Below are positions 1 to 64,000 of a stretch of 64,000 nucleotides of DNA, piece after piece. This stretch comes from Impatiens glandulifera. Its lineage: Eukaryota > Streptophyta > Magnoliopsida > Ericales > Balsaminaceae. The first letter of the stretch is position 1. Every line of letters starts with the position of its first letter. The stretch is taken from contig NC_061863.1 of assembly GCF_907164915.1 (NCBI RefSeq), positions 24,223,710 through 24,287,709 of the forward strand, given 5' to 3'. The position numbers were made by a program, and so were the translations under genes. A model generated the notes under the pieces. It did not search any database. It saw only the letters and a list, made by a program, of their open reading frames with translations, and was not told where the DNA came from.

Positions 1-74
1 CTATTTTTTGTGTCTTTAATATAAATACATTTATCACATTCATTGATCTTAAAATCCACTTAATATAATAACAT
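1..74 (-). pseudogene. Copia reverse transcriptase tail, left part of a split element
   Basis: Read on the minus strand, this segment continues the reverse transcriptase that breaks off at 10618. Minus-strand codons here give residues such as ILSGF, then, after one extra T shifts the frame, a stretch matching the INECDKCVYIK-type segment that precedes the YVDD motif in copia RTs. The Sirevirus at 75-10612 sits exactly between the two halves, flanked by an AACAT target duplication. The old element therefore runs off the left edge of the window. It is degenerate and not functional. Confidence 0.75.
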
Positions 75-1356
75 TGTTAGATAAAATTAGATCGGTTCAC
101 ATAAACCTAACTTAAATAAACCTTCCATGCAGGAACAAGGAACCGGACCGGTCAAACAAAAGAACCGGCTAAAGAAAACTAGCCGGTCAAGTCACTAAAC
201 CGACCAGGAACACTTGGAACATGACCGCACAAAGAAAGGATCGGCAAAAGCTTAAAACCGGAAACATCAGACAGCCGATCAGCCACAAGGCAGAGGAATA
301 ACCGGAAGAAGTCCGGTTATATCACTCACACCGGAAGCCATCCGGTTAAGTCGAATGACCGACCAGTACAAGAAGACAATTCGGGTATCTGTTGAGAATG
401 ATACCAAAGGAACAGACTGAACACTTCCATATCCATACAAGTCTGAGGAAAGTCTGCAGGCTGTAGAAGAAAGTCCTACAGGATTTTTCCACTTCGGGAT
501 AAGTCAGAAAGGAAATCTTCCAAGTACAGACAACTGTCTAACAGACATTGTCCACATTGAGTAAAAGACAAACCTAGCAGGTTTGTCTTACACACCGGAA
601 GAACAGACCACCAGGTCTGAGATTGACCGTCAGGTCTGAAAAGATGACCGCAGGGTCTGAATCACTGAACCTCTGCACCACTGCTCAGCCAATCAGATTC
701 AAGGAAGTGAAATATGACCGTTGGCATATTTCACCTATAAAAGGGGCAGTTGAAGAAGAGTAAATGCGGGACAAGTGAGACAACTAAGAGTATTTAATTT
801 ACAAGTGAATACAGTGTGTTCTATCTCTAGAGAAAGCCTGAGTGCTAAAAGTTGAAGTGTGTGTATTTTACAATTCCGGTGTAAATTGTAAGAGTGTTAT
901 CGAGCAGGAAATAAGTCTCGATCGGATTGTATTTTTGTATTCCTTAGTGAATATCCTTCTCGCGGTTTCGAGAGGAAGGGGTGACGTAGGAGTTTTATCT
1001 CCGAACATCCATAAAATCGGTTTTGTCATTTACTTTCTGCCGGTTCCATTATCTAACCGACCCGTACCGCTATAACCGACTTAACTCTATCCAAGCCGAA
1101 TCACCAGGTTACCGAAACCGACCCATCAATTTTCAAACCTTCATCATCCGAAACCGGTTCTGCCTATCATACAAGTGTGCTGCTTCAACCTGAAAGCAAA
1201 CCTCTTCCGCGCTTGAACCTAGTTCAAGGGTTTGTGACAGGTTGTGTAGTATTGAAACCCCGGTGTTAATCTCTAACCGGATTAACCACCACCCTTCGAG
1301 TGAGAACCGTTAACCGGTCCAACCCCGGTCCTCCAGCGGCTATCTAGATCCTAACA
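75..1356 (+). repeat. 5' LTR of the Sirevirus (1,282 bp)
   Basis: Begins TGTTAGATAAAA and ends GATCCTAACA directly before the primer-binding site. It is rich in CCGG and ACCGG motifs, and has three loose repeats of a GACCG...GGTCTGA motif at about 606-660, upstream of the TATA box. It contains 467 bp (863-1329) that are missing from the 3' LTR. A fragment related to its second half (about 940-1070) is recognisable in the solo LTR at 22776-23852. Confidence 0.95.
736..743 (+). promoter_or_regulatory. TATA box of the Sirevirus 5' LTR
   Basis: TATAAAAG in a CACCTATAAAAGGGG context, the expected Pol II core promoter. The same sequence occurs in the 3' LTR at 10459-10466. Transcription would start about 30 bases downstream, which places the U3/R boundary near 770. 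Confidence 0.7.
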
Positions 1357-1358
1357 AT

Positions 1359-1370
1359 TGGTATCAGAGC
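1359..1370 (+). other. Primer-binding site for initiator tRNA-Met
   Basis: TGGTATCAGAGC starts two bases after the LTR end. It is the usual plant copia sequence complementary to the 3' end of initiator tRNA-Met and primes minus-strand cDNA synthesis. Confidence 0.95.
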
Positions 1371-1396
1371 CAGGTAGTTTCAATACTCAAGCAAGC

Positions 1397-3244
1397 ATGT
1401 TTCAGGATAGGCCTCCAATGCTAGAAGGTGATGACTTTGCCAACTGGAAGGCACGCATGCACCTGCACTTAATTACCTTGGATGATGAAATGGAGTCCAT
1501 TCTGACCGAAGGACCGATATTCATTGATAAGGACAGAAAGGAATGGACGGCTGAAGATAGGAGAAGAAACAACCTGGATAATCATGCTAGAAACCGGATC
1601 TCCAACAGTGTGGACAGAAACACATACTGCAAGATCAGAGACTGCAAAACCGCGAAGGAGACATGGAACACGGTTATCCAGATCTTTGAGGGAAATGAAA
1701 GAACAAAGGAAAACAAGATAATGGTGGCTATACAGAAGTTTGAAAGCATCAAAATGAAACCGGGAGAAACAATGAAGGAGTACAGTGACCGGTTCACTAG
1801 CGTGTTAGATGAGCTAGCAACTCTGGGCAAGAGGTATGACAACAAAGAGGTCATCATGAAAGCTTTAAGATCTCTTCCAAGTGCATGGGACATAAAGACA
1901 ATGGTAATGAGGGAATCAAAAATCCTACGTAAGATGAAACGACACGATGTATTCGAAGATCTTAAGGCATATGAGTTCGAAATGAGATCTAGGACTAAAG
2001 AAGAAGTATCGGCATCAACATCAACCAGAGCACTAATCACATCTACAGAACCGGTTGCACTCGCACCTGCACCTGCACCGGCACCTGCACCTGTACCGAT
2101 CAGAACCGCCGAACAATTCACCGAGGATGCCATGGCTATGCTTGCACAGAAGTTTGGAAGGTTCATGAAAAGGAGCCAACCAACAAACTACAACTATGGT
2201 GACAAATCCAATGTAAGGTGTTATAACTGTAACTGTTTGGGACATTTTAAGTGGGAATGCAGGAAACCAAGGAGGGATGACCGGAAACCGGATTACCAAA
2301 ATAACCGAAACAATTATCAACAAACCGGTGAAGGAAGTGAGGTACCGAAAGCGCTGATAGCCGATGATGGAGGAAGCTTATGGGCTCACAGTGACAGTGA
2401 TGATGAACTCACATGTCTCATGGCAAATGAGGAACAGGTATTTGACTCTCCCTGTGAAGAATTTACTAAAGATGAGTTATATAATACATTGAATGACATG
2501 GTAGAAGAGTATAAGAACCTACTAGCCATGCTACCTAAGCACCTCAACATTAGAACCGATCCTATAGTACCCATTCCGACAGAACCAGAAGTACCCATTA
2601 TAACCGAACCGGAGATCATAAAACCTAATGAAACCTCCACCTTAGAAACCAAGTTAGAACCTGAACCACCACTTAGTACCGAACAGCCTAGTGAACCGGC
2701 TAGAGAACTAACCGAAGAAGAAAATGCCCGACTCCAATATAAGATGGCTGCATATAAGAGATCTAGTGATATAGTAAAGAAAATGTGTAGTCATTACAGA
2801 CATCCCCGTTGCAAGTTTGGCCTAGGATACACAGAAGATAGCTCTAAAGACCAAAAACCCGTAGAGAAAGTAAGGTTTACAAGAAGTAACCTCCCTCTTA
2901 TAAGATTCCTTAAAAGCTCCTAGACCGCTGAAGAAGAGTTGACCGCATACTATAGGGAAGAAAAGCTAAAATACGACTATGTTGGTCCAACCGACTCTGA
3001 GAAGTGGCTTGATCCTGTAAAAAGAAAAGCCGAAATTCTCAAATATATGAAAGCCAATCCTGAACCGCATAGGTCAAACCGAAGATCACCAAACCGAAAA
3101 TCACCATCATTTAAGACCTTTGTAGAAAAACCGAGATACACAAGACCAAGTGCCAAAAGGACGGTTAAAACCCTAGCAAAGAAGACTGTCCGGTTTGTCA
3201 AGGTTTGGATACCCAAGGGACTAATCGCATGTGGACCCAAGTAA
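1397..3244 (+). pseudogene. gag: Sirevirus Gag with long C-terminal extension, one in-frame stop
   Basis: Structural Gag protein. The frame is open from 1358, but that overlaps the primer-binding site; the first ATG is at 1397. Residues about 10-200 form the UBN2/retrotransposon gag domain (motifs DDFANWKARM, MKEYSDRFTSVLDEL). A proline-alanine stretch follows near residue 225, then a zinc knuckle C-X2-C-X4-H-X4-C at residues 275-288 (CYNCNCLGHFKWEC). An acidic and proline/glutamate-rich extension, typical of Sireviruses, comes after it. An in-frame TAG at 2921-2923 cuts the extension, and the same frame continues to TAA at 3242-3244. The second Sirevirus (63016 on) is open at the place corresponding to the TAG, so the TAG is a private mutation, while the TAA is shared. 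Confidence 0.9.
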
Positions 3245-3284
3245 ATGTGAGTACCAAATAGTTGTAAATATGTACATTTTGCAG
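3241..3284 (+). other. Gag-pol junction: stop codon plus frame change
   Basis: Gag ends ...GPK followed by TAA (3242). The protease frame is different, +1 relative to Gag, and is already open across this segment. A 44-nt block starting GTAAATGTG and ending TTTTGCAG lies between. The second Sirevirus has a block of identical length and near-identical sequence at 63664-63707, with the same TAA. See findings for what this could mean. Confidence 0.7.
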
Positions 3285-6200
3285 GACCTAAAGAAACGGC
3301 TAGGAAACTCTGAATGGTTCTTGGATAGAGGCTGCTCCAGGCATATGACCGGGAACAACAACTTGCTAACCGACATCAGAATAGAAACCGGTGCTCTAAT
3401 CACTTTCGGTGACAACTCAAAAGGTAGAACCGTGGGCAAGGGTAAGATTGTCCATGGTAACTTAACTATTGATAACGTATTTTTAGTTGAAAACCTACAC
3501 TTTAACCTGCTTAGCATTAGTCAAATGTGTGATGCTGGATATACTGTAGAATTTCTTAAACATGCATGCTTAGTTAAGAACTCTCAAGGTATTGTACTGT
3601 TAACCGGAAATAGGTTAGGTAATATCTACAAGGTAGACTGGAAAACTAAAGTAGAATACCCTATATGCATGATAGCTAAGACTGATCAAACCTGGTTGTG
3701 GCATAAGAGACTAAACCATCTGAATATGAAAACCTTAAACTACATTCGCGGTAAAAAGCTAGTTGAAGGTATTCCTGATATAGTATTTAATCAGGATAAG
3801 GTTTGCTCAGCATGTCAAATGGGTAAACAAACTAGGTCAACCTTTAAGAGTAAAGGAAATATACAATCTAGCCGATGTTTAGATCTTCTTCACATGGATT
3901 TATTTGGACCGATTCAGGTTGTTAGCCTAGGAGGTATGCTTTACACCATGGTAGTTATTGATGATTATTCTAGATTTACATGGGTAATATTTTTACCATC
4001 TAAACGTGAAACTGCATCAAACCTGATTACACTTCTTAAACGCTTGCAAAATGAAAAATGAACTCGCATTAATAGCATTCGAAGTGATCGAGGTACCGGA
4101 TTTACCAATAGTACATTAACCGCATATCTTGATGAATCCGGCATTAGACACGAGTTGTCTAGTGCTAGGACTCCTCAACAAAATGGCCTGGCCGAGAGAA
4201 GAAACCGGACTCTCAAGGAAGCCGCACGGTCCATGATAGCCGATTCGGGCATTGCTCAGAAATTTTGGGCTGAGGCTATCAACACTACATGTTATACACA
4301 AAATCGGTCTCTGATTAACAAGTTTCATAACAAAACACCTTATGAGGTTTATTTTAACAGGGTTCCCAAACTTAAGTACCTCAAAATTTTCGGTTGTAAA
4401 TGCTATATACATATAAATGACAAAAATCAACTCTCTGTTTTTTATGCAAAAACTGATACCGGGATCATGCTAGGTTACTCAGCAGTAAGTAAAGCATATA
4501 GAGTGTATAATAATAGAACTTCAACCATGGAGGAAACACTTCACGTTGTTTTCGATGAATCGGTTGAAAGTAATACTGCATCATGCTTTGATCTACACAA
4601 CAGATTGGAAAACAATAATATCCATTCTGATAGTGAAGATGAGACTCCGGTCTTCAGGCGGTTTGTCCATGACCAAATGGGGAATATTGAAACCCAGCCG
4701 GATCAAGCTGTACCACAACAGGAAGCTGACACTTCGGTTCAATCCGAGGAAGTCGGTCGGTCTGACAATCCTGTTCAGCCTACCGACATGTCTAGCCTTG
4801 ATCAAGTAAACGGTAATTTGGTAGACATCCCTGAACTGAACCTCAGAAGAAACAGTAAACATCCTCCTGAGCAAATTATAGGTGACCCTTCAGAACCTGT
4901 TCGAACTAGGGGTCAACTTCTGGAAGGATACTTTAATTCCGCTTTTATATCCCAGATTGAACCGAAAAGAATAGATGAAGCATTGTCAGATCCGGATTGG
5001 ATCTTGGGAATGCAAGAAGAGCTAAACCAGTTCGAGAGTAGTAAAGTCTGGTACTTAGTCCCTAGACCGAAAGATCAATCGGTCATAGGAACAAGATGGG
5101 TATTCATAAACAAACTCAATGAAGACGGTTTGGTCACGAGGAACAAAGCCAGATTAGTGGCACAAGGTTACAAACAGGAAGAAGACATTGATTTTGAAGA
5201 ATCATTTGCCCCTGTAGCTAGGATTGAAGCCATTAGAATTTTTCTAGCCTTTGCTGCTTTCAAAAACTTTAAGGTTTTTCAAATGGATGTTAAGAGTGCA
5301 TTTTTGAACGGTGACCTACGTGAAGAGGTGTATGTTGAACAACCACCCGGTTTCAAAAGCGCTGCATTTCCAAACCATGTATACCGGTTAAATAAAGTTT
5401 TATACGGTCTAAAGCAAGCACCTAGAGTCTGGTATGATACACTAACTGCATTTCTGTTACAACATGACTTCACCATCGGTTCGGTGGATAAAACGTTGTT
5501 TAAATTTGAAAAGAAGGAACATATCCTACTTGTTCAAATATATGTAGATGATATCATTTTCGGTTCCACCGATCCTAAGCTATGTGATAAATTTTCAAAA
5601 ATGATGACTGACAAGTTTGAAATGAGTATGATGGAAGAATTAAGTTTCTTCCTAGGTCTTCAGGTTAAACAACTCAAAGAAGGAACATTCATAAGCCAAC
5701 CTAAGTACACCAAGGAGCTTCTAAAGAAGATTGGAATGGACACATGCTCTTCAGCGGCTACTCCAATGAGCTCATCGATTAAATTGGACAAGGATGATGA
5801 GGGCCAATCGGTAGACCAGATCGCTTACCGGGGCATCATCGGTTCTCTCCTATACTTGACAGCGAGTAGACCGGACATTCTATTTGCAGTCGGTGTGTGT
5901 GGGAGATTCCAAGCAAATCCAAAACAATCCCATTACACAGCCGCAAAGAGGATACTGAAGTATCTAAAGGGCACACCCGATGTCGGTCTGTGGTATCCAA
6001 AGGACTCGTCCTTTAACCTAACGAGCTATTCGGATGCAAACTATGCAGGTTGTAAGATTGACAGAAAAAGCACCAGCGGAACATGTCAGTTCCTAGGTGA
6101 CCGACTTGTGTCATGGCATAGCAAGAAACAGACATCGGTGGCCACATCCACTGCAGAAGCTGAATACCTGGCGGCCGGAAGCTGTTGCTCACAACTCCTT

Positions 6201-6506
6201 TGGATACAACAACAGCTGAAGGACTTCGGTGTCACAGCAGAAGAGTCCCCGATCTTCTGTGACAATACGAGTGCCATAGCAATCACTTACAATCCAGTTC
6301 TCCACTCCAGAACCAAGCATATTGACATAAGGCACCACTTCATCCGGGAACATGTCACGCTGAAGCATATCCGGCTGGAATACGTACCGACTGATCAACA
6401 AGTAGCCGATATCTTCACGAAGCCTCTACAGGAAGCTAAGTTCTCTCAATTCAGACTTACTCTCGGTTTAACCGACATTAATCAGATCCTTCCTAAGGAC
6501 GCTTAA
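3285..6506 (+). pseudogene. pol: Sirevirus Pol: protease, integrase, reverse transcriptase, RNase H
   Basis: Polyprotein for cDNA synthesis and integration. The protease active site at 3324-3332 reads D-R-G instead of D-S/T-G. The integrase zinc finger (H..H..C..C, HKRLNH and CSACQMG) is at about 3700-3830. The catalytic core follows with D in HMDLFGP, D in RSDRG (4086) and E in GLAERRNR. An in-frame TGA at 4059-4061 interrupts the integrase core, and the same frame resumes and stays open to 6506. RT has [12 protein letters not shown] (5279) and YVDD (5541-5552). RNase H has SDANYAG, STAEAEY and CDNTSAI. With the stop and the protease change the copy is unlikely to be autonomous, though RT and RNase H look intact. 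Confidence 0.92.
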
Positions 6507-6863
6507 AGGGAAACCGATTCGGACAGATAAAACCGGCAGCTCCTCCTAAACTGTTGGACTTCAACTTTTCAAGGTACCTATGGAAGAACCGCCCGGCCTA
6601 TCAGATAGAGTAAACCGACCGGCTACTTGGTGCATGCACCAAATAACCGCATCGGGATGAACAACTGATAGCTGACCGGTTCGGAAGCAGGCTATCTTAG
6701 ATCATTTGAATTTCAAACAGAAGTGGAATAATTATCAGTGTTTAAAGATATCTGTTCTGAAACATTGCCCTTTCAAAGTAAACTGGTCGCACCTAAAAAG
6801 ACGTGAAGATCTGATGATATCTTTCACAGTACAGGTCTATGACCAACACTCTAGACTGCAAAC
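6507..6863 (+). other. Pol/env-like spacer of the Sirevirus
   Basis: Non-coding stretch between the pol stop (TAA 6504-6506) and the first ATG of the downstream ORF. It keeps the ACCGG-rich composition of the element. I see no conserved motif in it. Soybean SIRE1 is known to express its env-like ORF by stop-codon suppression after pol; here pol ends in TAA and the next ORF is about 350 bp away, so that arrangement is not evident. Confidence 0.5.
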
Positions 6864-9481
6864 ATGCCTATTTCTCTCTCTAAATTCTCAAACTCTCTCA
6901 AGCGGTTATCTGCACTTATTCTCTTCAAACTTTCTCAACTCTCTAAGATGGGGCGCAACTCGGCTCTGTTCAAACACTTGACTCAAGTGGATTTCGAGGA
7001 AATCCGACAGAAGGGAACGCCTGCGGCAGTAGAAGTTATTAACCTGCGGCAGTAGAAGTTATTAACCGGGTAGCCGAAGCCGGTCTGGAGCATTTTCTCG
7101 ACGGTCCCCATATTTTATATAGAGATGCGGTTGAAGAATTTTTCAACACCGCAACTCTCTCTGACGACAAGATCACCGCAACTGTAGGCGGTACTGAATT
7201 GGAGCTAACCGAGGAATCGGTGGCGGAGAGCCTGCGCCTTCCAACAGCCGGCTAGGATGCAACGACGGACATAGAGCTCAAAACCTTCGAAGCAGCATGC
7301 CAAATACTCTCGGCGACTAAGGAGCCGATAAAAGTATCCGGTAACAAATCGACGTTGCGACCGGAGTATATACCGATTTGTGATATCTTCACAAAGGCGG
7401 TTCAAGCAAGAGGAGGAAACTACAGCAGCCTAACCAAGGACAAAATCAGGATGTTAGTCGGCCTGATAGAAGGCAGAAAGGTGAACTGGGCGAAGGAGGT
7501 GTTCAACAACTTGAAGGATATGGTAAAACCGGATTCCACCCGGTCATGGGGATATGCTGTTCCTCTCGGTAAAATCTTCCTTCACCATAACCTCAAAATC
7601 GGTCCCGGCATCACCATCCCATCAAGAAGCCTAATCAGAGCCAAACAATTCCTGGAAAGAAAGCAATCGACCCCCGGTTCCACAGGTGGCCGAAAGAAGA
7701 CAGCCGGCAAGAAATCGGCCCCGGCGAAAGAAAAGGCTGAAAGCAAAGGGAAAGAGAAGATAGTATTCTCAGAACCGCAACAACAAACGGAGGAGGAAGA
7801 GTCGGCTTCCACATCTGAAAGAACCGAATTAGAGAAGACCGATGACGATAGACCGGACGATGAAGAGCATTCAGGCCAAAGTCCCGACAACACCAGTATG
7901 GGCGCAAATCATGAGACCGCCGAGGGCGGTGAAGAAAGCAGTGAAGAAGAGGAGGAGGACGAAACGACAAAGGCCGATAAGATAGCGCGCAAAACCCTAA
8001 AGGTCATTGAACAGCGAGCTGATAAGGTTGGCGAGATATACCGGGAATGGCACGAGCACCGGTTCGACAAACGGTATAGGCACATCCTATCGGGCTACAC
8101 CGACGAGGAATGTTTCCAAAGGCTGAGGGAAGTAGAGGACGTAGTCATGGACCTCACAAACTCCGAAACCATTCACGAGGCCCTGGGCCGAACCTGCCTC
8201 TTAAGACCGCGAGCACAGCTACGGAAGCTAACCATACGGATCCGGAAGATTACGGCAAGGTTCGAAGAGGTAACATCGGAGGACATCTTAACACCGTTGG
8301 TGTTGGAAAGGCTTGAGAAAGCGAGAGGGGAACTCGTTAAAGAAATAGAGCGGCTGGAGGTGATGTACAAACAAAGAGAAATACCGCACTATATACCTCC
8401 ACGGATCGAAAAGAGTCAAACTAATGAGGCAACCCCTCCAAGGGCGAATCCGGCAACAGATGACACCGATGAAAGGACGGACCCTCCTCTCACCGGGCAA
8501 TCTCCACATAAACAACCGGAAGTCTCCGAACCGGGTGTTACTGAGGAAAGGGTCAAGTTCCTTATCCAAGAGTTTGCATACTCCGCGGCTAAACGCCTCA
8601 AAGAAAAGATGCGGAGAACCATTAGCTCGGCACTCAAGTTCGCCAACAAGACGAGGCAACTTTTGTTAAGAACAGATGACCGGTTCTCAGAAATCGAAGA
8701 TGATCAACAGAAAGAAGCGGTTCTGCGCAGCAACCACCTTAGGTGAACCGTAATTTTGGAGGATACGACCTCCGAGATAAAAGAGAACTTTGACCGGCTT
8801 GAAAGAGAGACCGATGAAAGACTGACAGAGGTTACTAAGGATCTGGTCGGCACAACACTTGATAGGGTCTCCGATCTTGAAAAGAAGAATGCGGGTCTCG
8901 AGGCCGAACTCAAGGCGCTTTCCGCACAAGTTGCTGAATTACTCAAAGCAAAAATAAATGCGGATGCCGCTGTTGTGGAGGCCAATGCCCGAGCGGCTCA
9001 AGAAGTCCAGGATGCGCTGGACAACGAAGCAAGAAAAGCGAAGGATCCACCGCAACTTGCCGAAGAGGAAGAAGCCGAGCGAGTACGAAGGACAGAGGTT
9101 AAGTTCCCGGGATTTGCAAAGTCGGTAGCCGCTCAAGCTGCGAAGGATGCTGAGCGGTTAGAAAGGGAAAGACAGAGGCTAGAAGGCTTTGCAGTTGCTA
9201 ACGAGAAGAAAAAGGCAGCCTCTTCCGCTTCGGTTCCAGCAAAGCGGAAAAGAAAATCATCTAAGAAGGACCTAGTAACCGGGCTGCTGAAGGAGGTCAC
9301 CGAAACGGTTATTGAGGGTCTACCGGATTAGGCTGCTCACGTCTAAGAAGAGGATGAAGAGCACCTACAACCCCGGTCTACAAGACAACGAGTCTCTGAA
9401 TCAGCCAGTCGACCGCAACCGGTGAAGAAAAAGCGGAACAAGAATCTGATGGCCAGCTATGACTTCTCGGACTCGGAATAG
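6864..9481 (+). pseudogene. Env-like third ORF of the Sirevirus, broken
   Basis: A long ORF downstream of pol, characteristic of Sireviruses and of unproven function. It starts at ATG 6864 (MPISLSKFSNS). A 23-bp tandem duplication (7021-7066) shifts the frame, after which one frame runs to TAG 9479-9481 with further stops at TAG 7253, TGA 8744, TAG 9329 and TAA 9344. The middle part (7355-8746) is very acidic (runs of E and D with KK patches), and the C-terminal third (8756-9331) is heptad-rich and predicted coiled coil (EIKENFDRLERETDERL; EAELKALSAQVAELL), ending in a basic KRKRKSSKK cluster. I see no convincing signal peptide or transmembrane segment in this copy. The break points are described only; the protein is not reconstructed. 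Confidence 0.75.
7021..7066 (+). repeat. 23-bp tandem duplication in the env-like ORF
   Basis: The unit beginning CTGCGGCAGTAG occurs twice head to tail (7021-7043 and 7044-7066). Because 23 is not a multiple of three, it shifts the env-like reading frame. Confidence 0.95.
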
Positions 9482-9570
9482 GGGCTCTCTTTCTCTTAAC
9501 TATGCCTATCTTAATGTTTCTATATAATATTTTCTATTTTCGGTTATATATATATAAAGTTATTTTTGAA

Positions 9571-9789
9571 ACCGGCCTACACTTGTAAACTTACATGGTT
9601 TTGATAATTTTAAATAAAATAATCAAAAGGGAGAAATTGATAAGATAAAAGATAAGACTTTTCCAAAATTTTTCGAAAAAATTTCTCCTAAGTTAGTTTC
9701 AAAAATCCGGTCAAAGAAAGAACCGGCCTACGTTTGCAAACTTACATGATTTTGATAATTTTAAATAAAATAATCAAAAAGGGAGAAAT
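9571..9789 (+). repeat. Duplicated polypurine-tract block before the 3' LTR
   Basis: A block of about 70 bp starting ACCGGCCTAC and ending in a purine tract is present twice, at 9571-9640 and 9721-9790. The tracts AAAAGGGAGAAA (9625-9636) and AAAAAGGGAGAAA (9776-9788) are plus-strand primers. The second abuts the 3' LTR. After the first tract comes TGATAAGATAAAAG, which resembles the LTR start TGTTAGATAAAA. Multiple polypurine tracts are a reported Sirevirus trait. Confidence 0.85.
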
Positions 9790-10612
9790 TGTTAGATAAA
9801 ATTAGATCGGTTCACATAAACCTAACTTAAATAAACCTTCCATGCAGGAACAAGGAACCGGACCGGTCAAACAAAAGAACCGGCTAAAGAAAACTAGCCG
9901 GTCAAGTCACTAAACCGACCAGGAACACTTGGAACATGACCGCACAAAGAAAGGATCGGCCAAAGCTTAAAACCGGAAACATCAGACAGCCGATCAGCCA
10001 CAAGGCAGAGGAATAACCGGAAGAAGTCCAGTTATATCACTCACACCGGAAGCCATCCGGTTAAGTCGAATGACCGACTAGTACAAGAAGACAATTCGGG
10101 TATCTGTTGAGAATGATACCAAAGGAACAGACTGAACACTTCCATATCCATACAAGTCTGAGGAAAGTCTGCAGACTGCAGAAGACAGTCCTACAGGATC
10201 TTTCCACTTCGGGATAAGTCAGAAAGGAAATCTTCCAACTACAGACAACGGTCTAACAGACAGTATCCACATTGAGTAAAAGACAAACCTAACAGGTTTG
10301 TCTTACACACTGGAAGAACAGACCACCAGGTCTGAGATTGACCGTCAGGTCTGAAAAGATGACCGCAGGGTCTGAATCACTGAATCACTAAACCTCTGCA
10401 CCACTGCTCAGCCAATCAGATTCAAGGAAGTGAAATATGACCGTTGGCATATTTCACCTATAAAAGGGGCAGTTGAAGAAGAGTAAATGCGGGACAAGTG
10501 AGACAACTAAGAACATTTAATTTACAAGTGAAAACAGTGTGTTCTATCTCTAGAGAAAGCCTGAGTGCTAAAAGTTGAAGTGTGTCCTCCAGCGGCTATC
10601 TAGATCCTAACA
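9790..10612 (+). repeat. 3' LTR of the Sirevirus with a 467-bp internal deletion
   Basis: Matches the 5' LTR from TGTTAG to CTAACA but is 823 bp long. It lacks the segment equivalent to 863-1329 and has one extra 8-bp tandem copy (ATCACTGA near 10380). The numbers agree exactly (1282 - 467 + 8 = 823). The deletion joins ...GAAGTGTGT to CCTCCAGCGG with 2 bp of microhomology. TATA at 10459-10466 is retained. Confidence 0.95.
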
Positions 10613-12709
10613 AACATGATAAAATTTCTCATGCCATTATTTTGGAGCTTGTTTTAAGCTATACAAAGACTTAACCAATTTACAAACTTTGTTTTCTTTT
10701 CCTTGAGCCGAAAACCCTTGAGGTTGATCTATATAAATTTCTTCTTCCAATTCTCAATTTAAGAAAGCTGTTTTACGTCCATTTGATTAACTTCTAGATT
10801 GCGCAAAGAAGCAATCATAAGAATCAATCGAATATAAGTTATTTTCGTAACTGGAGAATATTATCAAAATAATCAAGACCTTCTCGTTGGTGATATCCTT
10901 TTACCACCAGTGTTGCCTTATATTTATCAATTGATCCATCAGCTTTCATTTTCCTTTTGAAAATCCATCGGCAACCTAGTGGTTTATTTCCTGGAGGTAG
11001 ATCCACTAGTTTCCATGTATGGTTTTAAAAGATAGATTATATCTCACTATTAATTGCCTCTTTCCATTGAAGCCCTTTAGATGAGGTAATTGCCTCATTA
11101 TACGTTTGAGGTTCACTTTCCATCAAAGGTAATAAAATATAGACCAAATAATTTGTCCGTTCTAGCTCATTTACTTCGTCTAAGTTCAACCTCAACTTCA
11201 TTCTCCTTTTCTTGTTCATCTAGTTCAAGAAATCTTTTTAGAGAACATTGTTCTTCATTAGACTTATTTGGAAGTACATGTTCAAAGAACGATGCATTTC
11301 TTGATTCCATTATCGTATTTTTATGAATATCCAGAATGTCCGATTTAAACACATGAAAACGATAAGCACTAATGTTATGTGCATATCCAATAAATATACA
11401 ATTATTCGTTTTTGGTCCAACTTTTACCTTTTTAGGTAATGGTACGGCTACCTTAGCTAGACACCCCCACATTCGTAAGTATTCATATGATGATTTTCTT
11501 TCATACCAAAACTCATATGGACTCTTATCTAGCTTCTTTCGTGGAATCTTATTTAAAAGGTAATTAGTCGTCAAAATAGTTTCTCCCCACATGTTCTTTG
11601 TGGTTGACAAGAACTTAATAGAATTGAATTCATCATTTCTTTTAATACTCTATTTTTTTCTCAGCTGTACCGTTTTGTTGAGGATAATAAGGTCTTGTCG
11701 TCTCATGAATTATACCATGTTGAGTACATAGCTCAAAAAAAGGTGATTCATATTCACATCCTCTATCACTTTTTAACACCTTGATATTTTTACCAAATTG
11801 GTTTTCAACCTCATTTTTATAGAGAATGGATTTCTCTATGCCTTCAACTTTACTTTTAAAAATATACACATAACAATATTTTGTGTTATTATCAATAAAA
11901 GTAACGAAGTATTTGCGTCCACCATGTGTTGGTGTTCTTTTTAAATAACACACATCTGTATGAATTAAATCAAGCGGTCTATTACTTCTTTCAACGTTTC
12001 GAAAGGATGAACTTCTCAATTTCGCTTCAACACAAATTTCACACTTGTGTTTCTTATTAATTTCGAAAGTAAGTATACTCTTTAGTTTTATTAATCGATG
12101 CATCAAATCATAATTAATATGACCTAGTCTACCATGACATAAAATGGAAGACTCCAACAAATAAATAGAAGAGTTATTATTTTCATTCATACTTGGCTTA
12201 ACTGCCATTAAATTGAGCTTAAAAAGCCCATTAATAGCATAACCTCTACCTACAAACATTCCACCTTTGGATAAAATAATTTTATCCGACTAAATCACAA
12301 TTCTAAAACCATGCTTACTTAAAAGAGATTCGGATATCAATTTTTTCCGAATCTCTAGAACATACAACACATTAGTCACAGTTAAATCTTTCCCTGAAGA
12401 CAACCTTAACACCACTTTTCATTCACCTTGTATTTCAGAAGTGGCAGAATTCCCCATGAATAGCTTTTCACCATTATTCACTTATTTGAGGCTTGAAAAT
12501 ACTTCTTTGTTGGAGCAAACATGTCTTGTAGCTCCTGTGTCAACCCACCATTCTCGTGGATTAGACCCCCCCAAGTTAACCTTAGATATCATCGCACATA
12601 GATTCATGTCCGATAATCCTTGAGCTAAGTTAGCCTCTCGAACTCTTCTCAACTTCATGTAATCGGAAGATCTATGACCCGTGCCATTGCAATTGAAACT
12701 CATTCCCAT
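10613..12709 (-). pseudogene. Old copia Pol fragment (protease, integrase, partial RT), minus strand
   Basis: Read right to left: a degenerate zinc knuckle and a protease with WWVDTGATRHV (12482-12709); integrase with the zinc finger (CHGRLGH...CEICVEAK) and core motifs HTDVCYLKR, SDRGCEYES and YYPQQNGTAEKK (11642-12259); integrase tail (11167-11610, WGCLAKVAVP, FIGYAHN); and the start of RT (LPPGNKPLGCRWIF near 10990, KTAFLN and LYSLKQAPK up to 10618). Several stops and frameshifts are present. The Sirevirus interrupts RT at 10613. I did not assign the copia lineage. It belongs with the gag at 12824-13504, the LTR at 13570-14152 and the RT tail at 1-74. Confidence 0.88.
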
Positions 12710-12823
12710 GAACTTCTTATAAATTCCTCCTATTAAGGTTCCAGTTTTTTGACAAAAGAGTTTTGTTTCTTCTTTTTTGTACCATGCTCAACCACATTTT
12801 GCTTTAGCCACACGTTGGCTAAA

Positions 12824-13504
12824 TTATTTCCTTGAGGCACTTTTATTTTCCTCTTCAATGCGTAAACTAATCACTAATTCTTCTACGTTCATCTCCTTTC
12901 GCTTGTGCTTAAGGTAGTTCTTGAAATCTATCCAAGATGGTGACAACATCTCAATAATAGCCGCCACTTGTAAAGTTTCTCCCAAATTTATGCCATCGGC
13001 ATGAATTTCGTGCAAAATAATTTGGATCTCTTGAACTTGTTTAATGACCAGTCTTGAATCTGCCATTTTGTAGTCCAAAAATCGACCGACCATAAACCTT
13101 TTTGCACCTGCATCTTCGGTTTTGTACTTACGTTCAAGAGATTGTCATAGTTCTTTGGCCATAGTCTTTTCACTATACACATTGTAAAATGAATCTGACA
13201 AACCATTCAATACATAATTTCTACATAAGAAATCTTAATGGTGCCAAGCATCAATGGCCGAAGTTGCTTGCACATCAACTTTCGGATGCACGTTTGCATC
13301 CGACAAGGAAGCCACGTCTGGCTCATCAATTTTATGAATGGGAGGATCCTCTAGGAGGAATTGCGCGAGACTCAAGGTTGTGAGGTAGAAGAACATCTTC
13401 TGTTGCCATTTCTTAAAGTTTGAGCCATTAAACTTTTTTGGCTTATCCAAATGGTTAGTAGGAACCGGTATCCTGATGTTGGAAGTAGGTGTTTCGGTAG
13501 TCAT
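12824..13504 (-). pseudogene. gag: Gag of the old minus-strand copia element
   Basis: The ATG at 13504 opens a Gag with KFNGSNFKKWQQKMFFYLTTL, typical of the DUF4219/UBN2 region. The first ORF ends at 13235. The UBN2 part resumes in other frames (13206-12988 and 13093-12824, IEMLSPSWIDFKNYLKHKRKEM). At least two frameshifts separate the pieces. It lies just downstream, on the minus strand, of the LTR at 13570-14152. Confidence 0.8.
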
Positions 13505-13569
13505 TTCTGAAACAAAATCAAAAACGTATAAGAATTTGAGATAAGTAATATTTGAGACTATTTTAAGAT

Positions 13570-14152
13570 GGTTGGTAATCTTATCTCTTAAAAATTACAC
13601 GTAAATAATATATGAATACAATACAATGTTAATAGAACATATAAAATAGATTATTTAATAAGATGAAGAAAAGTCTTCTCGTTTGCTCTGAGGCCTGTGA
13701 ATTCATAGTTCCCTTAAAACAGTTTCACTGTCTCCCGTTTGTGCTGAAGAATTTTGTTGATGACTGCTTCCCAGGGTACAACGAAACCTACAATAATTTA
13801 GCACAGAAAAACCACTACAACAACGAACTAGACAAAAGTACCTGAATCACAATCACCGGGTTTCGCACAGAAATGGTCGAGTCAAAAAATCGAAGAACAC
13901 TCACAAGAATACTCACAAGAACAAAGAAATACTTGTAGAATTCTTGAGTGAGAAGTGATATGATAATGTGTGGAGAGAAATACAAGGTGAAAAGATATTT
14001 ATAGTTGAAAATTAAACTCATAATTAGTTCTTTAATCCAACGGCCACTAATCCATCATCCATTCATCCAACAGTTATCCTTGCTTACCTTTTCATCATCC
14101 TTGCAAATTACATTCAACAATAAGTATTTTGTAGTTACAATAACAATGAACA
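13570..14152 (-). repeat. 5' LTR of the old minus-strand copia element
   Basis: About 580 bp, clearly homologous to the LTR at 62443-63013 (shared blocks: CTTCTCGTTTGCTCTGAGGC, CACAATCACCGGGTTTCGCA). In minus orientation it begins TGTTCATTG and ends near GATTACCAACC. A minus-strand TATA box (TATAAATA, 13996-14003) fits Pol II. Gag begins about 65 bp beyond it. I do not see a TGGTATCAGAGC primer site next to it, so the primer site is degenerate or of another type. The partner LTR would lie left of the window. Confidence 0.75.
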
Positions 14153-14608
14153 CCATTTGTTAATTGCTCATTTAAGGCATTAATGTTAATTGTAATAATT
14201 AACAAATTTATTCCACAATGAATTTGACGTGAATTTCATTTGGATTAAATTTTATCTTAAATCACATTTGAATTTGATTAGAATTTTATTTGGATTAATT
14301 TCACTTTAATTCACATTTGAATTTTATATGAATTTCATTTGAATTAATTTCACAATTAATTTACATTTGAATTTGTTGTGAATTTCAATTTGATTAAATT
14401 TCACAACTAATTCACATTTAAATTTGGTATAAATTTTATTTGTTTAAATATCATTTCCATTTAATTAATGGAATTAGTTTAATTCCAATAGATAGTAATA
14501 GACAAAATAATAGTTTTCTGTGAGAGATTTTTGAAAATTATTTTTCTAGTGGATGTTACTTTTACTTTCTCTACTTGTTTATTCACACCTTTTAATATAC
14601 TGAGTCGG
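14153..14608. repeat. AT-rich stretch with a ~50-bp minisatellite
   Basis: From about 14218 to 14465 a unit of roughly 49-51 bp built from TGAATTTGATGTGAATTTCA-like text repeats about five times with many substitutions. The rest is AT-rich with no coding signal. Confidence 0.7.
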
Positions 14609-14799
14609 CTAACTCACAACATGTTACATAGAATGTGAAGATATGAAATTTTTGCGAGTCATCAATAGGGGATTCACCTTCACATGAGAATGTTGAAGTG
14701 CAACCTAACTCACAACGTGTTACATAGAATGTGAAGATATGAAATTTTCGTGCGTCACCAATAGAGAATTCACCTTCACATAAGAATGTTGAACTGCAA
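14609..14799. repeat. 96-bp tandem duplication
   Basis: The unit starting CTAACTCACAAC and containing GTTACATAGAATGTGAAGAT occurs at 14609-14704 and 14705-14799 with about ten differences. No ORF or known element is recognised. Confidence 0.9.
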
Positions 14800-15498
14800 C
14801 AATGTGTCCATGTTCATGTCATCCTAGGCAGGTCGGTCCGAAGAAATTGGCTGCTCTAGTCATTTTTTTATTATAATTTTTTATTTAAATAAACTGAAAG
14901 AAGGGTAGGGAAGGGAGGAAGAGAGAGTAATATATATTTTACATAGGATTCTAGGGCTGTCAAGAGGTGGGTTAGTCTGTCCTGGCATTGGCCTGTTGGG
15001 CTTGTCCAGGACTCGGTCTAATCAATAGGATCAAGGTTTGAGCAGATTACCCCGATGTTCACAAATTTATTTCTCAATTTCCCCCAGAAGAGACAAATAA
15101 AGACAAACATCCATTGATCAAGAGGGGTGGAGGTGCGAGCATTATGTTGTGGAAAGCCTAAGTGGATGCAAAAATTAGGAAAAGAGTTGATGCCAAAGTT
15201 AGGCACTGAGTTAGTTGAATTTGTGATCACAATGGGTGATAAAGATATAGGCAAATTAGTTATAATTACTACTATGATGGCTTACATTTAGCCATCAAAT
15301 TAATCTTTAAAACAAATCAGTCCTTCAATTTTTTTAAATATACCAATGATCCTTACATTTATACCAACTTTTTAATTAAACATAACAAATTAAGTTTAAA
15401 TACCAACTTTTTGATTAAACATAACGAATTAAGTTTAAGATATTATTTTATATATATTATCTTTAATCATTTTTATTTATATATATAATTATTAAATC

Positions 15499-15552
<54 letters not shown>

Positions 15553-17060
15553 ATATTTTTATATTTATTATATATCTTTTATACATAGATAATATATATA
15601 TATATTATTTATTTATATATATATATAATTAATAAATAAACTTTAAAAATAATTTTCATAATATATATATATGAAAGATATTTAATAATTATATATATAA
15701 ATATAATAATTAACAATTAAAGATATTATATAATATATATATATATTATTTAGTTAGAATAGTTAAAATAACAGAAAAATTGTTAGAAGAGCTGTAAGTG
15801 ATCTTTTGTAAAAGTTTGAGTGATGATTTGTTTCAAAAAATAGTATAAGGGCTAAAAATATGCGATCGAAATAATTAGAAGGCCACCTAAATAATTTGCC
15901 CTAACGATAGAAGGAATTTGTAATCTTGATTGTGATCTTCGGATGTGGCAAGAATCTATAGGAACTAAAACACAATTGCCAAGATCACCTTTAGTCGTGA
16001 CTTGTACGACGATGAAGACTACGAGCCGACCAGAACCAGCCCAAAACAATTGAGTATCTAAGTGACCCAAAATTATGGATTCTAAAAAGTAGGCTATCCG
16101 ACCCAAATCCTATTTGTTACAAGGAACATTAATTTTATGGACCTGTTTGATTTAAAAAGTTATTTTTTATAATTTGAATTAAATTTTTAAAAGGATCTGT
16201 TTGTTTTATAATTTTATGAAATTAATATCGTAACTATTAACCAAATAAATATTACGTCCTATAACGCAAAAAAATTGACCCTTCCTGAGAAGTGGTTTTG
16301 TTTACTCAATTAGTTGCGTCCCATAACTTAACTCACTCTCGGGTCTCGAGTGAGAAGAAAAATTGAAATGGTAGGCGCAAAAATAGTGCATTTAAAAAAA
16401 TCAATTTGACTAGTTTTAAGTTTATTAGAGTTGCCACCCAATTTATTTAAAATTAGGAAAAAAAGTTGCGTTAAAGAACATTTTTATTTAAATGAGATTT
16501 TGTTTTAGATTCGGTACGTGGTTGCACGTGTGAAAGAGCCCCAACGCTATGTCTCATGTGCCCGTCACATAACAGTCTCTACTTAATTTTTTTTTGCATT
16601 TCTAAAAATATATTTAAACTTAATTTATTTAGTAAATTCTAGAGCATATATCTAAAGGTAAATCTAAATCTAAACATGTGTCTAATTTTGTATCATTTTG
16701 TCCCTAAGACATTTGTCTATGTCAAGAGTCCTAGATCTAAAAATAAAAAATGAGGGAACAAGGGAAGTATTTGGTGCGAGAAAGAACGCTTAAAAGGGTA
16801 GGAATAAAGCTCAAAAGGTACCTAAAAATAAATTAAAATTTTAGTTTTGAAATAATAATAAAACCAAAATAAGTTTATCAATATATATATTTTGTATATT
16901 TTAAAAAAATATATAATTTTTTTGATTAATAACTTTTTTGGGATTTTGTTTTAAAGTTAATTAAAATAGTTAAATAAAATAAAAAGGAGAAAAATTAAGT
17001 AAAAATCAAAACGAAATGGCCCTTAGGCCAACTTGGCTAATGAGGTGACATATAGGTTCG
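14800..17060. other. AT-rich intergenic DNA with microsatellites
   Basis: No gene recognised. It contains a TA run (about 15504-15537) followed by a T run to 15552, surrounded by degenerate ATATAT text (15440-15750). An AGGGCTGTCAAGAGGTGGG motif at 14953 resembles hAT ends. A stretch at 16300-16570 with GTTGCCACCC and GTGCCCGTCAC resembles old LTR material, but I could not assign it. Confidence 0.5.
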
Positions 17061-17115
17061 AGTAATAGGTCAGGTGACATATAGGTCCGAGTAGCAGGTC
17101 AGTTTGAGGTATGGG

Positions 17116-17948
17116 GCTGGGGGTGTCAATTCAGGTGGGTCGAGTGAGTTCGAGTCGGGTTGAAGGAGGTGCATTATAACAAAATTTTTAATCCGAACCC
17201 GACCCGAACCTGAACCAACCTGAAAACAACAAACCCGAACCAGAACCCAGACCAACCCGATCAACCCAACCAACCCGACTAACCCGAAATAAGTTTTTTG
17301 CTGTCAAGCATATATACCCATTAGTAGCTATAGAAGTCCACAAATCAGATGTGAAACAAATCTTTCCAGGGCATGAATGCATTTCTTGAGCTAGCCTATT
17401 GCATTCATTTTTATGCATCTTGAGAATATCAGTCCTTGAAATATTTCTCGTGAAATGATTGACTTGAGGTTCCAAATAGGTAAATATTGATCTAACTGCC
17501 TCATATTCTACAAACTGAAATGGTAAATCATGCCTCACAAATGCTAAGATTAACAACTCTCTAAATCTTTCTTGACTAAACTTTTGAGACCTAATATTAA
17601 GACTTTTATCCCTTGTTCTAACAAAGCTCGAGCAATATCACGAGTTTTCTGTCTAGAACATTGATTAAGGATATGACGACGAAGATTACCTGTTCCCATG
17701 CTACTATCAACTTTGTATGTAATTCCACATGCTTTACATTTACATCGCAAATCTTCTCCCTCTATTTTAGGAAACATATCAAAATACTCCCACCACTTTG
17801 ATTTTAATGGTCTCTTTCGTTTACCAATACCAGTTTTGGAGGCTTGGTCTTGGGAATCAATGCACGTTTCTTTATTTGCATCAAAATTTGCCATAGGTGA
17901 ACCCTCCACACTATCCTCCTCAAGATCAAGATTAATTTGTGAACTCAT
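17116..17948 (-). pseudogene. hAT transposase fragment with BED zinc finger
   Basis: Reading right to left from ATG 17948: a BED-type finger (WWEYFDMFPKIE...CKACGITY...LRRHILNQC, about residues 50-100), then after a frameshift near 17556 the hAT (RICESLEEPER/DAYSLEEPER-like) region with RHDLPFQFVEYEAVR and ICFTSDLWTSIATNGYICLT. The similarity stops abruptly at about 17294, where the frame enters GGGTT/GGGTC-rich text to 17116. That text begins (plus strand) with GGGGGTGTCAATTCAGG, a common end sequence of plant hAT elements. So this looks like the 5' part of a transposase fused by deletion to the element's subterminal end. It is non-functional. The opposite terminus was not found. Confidence 0.8.
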
Positions 17949-19109
17949 TTTATTGTTGGATACTAGCGGAGTTCAAGAGATTAAAAAAGATGAAAATTAG
18001 AGAAGGAATGTATATTGAAGAGAAGTGAGAAAGATGGAAGAAAAAGAATAGTGAGAAAGACGGAAGGATTCTAGGTAAGGATTCGGGATTCAGGTTAGGC
18101 CGTGATTTTCTCGGTCAAAAACCAGGCCATGTTTCTCTTCTTTGATAAGTTTTCTGGTCAAACTTTAACTTACCAACAGTGCAACGGCTTCTGTCTTTCG
18201 GATCCCAGTTCCAATCTCGATTCATCTGTGTATCTAGTAATTAAGCTATAAAACTACTTAGACTCAACTATAAAATAAGATAACAAAAAAGAAATATCTA
18301 GGACAAAAAAAATGTAGAAGAAGTATACATTTTTTTAAGATTATTCAAACAAGGCTTACCCGACCATCCTGTCATGCCCATAACTTCGACGAATCATTTG
18401 AAACATGATAATACTGTGGGAGATAAGCCCTGCCAATCTATAACCAAAAATCTCAAAACAAAAACCAAAACTGCCCAAATTTGAATTTTGGTGTTTTTAA
18501 TTTAGACCGTTTGGATTAGTTAATTTAGTCAATGTAAAAAAGTTTCTAATTAATGTTTAAAATTAAATAAACCGCAAACACGAGAGATAATAGAATACAA
18601 CACAACATTACATTTATATCGAAATTAGAACGCAACAAGGCGAATGGAGATCCAACAGAAACTTACACAATTTCTAAATCGTCCTAGAAATATATCCCAA
18701 ACTAAAATCCGAGGTATTAAAATATTTTAGCTCCAAAAGTCGAATTTTCAAAAAAAGCTTGGAAGTGTAAAATTTGTGAATATGAGATTTGAAACTTTTC
18801 TCTTTCTTGTACTTTTTTTTCTCTTAATCTTTCTTTTTTACCTAAAATCATATTTATAACCGCTTCCAAAAGCTTCTTATTAATCATTTCAATTCTAAAT
18901 CTTAATCTTACCGTACTAAAACTTTTTTTTCTAAAATCATTCTTGTACATTTTAGACATTTTGGATCTTACCATACTAAATCTTAATGCTAAGGATATAT
19001 CTTATTAATCATTTCAATTCGTTCAAAGCATTAATTACAAAACGAAGCATAAAAATTATATAAATATAGTACAGTTTATAAAATAATACTTAAATTAGAA
19101 GCCTAGACA
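17949..19109. other. Intergenic, no gene recognised
   Basis: AT-rich with pyrimidine- and purine-rich patches. The small open frame on the minus strand at 18717-18974 is low-complexity lysine/arginine-rich text with no recognised domain. Confidence 0.5.
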
Positions 19110-20268
19110 TCTATATATATATATATAATGATGCTTAATTTTTAAAGTGTCCGGATTGCCGGGTCGAGAGCTGTGGTTAATTTGGATATATATGTGAGAG
19201 TAAATGGATACATGGGTCGGATTGTGAGTTGACCAGCCCATAAACTTAAAACAGTTAAAAATAAAATTAAAAATGCTATAGGTATGGTTCGAACTTGCAA
19301 CCTAACAAAATAAGTACAACCTTTTAACCAACTAGGCTAATAACACTTTATTTTTTAAATTCAACCCAAAATTTGATAAACGCGTGACATTTTAACAATA
19401 TAAGTTCAACTTTTCAACTAACTAATCTCTCTCTCTCTATATATATAATGATGCTTAATTTTTAAAGTGTCCGGATTGCCGGGTCGAGAGCTATGGTTAA
19501 TTTGGATATATATGTGAGAGTAAATTGATACATGGGTCGGATTGTGGGTTGACCCGCCCATAAACTTAAAACGGTTAAAAATAAAATTAAAAATGCTATA
19601 GGTATGGTTCGAAATTGCAACCTAACAAAATAAGTACAACCTTTTAACCAACTAGGCTAATAACACTTTATATTTTAAATTCAACCCAAATTTTGATAAA
19701 CGCATGACATTTTAACAATATAAGTTCAACTTTTCAACTAACTAATCTATATATATATAATGATTCTTAATTTTTAAAGTGTCCGGATTGCCGGGTCGAG
19801 AGCTGTGGTTAAGTTGGATATATATGTGAGAATAAATGGATACATGGGTCGGATTGTGGGTTGACCCGCCAATAAACTTAAAACAGTTAAAAATAAAATT
19901 AGAACTGCTATAGGTATGGTTCGAACTTGCAACCTAACAAAACAAGTACAACATTTTAAGCAACTAGGCTTATAAAACTTTATATTTTAAATTCAACCCA
20001 AAATTTGATAAACGCGTGACATTTTAACAATATAAGTTCAACTTTTCAACTAACTAATCTATATATATATATATATATATAATGATGCTTAATTTTTAAA
20101 GTGTCCGGATTGCCGGGTCGAGAGCTCTGGTTAATTTGGATATATATGTGAGAGTAAATAGATACATGGGTCGGATTGTGGGTTGACGCGCCCATAATTT
20201 TTTTACCGTAATATTTTTTTCACGGTTTTTATATTATTACTCGTGCAAATGCACGGGATACATGCTAG
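19110..20268 (+). mobile_element. Helitron-like element with four tandem 5' modules
   Basis: The 5' end TCTATATATA follows an A (19109). The 3' end is a short hairpin (CGTGCA-AA-TGCACG) about ten bases before CTAG (20265-20268), followed by T (20269). This matches non-autonomous Helitrons: 5' TC, 3' hairpin plus CTRR, insertion between A and T. The 5' module (TC...AATGATGCTTAATTTT...AACTAACTAA) is repeated head to tail at 19110-19425, 19426-19745, 19746-20057 and 20058 onward, only the last being joined to the 3' end. The reverse strand of each module holds TAGCCTAGTTGG and GTTCGAAC at tRNA-like spacing. It has no coding capacity. Related copies are at 41819-43389 and 54064-54652. Confidence 0.7.
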
Positions 20269-22141
20269 TTTTTCTAATCATGTCAATCACTAATATATTA
20301 ATAGACATGTATCCAATATCAATTTATAATCAAGTAAGTAATTTACATTGTATACATAAAATTAGTTTTAGGATTTTTAGAGCCCTAAAACAAAACAAAA
20401 GTAATAAAATATGAAAAATTAGATAATGATCAAACTTACCTTAATTCCAGAATAAATTTTAACTTTCCTAAATATTACTTCCTTAATTAAATGTTTTTTT
20501 ATATTATTTAATTACTATTTAATTATTCATGATGAATATCATATAATAAAAAAATAATATAAAAAAATAATAATAATAAAAAATAATTAAAATAATAAAC
20601 CTAAATATTTAGTAAATCATAAGATGGTTTGGGTTATTTTTTTTTTGTCTTTTGATTCTCTGAAAACAAAACTAGGTTATAATAAACATATTAACAGAAG
20701 TCAAGAATAAATTATAAACTAATTAGCAGGCAGTGTTTCAGTTTCAGATACTCATTTTCAAGCTCCTGTTCATCTTTAAATCTAATTTGTTTGTCTTTGA
20801 ATCTAGCAGCTAAAATCCAACCAAAAATCAAACTAATCTAATAAATATTAGAATAATATCCACAAATCTATCTAGCAATGATTAATTTGCCCATCTCAAA
20901 CAACATCATATATATTTACACATTTAGGTAATTTCACTCCAGATCTTTCAATGAAAATGATATGTATATATAAAAAACAATAAAGAAAATGCGCTTACAG
21001 TGATATCAATTGTTCTTCGACAATTACAGGATCAACAACTAACTACCGCTCAAAATATACTCACAATCACTCAGGAAAAGAAGAATGATTTTTTCTAAAA
21101 ATTCTTTAAAATACCAGGAAGAATCGTGCTCCAAATCTTCTCTCCCCTTTTCCCTTTTTCCCCTCTTTTCCCTTTTTTTCTCAGGTGTTTCGTCTGCTCA
21201 ATCTCCTTTTATATGCATTTGGTGTTAGTTTCGACATGATCTTTCTCGGCTGGGAGACTAGATCAGAGGACGATGCGGTCTTCTCGGTTGGGAGACTAGA
21301 TCAGAGGACGATGCGGTCTTCTTGGCGGCATTGGGAGACCAGATCTAACGCAGACGTGGCTTGGGGAAGTCGCCGGATCTATCAGGATACCAGATCTACC
21401 GATCATTGTCTTGGTTAGCTTGAGAGGGAAATCGCCGCATCCGCCCTTTTCACTGTTACATCAACGTCTAGTTTCTTCGGCCAGCTGAGGTGGAGGGAGA
21501 CGGAGTTAGAGAGAGGGTAGAAAATAATTTTTTTTTTAATTATCTTCAGCTAGGTTATTTCATCGTTGGACCTTTTCGGATTGGGTTGCTCTAACTGGAT
21601 TTGCTTTGTTGAGGGCTTGTCTTTTTTTTTCTGCAAAAATAAGAGAAAATAATCATAATAATATCAATATATATGTATTTTTTGGTTTGGATTTCATTGT
21701 TCATAGGCCTCTCATATTTTGTTGGATTTGGTCTTTTTATTTATTCATTCCTTTATAAATCAATGAGCCTGCAAAATAAAAATAATAAAATTAATATCAA
21801 TCATATATATTTATTACATCTTATTTATCTTATTTATGCATTTTCAAAATATCTCTAAATAAAATAAAAATAACATTAATAAGTATATTGATTATTAATC
21901 AACTTACCATTTATTATTTTGTATTTTATTTTATATTTTAACATCCAATATATTTACAAAATAATATAGATACTAATAGATTAATATTTTCAAACTTTAA
22001 TTATTAATATATTTTGGTCGATTAATTTTTATCTTTCCCAAAATACCTAATAAATAATGATAATAATTCCTTTAATCTATTATTCACCTTAATTATTTTT
22101 GTGTAACACACAGATTTTTAAAATAATTTCACAATTAATTA
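20269..22141. other. Intergenic DNA, no gene recognised
   Basis: AT-rich, with a pyrimidine tract (21120-21182) and a 38-bp tandem duplication (21244-21281 and 21282-21319, unit containing GGGAGACTAGATCAGAGGAC). The more GC-rich part 21190-21490 could be the start of a gene or a transposon end. No protein similarity was recognised. Confidence 0.5.
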
Positions 22142-22775
22142 TTAGGATCCAATCGATATGGCATTGTTCCTTAAAAAAGTTTCTAATTCCAGTGCTATTA
22201 AGCTTTTTAGAATAATCAAATTTGGGGAACAAAAATGAGTGTCTACGTACAAGACTCTTTTAGGAAAATCATGGTATTTGTTGCACGGTTTGATATGGAG
22301 CTTCACCAAATGAATGTCAAGGCAACGTTTCTCAATGGAGACATTGAAGAAACAATCTATATGTTGCAACAAGAAAACTTTATTTTGGAAGACTTAAAAC
22401 TTATGGTATGTACATTGAGAAAATTCATTTATAGGCTCAAACAAGTTTCTCGTCAATGGTATCGAAATTTTCATCAAATTATAATCTTATTTGGTTTTGA
22501 GGTAAATATTGTTGATAAATGTGTGTATCAAAAATTTGTTGGGAGTAAACATATATTTTTGATTTTATATGTTGATGACAAACTACTTACCACAAATGAT
22601 TTAAGCATATTGTACGAAACCAAGAATTTTTATCAAAGAATTTTGAGATGAAAGATCTAGACGGAGCTTCTTTTATATTAGGAATTTAAAATTACCGAGA
22701 TCGTTCTCGACGTAGGTTATCTCAAAAAACTATACTGATATAATGCTTAAAAGGTATGGAATGTTTGATAGTAAA
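22142..22775 (+). pseudogene. Copia reverse transcriptase fragment (element C, part 1)
   Basis: Plus-strand RT core: FDMELHQMNVKATFLNGDIEE (22290-22350), YRLKQVSRQWY (22430-22460) and YVDD in LYVDDKLLTTND (22568). Similarity continues past a frameshift near 22650 (KNFEMKDL, LGI, YRDRSRR, SQKT) up to the solo LTR. The element is 5'-truncated and lacks gag, protease and integrase. The frame is picked up again at 23858 beyond the solo LTR. Confidence 0.88.
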
Positions 22776-23852
22776 TGTTAGAATTGTTCTCAACTCTTTT
22801 AAACCGTCCAACAATTACGAGTTTCGAATATTTATTTTAAATAATCAAAAAGTGAGAAATTGTTAAAATATATTTGTTAGAACTTATGAAAAGTTTAATG
22901 AATAAATAAAATTAAGTTCAAACAAATATATATGTTAAACCGATAAAGTCATATCAAGTATATTAATTGGTTTAAATATAACAAGAATGTGTTGTAGTGT
23001 AGTAGTAAACACTCATGCCTGTCACACATGTGACCAAGGATCAAATCTCACTGACTTCCTCCGGTCATTAATGATTTCCGGTAGATTAAATGCTGTCAAG
23101 CTCCGGTTATTAAATGAACTGCAGAAAACAGGTAGTTGTCATGCATGTTTGTCTAAATCCAAAAGCAACCTCCAGAAAGCTCAAATGTGCTGAATTAAAT
23201 AGCGAAAAAGAAGTGTGAAAAAGATCACTGAACGCGTGCGAGCCACAAAAACCCAGTTTTCACCTGATCAAGCCTGAAAAACATTCTGAGTTCATACAGT
23301 CCACTTGATCAAAGTGAAACAGTTGTAAACTTTAATAAATCTGTGTATTTTACCCTGTGTAAAAGTATTACATCATTTGTGAGTGGTGTAACCGACGAGT
23401 AGAAATAAGACTCGGTCAGAGTGTGTTTGTGGAATATCCTAGTTAGTGAATATCCTTCTCACTATTTGAGAAGAAGTGGTGACGTAGGAAATTCAATTCC
23501 GAACATCCATAAAAACTTGTTTTGTGTTCTTCATTTTACTTTCCGGCTTATTTACTCTAACCAAATGAATCTAAATATCAATTCAACCGAAATAACTTAT
23601 ACTCTCCTTAGCCGAATCGACCTTCCCCTCATTCAAACCGATTTCTCTTAATACATTCCAAACCGAATTGTGTGAGTTGCTTCAGATTGAAACAGACATT
23701 TCCGTCCTTGAACTCGGTTCAAGAGTCTGTGTCAATCTGTGTAGTGTTAAGAGCGGTTCTAATCTTTAACCGGATTAGTGTCAGTGTGTTGTTTTTAAGA
23801 GATCTACCTTTAGTCGGACCCCGATCCTCTATCGGCGATCCCGATCCTAACA
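22776..23852 (+). repeat. Sirevirus-like solo LTR (1,077 bp)
   Basis: Starts TGTTAGAATTG and ends CGATCCTAACA, with the perfect 5-bp target duplication GTAAA (22771-22775 and 23853-23857). Its right half parallels the Sirevirus 5' LTR (AGTGAATATCCTTCTC, GGTGACGTAGGA, CCGAACATCCATAAAA), so it comes from a related element. No internal region remains, so LTR-LTR recombination after insertion is the simplest origin. A GAGAAATTGTTA block at 22856 resembles the Sirevirus polypurine tract/LTR boundary. Confidence 0.93.
22989..23052 (+). other. tRNA-Asp-like sequence inside the solo LTR
   Basis: The segment has an A-box-like TAGTGTAGTAGTAAAC, an anticodon arm with CCTGTCACA (anticodon GTC), and a B-box-like GATCAAATC, in the order and near spacing of tRNA-Asp. 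It may be the head of a tRNA-derived SINE or a tRNA pseudogene captured by the LTR. The Sirevirus LTR at 75-1356 has nothing similar, so it was gained in this lineage. Confidence 0.55.
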
Positions 23853-23857
23853 GTAAA

Positions 23858-24215
23858 CCTTTCGATATCCTTGTCTCTACATGAGACAAATTTAGTCTCA
23901 ATCAATGCCCAAAAGGAAATCTTCAAGTTGAAGAAATAAAATCAATTCCTTATGCTTCAGTTATTGGGAGTTTAATGTATGCTCAAGTATGTACGCGTCC
24001 TGATATTGTGTATATTATTATAGTTTTAGACAGATATCTTAGTAACGCAGGATTAGATCACTGGAAAGCAACCAAAGGGTTATGAGATACTTAAAGAAAA
24101 CAAAAGATTACATGCTCAAATATCAGAGGTCAAATAAATTTAGGATCATTGGATATTCTGATTCTAATTTTGCGGGATGCCAAGATAGTAAAAGATCGAC
24201 TTCAGGCTATGTTTA
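23858..24215 (+). pseudogene. Copia RT/RNase H fragment (element C, part 2)
   Basis: Continues element C after the solo LTR: DKFSLNQCPK-type text with one stop, then IPYASVIGSLMYAQVCTRPDI, GLDHWKATK, and, after frameshifts, the RNase H motif YSDSNFAGCQDSKRSTSGY. It ends at TTA 24213-24215, where the CACTA element is inserted. Confidence 0.88.
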
Positions 24216-24417
24216 AAAAAAAGGTCAATGCCGACGGTTGGAGTTGTCGGTATTGGGTTGTAAACTGTCGGTAATTGGTAATAACGACAGTGAAAAGAGC
24301 TGTCGTCAGTCGTCGCCATTGCCCTTGTCGTTATTGCTCAAAAACACAAATACCAACTACTTTAGTGCCGTCGCCATAGAATGTTCTATGCTGACAGCTC
24401 AAACAGTCGCTATAGAG

Positions 24418-24597
24418 AAGTAAATGGCGACCACCCTTACTGTCGCCATAGAGAAGTAAATGGCAACCACTATTACCGTCGCCATAGAGAAGTAAATGAC
24501 GACCACCCTTACCGTCGCCATAGAGAAGTAAATGGCGACCACTCTTACCGTCGCCATAAAGAAGTAAATGGCGACCACAATTACCGTCATCATATTT
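24418..24597. repeat. Five 36-bp subterminal repeats of the CACTA element
   Basis: Units start at 24418, 24454, 24490, 24526 and 24562. Each holds AAGTAAATGGCGACCACCC and a CCGTCGCCATAGAG half. The GGCGAC and GTCGCC parts form a short inverted repeat in each unit, consistent with subterminal transposase-binding sites. The open frames over it on both strands are by-products of the 36-bp period. Confidence 0.9.
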
Positions 24598-25494
24598 ATG
24601 TACCGACAAATTTTACCGTCGCTATAGACTAGAGAATCATTCCAATTTTCTTTAAAACATGATATACTAATAAATTTATAAAATATTAAAAAATAAATTA
24701 TATTCATAAATATATCTACTAGTATAAAATATTTTATTTCAATATTCCCAAAGTTTAAATGTTTAAAATCTAAGAAGGCATCAAAATTTACATAATGAAA
24801 ATTCCAAATTTGGGATTTGAAGATGGCGCAACTGTCTGTCTCATATGCTTGTCTTTTTAGCTCCAGAAACGGGTCCAGGACTTTGCAGCAGCATATTTGC
24901 TTGTTGATTGCAATTGATCTCCAACTTCTATATTTATTTGATGAGATACCTTCGCTCTCTTTACTTGGGCATCTGAATCTGAACATCGATTTGGCGTTTC
25001 ATGTATATGACATTTCTTCATCATACATTGGTCAAGTTCCATTGAAGTCAATCTTGACTCTTTGAATTAGTCTCACACTCAAGGGTTGTTTCTTTATCTG
25101 AATGTAAATGTAAGATTAGACATGATTAATAGAAAAACATATAAATGAATAAAGAATTCTAAAAACAATACAAACCCTATACTTTGGATTCATCCACATC
25201 CATAGCCACATCTAAGTAAATAAAGAATTCTAAAAACAATAAAAGACAAATTACCTTTAGATCCATTCACATCGATAACCACATCTTTCTCTTCAGCAAC
25301 AACAAAAATGTAATTATTTATAACAAATTCTCGAACAAGAAGTCCTCTAGAGCATCCTTAATTGAAAATCCAGAATGTTAAAGAAATTAAGCAAGGTCAT
25401 ATAGTATTAGTCTTTCACATTGTAAGATCAAGTTCTATTAATATTCAAGATAATCAGAAATTAAGCATTTGCAGCTTCACAAGGAATAACTCAC

Positions 25495-25756
25495 CTTGAA
25501 GTCATGCTTAAAAGCTATCTAAAGTTGACCTTCACGTACTATGCGAAATTTCTCATAAACACTCTGTTGAAAAGCTCATCCATAAGTCAAAATCATTAAT
25601 TCAGACGCAAGTCTAAACTCACGTGAAAAATTTTAGATAGAGAAGCTCGTCAATTAGCTTTAGCAACTCTCTTTTACGAACTCTTGCTCAAGAGCTGAAT
25701 CCACATTCAACTGAATCACCTCTGAACTAAGTGCCTTCAATGTCCTAATACTTCCT
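25495..25756 (-). pseudogene. SEUSS-like co-regulator exon fragment captured by the CACTA element
   Basis: Minus-strand translation with one frameshift and a few stops gives IDELLYLKF, REFRLASELMILTYG, FQQSVYEKFRIVREGQL, IAFKHDFK and then a splice donor (AAG|GTGAGT at 25494). This follows the SEUSS-LIKE (LDB1-type adaptor) block IDELLFLDLPRE...MMLEY.KAVQESVYEQLRVVREGQLRI.F..DLK, recalled from the family. The preceding residues (GSIRTLKALSSEV) do not match what I recall of that family. It is a degenerate fragment. The identity needs an alignment. Confidence 0.5.
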
Positions 25757-25868
25757 GCCAAATGAGTAAATATATGACTACAACAACACACCAATTTTAT
25801 ATAAGTAAAAACAACTTTCATAACATTTTTAAAAAGCCAATTTAATTATCTATTACCTTGGTGTTGAG

Positions 25869-26534
25869 ATGATGGAGAACTACTCCAACCTATCTACATC
25901 TGCAATTTTTGGCACCACGAAGAACCTAGGCACAATAAACAAGTTTCTAGTATTGACAATTATTTCCAATAACCTTTTTCATGTCTACTCCCACAACATA
26001 AGCTCGCCCACTTCCCATGACAATATAGGTCACTTGAACCCCGGAGAACACATAACACAGTCGGCTAACCTCACCAGATCAGCCCCAAGTCCAACCTTCC
26101 CAACCAACGGAAGGTTCTTATGTGTCAAAACAACCACCCTTCTTCAATTTTTTATGTCAATGTCTAAAGGAGCTTACTCACAGTTGAGTGACATTCCTTC
26201 GCGATGGCTAGTCTTAGGCTCGGGCATCTTGGAATTTGCATCAACCTTGATTATGCCACAAACCTGTTGTTTTTCAATAAAGTTCTTGACAACATCCTCT
26301 AGCAAGTCCCAAGATCTGCTCACAAACTCTATTGAGAAGCTAGTGAAGATGCCATTTGTGCCTGCTAGAAGAAATCTGTGAAAGAACCCGCTTTGTGGGA
26401 TTTTGAGATTTCACCCAAGGAAAGAAGTACAACTTTGCGTCTTCCTTATTGTACCACCAGGTAACACATTCAAAAGGAATAACTGGGGCATTACCCTTCT
26501 TGATCATTACCAATTTCTCTTCTTTCTCCGGCAT
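25869..26534 (-). pseudogene. Host-like gene fragment inside the CACTA element, unidentified
   Basis: Minus-strand frames read like real protein: MPEKEEKLVMIKKGNAPVIP (26534 down), CVTWWYNKEDAKLYFFPWVK, then after a break WDLLEDVVKNFIEKQQVCGI, KNLPLVGKVGLGADLVRLAD, and in another frame YIVMGSGRAYVVGVDMKKV. Stops and frame changes separate the pieces. I do not recognise the family. The plus-strand ORF at 25869-26381 is judged to be its antisense shadow. Confidence 0.4.
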
Positions 26535-26599
26535 TACAATCCTAGCAACACCAGCGCCTATAAATGTTAACCATTGTCGAATGTTAGAATGTTAAAAAT

Positions 26600-28200
26600 A
26601 GAAAAAATAATCTCAAGGAATAGGAACGGGACATGAAGGGTTGTTTCAAACAGAATCAACTAAGTTATTTTCTCATGATTTGATCACCTGAAAACTAAGA
26701 ACTCAAGAACATCCATCACAGCTATAAAAGAATCTATTGCAACGGTTCATTATTTGCATCCAATTTATCTTACGCACACCTATGAGGGGAATTTGGGAGC
26801 CTAATCTATCATTTTCCCGTTGTTTTTAAATAGTCAACTGCACAACAACGAATATAATATAATAAGGATAACACCTAAAGATCTTATCATATAATACCAT
26901 CTCTTAATGAGCATGAGATTCAAGACAACTATAAATTCAGATTTCATTTGTGATTAGGGTAAACATTGAAGGATTGTCTCTGCCAAAAGAAAGATTAATA
27001 AAAGATTGAAAAACAGGAAGAACAGTCATATCCAAAACTTAATCCGATCTACCGCTATAACAGCTAATCAAATTCAGTAAACGGATCAGTCGTTCTACGA
27101 ATTGATAAGATTTAAAATCTTTGTAATATTCACTCTGTACCATGCTTAATTAGATCAACATCAAGAAACCAATAGATCAGCTAAATCAAACATTAGAAAT
27201 CTTAACTACGAACACAAATACTACGGAAAAAGCAACTGATGCATAATCCTTCATTTATTGGAAGCAGAAATTCGATTAAGGATTACAGAACTTAGACAAG
27301 ATCCAGAAAACATTAAGCTGAAAATTGAACCTAGAGCTTTAATCGATCAAGAGTGAGAGATGATATCAAATTGATAAGATCGTGCACACATACAATGCAA
27401 GAAGAAGATATATTTTGATTGTACCTTGGAGAACGGTGCATGAGTGATGAAATCATAACCTTATCCCTAGAAGAAAGATGGACATAAGCTATGATAAACA
27501 CGGTAAAAATTAAATAAATAACTACAATGACGGCTCCAACCGGGAATTTTCAGCTCCTTAGGCGTCGTTGCCCTATTGTAAGTCGTGATTCCATGTGGCT
27601 AATCTATCACACCTTGTTGCCTATGCTGATCTATTATTGAGGCATTGTTCATTCAGAACTAGTAAAAGGAAACCCCTGAATGTATCAACTATACAACGGA
27701 TAGATGCAGCAAGGCATAATAAGCAGTATAGAGACAGAGGGAGATAATCGGTTGAAAGGATTTTGTATAATGTTTCCCATCCTTGCACTGTTTAATAAAT
27801 GCATCATTTATCAAATTCTTATTAAATAAATATTATTAATTTCATATTTATTTTTTTATAATTTATAATTTTTTAAAATTAGTTTATATAGTATATATTT
27901 AGATAACCCTTTTATATATAAAATTATTTGAAAAATACTAATTTTAAATTTAATTATATAAATACAAAATTAAATATATTTCATATTTTTATATATAATA
28001 ACTAATTTAATGAATTAGAAAATAAATAATCTAAATTATTTATTTAAAATTTAATTATCAATACTAAAATAAAATTATTTGAAAGTGTTTATAATTTTTT
28101 TTTGTCTAACCACTCAATTTTATTAATGAATCAAATTGAAGATTTCATAATTGATTTTTTTATAATAAAAAATATATATTATAAATAAATAAAACTTAAG
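26600..28200. other. CACTA interior without recognised gene
   Basis: 26600-27760 is of ordinary base composition and may hold intron or untranslated parts of captured genes (for example a pyrimidine/AG boundary near 27420), but nothing is recognisable. 27780-28200 is strongly AT-rich. Confidence 0.4.
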
Positions 28201-28390
28201 GATATACGACGAGGGCAACAAAAAATGGTCGGAATAAAGGGTCTAACACCGACTAATTTTTAAGTGGTCGTTATTGATACTTCTTATACCGATGGGAATG
28301 AGTCTGGTCGGCATATATATACCAAATGCCGACTGTTTTTGAGTCCGTCGGCATATGACGTCGGTATTGAGTCATTTTTTACTAGTGTTA

Positions 28391-28806
28391 TCTGTTAGTT
28401 GGAGAAGCTATATCCTAAAAGAGTGATAAACAAATACTTGTAGCTTCTTCTACCACGATAGTTGAATTCATAGCATGTTATGTTATGAGGCATCAAATCA
28501 TGATTTATGGCTAAGAAATTTTGTCATAGGGCTACGTATTATGGAAGGAATTGAAAGACCGCTAAAATTGTATTGTGACAACAAATCAGCCGTATTGTAT
28601 GACAATAACAACAAGAGTACAAAAAAGTCAAAATTTATTGACATTAAATTCCTTGTTGTTAAAGAAATTATACAAAATAGACAATTAAGCATAGAACATA
28701 TATGAACAAACATCATGTTAGCATATCCTCTTACAAAAGGCTTGGCACCGAAGGTCTTTCATGAACACACTGCTCACATGGGTATTTTAGTATTTGAGGA
28801 TCTTTA
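28391..28806 (+). pseudogene. Copia RNase H fragment (element C, part 3)
   Basis: The RNase H frame resumes directly after the TTA duplication of the CACTA insertion. Motifs: a degenerate LVASSTT-VEF (28440), CYEASNHDLWLRNFV, LYCDNKSAVLY (28568), KFIDIKFLVVKE and LTKGLAPKVFHEHTA, with the stop at 28806. It carries one internal stop at 28703. A purine tract AAGTGGGAG (28811-28819) follows. Confidence 0.88.
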
Positions 28807-28810
28807 GTTT

Positions 28811-29700
28811 AAGTGGGAGTTTATATTATATTGTTATTCTATGACTTTAAAGTATTTGTGTATACACTTATGTTTTTTCAATTATGATAATGTTTAAAGA
28901 TATTTTGACAATAATGTTAAAATTTTGATCTCACTTAAGTAGGACTAATTGAACATTGACATGAAAAGATCACCGTGCATGGAATTTTCATTCCTCACAT
29001 TCATCATATGATTTGTTAGTTAATTGTATTTATTTATGTGATCACTATTGGGTCTAGATTTGATTAAATACAACGACGTGCTCTTTGGTCCTATATTGAT
29101 ATAATAAATTGATAAGATTGTTTATACAACATTTGAATGAGATGACACAAAACTTCGCACACATTATGGTTGTTACATTTATTTTTTACACTCGGATCTT
29201 GTCACTTCTTAATTGCCCAAAATCTGATATGTTTCAACTTCTTTTCTTCTCGTAAGTCGTGATCCAATGCGAGATTGTTATAATTTATGGGTCACTATTA
29301 TAATAAATAATTGTGTAAATGTCATCTATTAATTAAGCCAAAATAACGAGATTTAATGTGAAATCAAGTTTATAGGCTTATAGGTGTATTTGCCATGAAT
29401 ATAAAGAAAAGATACCGAAGTGGACTTTCTAATTTTATGAATGGACTAAATTAGAAATATTCAAACCAAAATAACTAACATTATGGTTATTTTGTAACTG
29501 TATGGTCCTCATTTGAGGTACGATCAAATTTTTTTTGGGTCCCCATCAATAGAGAGAAAAAACTAATTTGACGTACTCATCAATTGGAAGATCCATCCCA
29601 TTTCTAAAGGAAGAGAAGATTAAAAAATCTTTCAATTCTAAATAGAGGAAGATGAGTACAAGCACATTTCCGCTAATCATAATTTTAATTTCTCACAAAT
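28811..29700 (+). repeat. Polypurine tract and 3' LTR remnant of copia element C
   Basis: AAGTGGGAG at 28811-28819 is the typical copia plus-strand primer. LTR-like text starts near TGTTATTCTATG (28833) and includes TGCTCTTTGGTCCTAT (29081), seen in many copia LTRs. The right end is not defined because the 5' LTR is absent; about 29700 is a guess. Confidence 0.55.
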
Positions 29701-30736
29701 ATTATTAGGATTTAATTCAGATAAATCTAACCATATATATTTTTTATTTATGATTTTTAAAGATTTTTTGAACCGAATTGGATGGTGATAATAGTCTTAT
29801 TGGGATAATTATTATGATTTTTCTTGAAAGTTTGTTAGTCATGATAATACTTTAGATGTTTATAAATTCATGTTGCTTTATATTATATGTTAGTTATTTA
29901 AGTTTAGTTTTAAGACTGGATAATTTATTTAGGCATTTTTACTAATTACTGAAATAATCTTATGTAGGTTTGAGTGCAGGTTTATAATGAGTGAGAAATT
30001 AAAGTTATTTGTTAAACTCTTATTAGTGAATTTGATTATATTAAAAAAAAAATTTAGCCCTTATTAGTAAATTTGATTATATTAAAAGTACTATTTAACC
30101 AAGTATATAAATCATATATATTTGTGATATTGTGAATTTTGTAAAGAAAATAATGTTATTTTAAGTTGTTTTATTTAAATAGTTATATTGCGTTAGGAAG
30201 AGTTATGTCATATGGTTTATTTTATAAATAATTATATTTTGTTTTCACAACATTTCCACACAAAGGTACACTTAACAGGATAAACTTTCTTCTTTTTTTG
30301 ATTTTACTTGATGAAGAATTCAAATACTTAAAACATGATTGAAGAAATGATTTTTCTCCCTTTGAATGCTCTCATTTAGTTGAATTAAATTAATATATAT
30401 ACAAAAGTGTGTAATTTTATTATAAGATTTTGATGTTTTTTTGATTTTGTTTGATGAAGAGTTCAAATACTTAAAACATGATTGAAGAAATGATTTTTCT
30501 CCCTTTAAATGCTCTCATTTAGTTGAATTAAATTAATATATATACAAAAATGTATAATTTTATTATAAGATTTTGATGTGTATATATATTAAAAATAAAT
30601 AGCACATAAATAAAAAAAAATAAAAATTAGTAAATAAAAATAATATAATTGAAATTAACTGTATTTTCTCATAATACTTTTAGCGACGGTAACTTTTTGT
30701 GGCTAAAATAATGGTGACGAAAGCAATAGCTATGGG
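29701..30736. repeat. AT-rich DNA with a 143-bp tandem duplication
   Basis: Copies at about 30293-30435 and 30436-30578 share TTCAAATACTTAAAACATGA and TTTTTCTCCCTTT with few differences. 30679-30736 carries an AGCGACGG-type text that continues beyond the MITE at 31237-31320, so the MITE split some older GCGACG-rich repeat. Confidence 0.75.
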
Positions 30737-31228
30737 CAAGGATGGCAATTTGAAACCGCCCCGTGAAAACCGAACCGAATTGCCCCGTTTGGGACGGTTT
30801 TTCCCCGAAACCAAACGAGGATGGGGCGGGGATGGTATTTCTGTCCCCCGCCCCGACCCGCCCCGATTTCACCCCGTTTTCACCCCGACTCTGCCCCGAA
30901 TACCATAAACATAATTAAATATATTAAATCATCAATATATTTATTTATTTACTATATTTTATAAGAGTATTAAAATTATTTCTTTATAATAATATAAAAT
31001 TTTAATATATTAAAATATATATTATATTAAAAAATTAGTTTATATAATTTTATTGTATAATATTTATTTATTTTTTTAAAATAAAAATTACTAACGGTAC
31101 CCCGCGGAATTCCCCGAAACCGAAAAAACCGAACGGGGCGGGGATGGTATTAAAAAAATCCCCGAAATTAAAACGGGGCGGGAATGGTAATTACATTCCC
31201 CGCCCCGAACCGCCCATTGCCATCCCTA
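30737..31228. mobile_element. hAT-type MITE (492 bp)
   Basis: Ends CAAGGATGGCAAT and ATTGCCATCCCTA are inverted repeats, flanked by an 8-bp target duplication with one mismatch (GCTATGGG 30729-30736, GCTACGGG 31229-31236), diagnostic of hAT. The ends are rich in CCCCG/CGGGG, while the core is AT-rich. No coding capacity; the frames over its GC-rich ends are incidental. Confidence 0.9.
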
Positions 31229-31439
31229 GCTACGGGGCGACGAGTTGATCTCTCTTCGCTATTGATATTTAGCGACGAGAAAGATTCTTAGCGACATTAT
31301 TTTCTTTGGTTATTAGCCATTTTAGACTCCCTGTATAGAAAATTTAGACTTAAATAAATTTCAACCACAAAATGATCAAATATTTTTAGTTAATAATATG
31401 GACAATTTTAGCAATAATTTCAACCAACACTGGTGAAAA

Positions 31440-32060
31440 ACGGGTCAAAACCGAGAGTTAAAACTCTCGGTTTTGACCCTATAACTTTCGGTGAAGACAC
31501 CTTACCGAGGGTTTTAGTAACCCTCGCCATCCCTCGCTATTGACACTCTCGGGACTTCCATAAAGAGAAAAACCGAGAGTTATATGAAAACTTTCGTATT
31601 TTTCTCTTTTTAAAAAACCGAGGGTTTTATACAGACCTTTCGGTTTTCCTATTCGGGTAAAAACCGAGGGTTTTGCAAAGAACTTTCGGTTTTACCCGAA
31701 GAGGAAAACCGAGAGTTATATACAAAACCTTCGGTTTTCCTCTTCGGTTAAAACCGAAAGTTTTGTAAATAACTCTCGGTTTTCCTCTTCTTGTAAAACC
31801 GAGAGTTCTTTGCAAAACCCTCGGTTTTCTCCTTTTCAAGAAAACCGAAAGTTATATGAAAACTCTCGGTTTTTACCCGAATAGGAAAACCGAAAGTTTT
31901 GTAAATAACTCTCGGTTTTCCTCTTAAGGATAAAAACCGAGGGTTTGTCATATAACTCTCGGTTTTCTCATTGGCTTAAAACCGAGAGGTTTCTAATATC
32001 TCTCGTTTTTTTCAAAAAGAGAAAAACCGAGAGATTTCAATATTACTTTCGGTTTTTTCC
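31440..32060. repeat. Left subterminal repeat block of the CACTA element
   Basis: About 600 bp in which AAAACCGAGAGTT-type units and their reverse complements (AACTCTCGGTTTT) alternate every 30-45 bp, with variants GAAAGT and GAGGGT. Such subterminal arrays are binding sites for TnpA-type proteins in Spm/En. The open frames on both strands here (repeated KPRVLY.TLGF text) are shadows of the repeat. Confidence 0.9.
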
Positions 32061-32284
32061 CCTAAATTTTTCAAAATGTGCGGATTATTTTGCTCGCCAC
32101 CAAAACATAACCAAAACCTGTTCAGCCAAACCAATATATTAATGATAAAAGAAATGCAGCATACATTAAACGATCACATTAATTGATCGTGAACATTACA
32201 AAATTCGAAACCAAACAAATATTCCGAACTATCTGTTATAAGTTCAACTACTATAATGAAAACATGTTCATAATCGAAACAACC

Positions 32285-34071
32285 TTAGCTTGTGGGGGGA
32301 GGAGGTGGTTGTTGCCTCATATATAATTCGATTCTCTCCATTCTCGCGTGAATCTCTGACTTCTCCCTCTCCATTTTTTCGGTTATCTCTAACTTCTCCC
32401 TCTCCATTCTTTCCACAATTTCTTTCTTTTCCAATTGCATTTCATCCATTGTCCGCCTTCTTTCTTCATCTCTCTTCTCCAGTTCCTCCAGCTTGAGCTT
32501 CATTATTTGATTCTCTTCTAACAATCGCTCATTGTTTCGCTGTGAACTGTTTCCACTACGACGATCCTCACGAAAGTGTGTGGGTCGGACGCCTGATCCC
32601 ATTCCGAAGACGACCCCGTGTTTTTGTTGTCCGAACACCCTCTCCGTCAATTCAAAATCAGATATTCCCGGTTCGTTACTAACAACCTCCTCCATCTCAG
32701 CCTGCACAATTAAAATAAAATATCATTTCTATAATAAAAAAACTAGGCATATTCAATTCACTTACAATTTTCTCTTGCACGTGTTCGTCCGGGACGGGTG
32801 TTGGGTTTTCTTGTGTCGGTTTTGGTGTACGGGTCCTCTTGAATACTTCAATTACAGACGGTGGCCGTCCCATTTCAATCGCCTGTTGAAATAAATGATT
32901 TATATAATTAATAACAATCTTTATATTAAGTTATTACAAATAATGTACTTACCAACTCGTCTTCAATTTGTGCAAACGGTCTACTTCCCGTTCGATGTGG
33001 GAATTTCAGATTCTTCCGATTCTTCATATTTGTAGTACTGTGTCTCTGTATTTGAAATAACAAATGAAGTTAGATTAATTAATATCAACTCTAATTTGAA
33101 TTATGAAACCTTACCTTAAACGTTTCTGTGAAGAAATGGTTGCGACACACGAATTCCCAATCGTCTCGATCGTAGTCCGGTGGAGGATTAGCCAGTACCG
33201 CCGCCTCGTCTCCGTTGTGGACGCGGATATAATTCGTGTTCAAATCCGACCGCCATCTATCCCATATCTGATTGGCGTGTCCCAACCCCCTCGTTCGAAA
33301 AGAGTCAATGTCACCATTAGTCGCTTCGAACGGATCCTGAAAAAAATAACATCCAAATGTGAAAAATAATTATTTAATAACGTAATGTTTAATCAAGTAA
33401 TAATTATTAACCTTGATAGCAGTCCACAGTGAATCCAATTGGTCTGCACTTAAAGCCTTCCACTTGAGAAGACGGTGTGAGACGGCTGCGGGGCTCCGGA
33501 TAATCGACCCCACATGTCTAGACCAACGTGTCCTTCCCACGTCTGTACCGCCTGGCCTCCCATCCTTGTCTCTAAACGTTAGAGGGATCCTCGTCCCCGC
33601 TTGCCTCTTAGACAGCGCAATATTCTTGTTCTTCCCCCGTCTCTTGCGGGCAGAAGATTCTTCAAAATTATCAAAATCTTAATTAAATATGTCAATCAAT
33701 TGAAACACTAACTAATTTGTAAACGAAATACCTGTCGATGATGGGTCGGGAGTGGTCCCGTGCTCCTCCTCGTCATCCTGCTCCTCGATAGGCTCCTCAA
33801 GACCCTCGTCTTCAGCCTCAGCGCTAGGCAGGTTATCAGCAGCGAATGTGCTCTCTATATACTCTGCGATGTCATCAATATCGTCTTCACTCTCGTATGT
33901 TCGGGGAGGCGCAGTAGCTATCGGGACCACAGGAATCGGTGGTTGGTCTCTCGAAGACGATCCTCGTTGCTTTAACACCTCGGATTGGGCAAGTAGGTTT
34001 TGGTAACTCTTATCCAATTTCTTGGGTGTCTTCCTCATACTCTTCCAAACTGTTTTAGGACCTTCAGACAT
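32285..34071 (-). CDS. TnpA-like Transposase_24 protein, six exons, apparently intact
   Basis: Accessory DNA-binding protein of Ptta/En/Spm-type CACTA transposons. Exons (minus): 34071-33732, 33659-33412, 33336-33115, 33045-32953, 32882-32766, 32701-32285. Every intron is GT-AG and the frame is kept throughout, giving 478 aa. Exon 1 has a basic SMRKTPKKLDKSYQNLL motif and an acidic stretch. Exons 2-4 form the conserved core (RHVGSIIRSPAAVSHRLLKW, DPFEATNGDIDSF, NRKNLKFPHRTGSRPFAQIE). Exon 6 is a long coiled coil (MKLKLEELEKRDEERRRTM...) ending in a proline run. A possible splice acceptor (GAATTAAG) just before the ATG suggests a 5'UTR intron. Role, by family: binding subterminal repeats and assisting transposition or modulating the promoter. 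I did not see a disabling lesion. Confidence 0.82.
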
Positions 34072-34181
34072 TCTTAATTCACACCATTAATAAAAATGAG
34101 TGAATACTTGAAATAAAGTAGTAAGAAAAATGAATATAAAGTTAAAAATATAATTAAATCTACCTAATTAATTAATATGAA

Positions 34182-34472
34182 CTATATGTTTGTAAACCGC
34201 GGTTTTATTTTTGTCACAATCTTCCAACCGGGTCGGGCTGACATATCAGGGGCGTAGAATACTTGTTTTGCTTGACTCGCCAATATATACGGGTCTTGAC
34301 TTTGCGTTTTCAATATTCGGTTTACATTTACACTTACGAAGCCATATTTATCCACTTTCACTCCTAGTTCCCCCGAGTGTGTATCAAACCACTTACACTT
34401 GAATAAAACAACTCGTTTGTGAGAATAGTATTGTAATTCGATTATATCCGTCAAAACTCCGTAGTATGACAT
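34182..34472 (-). pseudogene. DUF4216 tail of the main CACTA transposase (TNP2 type)
   Basis: Minus-strand MSYYGVLTDIIELQYYSHKR, VVLFKCKWFD, FVSVNVNRIL and YILASQAKQVFYAPD match the C-terminal DUF4216 domain of TNP2-type transposases. The ATG is internal to the original protein: upstream codons stay in frame only to about 34490, where AT-rich sequence begins. The Transposase_21 catalytic domain is absent from the whole element, so this is the leftover of an internal deletion. Confidence 0.85.
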
Positions 34473-34559
34473 AGTTTCAGATCCGTCAAAATGTCACATT
34501 AGATTATATTAGTTAGGAGTCTATATTGGAAAGAAAAAATACTCTAATTTAAAAAATTG

Positions 34560-35082
34560 AAAATGTAAAAACCGAAAGTTATATAATTAACCTTCGCAAA
34601 TACACATAAAAAACGAAAGTTGTATATATAACTTTCGGGTTAGATGGATAATTCCGAAGGTTAAATATTTAACTGTTGGTTTTATCACTTTCAAATTTGT
34701 TAAATTCTTTTGTTTCTCACCTTCTAATGACCTTAAAGAACATCGATTTAACACATTTGTTATCCTTACAATATTGTACAATCCATATGATCAAACATTA
34801 AACAAATTCTTCACATAATCAAACATAAACATTCATACATATATAAATACACTTCTCTATAATAATCAAACACAATCATAAACATTTCAACATTAAACAC
34901 AATATTCATTTTTAAAATATAACCCACACTTGATTATATTAGTTAGGAGTTAAGATTAGTGGCTTAAAAACAAAATTATTTAACAAATTAGGAATTGTCA
35001 AAACCGAAAGTTATAACATAAACTTTCGTTTTTATGTATATTTGCGAAGGATTTACATATAACTCTCGGTCCTGAACATAGT
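34560..35082. repeat. Internal block of subterminal-type repeats
   Basis: AAAACCGAAAGTT/AACTTTCGG units (34570-34680, 34998-35080) flank AT-rich sequence inside the element. Units that normally sit at the ends occur here in the interior, which marks a rearrangement junction between the deleted transposase and the hairpin array. Confidence 0.7.
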
Positions 35083-36113
35083 TAAAACCGAAGGTTTATT
35101 TTAAAACCTTCGGTTTTTACCCATTCCCATACTTAGAAAAAAATCTGATTTTTTTAATGCTAGGCAAAAACCGAAGGTTTATTTGAAAACCTTCGGTTTT
35201 TACCCATTCCCATACTTAGGAAAAAATCTGATTTTTTTAATGCTAGGCAAAAACCGAAGGTTTATTTGAAAACCTTCGGTTTTTACCCATTCCCATACTT
35301 AGGAAAAAATCTGATTTTTGTAATGCTAGGCAAAAACCGAAGGTTTATTTTAAAACCTTCGGTTTTTACCCATTCCCATACTTAGGAAAAAATCTGATTT
35401 TTTTAATGCTAGGCAAAAACCGAAGGTTTATTTTAAAACCTTCGGTTTTTACCCATTCCCATACTTAGGAAAAAATCTGATTTTTTTAATGCTAGGCAAA
35501 AACCGAAGGTTTATTTGAAAACCTTCGGTTTTTACCCATTCCCATACTTAGAAAAAATCTGATTTTTTTAATGCTAGGCAAAAACCGAAGGTTTATTTGA
35601 AAACCTTCGGTTTTTACCCATTCCCATACTTAGAAAAAAATCTGATTTTTTTAATGCTAGGCAAAAACCGAAGGTTTATTTGAAAACCTTCGGTTTTTAC
35701 CCATTCCCATACTTAGGAAAAAATCTGATTTTTTTAATGCTAGGCAAAAACCGAAGGTTTATTTGAAAACCTTCGGTTTTTACCCATTCCCATACTTAGA
35801 AAAAATCTGATTTTTTTAATGCTAGGCAAAAACCGAAGGTTTATTTGAAAACCTTCGGTTTTTACCCATTCCCATACTTAGAAAAAAATCTGATTTTTTT
35901 AATGCTAGGCAAAAACCGAAGGTTTATTTTAAAACCTTCGGTTTTTACCCATTCCCATACTTAGAAAAAAATCTGATTTTTTTAATGCTAGGCAAAAACC
36001 GAAGGTTTATTTGAAAACCTTCGGTTTTTACCCATTCCCATACTTAGAAAAAATCTGATTTTTTTAATGCTAGGCAAAAACCGAAGGTTTATTTGAAAAC
36101 CTTCGGTTTTTAC
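35083..36113. repeat. Array of 13 near-identical hairpins (about 83-bp period)
   Basis: Each unit contains arms AAAAACCGAAGGTT and AACCTTCGGTTTTT around a 6-8 nt loop, followed by a spacer with ACCCATTCCCATACTTAG and TCTGATTTTTTTAATGCTAGGC. By eye there are 13 hairpins and 12 spacers. The hairpins vary only in the loop (TTTGAA or TTTTAA), and the spacers by one or two bases in homopolymer runs. The arms are the same motif as the subterminal repeats. It lies downstream of the small TnpA-like ORF on the transcribed minus strand. No ORF. Confidence 0.95.
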
Positions 36114-36323
36114 CCCAATTTTAAAAAAAAAATTGGTCAAAACCGAAGGTTTTCAAATAAACCCTCGGTTTTGGCAATGCGGTTTTTTTTTAAAAATTTG
36201 TGAAAAGTAATCAAAACATAATTATTTAATAAAACATATTAAACCAAACAAAACAAACATAATAACAATAATTCAAAAAATATTAAAACATAACAGTCAT
36301 AAAATCCATAATAAATCTACAAA

Positions 36324-36620
36324 TTAATTATTAGAGGGGGTGGAAGGAGCGGGTGGTTGATTCAGTCGACTCCTCAACAAGACAAGTTCCTGTTCGAGAT
36401 TCTCTAATCTCTGAGACATTTCGGCCCGGTCCGCTTTGATTTCACTAAGCAAACGACCTCTTTCGGCATCCCTTAGTCGGATTTCTTCCATTTCCAGCGT
36501 CATCTTTCTGACCTCTTTCTCACGTGCCGCAATTTCAGATTGTGTTATCAGATTCTGGTAACACGGATGCAGTTTCTCCGGTGTACGCCGAAGTCTCTTC
36601 CATGTCGAATCATCACCCAT
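36324..36620 (-). CDS. Small TnpA-like protein (98 aa)
   Basis: ATG at 36620, TAA at 36324. Residues 6-30 (STWKRLRRTPEKLHPCYQNL) match exon 1 of the large Transposase_24 gene (VWKSMRKTPKKLDKSYQNLL), and residues 35-85 are a coiled coil like its exon 6, ending in a proline-rich tail. The conserved Transposase_24 core between the two is absent. So it looks like a compact relative holding only the N-terminal basic motif and the dimerising coil. A minus-strand TATA box and a GT-AG 5'UTR intron (36744-36624) lie upstream. Function unknown. It could be a repressor or decoy (inference), or a degenerate leftover. Confidence 0.65.
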   Translation of the reverse strand: MGDDSTWKRLRRTPEKLHPCYQNLITQSEIAAREKEVRKMTLEMEEIRLRDAERGRLLSEIKADRAEMSQRLENLEQELVLLRSRLNQPPAPSTPSNN

Positions 36621-36623
36621 ATC

Positions 36624-36744
36624 CTAAATGCATTTCAGATCATATATGTATATATATATATATTCATCAAACAAAATAACGTAAACTAACATAAATCTAA
36701 ATCTTTCAATAAACAAAACAAAAAAACCAAATCAAACAAATTAC
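36624..36744 (-). other. 5'UTR intron of the small TnpA-like gene
   Basis: The donor CTTCAG|GTAATT ends exon 1 at 36745 and the acceptor TGCATTTAG|GAT precedes the ATG by three bases. The leader exon (to about 36825) is GC-rich, with CCGCCGCC text and no ATG. Confidence 0.6.
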
Positions 36745-36850
36745 CTGAAGAGAAGAACCCGCGGCTTGGCTTGGAAGAGGCAGGCGGCGGCGGAGGCGGA
36801 AGAGAGAGAAAGGAGAGAAGCGAAATGAAAAAGAGAAGGGTTAGGGTTTG

Positions 36851-36858
36851 TATTTATA
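36851..36858 (-). promoter_or_regulatory. TATA box driving the CACTA genes on the minus strand
   Basis: Minus-strand CTATAAATACAAACCC; plus-strand TATTTATA at 36851-36858. It lies about 230 bp upstream of the small ORF and just inside the right subterminal repeats, the usual promoter position for En/Spm-type elements. Confidence 0.6.
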
Positions 36859-36869
36859 GAGGTTGAGGC

Positions 36870-37260
36870 CGAAGGTTTTCAAAAAACTTTCGGTTTTCAT
36901 GTTAGTCAAAACCGAGGGTTTATTAAAGACCCTTCGGAAAAAACCTTTTCAAAATTTAGAATTTTTTTTTATTGATTAAAACCGAAGGTTCTTTGTATAA
37001 CCTTCGTAATTAAAAAACCAAGGGATTTCAAAACCGAAGGTTTTTACAAAAACCTTCGCAATTAACCCACATCCAACACTTAGAATTTTTTTGGGTTTTT
37101 TGGGAAGGTAAAAACCGAAAGTTCTATGTAGAACTTTCGGTAATAATGAATAAACCCGAAGGTTTTATACCCCTCTCGGAATCTATTTTTAATAGCGAAA
37201 GATTTGTTCCTCTCGGGAGTATTTAGGAGAGGTTTACAAAACCTTCGGGAAGAACCGTCG
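36870..37260. repeat. Right subterminal repeat block of the CACTA element
   Basis: Repeated CCGAAGGTTTT/AAAACCTTCGG and CTTTCGGTTTT units in both orientations out to the terminal inverted repeat. They have the same core as the left block and the hairpin array. Confidence 0.88.
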
Positions 37261-37287
37261 GTAAAGGTCCTTTTTTTACCAGTGCAA

Positions 37288-37769
37288 AATAAAAATAAAT
37301 ATACTTCAATCATTTTTAAGTGAAAATATTATTGCAATTATCCCAATGTATATTTTTGAATGGAAAGGTTATTGCTTCATGGAAAATTTAACAATTCCTC
37401 ATTTTATATTGAAAAATTCAGTTGCAATTTAACCCTTTTTTTAGTGACTAAGAAACGTGGTTAACTTGGTTAGTAAATAACACTAAAAAATGTTATAAAG
37501 TATGATTTTTAAAAAAAAAAAAGATTAGTGCCATTTCATTAAAAACCTTAAAAAAGGGAATTGAATGTCAAGAAACAATGTTAGACAGACCTATACCTTT
37601 GTTGAAAGTATCAAATGAGTTTCAAACAACTGAATTATAGAACAAACAGAAGAACAACAATTGAATTACAAACAAGTCATCAAACAAGAATTATTTGAAC
37701 ATTCATTACCTTGTAATGATTTTATAGGAGATATTTCATCTTTGACTGAGCTTTCAACTGTCTTCATTG
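37288..37769. other. Intergenic, no gene recognised
   Basis: AT-rich sequence between the CACTA element and the LINE remnant. No ORF or element end recognised. Confidence 0.5.
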
Positions 37770-38546
37770 ATTAGAACTTTCCTCCATGTATGTATGAGAG
37801 CGTTGCCATCATAAACAATATCATCACAAACTTTTTCTTCTGTTCTTTTTTTTGTGTTAAAAATTATTGTATTTATTTCTCTCCAAGTATTATAGACCAG
37901 GGCTCCAAAAAAATATTTGAAAACATTCGCGTAAAAGTTATCTCCCTTAGCTTTTTTTCTTTACAAGCTATATGATTTCGTTCCATGTACCTGTAAATTT
38001 AGTGATATTCATGTTCTGAGCAAAATTGATCCACAACTGGATACAAATGCGCACTCCCCAAACAAGTGGTCATTGTTTTCCTCTTTTACTGCACAGGTTG
38101 GGAAATTGACGTCTGGAATATTCATATACTTCTTAATGATGTTTCTTGTCGCCAATCTTTTCATGAATGTCAACCAAAGAATGAATTGATTTCGAGTTAT
38201 AACCTTTGAAGATCAGACTATTTTATGTCAATCGACCACCACCTCCTTTGTTTTAATGATCTCTCATGCTTTTCCTGCCACAATCTTTTCATTCATAACG
38301 ATATTCCAGCTCTTTGTATCAATGTTTCCATTGAACTGTATATTATTGATCAGATTCGGAATTTTGATTCCTTCTGAAATACTTCTAAGAATAGAGCTGC
38401 ATTTTCGTTTTTACAAGAGACAATTTCTTCTGATTCTAACTCTGATAGATTGGAATTCCTCCCGAAGAATTATGGAATTATTCTCTAGCCATGGATCGTG
38501 CCAAAATAATATTCCCCTTCCATTACCGATTTTGAACTTTATCATC
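37770..38546 (-). pseudogene. LINE remnant: zf-RVT region of a non-LTR reverse transcriptase
   Basis: Minus-strand translation gives KIGNGRGILFWHDPWLE, then IPNLINNIQFNGNIDTKSW, FILWLTFMKRLATRN, CAVKEENNDHLFGECAF (zinc-binding cysteines and DHLF) and finally VYNTWREINTIIF. This is the order seen in the C-terminal zf-RVT part of plant LINEs. Several stops and frame changes are present; RT and endonuclease domains are absent. The plus-strand frame at 38256-38549 is its antisense shadow. Confidence 0.8.
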
Positions 38547-39216
<670 letters not shown>

Positions 39217-39239
39217 CTATACACACATATTTATATATA

Positions 39240-40619
39240 TTAAGCACCAAAAACATCTAACTTGATAATTATTTCCTGAATGGTAGGCCTAGTTTGATGG
39301 GATGAAATTGTGCATGACAATGCAACATCAAGAACCCTCAAAGCCTTTCTTCTTTCTTTCCCTTCCACAACAAACTCAAAGAAATCCCATTCCCCCTTCT
39401 CAATCTTTTCTTTCCTCTCCTCTATTATATTTTCCCTACACTCCATAGCCTTAGCCCCTCCCAATAAGTCCAATAACAATACCCCGAAATTGTATATATC
39501 ACTCGTCTGGCTCAAGGTATCAAGATAAAAACTTTGTGGATGAACCGACGATGACGATGGAGACAATGAGGACTTGTGCTTCCCATTATCCACAACTTCC
39601 AATCGATCGGCCAACTGAGAAAAACCGTAGTCAGACAGACAAGCTGTGAAGTCAGTGTTAATCATCACATTAGATGATTTAATTTTTCCATGAACATTCA
39701 TTTGGAACTTATTGTCATGGGAGGGAGATAATGAATGGATGAAAAGAATGGCCTTTGTAATGCTGCATATAATTGTCATCCTTTGATTCCAATCCAAGGA
39801 AGTGTGCCCAAGTTTCCTTGCCCCTAAAAACACAATATATAGTAAAATAATTATAATATCTTGACACTAAGAGGGCTATGGTCAACAACAATTTTAATTT
39901 CTACATTTTTATGTTTTGATTTAGAACTTTTATTGCTTGTTGAATTTTTGTTGTACATTTTCTTATAGTCTCATTGTGTTGAAGCGAATGGTAAATCATG
40001 TCATAACATGATTTGTATTAGTTAATTATGTTGGCTCACCATATATATAATCTTCAACTAATTAACTGTGTTTTAAAGAAAAAAATGTCTAGATCTTTTA
40101 AAAATAAATAAGAAATAGAAGTGAATGAAAATAGAAATTACCACTAAGCAAGTCATCTAGGCTTCCCATGGGGTAATAATCACAAGCAAGTAACTTCATC
40201 CTCTTGGTGTACAAATAAGCCCTAAGTGGCACCAAATACTTGCAACCCAAGCTAACTTGTGCTAGAAGCATGACCCTCTTCCCGAACTCTTTTTGCTTAA
40301 CGATGACCTTTTTAAACCTCTTAACCGCATAAACACCATAACATTTTCCCTTTTTCATAACCACTTTCTCCGTCATTCCCACTCGGCTCTCCCCAATCAC
40401 CCCTACCGATGCCCTTAGCACCTCTCTCAATGTCACGTTTACTTCATTACATATTCTATTGCAGAAGACGAATGGCACATCGATATCCATGAAGCTGAAT
40501 ATACAATCCTCGTAATCCAATATGGAGATTGACCGACAACTACCGTCTTCATCGCCATTTGGAACAGGGTTTTTCGGGCTGGCTTTCTTACTAGGTTTTG
40601 TGTAAGCTCTAGATAACAT
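39240..40619 (-). CDS. Receptor-like pseudokinase (LRR-RLK III-type kinase domain, no ectodomain)
   Basis: Two exons, 40619-40142 and 39823-39240, joined in frame by a GT-AG intron (AGTG|GTAATT; TTTTTAG|GGGC) to give 353 aa. The fold is that of plant 'probable inactive receptor kinases': AVKRFKKV (beta-3 lysine present), [77 protein letters not shown] and a C-lobe ending in [12 protein letters not shown]. The catalytic HRD aspartate is replaced (HGK) and DFG reads DYG, so phosphotransfer is unlikely. No signal peptide, LRR or transmembrane helix precedes it, so the protein would be cytoplasmic. No frame disruption. Likely a host gene, although loss of the ectodomain could mean a partial duplicate. 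No clear promoter was identified. Confidence 0.8.
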
Positions 40620-41818
40620 GATTGATTATTTGAAGATGCTATTTTCACTCTTTGTTTGATCATGGGATTCAAAAGTGGATCCTCATGGTCCTTTTGTCGA
40701 GACAAAACTCTTGGTGTGTTTGAATGTGATTGGAGAAAAATGGGGTTTCGTTGATATTATCGAAAAGGTGGAAAATTGCAATGAGGTTTAAATTTTAATA
40801 TAGTTGGAGTTGTGGGTAAATTCCAAAAAGGGAATCCATAGGAATAGGCTTCAGACTGTTATTGGTCGGCCGTATGAATATTTAATTGATTTAAGTAATA
40901 AAATAATGATGGTAGGTTTCGTCCCGTGGCTTCTTCTTGTTGATGGTATGATAGCTAAATTACAGCATTGGAATCATAGGACTCAACCGCCTGCACTATA
41001 GTAAAATATTAATTGACTAGTCAATTTATGTATCTCTCCATTTATTTTTTACCTATTATATTGTCATATAAGATAGGTAATATCATCTGATTAAAATGAA
41101 TATATTAATTATAAAATTAAAAATTTAATTATAATTGTAAATATTTATTTAAAAAATATTATTTATATATTATTATTACTATTATTATTTATATATATCA
41201 TTAAGTATTTTTATATTTTGGTCATTTAAAAAAATATATAATTGATATAAAAATAATTTAAAACATGGTAAAGTAATTTAAATGACAATAGTGATTTATA
41301 AATATAAATCACGTGATTCATTCTCAAACTATAAAGTCTTAATTAATTTGATGTGAAAAATGACTTTGAGAAGTTATTGTAATTAAAAAGTATTAATAAG
41401 TAACTGACAATAAAGAAGAAGTTATATTTATAAAATTAATTAAGTTAATTCAGTTATTTGAATGAATGGTAACTTTTTATAATTTAAAAATATAAATTCT
41501 ATACTTAAAAAAAAATGTAAAATTAAAATTATTTATAAAGTCATAAAATATTATTATAGTAAATTTTAAATTATAAGAGCTTCAAGAATAAAAGTTTACC
41601 TAAATTGATCTCGTTAACCTATTTTTTAATCATAACATTATAAAATTTTAAGAGGAAATTCGAAATTTTAACAGTCTTTTGGTCTATTTTTTTTTTTTAG
41701 ATTGGTTATGTATAATAAGGAATCTAAACTTTATTTTAATTTGTTTCTAAATATATTTTTGTATTTAAACATATATATATATATATGTATAATATTATAA
41801 CTTTAAATATTATACAAA
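40620..41818. other. Upstream region of the pseudokinase, then AT-rich intergenic DNA
   Basis: 40620-40990 is the upstream region of the minus-strand gene; a weak minus-strand TATATTAA lies near 40797. From 41000 the sequence is AT-rich with no ORF or element boundary recognised. Confidence 0.45.
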
Positions 41819-43389
41819 TTAGGAAAATTTTCGTGCGATGCACACGGATAAGAATAAAAACAAAATAAATTAAAAAATTATAATAATATGTATTCAATGT
41901 TTAAAATTCTTAATAAATCACGAATAATATATTAAAATAAAAAATAAAACGTTCTCATTCTACATTTTATTCATTTCGGTAAAACAACTTATTTTCTCAC
42001 ATGTTTCATCACATATTTTTTCCGAATGAATATCTCATCTCGTGAATTTACACTCCACTTTATCAAACAAATATTTGATTCATATTTTTTAATAATTAGC
42101 ATCGTGACCTCACACTTTGGTCAATCAAATATTTGATTCATATTTGTTTAACCACTTTTAAATGATATCGGTCTATTATTCCTCGACAAAGAACATCTCA
42201 ATCACACTTGGTTAAAGGTTGTACTTGTTTTGTTAGGTTGCAAGTTCAAAATATACAAATAACATTTTTAATTTTATTTTTAACAGTTTTAAGTTTTGGG
42301 TGGGTCAACCCACAATCCGATCAAACTTTCCATTTAATCTCACATATATATCCAAATTAACCACAGTTCTCGACCCGACAATCCGGACACTTTAAAAATT
42401 AAGCATCATTATATATATATATAGAGAGAGAGATTAGTTAGTTAAAAATTTGAACTTTTATTGTTAAAATGTTTCGCGTTCATCAAATTTGATATTGAAT
42501 CTTAAATATAAATATAAAGTGTTGTTAGCCTAGTTGGTTAAAGGGTTGTATTTGTTTTGTTAGGTTGCAAGTTTGAAACATACAAATAACATTTTTATTT
42601 TTATTTTTAACCGTTTTAAGTTTATGGGCGGGTCAACCCATAAACCGACCCAAGTATCCATTTACTCTCACATATATATCCAAATTAACCACAGCTCTCG
42701 ACCTGATAATCTGAACAATTTAAAAATTAAGCATCATTATATATATAGAGAGAGAGAGATTAGTTAGTTAAAAATTTGAACTTTTATTTTTAAAATGTCT
42801 CGCGTTCATCAAATTTGGTGTTGAATCTTAAATATAAACAGTTGTTAGTCTAATTGGTTAAAGAGTTGTATTTATTTTGTTAGATTGCAAGTTCGAAACA
42901 TACGAATAGCATTTTGAATTTTATTTTTAACTGTTTTAAGTTTATGGGTGGGTCAACCCACAATCCGACCCAAGTATCCATTACTCTCAAATATATATCC
43001 AAATTTACCACATCTCTCAACCCGGCAATCCGGACAATTTAAAAATTAAGCATCATTATATATATAGATTAGTTAGTTAAAAATTTGAACTCTTACTGTT
43101 AAAATATCTCGCGTTCATCAAATTTGGTGTTGAATCTTAAATATAATGTGTTGTTAGCCTAGTTGGTTAAAGGGTTGTACTTGTTTTATTAGGTTGCAAG
43201 TTCAAAATATACAAATAGCATTTTTAATTTTATTTTTAAACGTTTTAAGTTTATGGACGAGTCAACCCACAATCCGATCCAAATATCTATTTCTCTCACA
43301 TATATATCCAAATTAACCACAGCTCTCGACCCGACAATCCGGACACTTTAAAAATTAAGCATCATTATATATATATGTATTATATTGAA
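41819..43389 (-). mobile_element. Helitron-like element, minus strand, with tandem 5' modules
   Basis: In minus orientation the 3' end is a hairpin (CGTGTGCATCGCACG) followed by AAAATTTTC and CTAA next to a T. The 5' modules (TCTCTCTCTATATATA...ATGATGC) are stacked at about 43389-43069, 43068-42760, 42759-42434 and 42433 down to roughly 42180. 41819-42180 is the 3' unique part, shared with 54280-54652. Each module carries TAGCCTAGTTGG and GTTCGAAAC on the plus strand. No coding capacity. The outermost 5' end near 43389 is approximate. Confidence 0.68.
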
Positions 43390-43489
43390 CTTGTTAATCA
43401 AATAATTACATATAAGAATTTTTTAAAAATTAAAATTTTAAAAAAAAACTATTATTTATTATAAATGCAATATAATTAATGGATGTCAT

Positions 43490-43633
43490 TGTGTAAGACT
43501 CTTGGTTTTCATATTCCACTATTATGTAGACTTTTGGTTTCTATGTATTTAGTCCTATAAATAGTATCCCTTTGATATACAATAATATATTATCTTGTTG
43601 TTATCTCTTTTGTTCATTATCTTATAGATTTAT
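43490..43633 (+). repeat. Short 5' LTR of an Ale-type copia element
   Basis: Sequence from about TGTAAGACTCTTGG to ATCTTATAGATT, with a TATA box CCTATAAATAG (43554-43564), just upstream of the primer site and gag. About 145 bp. The start is inferred; no 3' partner exists because the element is truncated. Confidence 0.5.
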
Positions 43634-43650
43634 AACACGTTATCAGCACG
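43634..43650 (+). other. Primer-binding-site-like sequence of copia element D
   Basis: AACACGTTATCAGCACG, the conserved sequence between LTR and gag in many plant copia elements of this type. It differs from the Sirevirus primer site. Confidence 0.6.
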
Positions 43651-43801
43651 ATAATTTTCGATCCTGAAGCAAAGGTCGAAGGCTCCCTCCTCGTCTGTGG
43701 TAGCCAAATTTTCGCACCTCATTTATGAAAACCAAATCAATCAAGATTGACAACGGTATTCTCTTATACTTTAAATCTTAACTATTTCATCTAATAATTT
43801 C

Positions 43802-44734
43802 ATGTCCAACCTTACGAAATTAGAGTTCAAGACTCTTGACATCACCGGAAAGAATTACCTTTTATGGATTCTAGATGCTAAAATTCATCTTGCCGCTAAT
43901 TGTCTTAGAAATACCATCAAAGATGAAAACACTGCGTCCGACCAAGATAAGGCCAAAACAATGGTTTTCCTTCGTCTTCATATACACGAAGGTTTAAAAA
44001 TTGAGTATCTCACTGTGAAAGATCCATTGGTCCTATGGAACAATTTGAATGAAAAGTACGATCATTAAAAAACTATCATTCTTCCAAAAGCTCAATTTGA
44101 ATGGTTGCATTTGCGCCTACAAGACTTTAAATTAGGGAGTGAATATAATTCTGTTTTATTTTGGATTACTTCTCAACTCAAACTATGTGGAGAAACTATT
44201 ACTGACGGAGACATGTTAAAGAAAACATTCTCCACACTTCATGCATTGGATGTTCTCCTGCAGCAGCAATATCGAGCAAAAGGTTTTGAGAAATATTCAG
44301 AATTAATATCATGTCTATTATTGGCCGAACAAAATAATGAGCTTTTGATTAAAAATCATGAGTCTCGTCCAACTATATCGAACTCATTCCCTGAAGTGAA
44401 TGTGGAATCATATAATTATAGAGGACGACATCGTAGTCGTGGTCGTGGTCGTGGTCATTTTTCAGGTCGTGCCCGCAGAAATGGTCATGGACGTGGTGGT
44501 GGTGGTCAACACAATATCCGCAACGATGATAAAAAGGATCAAATTATTAAGACCTTGGAAAACAAATGCTATCGTTGCGGCATGAAAAGTTATCAAGCAT
44601 AGCTCAAAGGAAAAGGGACTATCGAGTCCAACTTGACTTCGGCTCCCGGGGATGATAAAATAGCTTTTGGACTCAATGACTTCTCCGGGTTTGACGTAGC
44701 CGATTTTCTTGTCGAGCGTGAAGATAAGAATTAG
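43802..44734 (+). pseudogene. gag: Gag of the Ale-type copia element D
   Basis: Starts at ATG 43802 (MSNLTKLEFKTLDITGKNYL), the characteristic N-terminus of Ale-lineage Gag. A TAA at 44066 splits the UBN2 domain, and the rest continues from 44072 in the same frame with WLHLRLQDFK and LLLAEQNNELL. It is followed by an RGRGRG/GRGGGG basic linker and a zinc knuckle start CYRCGMKSYQA that ends in a stop at 44600, so the knuckle lacks its H and last C. Confidence 0.85.
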
Positions 44735-44888
44735 GTCATTTGATATTTTGTGTTTTCTTTATAGTATTTAATAAAATTTCGAAAAATATAAATAAATAAA
44801 TAAATAAATAAAAATAAAAGCAGTATTAATTAATGTCTTATATATATATATTTAGTTTGATGATGCTTTTTGTATTATTATTATTTGT

Positions 44889-47766
44889 TTGTTATTAATT
44901 ATTAATAATATATTTTATTTAATAAAGGAAAATAAGATTTCTAGAAGCGAACACGTGATGAATGAAAAATGTAGTTCTCTCATAGATAGTGCCTCAACAC
45001 ATACCATTTTGAATAGCAATAAATTTTTTATTTCTTTGGTGATGAAAGAGACATATGTGAATACAATATCGAGTAGTTCAAAAATTGTTGAAGGCTCCAG
45101 AAGAGAAAATATTATATTACCTAAAAGAACAAACATTTGTATTGATAATGCATTGTATTCGCCCAAATCTCGAAGAAACTTGTTGAGTTTTAAAGATATC
45201 CGCGGAAATAGATATCACATCGAGACTTCAAATGAAAGCAATAAAGAATATTTATCTATCATAAGTATCATCTCGGGTAAAAAATGTTATTTAGAAAAAT
45301 TACCTACAGTTTCCTCTAGATTATATCTCACAAACATAAGTGTTGGCGAAGTACATGTAGTTACAAACCAGAAGTTTGTCGGCAAAATAAATTTATTACA
45401 TGTCATGATAGATTGGGACACCCTGGAGCTATTATGATACGAAGAATAATTAATCATTCATGTGGGCATTCACTGAAAACTAAAAAAAATTCTACCCAAT
45501 GAATTTTCTTGTGCTGCTTGTTCACAATGGAAGTTAATAATAAGGTCATCACCATTTAAAATCAGGACTGAACCCTTGCAATTTCTTGAAATAATACAAG
45601 GTGACATATGTGGGTCTATTCATCCACCATGTCGACCATTTAGATATTTTATAGTATTAATTGACGCATCAACAAGATGGTCACATGTGTGTTTATTATC
45701 AACTCATAATCAAGCATTTGCAAGATTGTTTGCTCAAATTATCAAATTACGAGCTCACTTCTCGGACTATTTAATTAAATCTATTCGTTTTGATATTGCT
45801 AGAGAATTTGTCTCACATTGATAAAAAGTCTTCAACTAATTGCAAGATCATTGCTTATGAAAACGAAACTTTCGATACAAGATTGGGGACATGCTATTTT
45901 ACATGCAGCGGCATTAATTCGTATCAGACCTACACATTATAATGAGGTCTTCCCTTTAGAAATGGTTTATGGTCAGGAAACAAAAATTTTCCATTTAAGA
46001 ATTTTCAGATGTGCAGTATATGTGCTAGTTTCTCCACCACAACGCACAAAGATTGGACCTCAAAGGAGATTGAGGATATATGTTGGATATGAATCACCGT
46101 CTATAATTAAATATCTTGAGCCATTGACGCGTGACTCATTCACGGCACGGTTTGCCGACTGTCATTTTAATGAAATGATATTTCCAACATTGAAAGTGGT
46201 AAATAAGTAGTTGGAAAAGGAAATAATCTAGCGTGAGTTATTATTAGCTCACTACGATCCTTGTACAAAGCAATCTGAACTTGAAGTTCAGAAGATCATT
46301 CACTTGCAAAATTTAGCAAATTAATTTCCATATGCTTTTACTGATCCGAAAAAGGTTACGAAATCTTATATTCCAGTTGCAAATACTCCAATTAGGATTC
46401 ATGTCCCTGAAGGACAACCCACTACTACTAACGAGCCTAAAATGCAAGTGAAGCGTGGTAGACCAGTCGGTTCTAAAGATAAAAATCCTTGAAAAATAAA
46501 AGAAGTAATGGCTCAAATTGAGGAAACAATTACTCTAGAAGATCTAGAGTATCCAGTCCTTGAAAAAATGATTCCAGAGGAATCACAGGTACCTGAAAAT
46601 GAAGAGATCTCTATAAACTATGTTTTGACTAGAAAAAGATGGAATCGAGATGAAATCGACGTCGATGAAAATTTTGCATATGTTATATCATGTGATATTG
46701 TTAAAGAAGATGAGGATCATGAACCAAAATATGTAGAAGAATACAGACGGAGAAATGATTGGCCAAACTAGAAAGATGCGATTGAAGCTGAATTAAAATC
46801 ACTCGCAAATCATAATGTTTTTGGACCTATCGTCCGTACCCCTGAAGGTATAAAACTGATCGGTTATAAATGGGTGTTTATAAGAAAAAGAAATGAGAAA
46901 AATGAAATTGTCAGATATAAGGCATGACTTGTTGCCTAGGGATTCTCACAGAGACCTGGTATTAATTATGAGGAAACATATTCTCTTGTGGTGGATGCAA
47001 CAATATTTAGATATCTAATAAGTTTATCAATACACGAGAAATTGCAGATGAGATTAATGGATGTTATTACGGCATATTTATATGGCTCCCTTGATAACAA
47101 CATATACATGAAACTCCTTGAAGGATTTAAAATGTCAGAAGCATTTAATTCAGATCGTCAAGACCTTTACTCGGTTAAATTATGCAGATCTTTATATGGA
47201 TTTAAACAATCTGGACGTATGTGGTATAAACTTCTTAGTGAATATTTATTAAAGAATAGATTTCAAAATGATCCAATATGTTCATGTGTGTTTATTAAGA
47301 GATTTGATCCCAATTTGTAATAATTGCAATTTATGTTGACGATTTGAATATTATTGGAACTACTGATGAACTATCTGAAACAGTTAGTTATCTTAAAAAA
47401 GAATTTGAGATGAACGATCTGGGAAAAAGAAAGTTTTGTCTTGGCTTACAAGTTGAGTATTTAGATAATGGAATTCTTGTCCATGAATCTTCTTATACAT
47501 CAAGAGTACTAAAAATATTTTTTATCGATAAAGCACATTCCATGAGTAGTCCAATGATCGTGAGATCGCTTGATGTAAATAAAGATCCATTTCGACCTCG
47601 TATGTGTGATGAAAAACTAATTGGTCTTAAAGTACCATATCTTAGTGCTATTGAGCACTAATGTATCTAACTACTCATACTAGACCTGATATATCATTTT
47701 TAGGAAATTTATTAGCGAGATATAGTTCTTCACCGACAAGGAGACATTGGAATGGAGTTAAGCATT
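44889..47766 (+). pseudogene. pol: Pol of the Ale-type copia element D, truncated
   Basis: Protease LIDSASTHTIL (44970), then the integrase region (CAACSQWK, RFFIVLIDAST-like) to 45819. The next frame starts at 45818 with IKSLQLIARSLLM. The part that should hold the integrase catalytic glutamate is missing between them. The integrase tail follows (RTKIGPQRRLRIYVGYESPS). RT spans 46770-47640 with YKWVFIRKR, VITAYLYGSLDN, LYGFKQSGRMWYKLL, and YVDD shifted out of frame at 47333. RNase H breaks off at RHWNGVKH (about 47766), followed by unrelated sequence. Many stops and frameshifts. Not functional. Confidence 0.88.
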
Positions 47767-48180
47767 GTAGGAGCTCCTCCATTATCATTCTCCATCCATC
47801 CTCTCCTCCAAATCTTCAACATTTACAGATACTCGACTTTATCAAATTTCTGTCCTTGAGACTCCATTATTTCAACGTCACCTCTAAGGAGGTTTAGTAC
47901 GCACTAAATGCTTGCTTCGTCAATTTTTAACATCTCCCCATTACTTGGTATTAGATTAGTCCTTCTAGCATCGAACTTGCTCAAGAGGTGACATCATAGT
48001 TCGAATGGGCATTTTTAGATACCCAATGACAAGAGGGAGACAAAACCAATGGCTTTGACAGCCTCTTACTAAATGTCTGAGAGTTGTCGGATGAGCTTAT
48101 AAAGGCCATTTGGAGAAGTTTGGATGTTTAAATTAGGTTGTTTCCTTGCACGAATGGAAGAAGTAGGGACGGGGGTGAAG
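47767..48180. other. Unassigned sequence after the copia break
   Basis: Sequence of ordinary composition that replaces the missing end of element D. A low-complexity CTCCTCC stretch lies at 47770-47800. No gene recognised. Confidence 0.45.
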
Positions 48181-48720
48181 AAAGATTCATCTTCGATAAC
48201 TCGACTCTATAAAAGAAGGAAAATGACAATAAAGTTTTGACAATCAAGTTTTGAGAAGATGACAATTGTTACCTTGAACAAATGGATGATGAAGGGGGTG
48301 AAGAATCGGGTATGGAATAAGTAGGGGTGAAGATGCGGGAATGAAATAAGCGGTGAGTGAAGAAGCGGGAATGAAAAAATGATGGTGGCGGGTGATGAAC
48401 GCTTCCTCTTAGATACCTAGACTCTGTAAAAAAGAAAATGAAAATCCAGTTTTCAGAACATTAAAATCAACTTTTAAGAAGATGAAAATTGTTACTTTGT
48501 AGGAATGGATGAAGAGGGGCGGGGAGTGAAGAAATCTTCTTCTTAGATACCCTACATCTGTAATAGAGAGAAAATGACAATTCAGTTTTGAGAATATTAC
48601 AATCAACATTTAAAAAGAGGACAATTGTCACCTTGTAGAAATGGAAGAAACGGGAATGGATGAAGTGGGAATGGAAGAAACGGGAATAGAAGAAGCGGGG
48701 GTGGGGGTTCGGAAAGTTTC
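48181..48720. repeat. Degenerate ~180-bp tandem repeat, three copies
   Basis: Three successive blocks carry ACTCTGTAAAAAAGAAAATG-like text, CAGTTTTGAGAA, AATCAA and ACAATTGTTACCTTG..ATGGATGAAG (near 48200, 48410 and 48550), with purine-rich GAAGCGGGAATGG text between. It is clearly repeated but too diverged to set exact boundaries. Confidence 0.6.
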
Positions 48721-48785
48721 CTATTAGAGGAAGCTTTTCTTCCTCTTATATACCTTCAAACTGAAAACAAATATTTGATTTAAAA

Positions 48786-49355
48786 AGATTAAATGTAATG
48801 TCTGATAAACTAAAATGTAATGTCATTTAATATTAGTTGTAATGTCATTTAAGCTGAACTGTATTGTTATTTAAACTAAACTATAATATCTTATAACCTA
48901 AATTGTAATGTCTTATAACATAAATTATAATGTCTTACAACCTGAACCGTAATATCATTTAACTTAAATTGTAATGTCTTATAACATAAACTGTAATGCC
49001 TTATAACCTGAACTGTAATGTCATTTAACCTAAACTATAATGTCATTTAACATAAACTGTAATGTCTTATAACCTACATTGTAATGCCTTATAACCTTAA
49101 TTGTAATGTCATTTAACGTAAACTATAATGTCATTTAACATAAACTGTAATGTCTTATAACTTACATTGTAATGCCTTATAACCTTAATTGTAATGTCAT
49201 TTAACCTAAATTGTAATATCATTTAACCTAAACTGTAATATATTTTAATCTAAACGATAATGTCTTATAACCTAAATTGTAATGTCATTTAACATAAACT
49301 ATAATATCTTATAACCTAAAGTATAATGTATTATAACGTAAACTGAAATGTATTT
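48786..49355. repeat. 22-bp minisatellite (about 25 copies)
   Basis: Unit TAATGTCATTTAACCTAAAC plus TG, with a common variant having TCTTATAACCT in place of TCATTTAACCT. The two variants are interspersed in patches, suggesting stepwise duplications of higher-order units. No coding function. Confidence 0.93.
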
Positions 49356-50630
49356 CTAACATTTGAAGTCTAACATTTCTAACAATAAATGTCTAATATT
49401 TCTAACATTTTATTTCACTGTCTAAAACGTTATAATCGATTGTTACCTTTCATTTTCAGCGTTCTTAGAGAACTTCCTCTTCTTAGATTTGTTCGCTTTG
49501 TTCGGACTCTTCCTTGATTTGTTTGGACTCTTCCTTGATTTGTTTGGACTCTTCCTTACTTGTTCTTAGTCTTCTTCAAGGCATCATAGACCACCGTTTG
49601 TTTTTCTGAATTTTAAACATTACAAAAGCTTGTAATTTAAACAAACAATTGTACTTAAGTAGTTTAGAAGAATGAACATTTCTTACTATTTCGAGATTGA
49701 AGAACGGAACTTGATGTAGAATAGAAATGCAACTAAAAGAGTTTTAACTAAACTTGATATAGAACGGAAATGCGAATGAAAGAATGCTACATGAACTTGA
49801 TGTAGAATGGAAATGCGACTGGAAGAATGCTAATGTTAACAAAGTTTCCTGGGAACGATGGACTATATCATTGATACAGTTTCTTTCTACAGTACATGAT
49901 TTAAACCCTATAATTGGATTGTTGAAGCTAAATGGGAAACTAATTACTTTGGAGCTAACAGAGAAGCCATTGGAGGTTCCCATTAATAAATTATGCTTAG
50001 GTGAGACTTGAGACAAATAAATACAATTTCTTTTAAAAAAATGATTTAAATGATAAGTATGAAGTTTAGAATACAGTTAACAAGTAGTGTTTTTACATAA
50101 GTCCTCTAGAAACATACAAAACAAAAAAGGAAACCAGGCCCTTCGAAAAAAGCAGCCCTAAAATGGATTAAGGTTTGAATCATTTGTATCTTCACACGAC
50201 AGTATGTTTGAACTTTGTATCGTACTCATACAATTGTAGTACATTAAAGCCATAAAAAGTATACATAATCGGACACTATTTTGGCCATGATTAAATTACC
50301 AATAAAAATGGAATGAAAAATAGGGTTATCAAATATACTACTTAGTAAGATGCAAACCACCTCTTATGCATAACCAGCATTATTCCTGCACATTAAGTAA
50401 AATTGGCTCATCGAATTAGTTTTAAAGTAAGCTCAATTCAATAATATTTCTCAATATTCTTTTTTTATATCAAATGCATCAATAAACATACTTGTTTGCA
50501 TTTTTTGTGAAAAGGAAAAATCATGTATAAAAAATGGTTTACTTAAACAAGATGGAAACACTAGTTGTACACAATCATTGGTAATAGTAATATCAATTTT
50601 CTATAAATTATCACCACGTTCATAACTCAC
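49356..50630. other. Region between minisatellite and splicing-factor pseudogene
   Basis: 49500-49562 holds three 21-bp repeats of GGACTCTTCCTTGATTTG. On the minus strand they translate as RKSPNKS heptapeptides followed by KANKSKKRKFSK, which looks like a piece of a basic nuclear protein, but the frame is not long. The small plus- and minus-strand frames at 49744-50016 have no recognised similarity. Nothing else is seen. Confidence 0.4.
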
Positions 50631-53430
50631 CAGACCACCTCCATCATCATCATCATCAAAATCAGATGCTATAGCTCTTGAGTCTTACCCCAACATGATC
50701 AATAACTAATGAAACCTGGATTAAAGTTAGCTTAGAAAAGAACATAATATATATTTACATAATTCATTTCCTATTAGAAGACGCTTACCTTGATAACCCT
50801 ACCAGCAATCTCTAATAGCCCATTCAAAGTTATAGCCGTCTTGGCATCTTTAAATTTCGAAAACTATAAGGGTGTTTGGTAACCTTGAATTGGTATTGGA
50901 ATTAGAATTGGAGGGTCTAATTCCAATTTTTATGTTTGTTAGACACTTTAATATTAAGAATTGGAATTGGAATTAGAATTTCAATGGAATTCAATATAGT
51001 GTAATTTGATAATTCTCAAATCCAAGATCGGAATTGTAATTCTAAATTAACATATTATTCACGTTTTTGACATGTTTAACACGTTTTTCACACATTAAAT
51101 ATGTTTAACACACATTAAACACGTTTAACACGTTTTTTACACGTTTAACATATCTTCATGTTTTTGGCACGTTTAACACGTTTTTGGCACGTTTAACACG
51201 TTTTTAATATATTTAACATGTTTTTCACATCCTTGACACGTTTAACACGTTTTTGACACATTTAAAATTATTTTCACGTTTTAACACGTTTTGACATGTT
51301 TAACACGTTTTTCACATTTTGACACATTTTGCACGTTTTCGAACGTTTAACAAGTTTTTCACATATTTGGCACGTTTAACACATTTTGACACGTTTTTGG
51401 TTTAACACGTTTTCACATTTTTGACACATTTAACACATTTTTAACATATTAAACACGTTTGTCGTGTTTTTAGCACGTTTATCGTGTTTTTAGCACGTTT
51501 ATCGTGTTTTTAGCACGTTAACACGTTTTTAACACGTTTTTGACATGTTTACCACATTTTTGACATGTTTTGGCACGTTTAACAAGTTTTTCATATATTT
51601 GGCACGTTTAACACGTTTTTGACACGTTCTAATGTTTTTAACACGTTTAAAACATTTTTAACATATTAAACACGTTTAACACGTTTTTGACACGTTTCAC
51701 ATATTTTTTTACATTTTCGACACATTTGACACATTTTTAACACATTTAACACGTTTCGACACATTTAACACGTTTCTCACGTTTTGGCACATTTAATAAG
51801 TTTTTCACTTATTTGGCACGTTTAACACATTTTTGATACATTTAATACGTTTTTACGTTTTTGACACGTTTAACATGTTTTTAACACATTAAACACGTTT
51901 ATCATGTTTTGGTACGTTAAACATGTTTTTGACACATTTAACACGTTTTTTACGTTTTTGGCACATTTAACATGTTTTGGTATGTTTAACACATTTTTGA
52001 CATGTTTAGCACATTATATAAATTTTGGCACATTTACCACATTTTGACATGTTTAATATATTTTAGCCCATTTAACACACTTGTGACATGTTTAAAATGT
52101 GTAAAATATGTCAAAATGAGTTAAACATGTCAAAAACGTGTTAAACGTGCCAAAATTGTGTTAAACGTGCCAAAAATGTGTTAAACTTATCAAAATGTGT
52201 TAAACGTGCCAAAAATGTGTAAAATATGCCAAAACGTGTCAAACGTGTGAAAACATGTTAAACGTGTTAAACATGTCAAAACGTGTTAAACATGCCAAAA
52301 ACATGAAAAATGTGTTAATCTTATCAAAACGTGTGAAAAAACATGTTAAACGTATTAAAAATGTCAAAACGTGTTAAATGCACCAAAAATGTGAAAAACT
52401 TGTTAAACGTGTGAAAATGTGTTTTAAGTGTGAAAACATGTTAAACATGTCAAAAACTTATTTAAACGTGCCGAAAACGTGTTAAACGTGTAAAAAACGT
52501 GTTAAAATGTCAAAAACGTGTTAAACGTGTTAAAATATCAAAAACGTGTTAAATGTGTTAAACATGTCAAAAACATATTAAACGTGCCAAAAAAATGAAA
52601 ACATATTTAAAAAGTTAACATTTTGAACCGATATTTTATTTTACAAACATAGGAATTGAAATTGAATTACAATTCTATCATTTTTTCAAACATAGGAATT
52701 AGAATTGAATTACAATTCTATAATTTTTTCAAACATAGGAATTGAATTGTAATTCAATGTCAATATCAATTCTCATAAAATTGGAATTAAAATTTCAATG
52801 TCAATTTCAATTCAAATTCCCTCTCATCAAACACACCCTAAAAGAAAAGAATAAATATGGACCTCTTAGCTGAATAATATATATATGTTACTTGGCTATC
52901 TAACAAAATTACTAATTAAAAAGAGTTGGTACTTGAATAAATCCAAATCCTTTGCATTGCCCCGTCTCTAGGTTAGTAGGTAATTGCGCAAGCTCCACAT
53001 GTCCAAAAGCCTCGAATATCTGACGTCATTGGAAATATTAGATTAACGAGACAGATAATAACAAAATGGGACCCTAACAAAAATATATTAGTTAGAAAAG
53101 GTAAAAAAATCAATTTTCTTACTAGGCAAAGAACCGATTAGACAAGCATGTGAAAGCATGAGTGCATATGAAAGCATGAGTGTTTTTTACACATAAAAAT
53201 CACACACCTGTCTAAGATGAAGTTTAGTCATGTTGAAGTGCAGGTTACTAACATAAAGTTTTCTATAAACTACACCATAAGGTCCAGTAGCTGAATATGT
53301 CGATGATCCAGTACTTTGGACAAGGTTCTTCTATGCTTCTAATGGATTAACAATTACAGGTTGTCCAGGAGTAATTGTCCGGTGAGTGCAATTACATTGG
53401 CACTGACATTGCTTCATAAAATTCAACATA
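50631..53430 (-). pseudogene. CC1/RBM39-like splicing factor gene fragment, four exons with introns
   Basis: Exons (minus): about 53430-53208 (YVEFYEAMSVPM, IALTGQLLL, GQPVIVNPLEA, RKLYVSNLHFNMTKLHLRQ), 53019-52933 (IFEAFGHVELAQLPTNLETG, QCKGFGFIQ), 50863-50789 (DAKTAITLNGLLEIAGRVIK) and 50715-50631 (VSLVIDHVGV, DFDDDDDGGG). This is the end of RRM1, the linker and RRM2 of plant CC1-like U2AF-related splicing factors, in correct order with consensus GT-AG boundaries that keep frame between exons 1-2-3. Frameshifts in the first exon (VPM-stop, and before GQPV) and in the last exon disable it. RS-rich N-terminus and the C-terminal UHM domain are absent. Introns are retained, so it arose by DNA duplication, not retroposition. 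Confidence 0.85.
50870..52838. mobile_element. Tourist-like foldback element with huge low-complexity arms (1,969 bp)
   Basis: Terminal inverted repeats GGGTGTTTGG (50870) and CAAACACACCC (to 52838), flanked by TAA at 50867-50869 and 52839-52841: the 3-bp TWA duplication of PIF/Harbinger (Tourist) elements. Inside the ends lie GGAATT-rich arms (AATTGGAATTAGAATT). The body is made of CACGTTTAA/CACGTTTTTGA units on one side (about 51045-52090) and the complementary TTAAACGTG/TCAAAAACGTG units on the other (about 52091-52605), so the whole can fold back on itself. No coding capacity. It sits in an intron of the CC1-like pseudogene. Confidence 0.85.
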
Positions 53431-54063
53431 CTTGAAGTATCAATATGAACTCATAGTAAGTGTAAAGAGTGCAAGATGTGAATGCTCAATTGCAGAAACG
53501 GTTTTAGTAGACTATGTTTCTCTACCAAATATGAGCACGCAAAAAAAAACGCGAAGAGGTAGTATGTGTCATGTGTATTGTACTCGCATCACGGGAAGAG
53601 AGAATGCGAAAGAGATTAAGGAAGAATGCAAAAGAGAGATTTAGGGAGCAATGTAGTGACTAAGGGAGAAAACTGTTACTGACGTTGAACGGGAAGTGGG
53701 AGAGTCATGGAGAGGAACGGAAACTACTACTGCTGATGTTTAGGGTTTAGGGAGAAAGAAAAATGAAAAGAATGAATGGAGAGGGTTTGACACCCCAAAA
53801 GCTCAAATGCTTATTGAGGACAATATTTACATTTCATAGGCTCAAAATGTAATTTTTTCAAACATTATTAAATTGGGGTTATTTTTCAAATTACACCTAT
53901 TAATAGGGTCATTTCGTCAAATTTTTCGTCTGCACATGTTGTTAAGATTTTTCTACTCGCTTTTTAGGAATAGAAAAAATTGTGTGGTAGAAGAAATGTT
54001 GTAGCGAAGTTGGATTGCAAAGATTATATAATTATGGAAAACATATTATATTATGAATAGTTA
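53431..54063. other. Intergenic, no gene recognised
   Basis: Upstream exons of the CC1-like gene were looked for here and not found. The plus-strand frame 53432-53644 has no recognisable domain. A TTTAGGGTTTAGGG stretch at 53738 is short and not a telomeric array. Confidence 0.45.
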
Positions 54064-54652
54064 TCTATAAAGAGAGATATAATGATGCTTAATTTTCAAA
54101 CTTTCTGAATTGCTGAGTCGAGAGTTATGGTTAATTTAGATATATATGCGAGAGTAATTAAATGAATACTTGGACAGGATTGTGGGTTGACCCGTCCATA
54201 AACTTGAAACAGTTGTGTATGTTTTGAACTTGCAACCTAACAAAACAAGTACAACTCTTTAACCAAGTGTGATTGGGATGTGGTTTGTCGAGGGATAATA
54301 GGCCGGTAACAATTGAAAGTGCTTAAAAAATATAAATCAAATATTTGATTGACCAAAGTGTGAGGTCACGATGTTAAATATTAAAAAATATTAATCAAAT
54401 ATTTGATAGACCAAAATGAAAGTGTAAGGTCACGAGATAAGAAGTTCATTAGAAAAAAAAATATATGTGATAGGATATATGAGAAGCTATATTGTTTTAC
54501 CGAATTGAATAAAATGTGAAATGAGAATGTTTTATTTTTTATTTTAATATATTATTTGTGATTTATTAAGAATTTTAAACATTTAATACATATTATTATA
54601 ATTTATTTTGTTTATATTTTTATCCGTATGTATCGCACGAGAATTTTCCTAA
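54064..54652 (+). mobile_element. Helitron-like element with a single 5' module (589 bp)
   Basis: 5' TCTATAAAGAGAG after an A (54063). One copy of the AATGATGCTTAATTTT module ends near 54270. The 3' part ends with a hairpin-like GTATCGCACGAGAATTTTC and CTAA (54649-54652) before T. It is collinear with the minus-strand element at 41819-43389, which has four modules, so module number varies between copies. Confidence 0.7.
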
Positions 54653-55837
54653 TTAAATTAATACATGAAATAGTGTTGTTGTCTAGTGATTTTGAGTGTT
54701 TAACTCTTGTTTATGTTTAAATGGGATGACATAGGTAAAAATAACATAGATTACAAAAACAAAATATCTACGTGTATAGCTAACATGGCAAAAATTTAAC
54801 AATTTGTCGGTTTAGATTAATATTTTACAAATTTATAAGATTATGGATACATCCAACAATTTTTAGGTGATACAAAAATTTAAGAAATTGTTCTAACATT
54901 ATGCATTAATATAGTATTTTTTCATTTTATATTATAAAATAAAATAGTTAATGAGTGTAGAGAGAAATATATGATTAATGGATTAATTAATGGATTTAGA
55001 AAGTAAAGAATGAAAGATAGGTATTTTGAAAAAATGAATGATAATTTGAATATATTGAAAAAAAAAATTATATGAAATGTGGATAGACATATAAAATTCT
55101 AACTAAATAATAAATGTATCTATTTTTCTCTCTCATATATTATTTTATAATTATATTAAAAATTCTTTTATAATTGAAATAATAACATAAATTTTAGTTT
55201 ATTTATTAAAAAAATTATTTTAATTATTTAAATAATATTAAGTAATTACATAAAATAAAATATAATTAATAATAATTTTAATAAAATAGTATTTTAATAA
55301 TAATTACAATAATTAATAATTATATAGTCATTTTTATATAATTGATTTTAAATATTATATATTAATAATAAAATTATGAATTAATTAAAACATAAAATAT
55401 AAAAACTAAAAAATAAAATAAGAAAAAATAATAATTTAATATTAAAAAATTATTTATAGCGTTAAATATAAAATATTTTATTAAAAATTGAAAATGGGCC
55501 TACACGGGCCAGCCCGCTCGGGTCGCGGGTAAGATTTGGGTTGGCCCTTGGGTTAAAAAAAATTCTAATATGATTTGTAGCCTTACAGGATTATGTCGCA
55601 TAACCCTACCCTAGTTTTTTTTTTCTATTTTATGAATCTTTTAAATTTTAGTTACTTCTGTCGAATTATTTGATTAATTAATGTGTAACAATAGACAAGA
55701 CTTTTGTTTAGTGTGTATCATGACTATTTTACGGGCGCGTGACTAGCAGGCTCCTCCGGCGCAGCGCCCTATTTGATCATGTTGTTGAACTCTTATTTTC
55801 TAGAACTAATAATAATTTTTATTTATTTTTATTTGTA
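54653..55837. other. AT-rich intergenic DNA
   Basis: Very AT-rich. 55495-55560 is a short GC-rich island with GGGCC/CGGGTCGCGGG text resembling transposon ends, and 55730-55790 another. No element boundary is convincing. No ORF. Confidence 0.5.
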
Positions 55838-55995
55838 GTGAGACAACCCGCGGGCTGGTCCGTCTAACCCGCAACCCATCTTGGATTGGATTGGAGATAT
55901 TCAGCCGACCGGGATGGCGGGTCAGCCCACCGTCGACCCATCAAACGATGGGTTTTAATGGTAGACCCGCCCCGCCATGGGTTCGCCCGTCTCAC
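55838..55995. mobile_element. Possible short GC-rich inverted-repeat element
   Basis: Starts GTGAGACAACCCGCGGG and ends CGCCCGTCTCAC, so GTGAGAC/GTCTCAC form inverted ends of a 158-bp GC-rich segment in AT-rich surroundings. No clear target duplication was found, so MITE status is uncertain. The 60-codon frame over it is judged incidental. Confidence 0.35.
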
Positions 55996-56780
55996 CGCTC
56001 TATATATAACAATTAAAAAAAATAGAGCAGATAAAATTATTGATTATCAAATTATTCTGAGAAGATGATTTGTTGGTTTGTTTGGGTTTTTTCTAAAAAA
56101 AATATTTTTTGGTTTTATTTTTCTAAATTTTTATTTAATAATTAATTTATATTAAAAAAAATAAGAGATAATTTTGATATTTTAAGTGAAAATATATTAA
56201 TTAGATGAATGATATGATGGTTGGGTTTTAGAATAGAAACTAAATTTTATCCCAATATCTTATTCATCAAACAAGCCCCAAATGAAACCAATCTTATGTA
56301 AACTGTAAATAAGATACCTTATCAAAACAACTTAACAATTTGAATAGTGATATCTTCTTTACCATTCAACTACACATCATGTGCTTGCACACTAACCAAT
56401 AAAGAAATTGTCAAGTTGACATAATAAAAAAGTCTCTTTGATCTATCTATTATCTCAGGCTTACTAATTGTTCCATATTGTATATCAAATTTAGTGAAGA
56501 TATAACTGCATTCTAACATGGTAGGACCTTTTTCTTTTTTGTGGATCCTACCATTAAAAAGAGATCGGAAAATCCAAATGGTTCTTGATGGCTGCTTCTC
56601 CATGACTGATTTTGTTGATCATGATCATCTATCTACTAATAAAATATCTTACTGATTTTCTCTCCATAAATCTTAAAATTGACTAAAGTATAATAGGTGA
56701 AAGAGATCATAAAAGATATGAATGATGACACTAACATAAATAATATATCATTGATGGAGAGATCAGAGATAATAATTCGT
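55996..56780. other. Intergenic, no recognised gene
   Basis: AT-rich. A minus-strand frame 56603-56370 (MEKQPSRTIWIFRSLFNGRI...) reads like protein but I do not recognise it, and it lacks supporting context. Confidence 0.4.
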
Positions 56781-56846
56781 CGCTGTTGCCGGGATCAAAC
56801 CAGGGTCACCGACAGACGGGAATACTCATCACTATATTACAACGAC
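56781..56846 (-). pseudogene. tRNA-Asp (GTC) pseudogene
   Basis: The minus strand reads GTCGTTG (acceptor), TAATATAGTGATGAGTA (D arm), TTCCCGTCTGTC (anticodon arm with GTC), GGTGACC (variable/T region), GGTTTGATCCC (T loop) and CAACAGC plus G (acceptor 3' side). Compared with nuclear tRNA-Asp it lacks about five bases of the 3' side of the anticodon stem and one base of the T stem (66 instead of 72 nt). The acceptor stem has one mismatch. It cannot fold as a normal tRNA. Confidence 0.85.
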
Positions 56847-57564
56847 TTGTTGTAAATATTAAAATTGTATATGTTATAATTATATTCCTTATTGTTTGTT
56901 TTTGTAGTGCAGTTACCATTTGGAAAATAAAAGTCCCTAAATGTTTTATAATTGAGGATACCAATATATTCTGATGCCTTTAATTGCATGGATAATATAT
57001 GTATATAAAAAAGGTTCTGAGAATTTTTTTATGGACAAAATTTATAGTCTAATTGTTTTTTATTTTACAAATTCTTTTGAGCATATTTGATTTTGGTCTC
57101 ATTTCATATTTCAAATCAGTTTGTCATAATTAATATGGTTTTTCAGTACAATGATTAAGTAAAATAAAATAAATCAGTTTGTCAAAATAAATTTGATTTT
57201 TGGTATGCAATTGAAATTCCAGAATCTCTTGTCCACCTACAAAGAAGAAGAAGAAGGCATCCAAATACCAAATGGAATATATATTAGTAAAATTGGGATT
57301 TTCAGTTCTTTCTTGATTTTCAATTCTCAACCTTTGTAATAAGCTAATTCCAACTTTCATTAACAAATTTTATGGCCACCTGATATTTTCCCTCTGCCCC
57401 ACCAACTATCAATCCAATATTCTCATAATATGACAACCATCTATAAGTTTATTCAATACAATATTCTCATAATGTGACAACCACCAACTTCCTTCCTACC
57501 ATAACTTGCCTTGTTCAAGCTCCGAATTCTGTGGCACAGAATTGGATGAGAAAATCCTTCAAAT
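56847..57564. other. 3' flank of the dioxygenase gene
   Basis: Contains the likely 3'UTR of the minus-strand dioxygenase (below 57565) and AT-rich DNA. No convincing ORF; the minus frame 57366-57130 is short and unrecognised. Confidence 0.45.
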
Positions 57565-60500
57565 TCAAGAGCCATAAGTCATCATGAACTTCTCTTTCAG
57601 ATAGTCACCACTCCTTATGGGAGGAAATCTGCCAATCAAATAAGTCAGCCAATGTTAATGTGAATCCAATGGAGGAAACTATGGATGTCCTAAAATATTT
57701 CCATTTATTCTTAAAAGAAAACTATAGAGGAAAGAGAAGAATATCGGATTCAAACCTTGGAGGATTTGACTCGCTACAACAACTTTCCAAGCATTCAACA
57801 ATACAATCATCAGCAGGATCAAGGAAGAATGCCACCTGGACATGTTTCATTCGAGTTATCAATATCATGACATTTAATTGTTTTAAAAATAAATAAATAA
57901 AATAATACCGAAAAGCGTTCTTGTCCTGTTGGCATGACTCTGTGCAATGTTGACCTACAAAAGATGACCATAATGAATGACAATTGAGGTTAATGATTTT
58001 GTTTAGAAGAATTTCAGTAGTGTTATGTTATACAGGAGGTAGTTCAAAGATATAAATTACCTAAATAAACAATTGGTCCATCTCTCCATCATATCACCAA
58101 TGTTAACAATAACTGCCCTGAAAGTAGTTTATCCATTAGATTTTTAAGTTATGAGAAAAGTATCATTAACACCGTTAATAACATAGGGATGATATAGCCA
58201 TTTAGTATATGACTGTTGAGCCTTGGAGCAATAACATACTTTTAACTTTTCTCTTTTTCAAGAAAACAAAAAAAATTCCAAACAGACAATGTCATATCCT
58301 TATGATCAATCGAATCAACATGATGTGTGCATGCATTGCAATATTATTCCTAGAAGAAGGCTGCCTTACCAACAGTCTGCAGCCGGACATAGTTCTGGTT
58401 TAATATGGTCCCATTCGGAAACCTTCGATTACATTCTTGTTCTCAAAAATCAAACTCATTGTCACGTATATCAATATTAGTCTAGAGATCTAGGATTTGT
58501 AGAAGAAATATAGAAAATAAGAGAACGGCCTTAGCCTTTAAGAAAGATAAAAGAAGATTTGATGCTATTTCCTTACTCCAAATAATACATATTCTAATAT
58601 TTATAAGCTAATAATCCACTAATCTTCTAATTACCTGATTACCCTTGTACTACTACAAATCATCATACCACAATTATACTACTAAATTTATCCTACTCTC
58701 AAAGGCTCTGATCCTATGTAAAGTAACAGTCAAGATATCTAGGATTTGTACAGGAGATATAGATGAGGATGCTTAAGCCTTTAGATGAGATAAACCAGAT
58801 TCAATTTTATTTCATTCATTACTCCATTAAAACTCTACTATTCATAAGGTACTAAGACCTTTTCCAACCCACACCAAAACTCACCCCAAAATGATTTATA
58901 ATTGTTACTGGTTTACTGTTAAATTTTTAAAATGAATACCAACTTTGGGTGGAAGTTTTTTATTCAGATGTTATATTGGACATCCTGGAATAAGGTCAAT
59001 TCTTATACTTAACATCATTTGTTACTGTCCCCGACAACATTATTCATTTGGACATTACCTGATCTTTTAGCTTTTAATCATAGCCCATGACGGGTATAAA
59101 AATCATGAACTCACCCATGAATATGATGCACATCTTCCCAGATTTGTGGTTCCTTATTTTTCTCTCTGCAAACCTACATCAGTAGAAAGCATAATTAAAA
59201 GATGGCAGATAATGAAGCTGAAAGTAAATTTAAAAAAAAAAAAAACATGCCTGCAGTCCACCAATACCATCTGTTGCAAGGAGTGTGATCATTCCATAGT
59301 CTGAATGAGCAGAGGCACCAAAAGTTTCTCCATCCAAATGTCCTATCTCATGAAGAACCAAAAGTAAGACCCATGATTTCAGGAAAATACCCCCTCTTTC
59401 CTTCATTCAATACAACCGCTTGATTTACATTAACGAAAACTACGTATTGTAAAAAATCAAGATTGTAGCATAAATTAAGGATTGTATATTATTTTAATGT
59501 TCTTCCCTTCTCTCAATAATGCATTATTTATATGTACAAGATATAATGAAATAAGTGAAATGTTTATTGTGTTTCTATTACATTTAAAATTGAAATTAAA
59601 ATAGTTGTCTATGGAGAGTGATTATCATTAAAAAAAAGAAGGTTTAGCTAGAACAGAGAAGCAGATAGTCCAAGATATCTTCTTACTGCATGCAAAAAAT
59701 TATGTTATCTAAGAATCTCCTCTTTATACCCACATTTTTTTTGGATTTGATTTCTCAAACAATGGTAACAAGTTTGAAATAGACCTGGATAATGCAAGAG
59801 GCGGAGGAATCCCGAGGGCAAAGTTGAGGCACCTATTTTCTCAAAGTAATTCTCATCTATGTTCAAAGCAAGAGCCATCAGAGGTAACAACCGTTTTCCA
59901 GCAGTCCTGATTCGCCATCAAGCAAAACCGAAAAATCTATGTCAATAAATATAAAGGGTGTTGGAGAGTATATTTGACACTTACAAGACCTTGGCATAGT
60001 AGGACTCCATAGTTGATCTCCAAGTTGGTAGGAGTTCTGAAGTTCCATAGCCAGAAACCAAACAGAAGGATGAGGGTTTTATTTAATATCATAATGAATA
60101 GTCTATCATTTAAAGCAGACATTTGGCCCATTTGGAGACACTTTCTAGATCTGGGTCTGGATCCATATCTAGACAAGAAACTGTCAAAACATTTCTTAAT
60201 TTGTCAAAATATTCTAGCTCTGGTTCTAAACATGATCTCATCTTGATCCACGTCCATATGAAAAGTGTTTCTAAGAACATTTATCGGTTTCTCATCTATA
60301 TCTGGATCCTAAAGGTGTTTCCAAATGGACCCAGTTGTCATAAACTAAACAAAAAGGCAATAGAATAGGAGAGCAGATACCAGTCCTGTCTTGTTCGTAT
60401 ACTTTTTGCTTCAATCAAACAAATTACTTTTATCAGATCTAAGTGCTTATTTGTTAAAGCTTTACTATTTTAACTCTCCTTGGAACATAGTTCTGAAACT

Positions 60501-61091
60501 AAAATGTGATTCTAGTCAGACAAATTCGGTCACTGATTCAACTGTGTGCATTCAACTGACTAACAGAAGAGAGTTGTCACGAACCTCGTGATGGCCATTG
60601 ATTTAGATGGCTAACAGTTGACTTATCATCTATAGGACCAATATGAAAAGTCTCCTTTGAATCACCTGTACAATCAATCGACATCATGTCCAAACTCATA
60701 CTTCCGAAACACTGACTATATCCTAAAGGAGATTATTAACAAAAAAAAAAAAGACCTTTCGTAGAAGGATCCAACTTCTCCGCATAGAGAGGACCGTAAC
60801 CTCGATCTTCCTTGCGAGGAAGTTTCATTTTCTCTTCAAGAGGGAGCGAGAAGAACTTTCTGCTCTCATCGAACACACTCTTCAGCAAATCTTCCTGGAT
60901 TCCGTGATTTATGAGGTAAAAGAAACCAAAATGAACACAAGCCTGCGACAAAATAGTATAATTTAAGAATAGTAATCATCAAATTTAGAAGTCTCACAAC
61001 AGAAGAAGAAAACCTGGTGGATGGAGTCAATGGTGGAGGGAAGATCGGAAGAGGATAGGTCGATTATTGGGAGCTGAAGAGTGTTCGCCAT
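57565..61091 (-). CDS. 2-oxoglutarate/Fe(II)-dependent dioxygenase, 11 exons, intact
   Basis: Exons (minus): 61091-61014, 60942-60756, 60665-60585, 60036-59985, 59906-59785, 59342-59251, 59173-59115, 58117-58061, 57954-57909, 57835-57756, 57628-57565. Joined length is 918 nt, 305 aa plus TGA, with every junction in frame. Motifs in order: LPIIDLSSSDLPSTID (N-term), CVHFGFFYLINHG (DIOX_N), DRGYGPLYAEKLDP, ELLPTWRSTMESYYAKVL, AGKRLLPLMALALNIDENYF, HSDYG (HxD iron ligands), IVNIGDMMERWTN, STLHRV (distal His ligand) and RFS (2-OG-binding R-X-S). The C-terminus reads ECLESCCSESNPPR then FPPIRSGDYLK. This resembles the plant clade of Arabidopsis At1g35190/At4g16765, recalled from the family; the substrate is unknown. 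Intron 6 uses a GC donor (CTGCAG|GCATGT); the others are GT-AG. All catalytic residues are present, so it is probably a working cytosolic enzyme gene. Confidence 0.9.
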
Positions 61092-61125
61092 GTTTGTTTA
61101 CCAGATGAGCAAATGATAGAGAATC

Positions 61126-61135
61126 TATATATATA
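61126..61135 (-). promoter_or_regulatory. Candidate TATA box of the dioxygenase gene
   Basis: Minus-strand TTTATATATATAGATTC lies 35-45 bp upstream of the ATG. If it is the functional TATA box, the 5'UTR would be only a few bases long. A longer leader from an upstream start is an alternative. Confidence 0.35.
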
Positions 61136-62117
61136 AACATTAGTTTCAATATGTATTGGAGGTTTAGCTTTACTTCTTCTTAACACACATCTAATTTTCA
61201 TTATCTTAAAAGTTAGATTTTATTTCATTTAAAAGGTTTTATTTAGGTATAAAATTTCCAGCTACGTCATCAAATGCCGCTTCCAATTGCTCGAAAATGG
61301 ATCGTGTACGCTTTCAATTGCTCGGAAATGAATAACGTACATTCTCGTCACTGTTGATAAGGAGATTTTTTTATCGGAAACGCTTAATTCCTAGCATTAA
61401 AATTTGATGCTTGTCTTCCTCTTCTATCTCCAAGTCGACCATAAAATAATAGATAAGGCCGCCAATAGTAGCCCATTGCCATGTTAAAAGCAGACAAATG
61501 ATAGGAAGTATTTTAACTCAAAAAGTACGTGGGACGAGTTTCTGTCTCATACAGCTCAGGCCGAAGACCGAGGGAAGTTTCATACAGCTCAGGCCGAAGA
61601 CCGAGGGAAGTTTCAGAGAAATAATGAGACCTGTGATTGGCTCAACCGGTAAAGATCAAACCTCCCACATTTTGGTCTCTTAAAAATCACTATTTCACTA
61701 TTGTCGTCTACATTATTTTAATAGATAAATAAATAATGAATTCATATCATTCATACAAATGTAAAAAAACAACAATAATATATAACATTTAGAAAACAAT
61801 CAACTAATAAAATAAATGATAAAAACCATAGTTTTAAAATACGTGGTCAGATTGTCGGTTCAATCGGTCCGACCGCGAAACGTCTAAAAATATCCGGTTC
61901 AAAAGGTCATTATTCTAAATACTAAAGCTGGACATCTTCTCCTCTATCTCTCGACTCGACTGGATCTACGTCTTCTCCTCTCTCTCGACTGGATCTACTT
62001 TATTGACCTAGTGAAGTATCTTTATCGGCCCTTCAAGAAGAAGACATCAGCCGGAGATGTAGAACCCACCAATAAAGTAGCAGGTCATCGAAGACATCTC
62101 CTACATTTGATAAAATT
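61136..62117. other. Upstream region of the dioxygenase gene and intergenic DNA
   Basis: Holds a perfect 33-bp tandem duplication (61548-61580 and 61581-61613, unit containing CAGCTCAGGCCGAAGACCGA) and GC-richer text at 61840-61930 (CGGTTCAATCGGTCCGACCG) that may be an old transposon fragment. 61940-62117 is TCTCTC/TCGACT-rich. No gene recognised. Confidence 0.5.
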
Positions 62118-62442
62118 TAAGAAATCTTGAAGGAGCCGTTGCACCTTTGGAATTCTGGTGGACCCACCGACAAGGATAGCATCGTTGATGGTTCTCTTGT
62201 CCATCTTAACATCTCTCAAACACTTCTCAACTAGCTCCATAAACTTTATGAACAAATCCATGTTCAAATCCTCAAATCTTGCATAGGTGATGGTTGAATA
62301 GAAATCAATACCCTCAAACAATTAATCAATCTCAATTGTTGTCGAGCGGTCTAAGAGAAAGTCATTTTCGCCCTCTTACAAGCTGTCCTGAGTCTCCTGA
62401 GAAACCTGGGGTTTCCGCTGATGTCCTTCTTGTAGAGACACC
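62118..62442 (-). pseudogene. HSP70 fragment (nucleotide-binding domain)
   Basis: Minus strand from the LTR border: [28 protein letters not shown] then a stop and frameshift, TTIEID, stop, [37 protein letters not shown] and [19 protein letters not shown]. This is the HSP70 segment around the signature [12 protein letters not shown]. It is cut on one side by the LTR at 62443 and similarity ends after LLQDF near 62118. Pseudogene fragment without introns in this segment. Confidence 0.9.
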
Positions 62443-63013
62443 TGTTGATAATCTTATCTCGTAACAATTACACATAAATAATATATGAATACAATAAAAT
62501 GATAATAGAACAGATACAATAGATTATGTAATGAGATTAATAAATGTCTTCTCGTTTGCTCTGAGGCCTATGAAATCATAGTTCCCTTAAAACAATTTCA
62601 CCGTCTCTCGTTTGTGCTGGAGAGTTTCGTCGGCGGTTGCTTTCCATGGTGCAACGGAACCTGCAATGATTTAGCATAGAAAAAACACTACAACAACGAA
62701 CTACACAAAAGTACCTGAATCACAATCACCGGGTTTCGCACTGAAATGGTCGAGTCAAAAAACTCGAAAAACACTCACAAGAACAAGGAAGGACTTTTAG
62801 AATTCTAGAGTGAGAAGTGATAAGATCATGTGTGGAGATGAATCAAGGTAAGGGGATATTTATAGTTGAAAATTAAACTCATAATCAATTCTTTAATCCA
62901 ACGGTCACTAATCCATCATCCATTCATCCAACGGTTATCCTGGCTTGCCTTTTCATTATCTTTGCAAGTTACATCCAACAATAAGTATTTTGTAGTTACA
63001 ATAACAATTAACA
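62443..63013 (-). repeat. Lone copia LTR of the same family as 13570-14152
   Basis: About 571 bp, TGTTGATAATC...ATTAACA on the plus strand, homologous along its length to the LTR at 13570-14152. On its left is the HSP70 fragment and on its right a Sirevirus gag; no copia internal sequence adjoins either side. ACACC occurs at both borders (62438-62442 and 63011-63015), but the right copy overlaps the LTR end and is also present at the other LTR, so it is not reliable as a target duplication. Solo LTR or recombination product. Confidence 0.75.
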
Positions 63014-63666
63014 CCAACCCGGCTTAACTTTAGAACCGATCCCATAGCACCAACCCGCCCCAACCTTGAAACCGATAATGCTAAATCCGATGAGATCATC
63101 GAAATCGAGGCAATACCTGAACTATCCTATGATAATGAACAACTCGAGGAGTCAGCTCAAGAGTAGACCGAAGAAGAAGATGAGCGAACTAAGTACTTAA
63201 TGGTAGCATGGAAAAGATCCAGTGAAGCAGTTAGTAAACTGACAAGCTATAGAAGACCCTATAAGTGTAAGTTTGGTCTCGGTTATTATATCAACACACC
63301 CATCCAACACAAATCTTCCCAAGGATTGAATCTCACTAAAGACAAGCTTCCATTCATAAACTTTGTTAAGAGCTCTTCAACCTATACCGAGTCATCTCAT
63401 GATTCAAAACTGGCTAAAGAGTTAACCTATATAGGTCCAACCGACACAACCAAATGGTCTCTTTCTAAAAGGAAAACTACTCAACCCTATGATAGGAGCC
63501 CATATTACACCGATCAAATCTCACCTCAACACCACAGTGTAACAATAAGCAGACAGAAACACATCAAACCGAGTGCATATAGAACCATCAAAACCATATC
63601 CGGGAAAATTATGCGAATAATCAAAGTATGGATACCCAAGGGACTAATCAATCACGGACCCAAGTA
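63014..63666 (+). pseudogene. gag: Second Sirevirus: Gag C-terminal part
   Basis: Collinear with 2535-3241 of the first Sirevirus (TTAGAACCGATCC, EEEDER, MVAWKRSSEAV, CKFGLGY, YIGPTDTTKW, KVWIPKGLINHGPK) but clearly diverged. One in-frame TAG at about 63164. The region corresponding to the first element's TAG (2921) is open here. Gag ends at the same TAA (63665). The 5' part of the element is replaced by the lone LTR. Confidence 0.88.
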
Positions 63667-64000
63667 AATGTGGGTACCAAATAGTTGTAAATATGTATAT
63701 TTTACAGGTTATGAAGAAGCGGATATGAAACTCTGAGTGGTATCTGGACAGCGGTTGCACCAGACATATGACTGAAAATATCAACCTTCTGATCGATATC
63801 AAAATAGAAGTCGATTCAATAATAGTTTTCGGTGACAATTCAAGAGGTAGAACTGTGGGCAAGGGTAAGATTGTCCATGGTAATTTAACAATTAACAATG
63901 TACTTCTTGTTGAAAACCTACACTTTAATCTGTTAAGTATCAGTCAAATGTGTGACGCCGGATATACTGTAGAATTTCATAAACATGCATGCCTAGTTAA
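63664..64000 (+). pseudogene. pol: Second Sirevirus: gag-pol junction and start of protease
   Basis: The 44-nt junction block (63664-63707) matches 3241-3284 in length and almost in sequence. The Pol frame then has a TGA at about 63726 and continues NSEWYLDSGCTRHM with the intact D-S-G active site (63747-63755), FGDNSRGRTVGKGKIVHGNL and LHFNLLSISQMCDAGY, running off the right edge of the window. Confidence 0.88.

Follow-up and report, generated by a model that had tools for sequence, protein, structure and literature searches.

An internal array of paired subterminal motifs in a CACTA-type element of Impatiens glandulifera: a candidate binding platform for a TnpA-like protein

The host element and its genes

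The window, i.e. the whole 64,000-nucleotide stretch of Impatiens glandulifera DNA analysed here, holds a CACTA-type element at positions 31428-37284, with the minus strand as its sense strand and a CAA TSD on either side (31425-31427 and 37285-37287). The tandem array that is the subject of this work lies within these limits, as an earlier note on this DNA had proposed. Elsewhere in the family, 3-bp TSDs are found in L016, L023, L024 and L028 (ATA, TCT, TGT and TAA, respectively); all five loci with both ends located, window included, carry one, among 22 loci examined. The window copy ends in CACTGG. The family 5' ends read CACTAG in 15 of 22 loci and CACTGG in 7 (window included), and the 3' ends of five loci read CACTGG in four and CACGGG in one. 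Besides the 3-bp TSD, further traits of the CACTA superfamily are present: clustered direct and inverted subterminal motifs, with 26 sites on the left and 11 on the right (at most two mismatches), Transposase_21 (in relatives) and a second, TnpA-like protein.

Read on the minus strand from the 5' end, which lies on the right, the element comprises the subterminal region, a TATA box, a leader with an intron, a 98-aa ORF (hereafter the mini-ORF), the edge palindrome, the array, a block termed "mid", a DUF4216 exon, a six-exon TnpA-like gene and the 3' subterminal region (Table 1). The TATA box, TATAAATA at 36851-36858 of the minus strand, was located by eye and agrees with the TATA-driven minus-strand gene claimed previously. 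Within the element, the terminal sequence (at most three mismatches) is confined to the two ends, which rules out the end of a nested second element at the array.

Table 1. Coordinates of the features of the element within the window
Feature	Position	Strand	Description
3' subterminal region	31428..32070		AACCGARRGTT; 11 inverted pairs offset by 18-19 bp and one by 13 bp; pitch ~45 bp
TnpA-like gene, Transposase_24 (PF03004)	32285..34071	-	six-exon model, open without any change
DUF4216 exon (PF13952, 8.7e-28)	34182..34493	-	Pfam
Mid block	34540..35080		degenerate motif sites, 8 at ≤2 mismatches
Array	35084..36117		13 pairs, pitch 82-83 bp, pair offset 19 bp in 13/13
Edge palindrome	36077..36172		unit 13 and inverted copy of the pair
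98-aa mini-ORF	36324..36620	-	TnpA-like head and coil, without Transposase_24 core
First promoter, CT-rich leader, intron of mini-ORF gene	36624..36858	-	by eye on the sequence
5' subterminal region	36865..37284		11 motif sites; includes pair-spacer-motif stretch 37030-37123

A Pfam scan of seven frames and the spliced gene of the element returned Transposase_24, DUF4216 and sub-threshold matches. The exon boundaries of the TnpA-like gene were placed by eye on GT/AG; the spliced gene matches PF03004 at 3.7e-18, and a protein search with its product gave two matches, both from Impatiens glandulifera. Transposase_24 is taken as the tnpA mark in the excerpted text of a lettuce study (PMC8195511). 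Two gene models of the species are recorded here as a separate observation: P0002 joins a TnpA-like protein piece to PF03080/PF14365, and P0001 shows (by eye) a PHD-like cysteine-rich N-terminus ahead of Transposase_24; these are annotation fusions or transposon-derived exons.

The DUF4216 exon is a probable remnant of a TnpD-type transposase. No frame for the TnpD transposase body was seen among the open frames of the window copy or the Pfam matches of its scanned frames, and the window copy is consequently regarded as an internal-deletion derivative. Transposase_21, present in L009, is not among the Pfam matches of these scanned frames, and the window lacks ~1.4 kb found in L015 between DUF4216 and mid (34487-34501 in the window vs 2733-4125 in L015).

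Over residues 2-30, the mini-ORF product shares 15 of 29 positions with the head of the TnpA-like protein, and its remainder resembles the C-terminal coil of that protein; the product looks like a natural miniature of TnpA lacking the Transposase_24 core. A single-sequence structure model predicts a short helix (5-12) and a long one (19-86), with pLDDT 86.8 and pTM 0.52. A protein database search for relatives gave six candidates, none at E ≤ 0.001. In the genome, 140 of the best 150 of 2,805 candidate places are stop-free copies. Among 22 copies (10 distinct), two carry a stop, and the pooled pairwise dN/dS, given without a significance test, is 0.19. The reading frame thus looks as if retained by selection.

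Other parts of the window hold further repeats and frames. Tandem arrays with periods of 320 and 309 bp lie at 19116-20197 and 42208-43375, respectively; their consensus units share a reverse-complement stretch (by eye) and perhaps form one repeat family in two orientations. At 51047-52593, ~1.5 kb of diverged short repeats consists of words resembling AACACGTTT, which are read as their complement in the right half; by eye, this looks like a large low-complexity palindrome. A 22-bp repeat of 25.6 copies with an 88-bp higher-order period lies at 48790-49351. The intervals 1358-9331, 17550-17948, 37754-38590 and 39240-39833 contain frames of Copia retrotransposon type, one frame with a BED zinc finger, another that looks LINE-like by eye, and a fragment of a kinase.

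Structure of the array and its copies in the genome

The array is made of 13 units and begins at 35084; unit 13 consists of the pair alone and ends near 36117. Tandem Repeats Finder reports 35084-36115 with a period of 83, 12.5 copies, 98% matches and a score of 1980; together with the unit starts, this confirms the ~13 units of ~83 bp described before. The word AACCGAAGGTT (at most one mismatch) occurs 47 times in the window, compared with a mean of 1.28 and a largest count of 4 in 100 dinucleotide shuffles. Folding gives the interior arms a length of 15 bp around a 6-base loop, which replaces the earlier figure of 14 bp. An additional, inverted copy of the pair lies at 36137-36172, just right of the array, and forms with unit 13 a near-perfect edge palindrome with ~40 bp per arm. 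By eye, the units of the window show a period-3 pattern of likeness.

Each unit carries two AACCGARRGTT motifs placed tail to tail at 19 bp, with the GTT ends pointing inward. The identification of the arm motif with the subterminal repeat of the element holds, as sites of this motif occur at both termini; at the same threshold of two mismatches, the array contains 26 sites, the edge 2 and the rest of the element outside termini and mid 6, while the remaining 58 kb of the window contain 61. The 19-bp offset of the array pairs recurs in three mid pairs and in the edge pair. The right terminus has two pairs, at 18 and 19 bp, only 4 of its 11 sites being paired at this threshold. In 20 loci chosen by their mini-ORF (see below), 249 of 256 pairs are at 19 bp, in a scan that admitted offsets of 18-20 only. 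The variable letters of the two arms are identical in just one of 11 left-terminal pairs; random pairing mostly yields 2-5 such pairs, with P(≤1) = 0.064. The left terminus therefore keeps two motif copies at a set distance without a perfect hairpin. Such fixed-distance pairing of motifs would be the expected look of a dimeric protein site.

The same geometry bears on the possibility that the array is a source of hairpin RNA or siRNA, exploited either by host silencing or by the element's own regulation. A transcript would contain numerous hairpins of 15 bp and, at the edge, one of ~40 bp, for which folding as RNA gives -52.8 and -59.1 kcal/mol on the two strands, and 76 and 92 of the 422 distinct 21-mers of array and edge lie within four mismatches of the termini. 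However, the unit stems are short, and few 21- or 24-mers come within two mismatches of the termini: among the 21-mers, 9 for the left and 1 for the right, none closer. These 10 counts out of 422 reject the termini as close targets of small RNAs. No 21- or 24-mer lies within four mismatches of the tested gene stretches, and identical arms are as scarce in the left-terminal pairs as stated above. Rfam gives 0 matches at gathering score over 31400-37300, which also rules out a microRNA or other described RNA family. A hairpin RNA role is accordingly very unlikely, and the hairpin RNAs against the termini that had been suggested are disfavoured; array-against-array small RNAs or an RNA of the edge palindrome may occur.

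The array is not peculiar to the window. Exact copies of the 39-bp core of the unit number 2,779 in the genome, vs 0 for the reversed control, and a rough extrapolation from 23 clusters among the first 100 listed core matches gives ~640 arrays. A search of the 654-Mb genome with the array DNA yielded 172 matches at 40 scored places (of 617 candidates), grouped into loci by hand. Of the 39 other array loci, all found through their likeness to the window array, 20 were inspected over 10 kb each. All 20 keep the order mid, array, edge, mini-ORF, promoter and 5' subterminal region, and the flank holding the edge palindrome has matches, partly incomplete, in all of them. A scored mini-ORF lies within 3.5 kb on the expected strand in 35 of the 40 array loci; for the other five, none was found nearby among the best 150 of 2,805 candidates.

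Since these loci had been selected for likeness to the window array, a second sample was chosen by the mini-ORF: 20 loci from the best 150 of 2,805 candidates, none of them in the array list. The array adjoins the mini-ORF in 20 of 20, with 4 to 15 unit matches per 1.3-kb stretch, a result which covers the part of the family most like the mini-ORF of the window. The genome search for other array-bearing elements that the earlier note had suggested thus finds the array common to the sampled family copies. Its confinement to the window copy, the case in which it would have been an inert local expansion, is excluded by the genome matches, the exact cores and the mini-ORF-chosen loci, and a purely local expansion is ruled out on the same grounds. 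Of the recent amplification deduced from the near-identity of the units, the likeness of units within a copy stands; the array itself is common to the family.

Such abundance invites the reading of a titration sink, in which the TnpA-like protein is sequestered by hundreds of arrays and transposition is thereby limited by copy number. The exact cores and extrapolated clusters do amount to thousands of extra sites, but a genome-wide sink would be favoured by selection on any one element only indirectly, and a sink of this kind is considered clearly improbable. The sequence does not separate it from a binding platform; titration, cis-block and regulation are likewise not separable by sequence.

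Several copies differ in detail. L023, a derivative of 4.6 kb in which neither Transposase_24 nor DUF4216 is matched, has kept the array. In L038, some array units carry the reverse-complement loop, which looks like an inversion of individual pairs at their sites. Several relatives have the mid block twice in tandem, vs once in the window.

Relatives with a transposase place the array in a wider gene order. At least 150 scored matches to Transposase_21 (of 2,420 candidates) occur in the genome, many with frames open near 885 aa; the L009 frame contains Transpos_assoc, Transposase_21 (2.9e-93) and DUF4218. A scored Transposase_21 match follows 51 of the 150 mini-ORFs at a distance of 3.4-6.2 kb on the same strand, and 0 on the opposite strand; among the array loci, 15 of 40 have one within 9 kb on the expected strand. 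Where relatives have an open transposase frame, the array sits between the mini-ORF gene and the transposase. From the array toward the transposase, L015 and L029 show mid blocks, about five more motif pairs and a CT-rich stretch with a splice donor (by eye), and the transposase frame of L029 starts beyond this stretch. We infer from this arrangement that the CT-rich stretch may be a second promoter with its first exon. No single locus examined spans mini-ORF, array, transposase and Transposase_24 together.

This position would also suit a roadblock or insulator, whose bound protein would keep polymerase that started at the first gene from running on into the second unit. In the window, 152 bp separate the mini-ORF stop from the start of the edge pair and 207 bp from that of the array, and the array precedes the second leader-like exon in L029 and L015. 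TNPA on subterminal domains is stated to block polymerase in the excerpted text of PMC2613891. The first gene may nevertheless end ahead of the array anyway, and a roadblock role is rated as hardly likely.

Regarding its origin, the array most likely arose inside the element by multiplication of a subterminal unit, as judged from a pair-spacer-motif stretch of the 5' subterminal region (37030-37123) with a pitch of 81 bp that is related to the array unit. The spacer of the window array itself shows a weak resemblance to the subterminal one: as good a score is reached by 91 of 200 shuffles, and by 24 and 62 of 2000 and 13 of 2000 in further comparisons, while 15 listed windows elsewhere, some overlapping, outscore the subterminal match. 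For the diverged spacer of L041, picked by eye among 36 loci, 0 of 2000 shuffles are as good, and the kinship of this diverged unit with the subterminal unit is evident. The spacers of L032 and L043 are equalled by 3 and 2 of 2000 shuffles against the window terminus and by 22 and 25 of 2000 against that of L029.

Conservation of the paired motif

Variation among units was evaluated in three samples with a unit HMM built from close units. In the array-chosen sample (21 loci; 278 of 293 units used, 15 dropped), itself selected for likeness to the window array, variation amounts to 0.9% in the motif, 0.6% in the loop and 6.1% in the spacer, and the column test is not significant (p = 0.13 and 0.22). 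The enlarged sample adds L029 and 14 exact-core loci, the latter selected by exact 39-mers covering motif, loop and ACCC end alike; with 413 of 518 matches used and 105 dropped (36 loci), it gives 1.0% for the motif, 5.3% for the loop and 7.4% for the rest (p = 0.006).

The sample relied upon is the mini-ORF-chosen one (20 loci; 205 of 251 matches used, 46 partial ones dropped). Substitutions number 29/4508 in the motif, 91/1640 in the loop and 238/5059 and 526/4165 in the spacer, i.e. 0.6%, 5.6% and 5-13%, respectively. By column tests, the motif varies less than the loop (p = 2e-4) and less than the spacer (p = 9e-6). Changes carried by the majority of units at a locus are 0/440 in the motif, 0/160 in the loop and 11/500 and 51/440 in the spacer; the loop variation sits in minority units and is partly whole-loop inversion as in L038. 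In this and the enlarged sample, a few flank columns beside the motifs are assigned to the rest or to none of the named classes. Outside the array, motif columns compared with others are changed in 1.7% vs 4.0% of the 5' region, 3.8% vs 4.8% of mid and 3.1% vs 4.3% of the edge (22 copies). For CpGs of the 5' region and mid in the same copies, 4/692 are changed within the motif vs 29/956 outside (Fisher p = 3e-4), the edge region (0/86 and 0/44) being excluded from this test. All p-values on conservation are too small, because the copies are related and arrays homogenise.

These data weigh on passive expansion, whereby an ancestral unequal exchange multiplied a subterminal unit and the copies simply inherited a functionless array. 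Copy number is indeed variable (4 to 21 units per array, some stretches being partial, with longer arrays among the genome matches), units are alike within a copy and show the period-3 pattern seen by eye, and the copies are related. Against this stand the array in all 20 loci selected regardless of it, its survival in the L023 derivative and a motif that is spared from variation more than loop or spacer. Passive expansion is thus judged unlikely.

A candidate platform and its known counterparts

The preferred reading is that the array supplies bulk dimer sites for the TnpA-like protein and controls a second promoter region; as worded, with its inferred steps, it is given a probability of about 0.6. 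The array pairs would be dimer sites for the element's own DNA-binding protein, presumably the TnpA-like product with Transposase_24, and the array would gather this protein in bulk at a point past the mini-ORF gene and ahead of the TnpD unit with its leader. The bound protein would keep the second promoter region hypomethylated or otherwise controlled. Among the roles previously suggested for the array, those that rest on protein binding are backed by the pair geometry and the motif conservation, and binding of protein to the array pairs is taken as probable. The model follows TnpA on Spm and VANC on VANDAL tandem targets. VANC-like anti-silencing would be the likeliest output; control of the second unit by this route is a tentative proposal put at somewhat below even odds. 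DUF1985, named for the VANC family in the excerpted text of PMC5735166, is absent from the Pfam matches on the seven frames and spliced gene of the window element.

A two-part module can also be envisaged, in which the array holds the transposase promoter open while the mini-TnpA pairs with TnpA and tunes or blocks it. This extension is doubtful. VANDAL elements belong to a superfamily other than CACTA; if true, the module would represent motif-array anti-silencing that originated independently in a further superfamily and carries an antagonist or cofactor of its own. A design of this type, built from CACTA's own subterminal motif and retained in the sampled copies of a high-copy family, would suggest that multiplication of binding sites is a general transposon strategy. 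With a conserved mini-TnpA gene beside the array, two proteins and one 83-bp unit suffice to put the question to the test.

We know of no internal tandem array or separate mini-TnpA gene in En/Spm of maize. With that system the present family shares the CACTA class, the division of labour between TnpA and TnpD and the clustered subterminal motifs, and TnpA of Spm appears in the excerpted sources as terminal binder, polymerase block and demethylator (PMC2613891, PMC10398659). Anti-silencing motif arrays are known from VANDAL elements; as in VANDAL/VANC of Arabidopsis, copy number is variable, whereas the VANC21 motifs are described in these excerpts in one orientation and form inverted pairs here (PMC5735166, PMC10398659).

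Subterminal repeats able to form palindromes are shared with soybean Tgmt and TgmR*, Tgmt having 28 repeats in 14 stem-loops (PMC2613891, PMC4219821); in the excerpted text these are described at the borders and not as an internal array. In the Tpn1 family of Ipomoea nil, likewise of CACTA type, tandem units of greater length occur (122 and 104 bp), but the excerpt places them in the subterminal regions (PMC5105172). Jozin of Chenopodium, another CACTA element, contains an internal tandem array in several of its copies; there the array is a 171-bp satellite, captured or possibly generated, and not tied in the excerpted text to the element's own subterminal motif (PMC8978399). Among the matches listed from open-licence PMC papers, nothing looked relevant to CACTA elements or transposons of Impatiens, and there was no report of an internal array of an element's own subterminal pair beside a mini-TnpA gene. 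Published precedents thus exist for subterminal palindromes (Tgmt), for long tandem units in subterminal position (Tpn1) and for a satellite within a CACTA element (Jozin); what appears new in comparison with them is an internal array made from the element's own subterminal pair and adjoining a conserved mini-TnpA gene.
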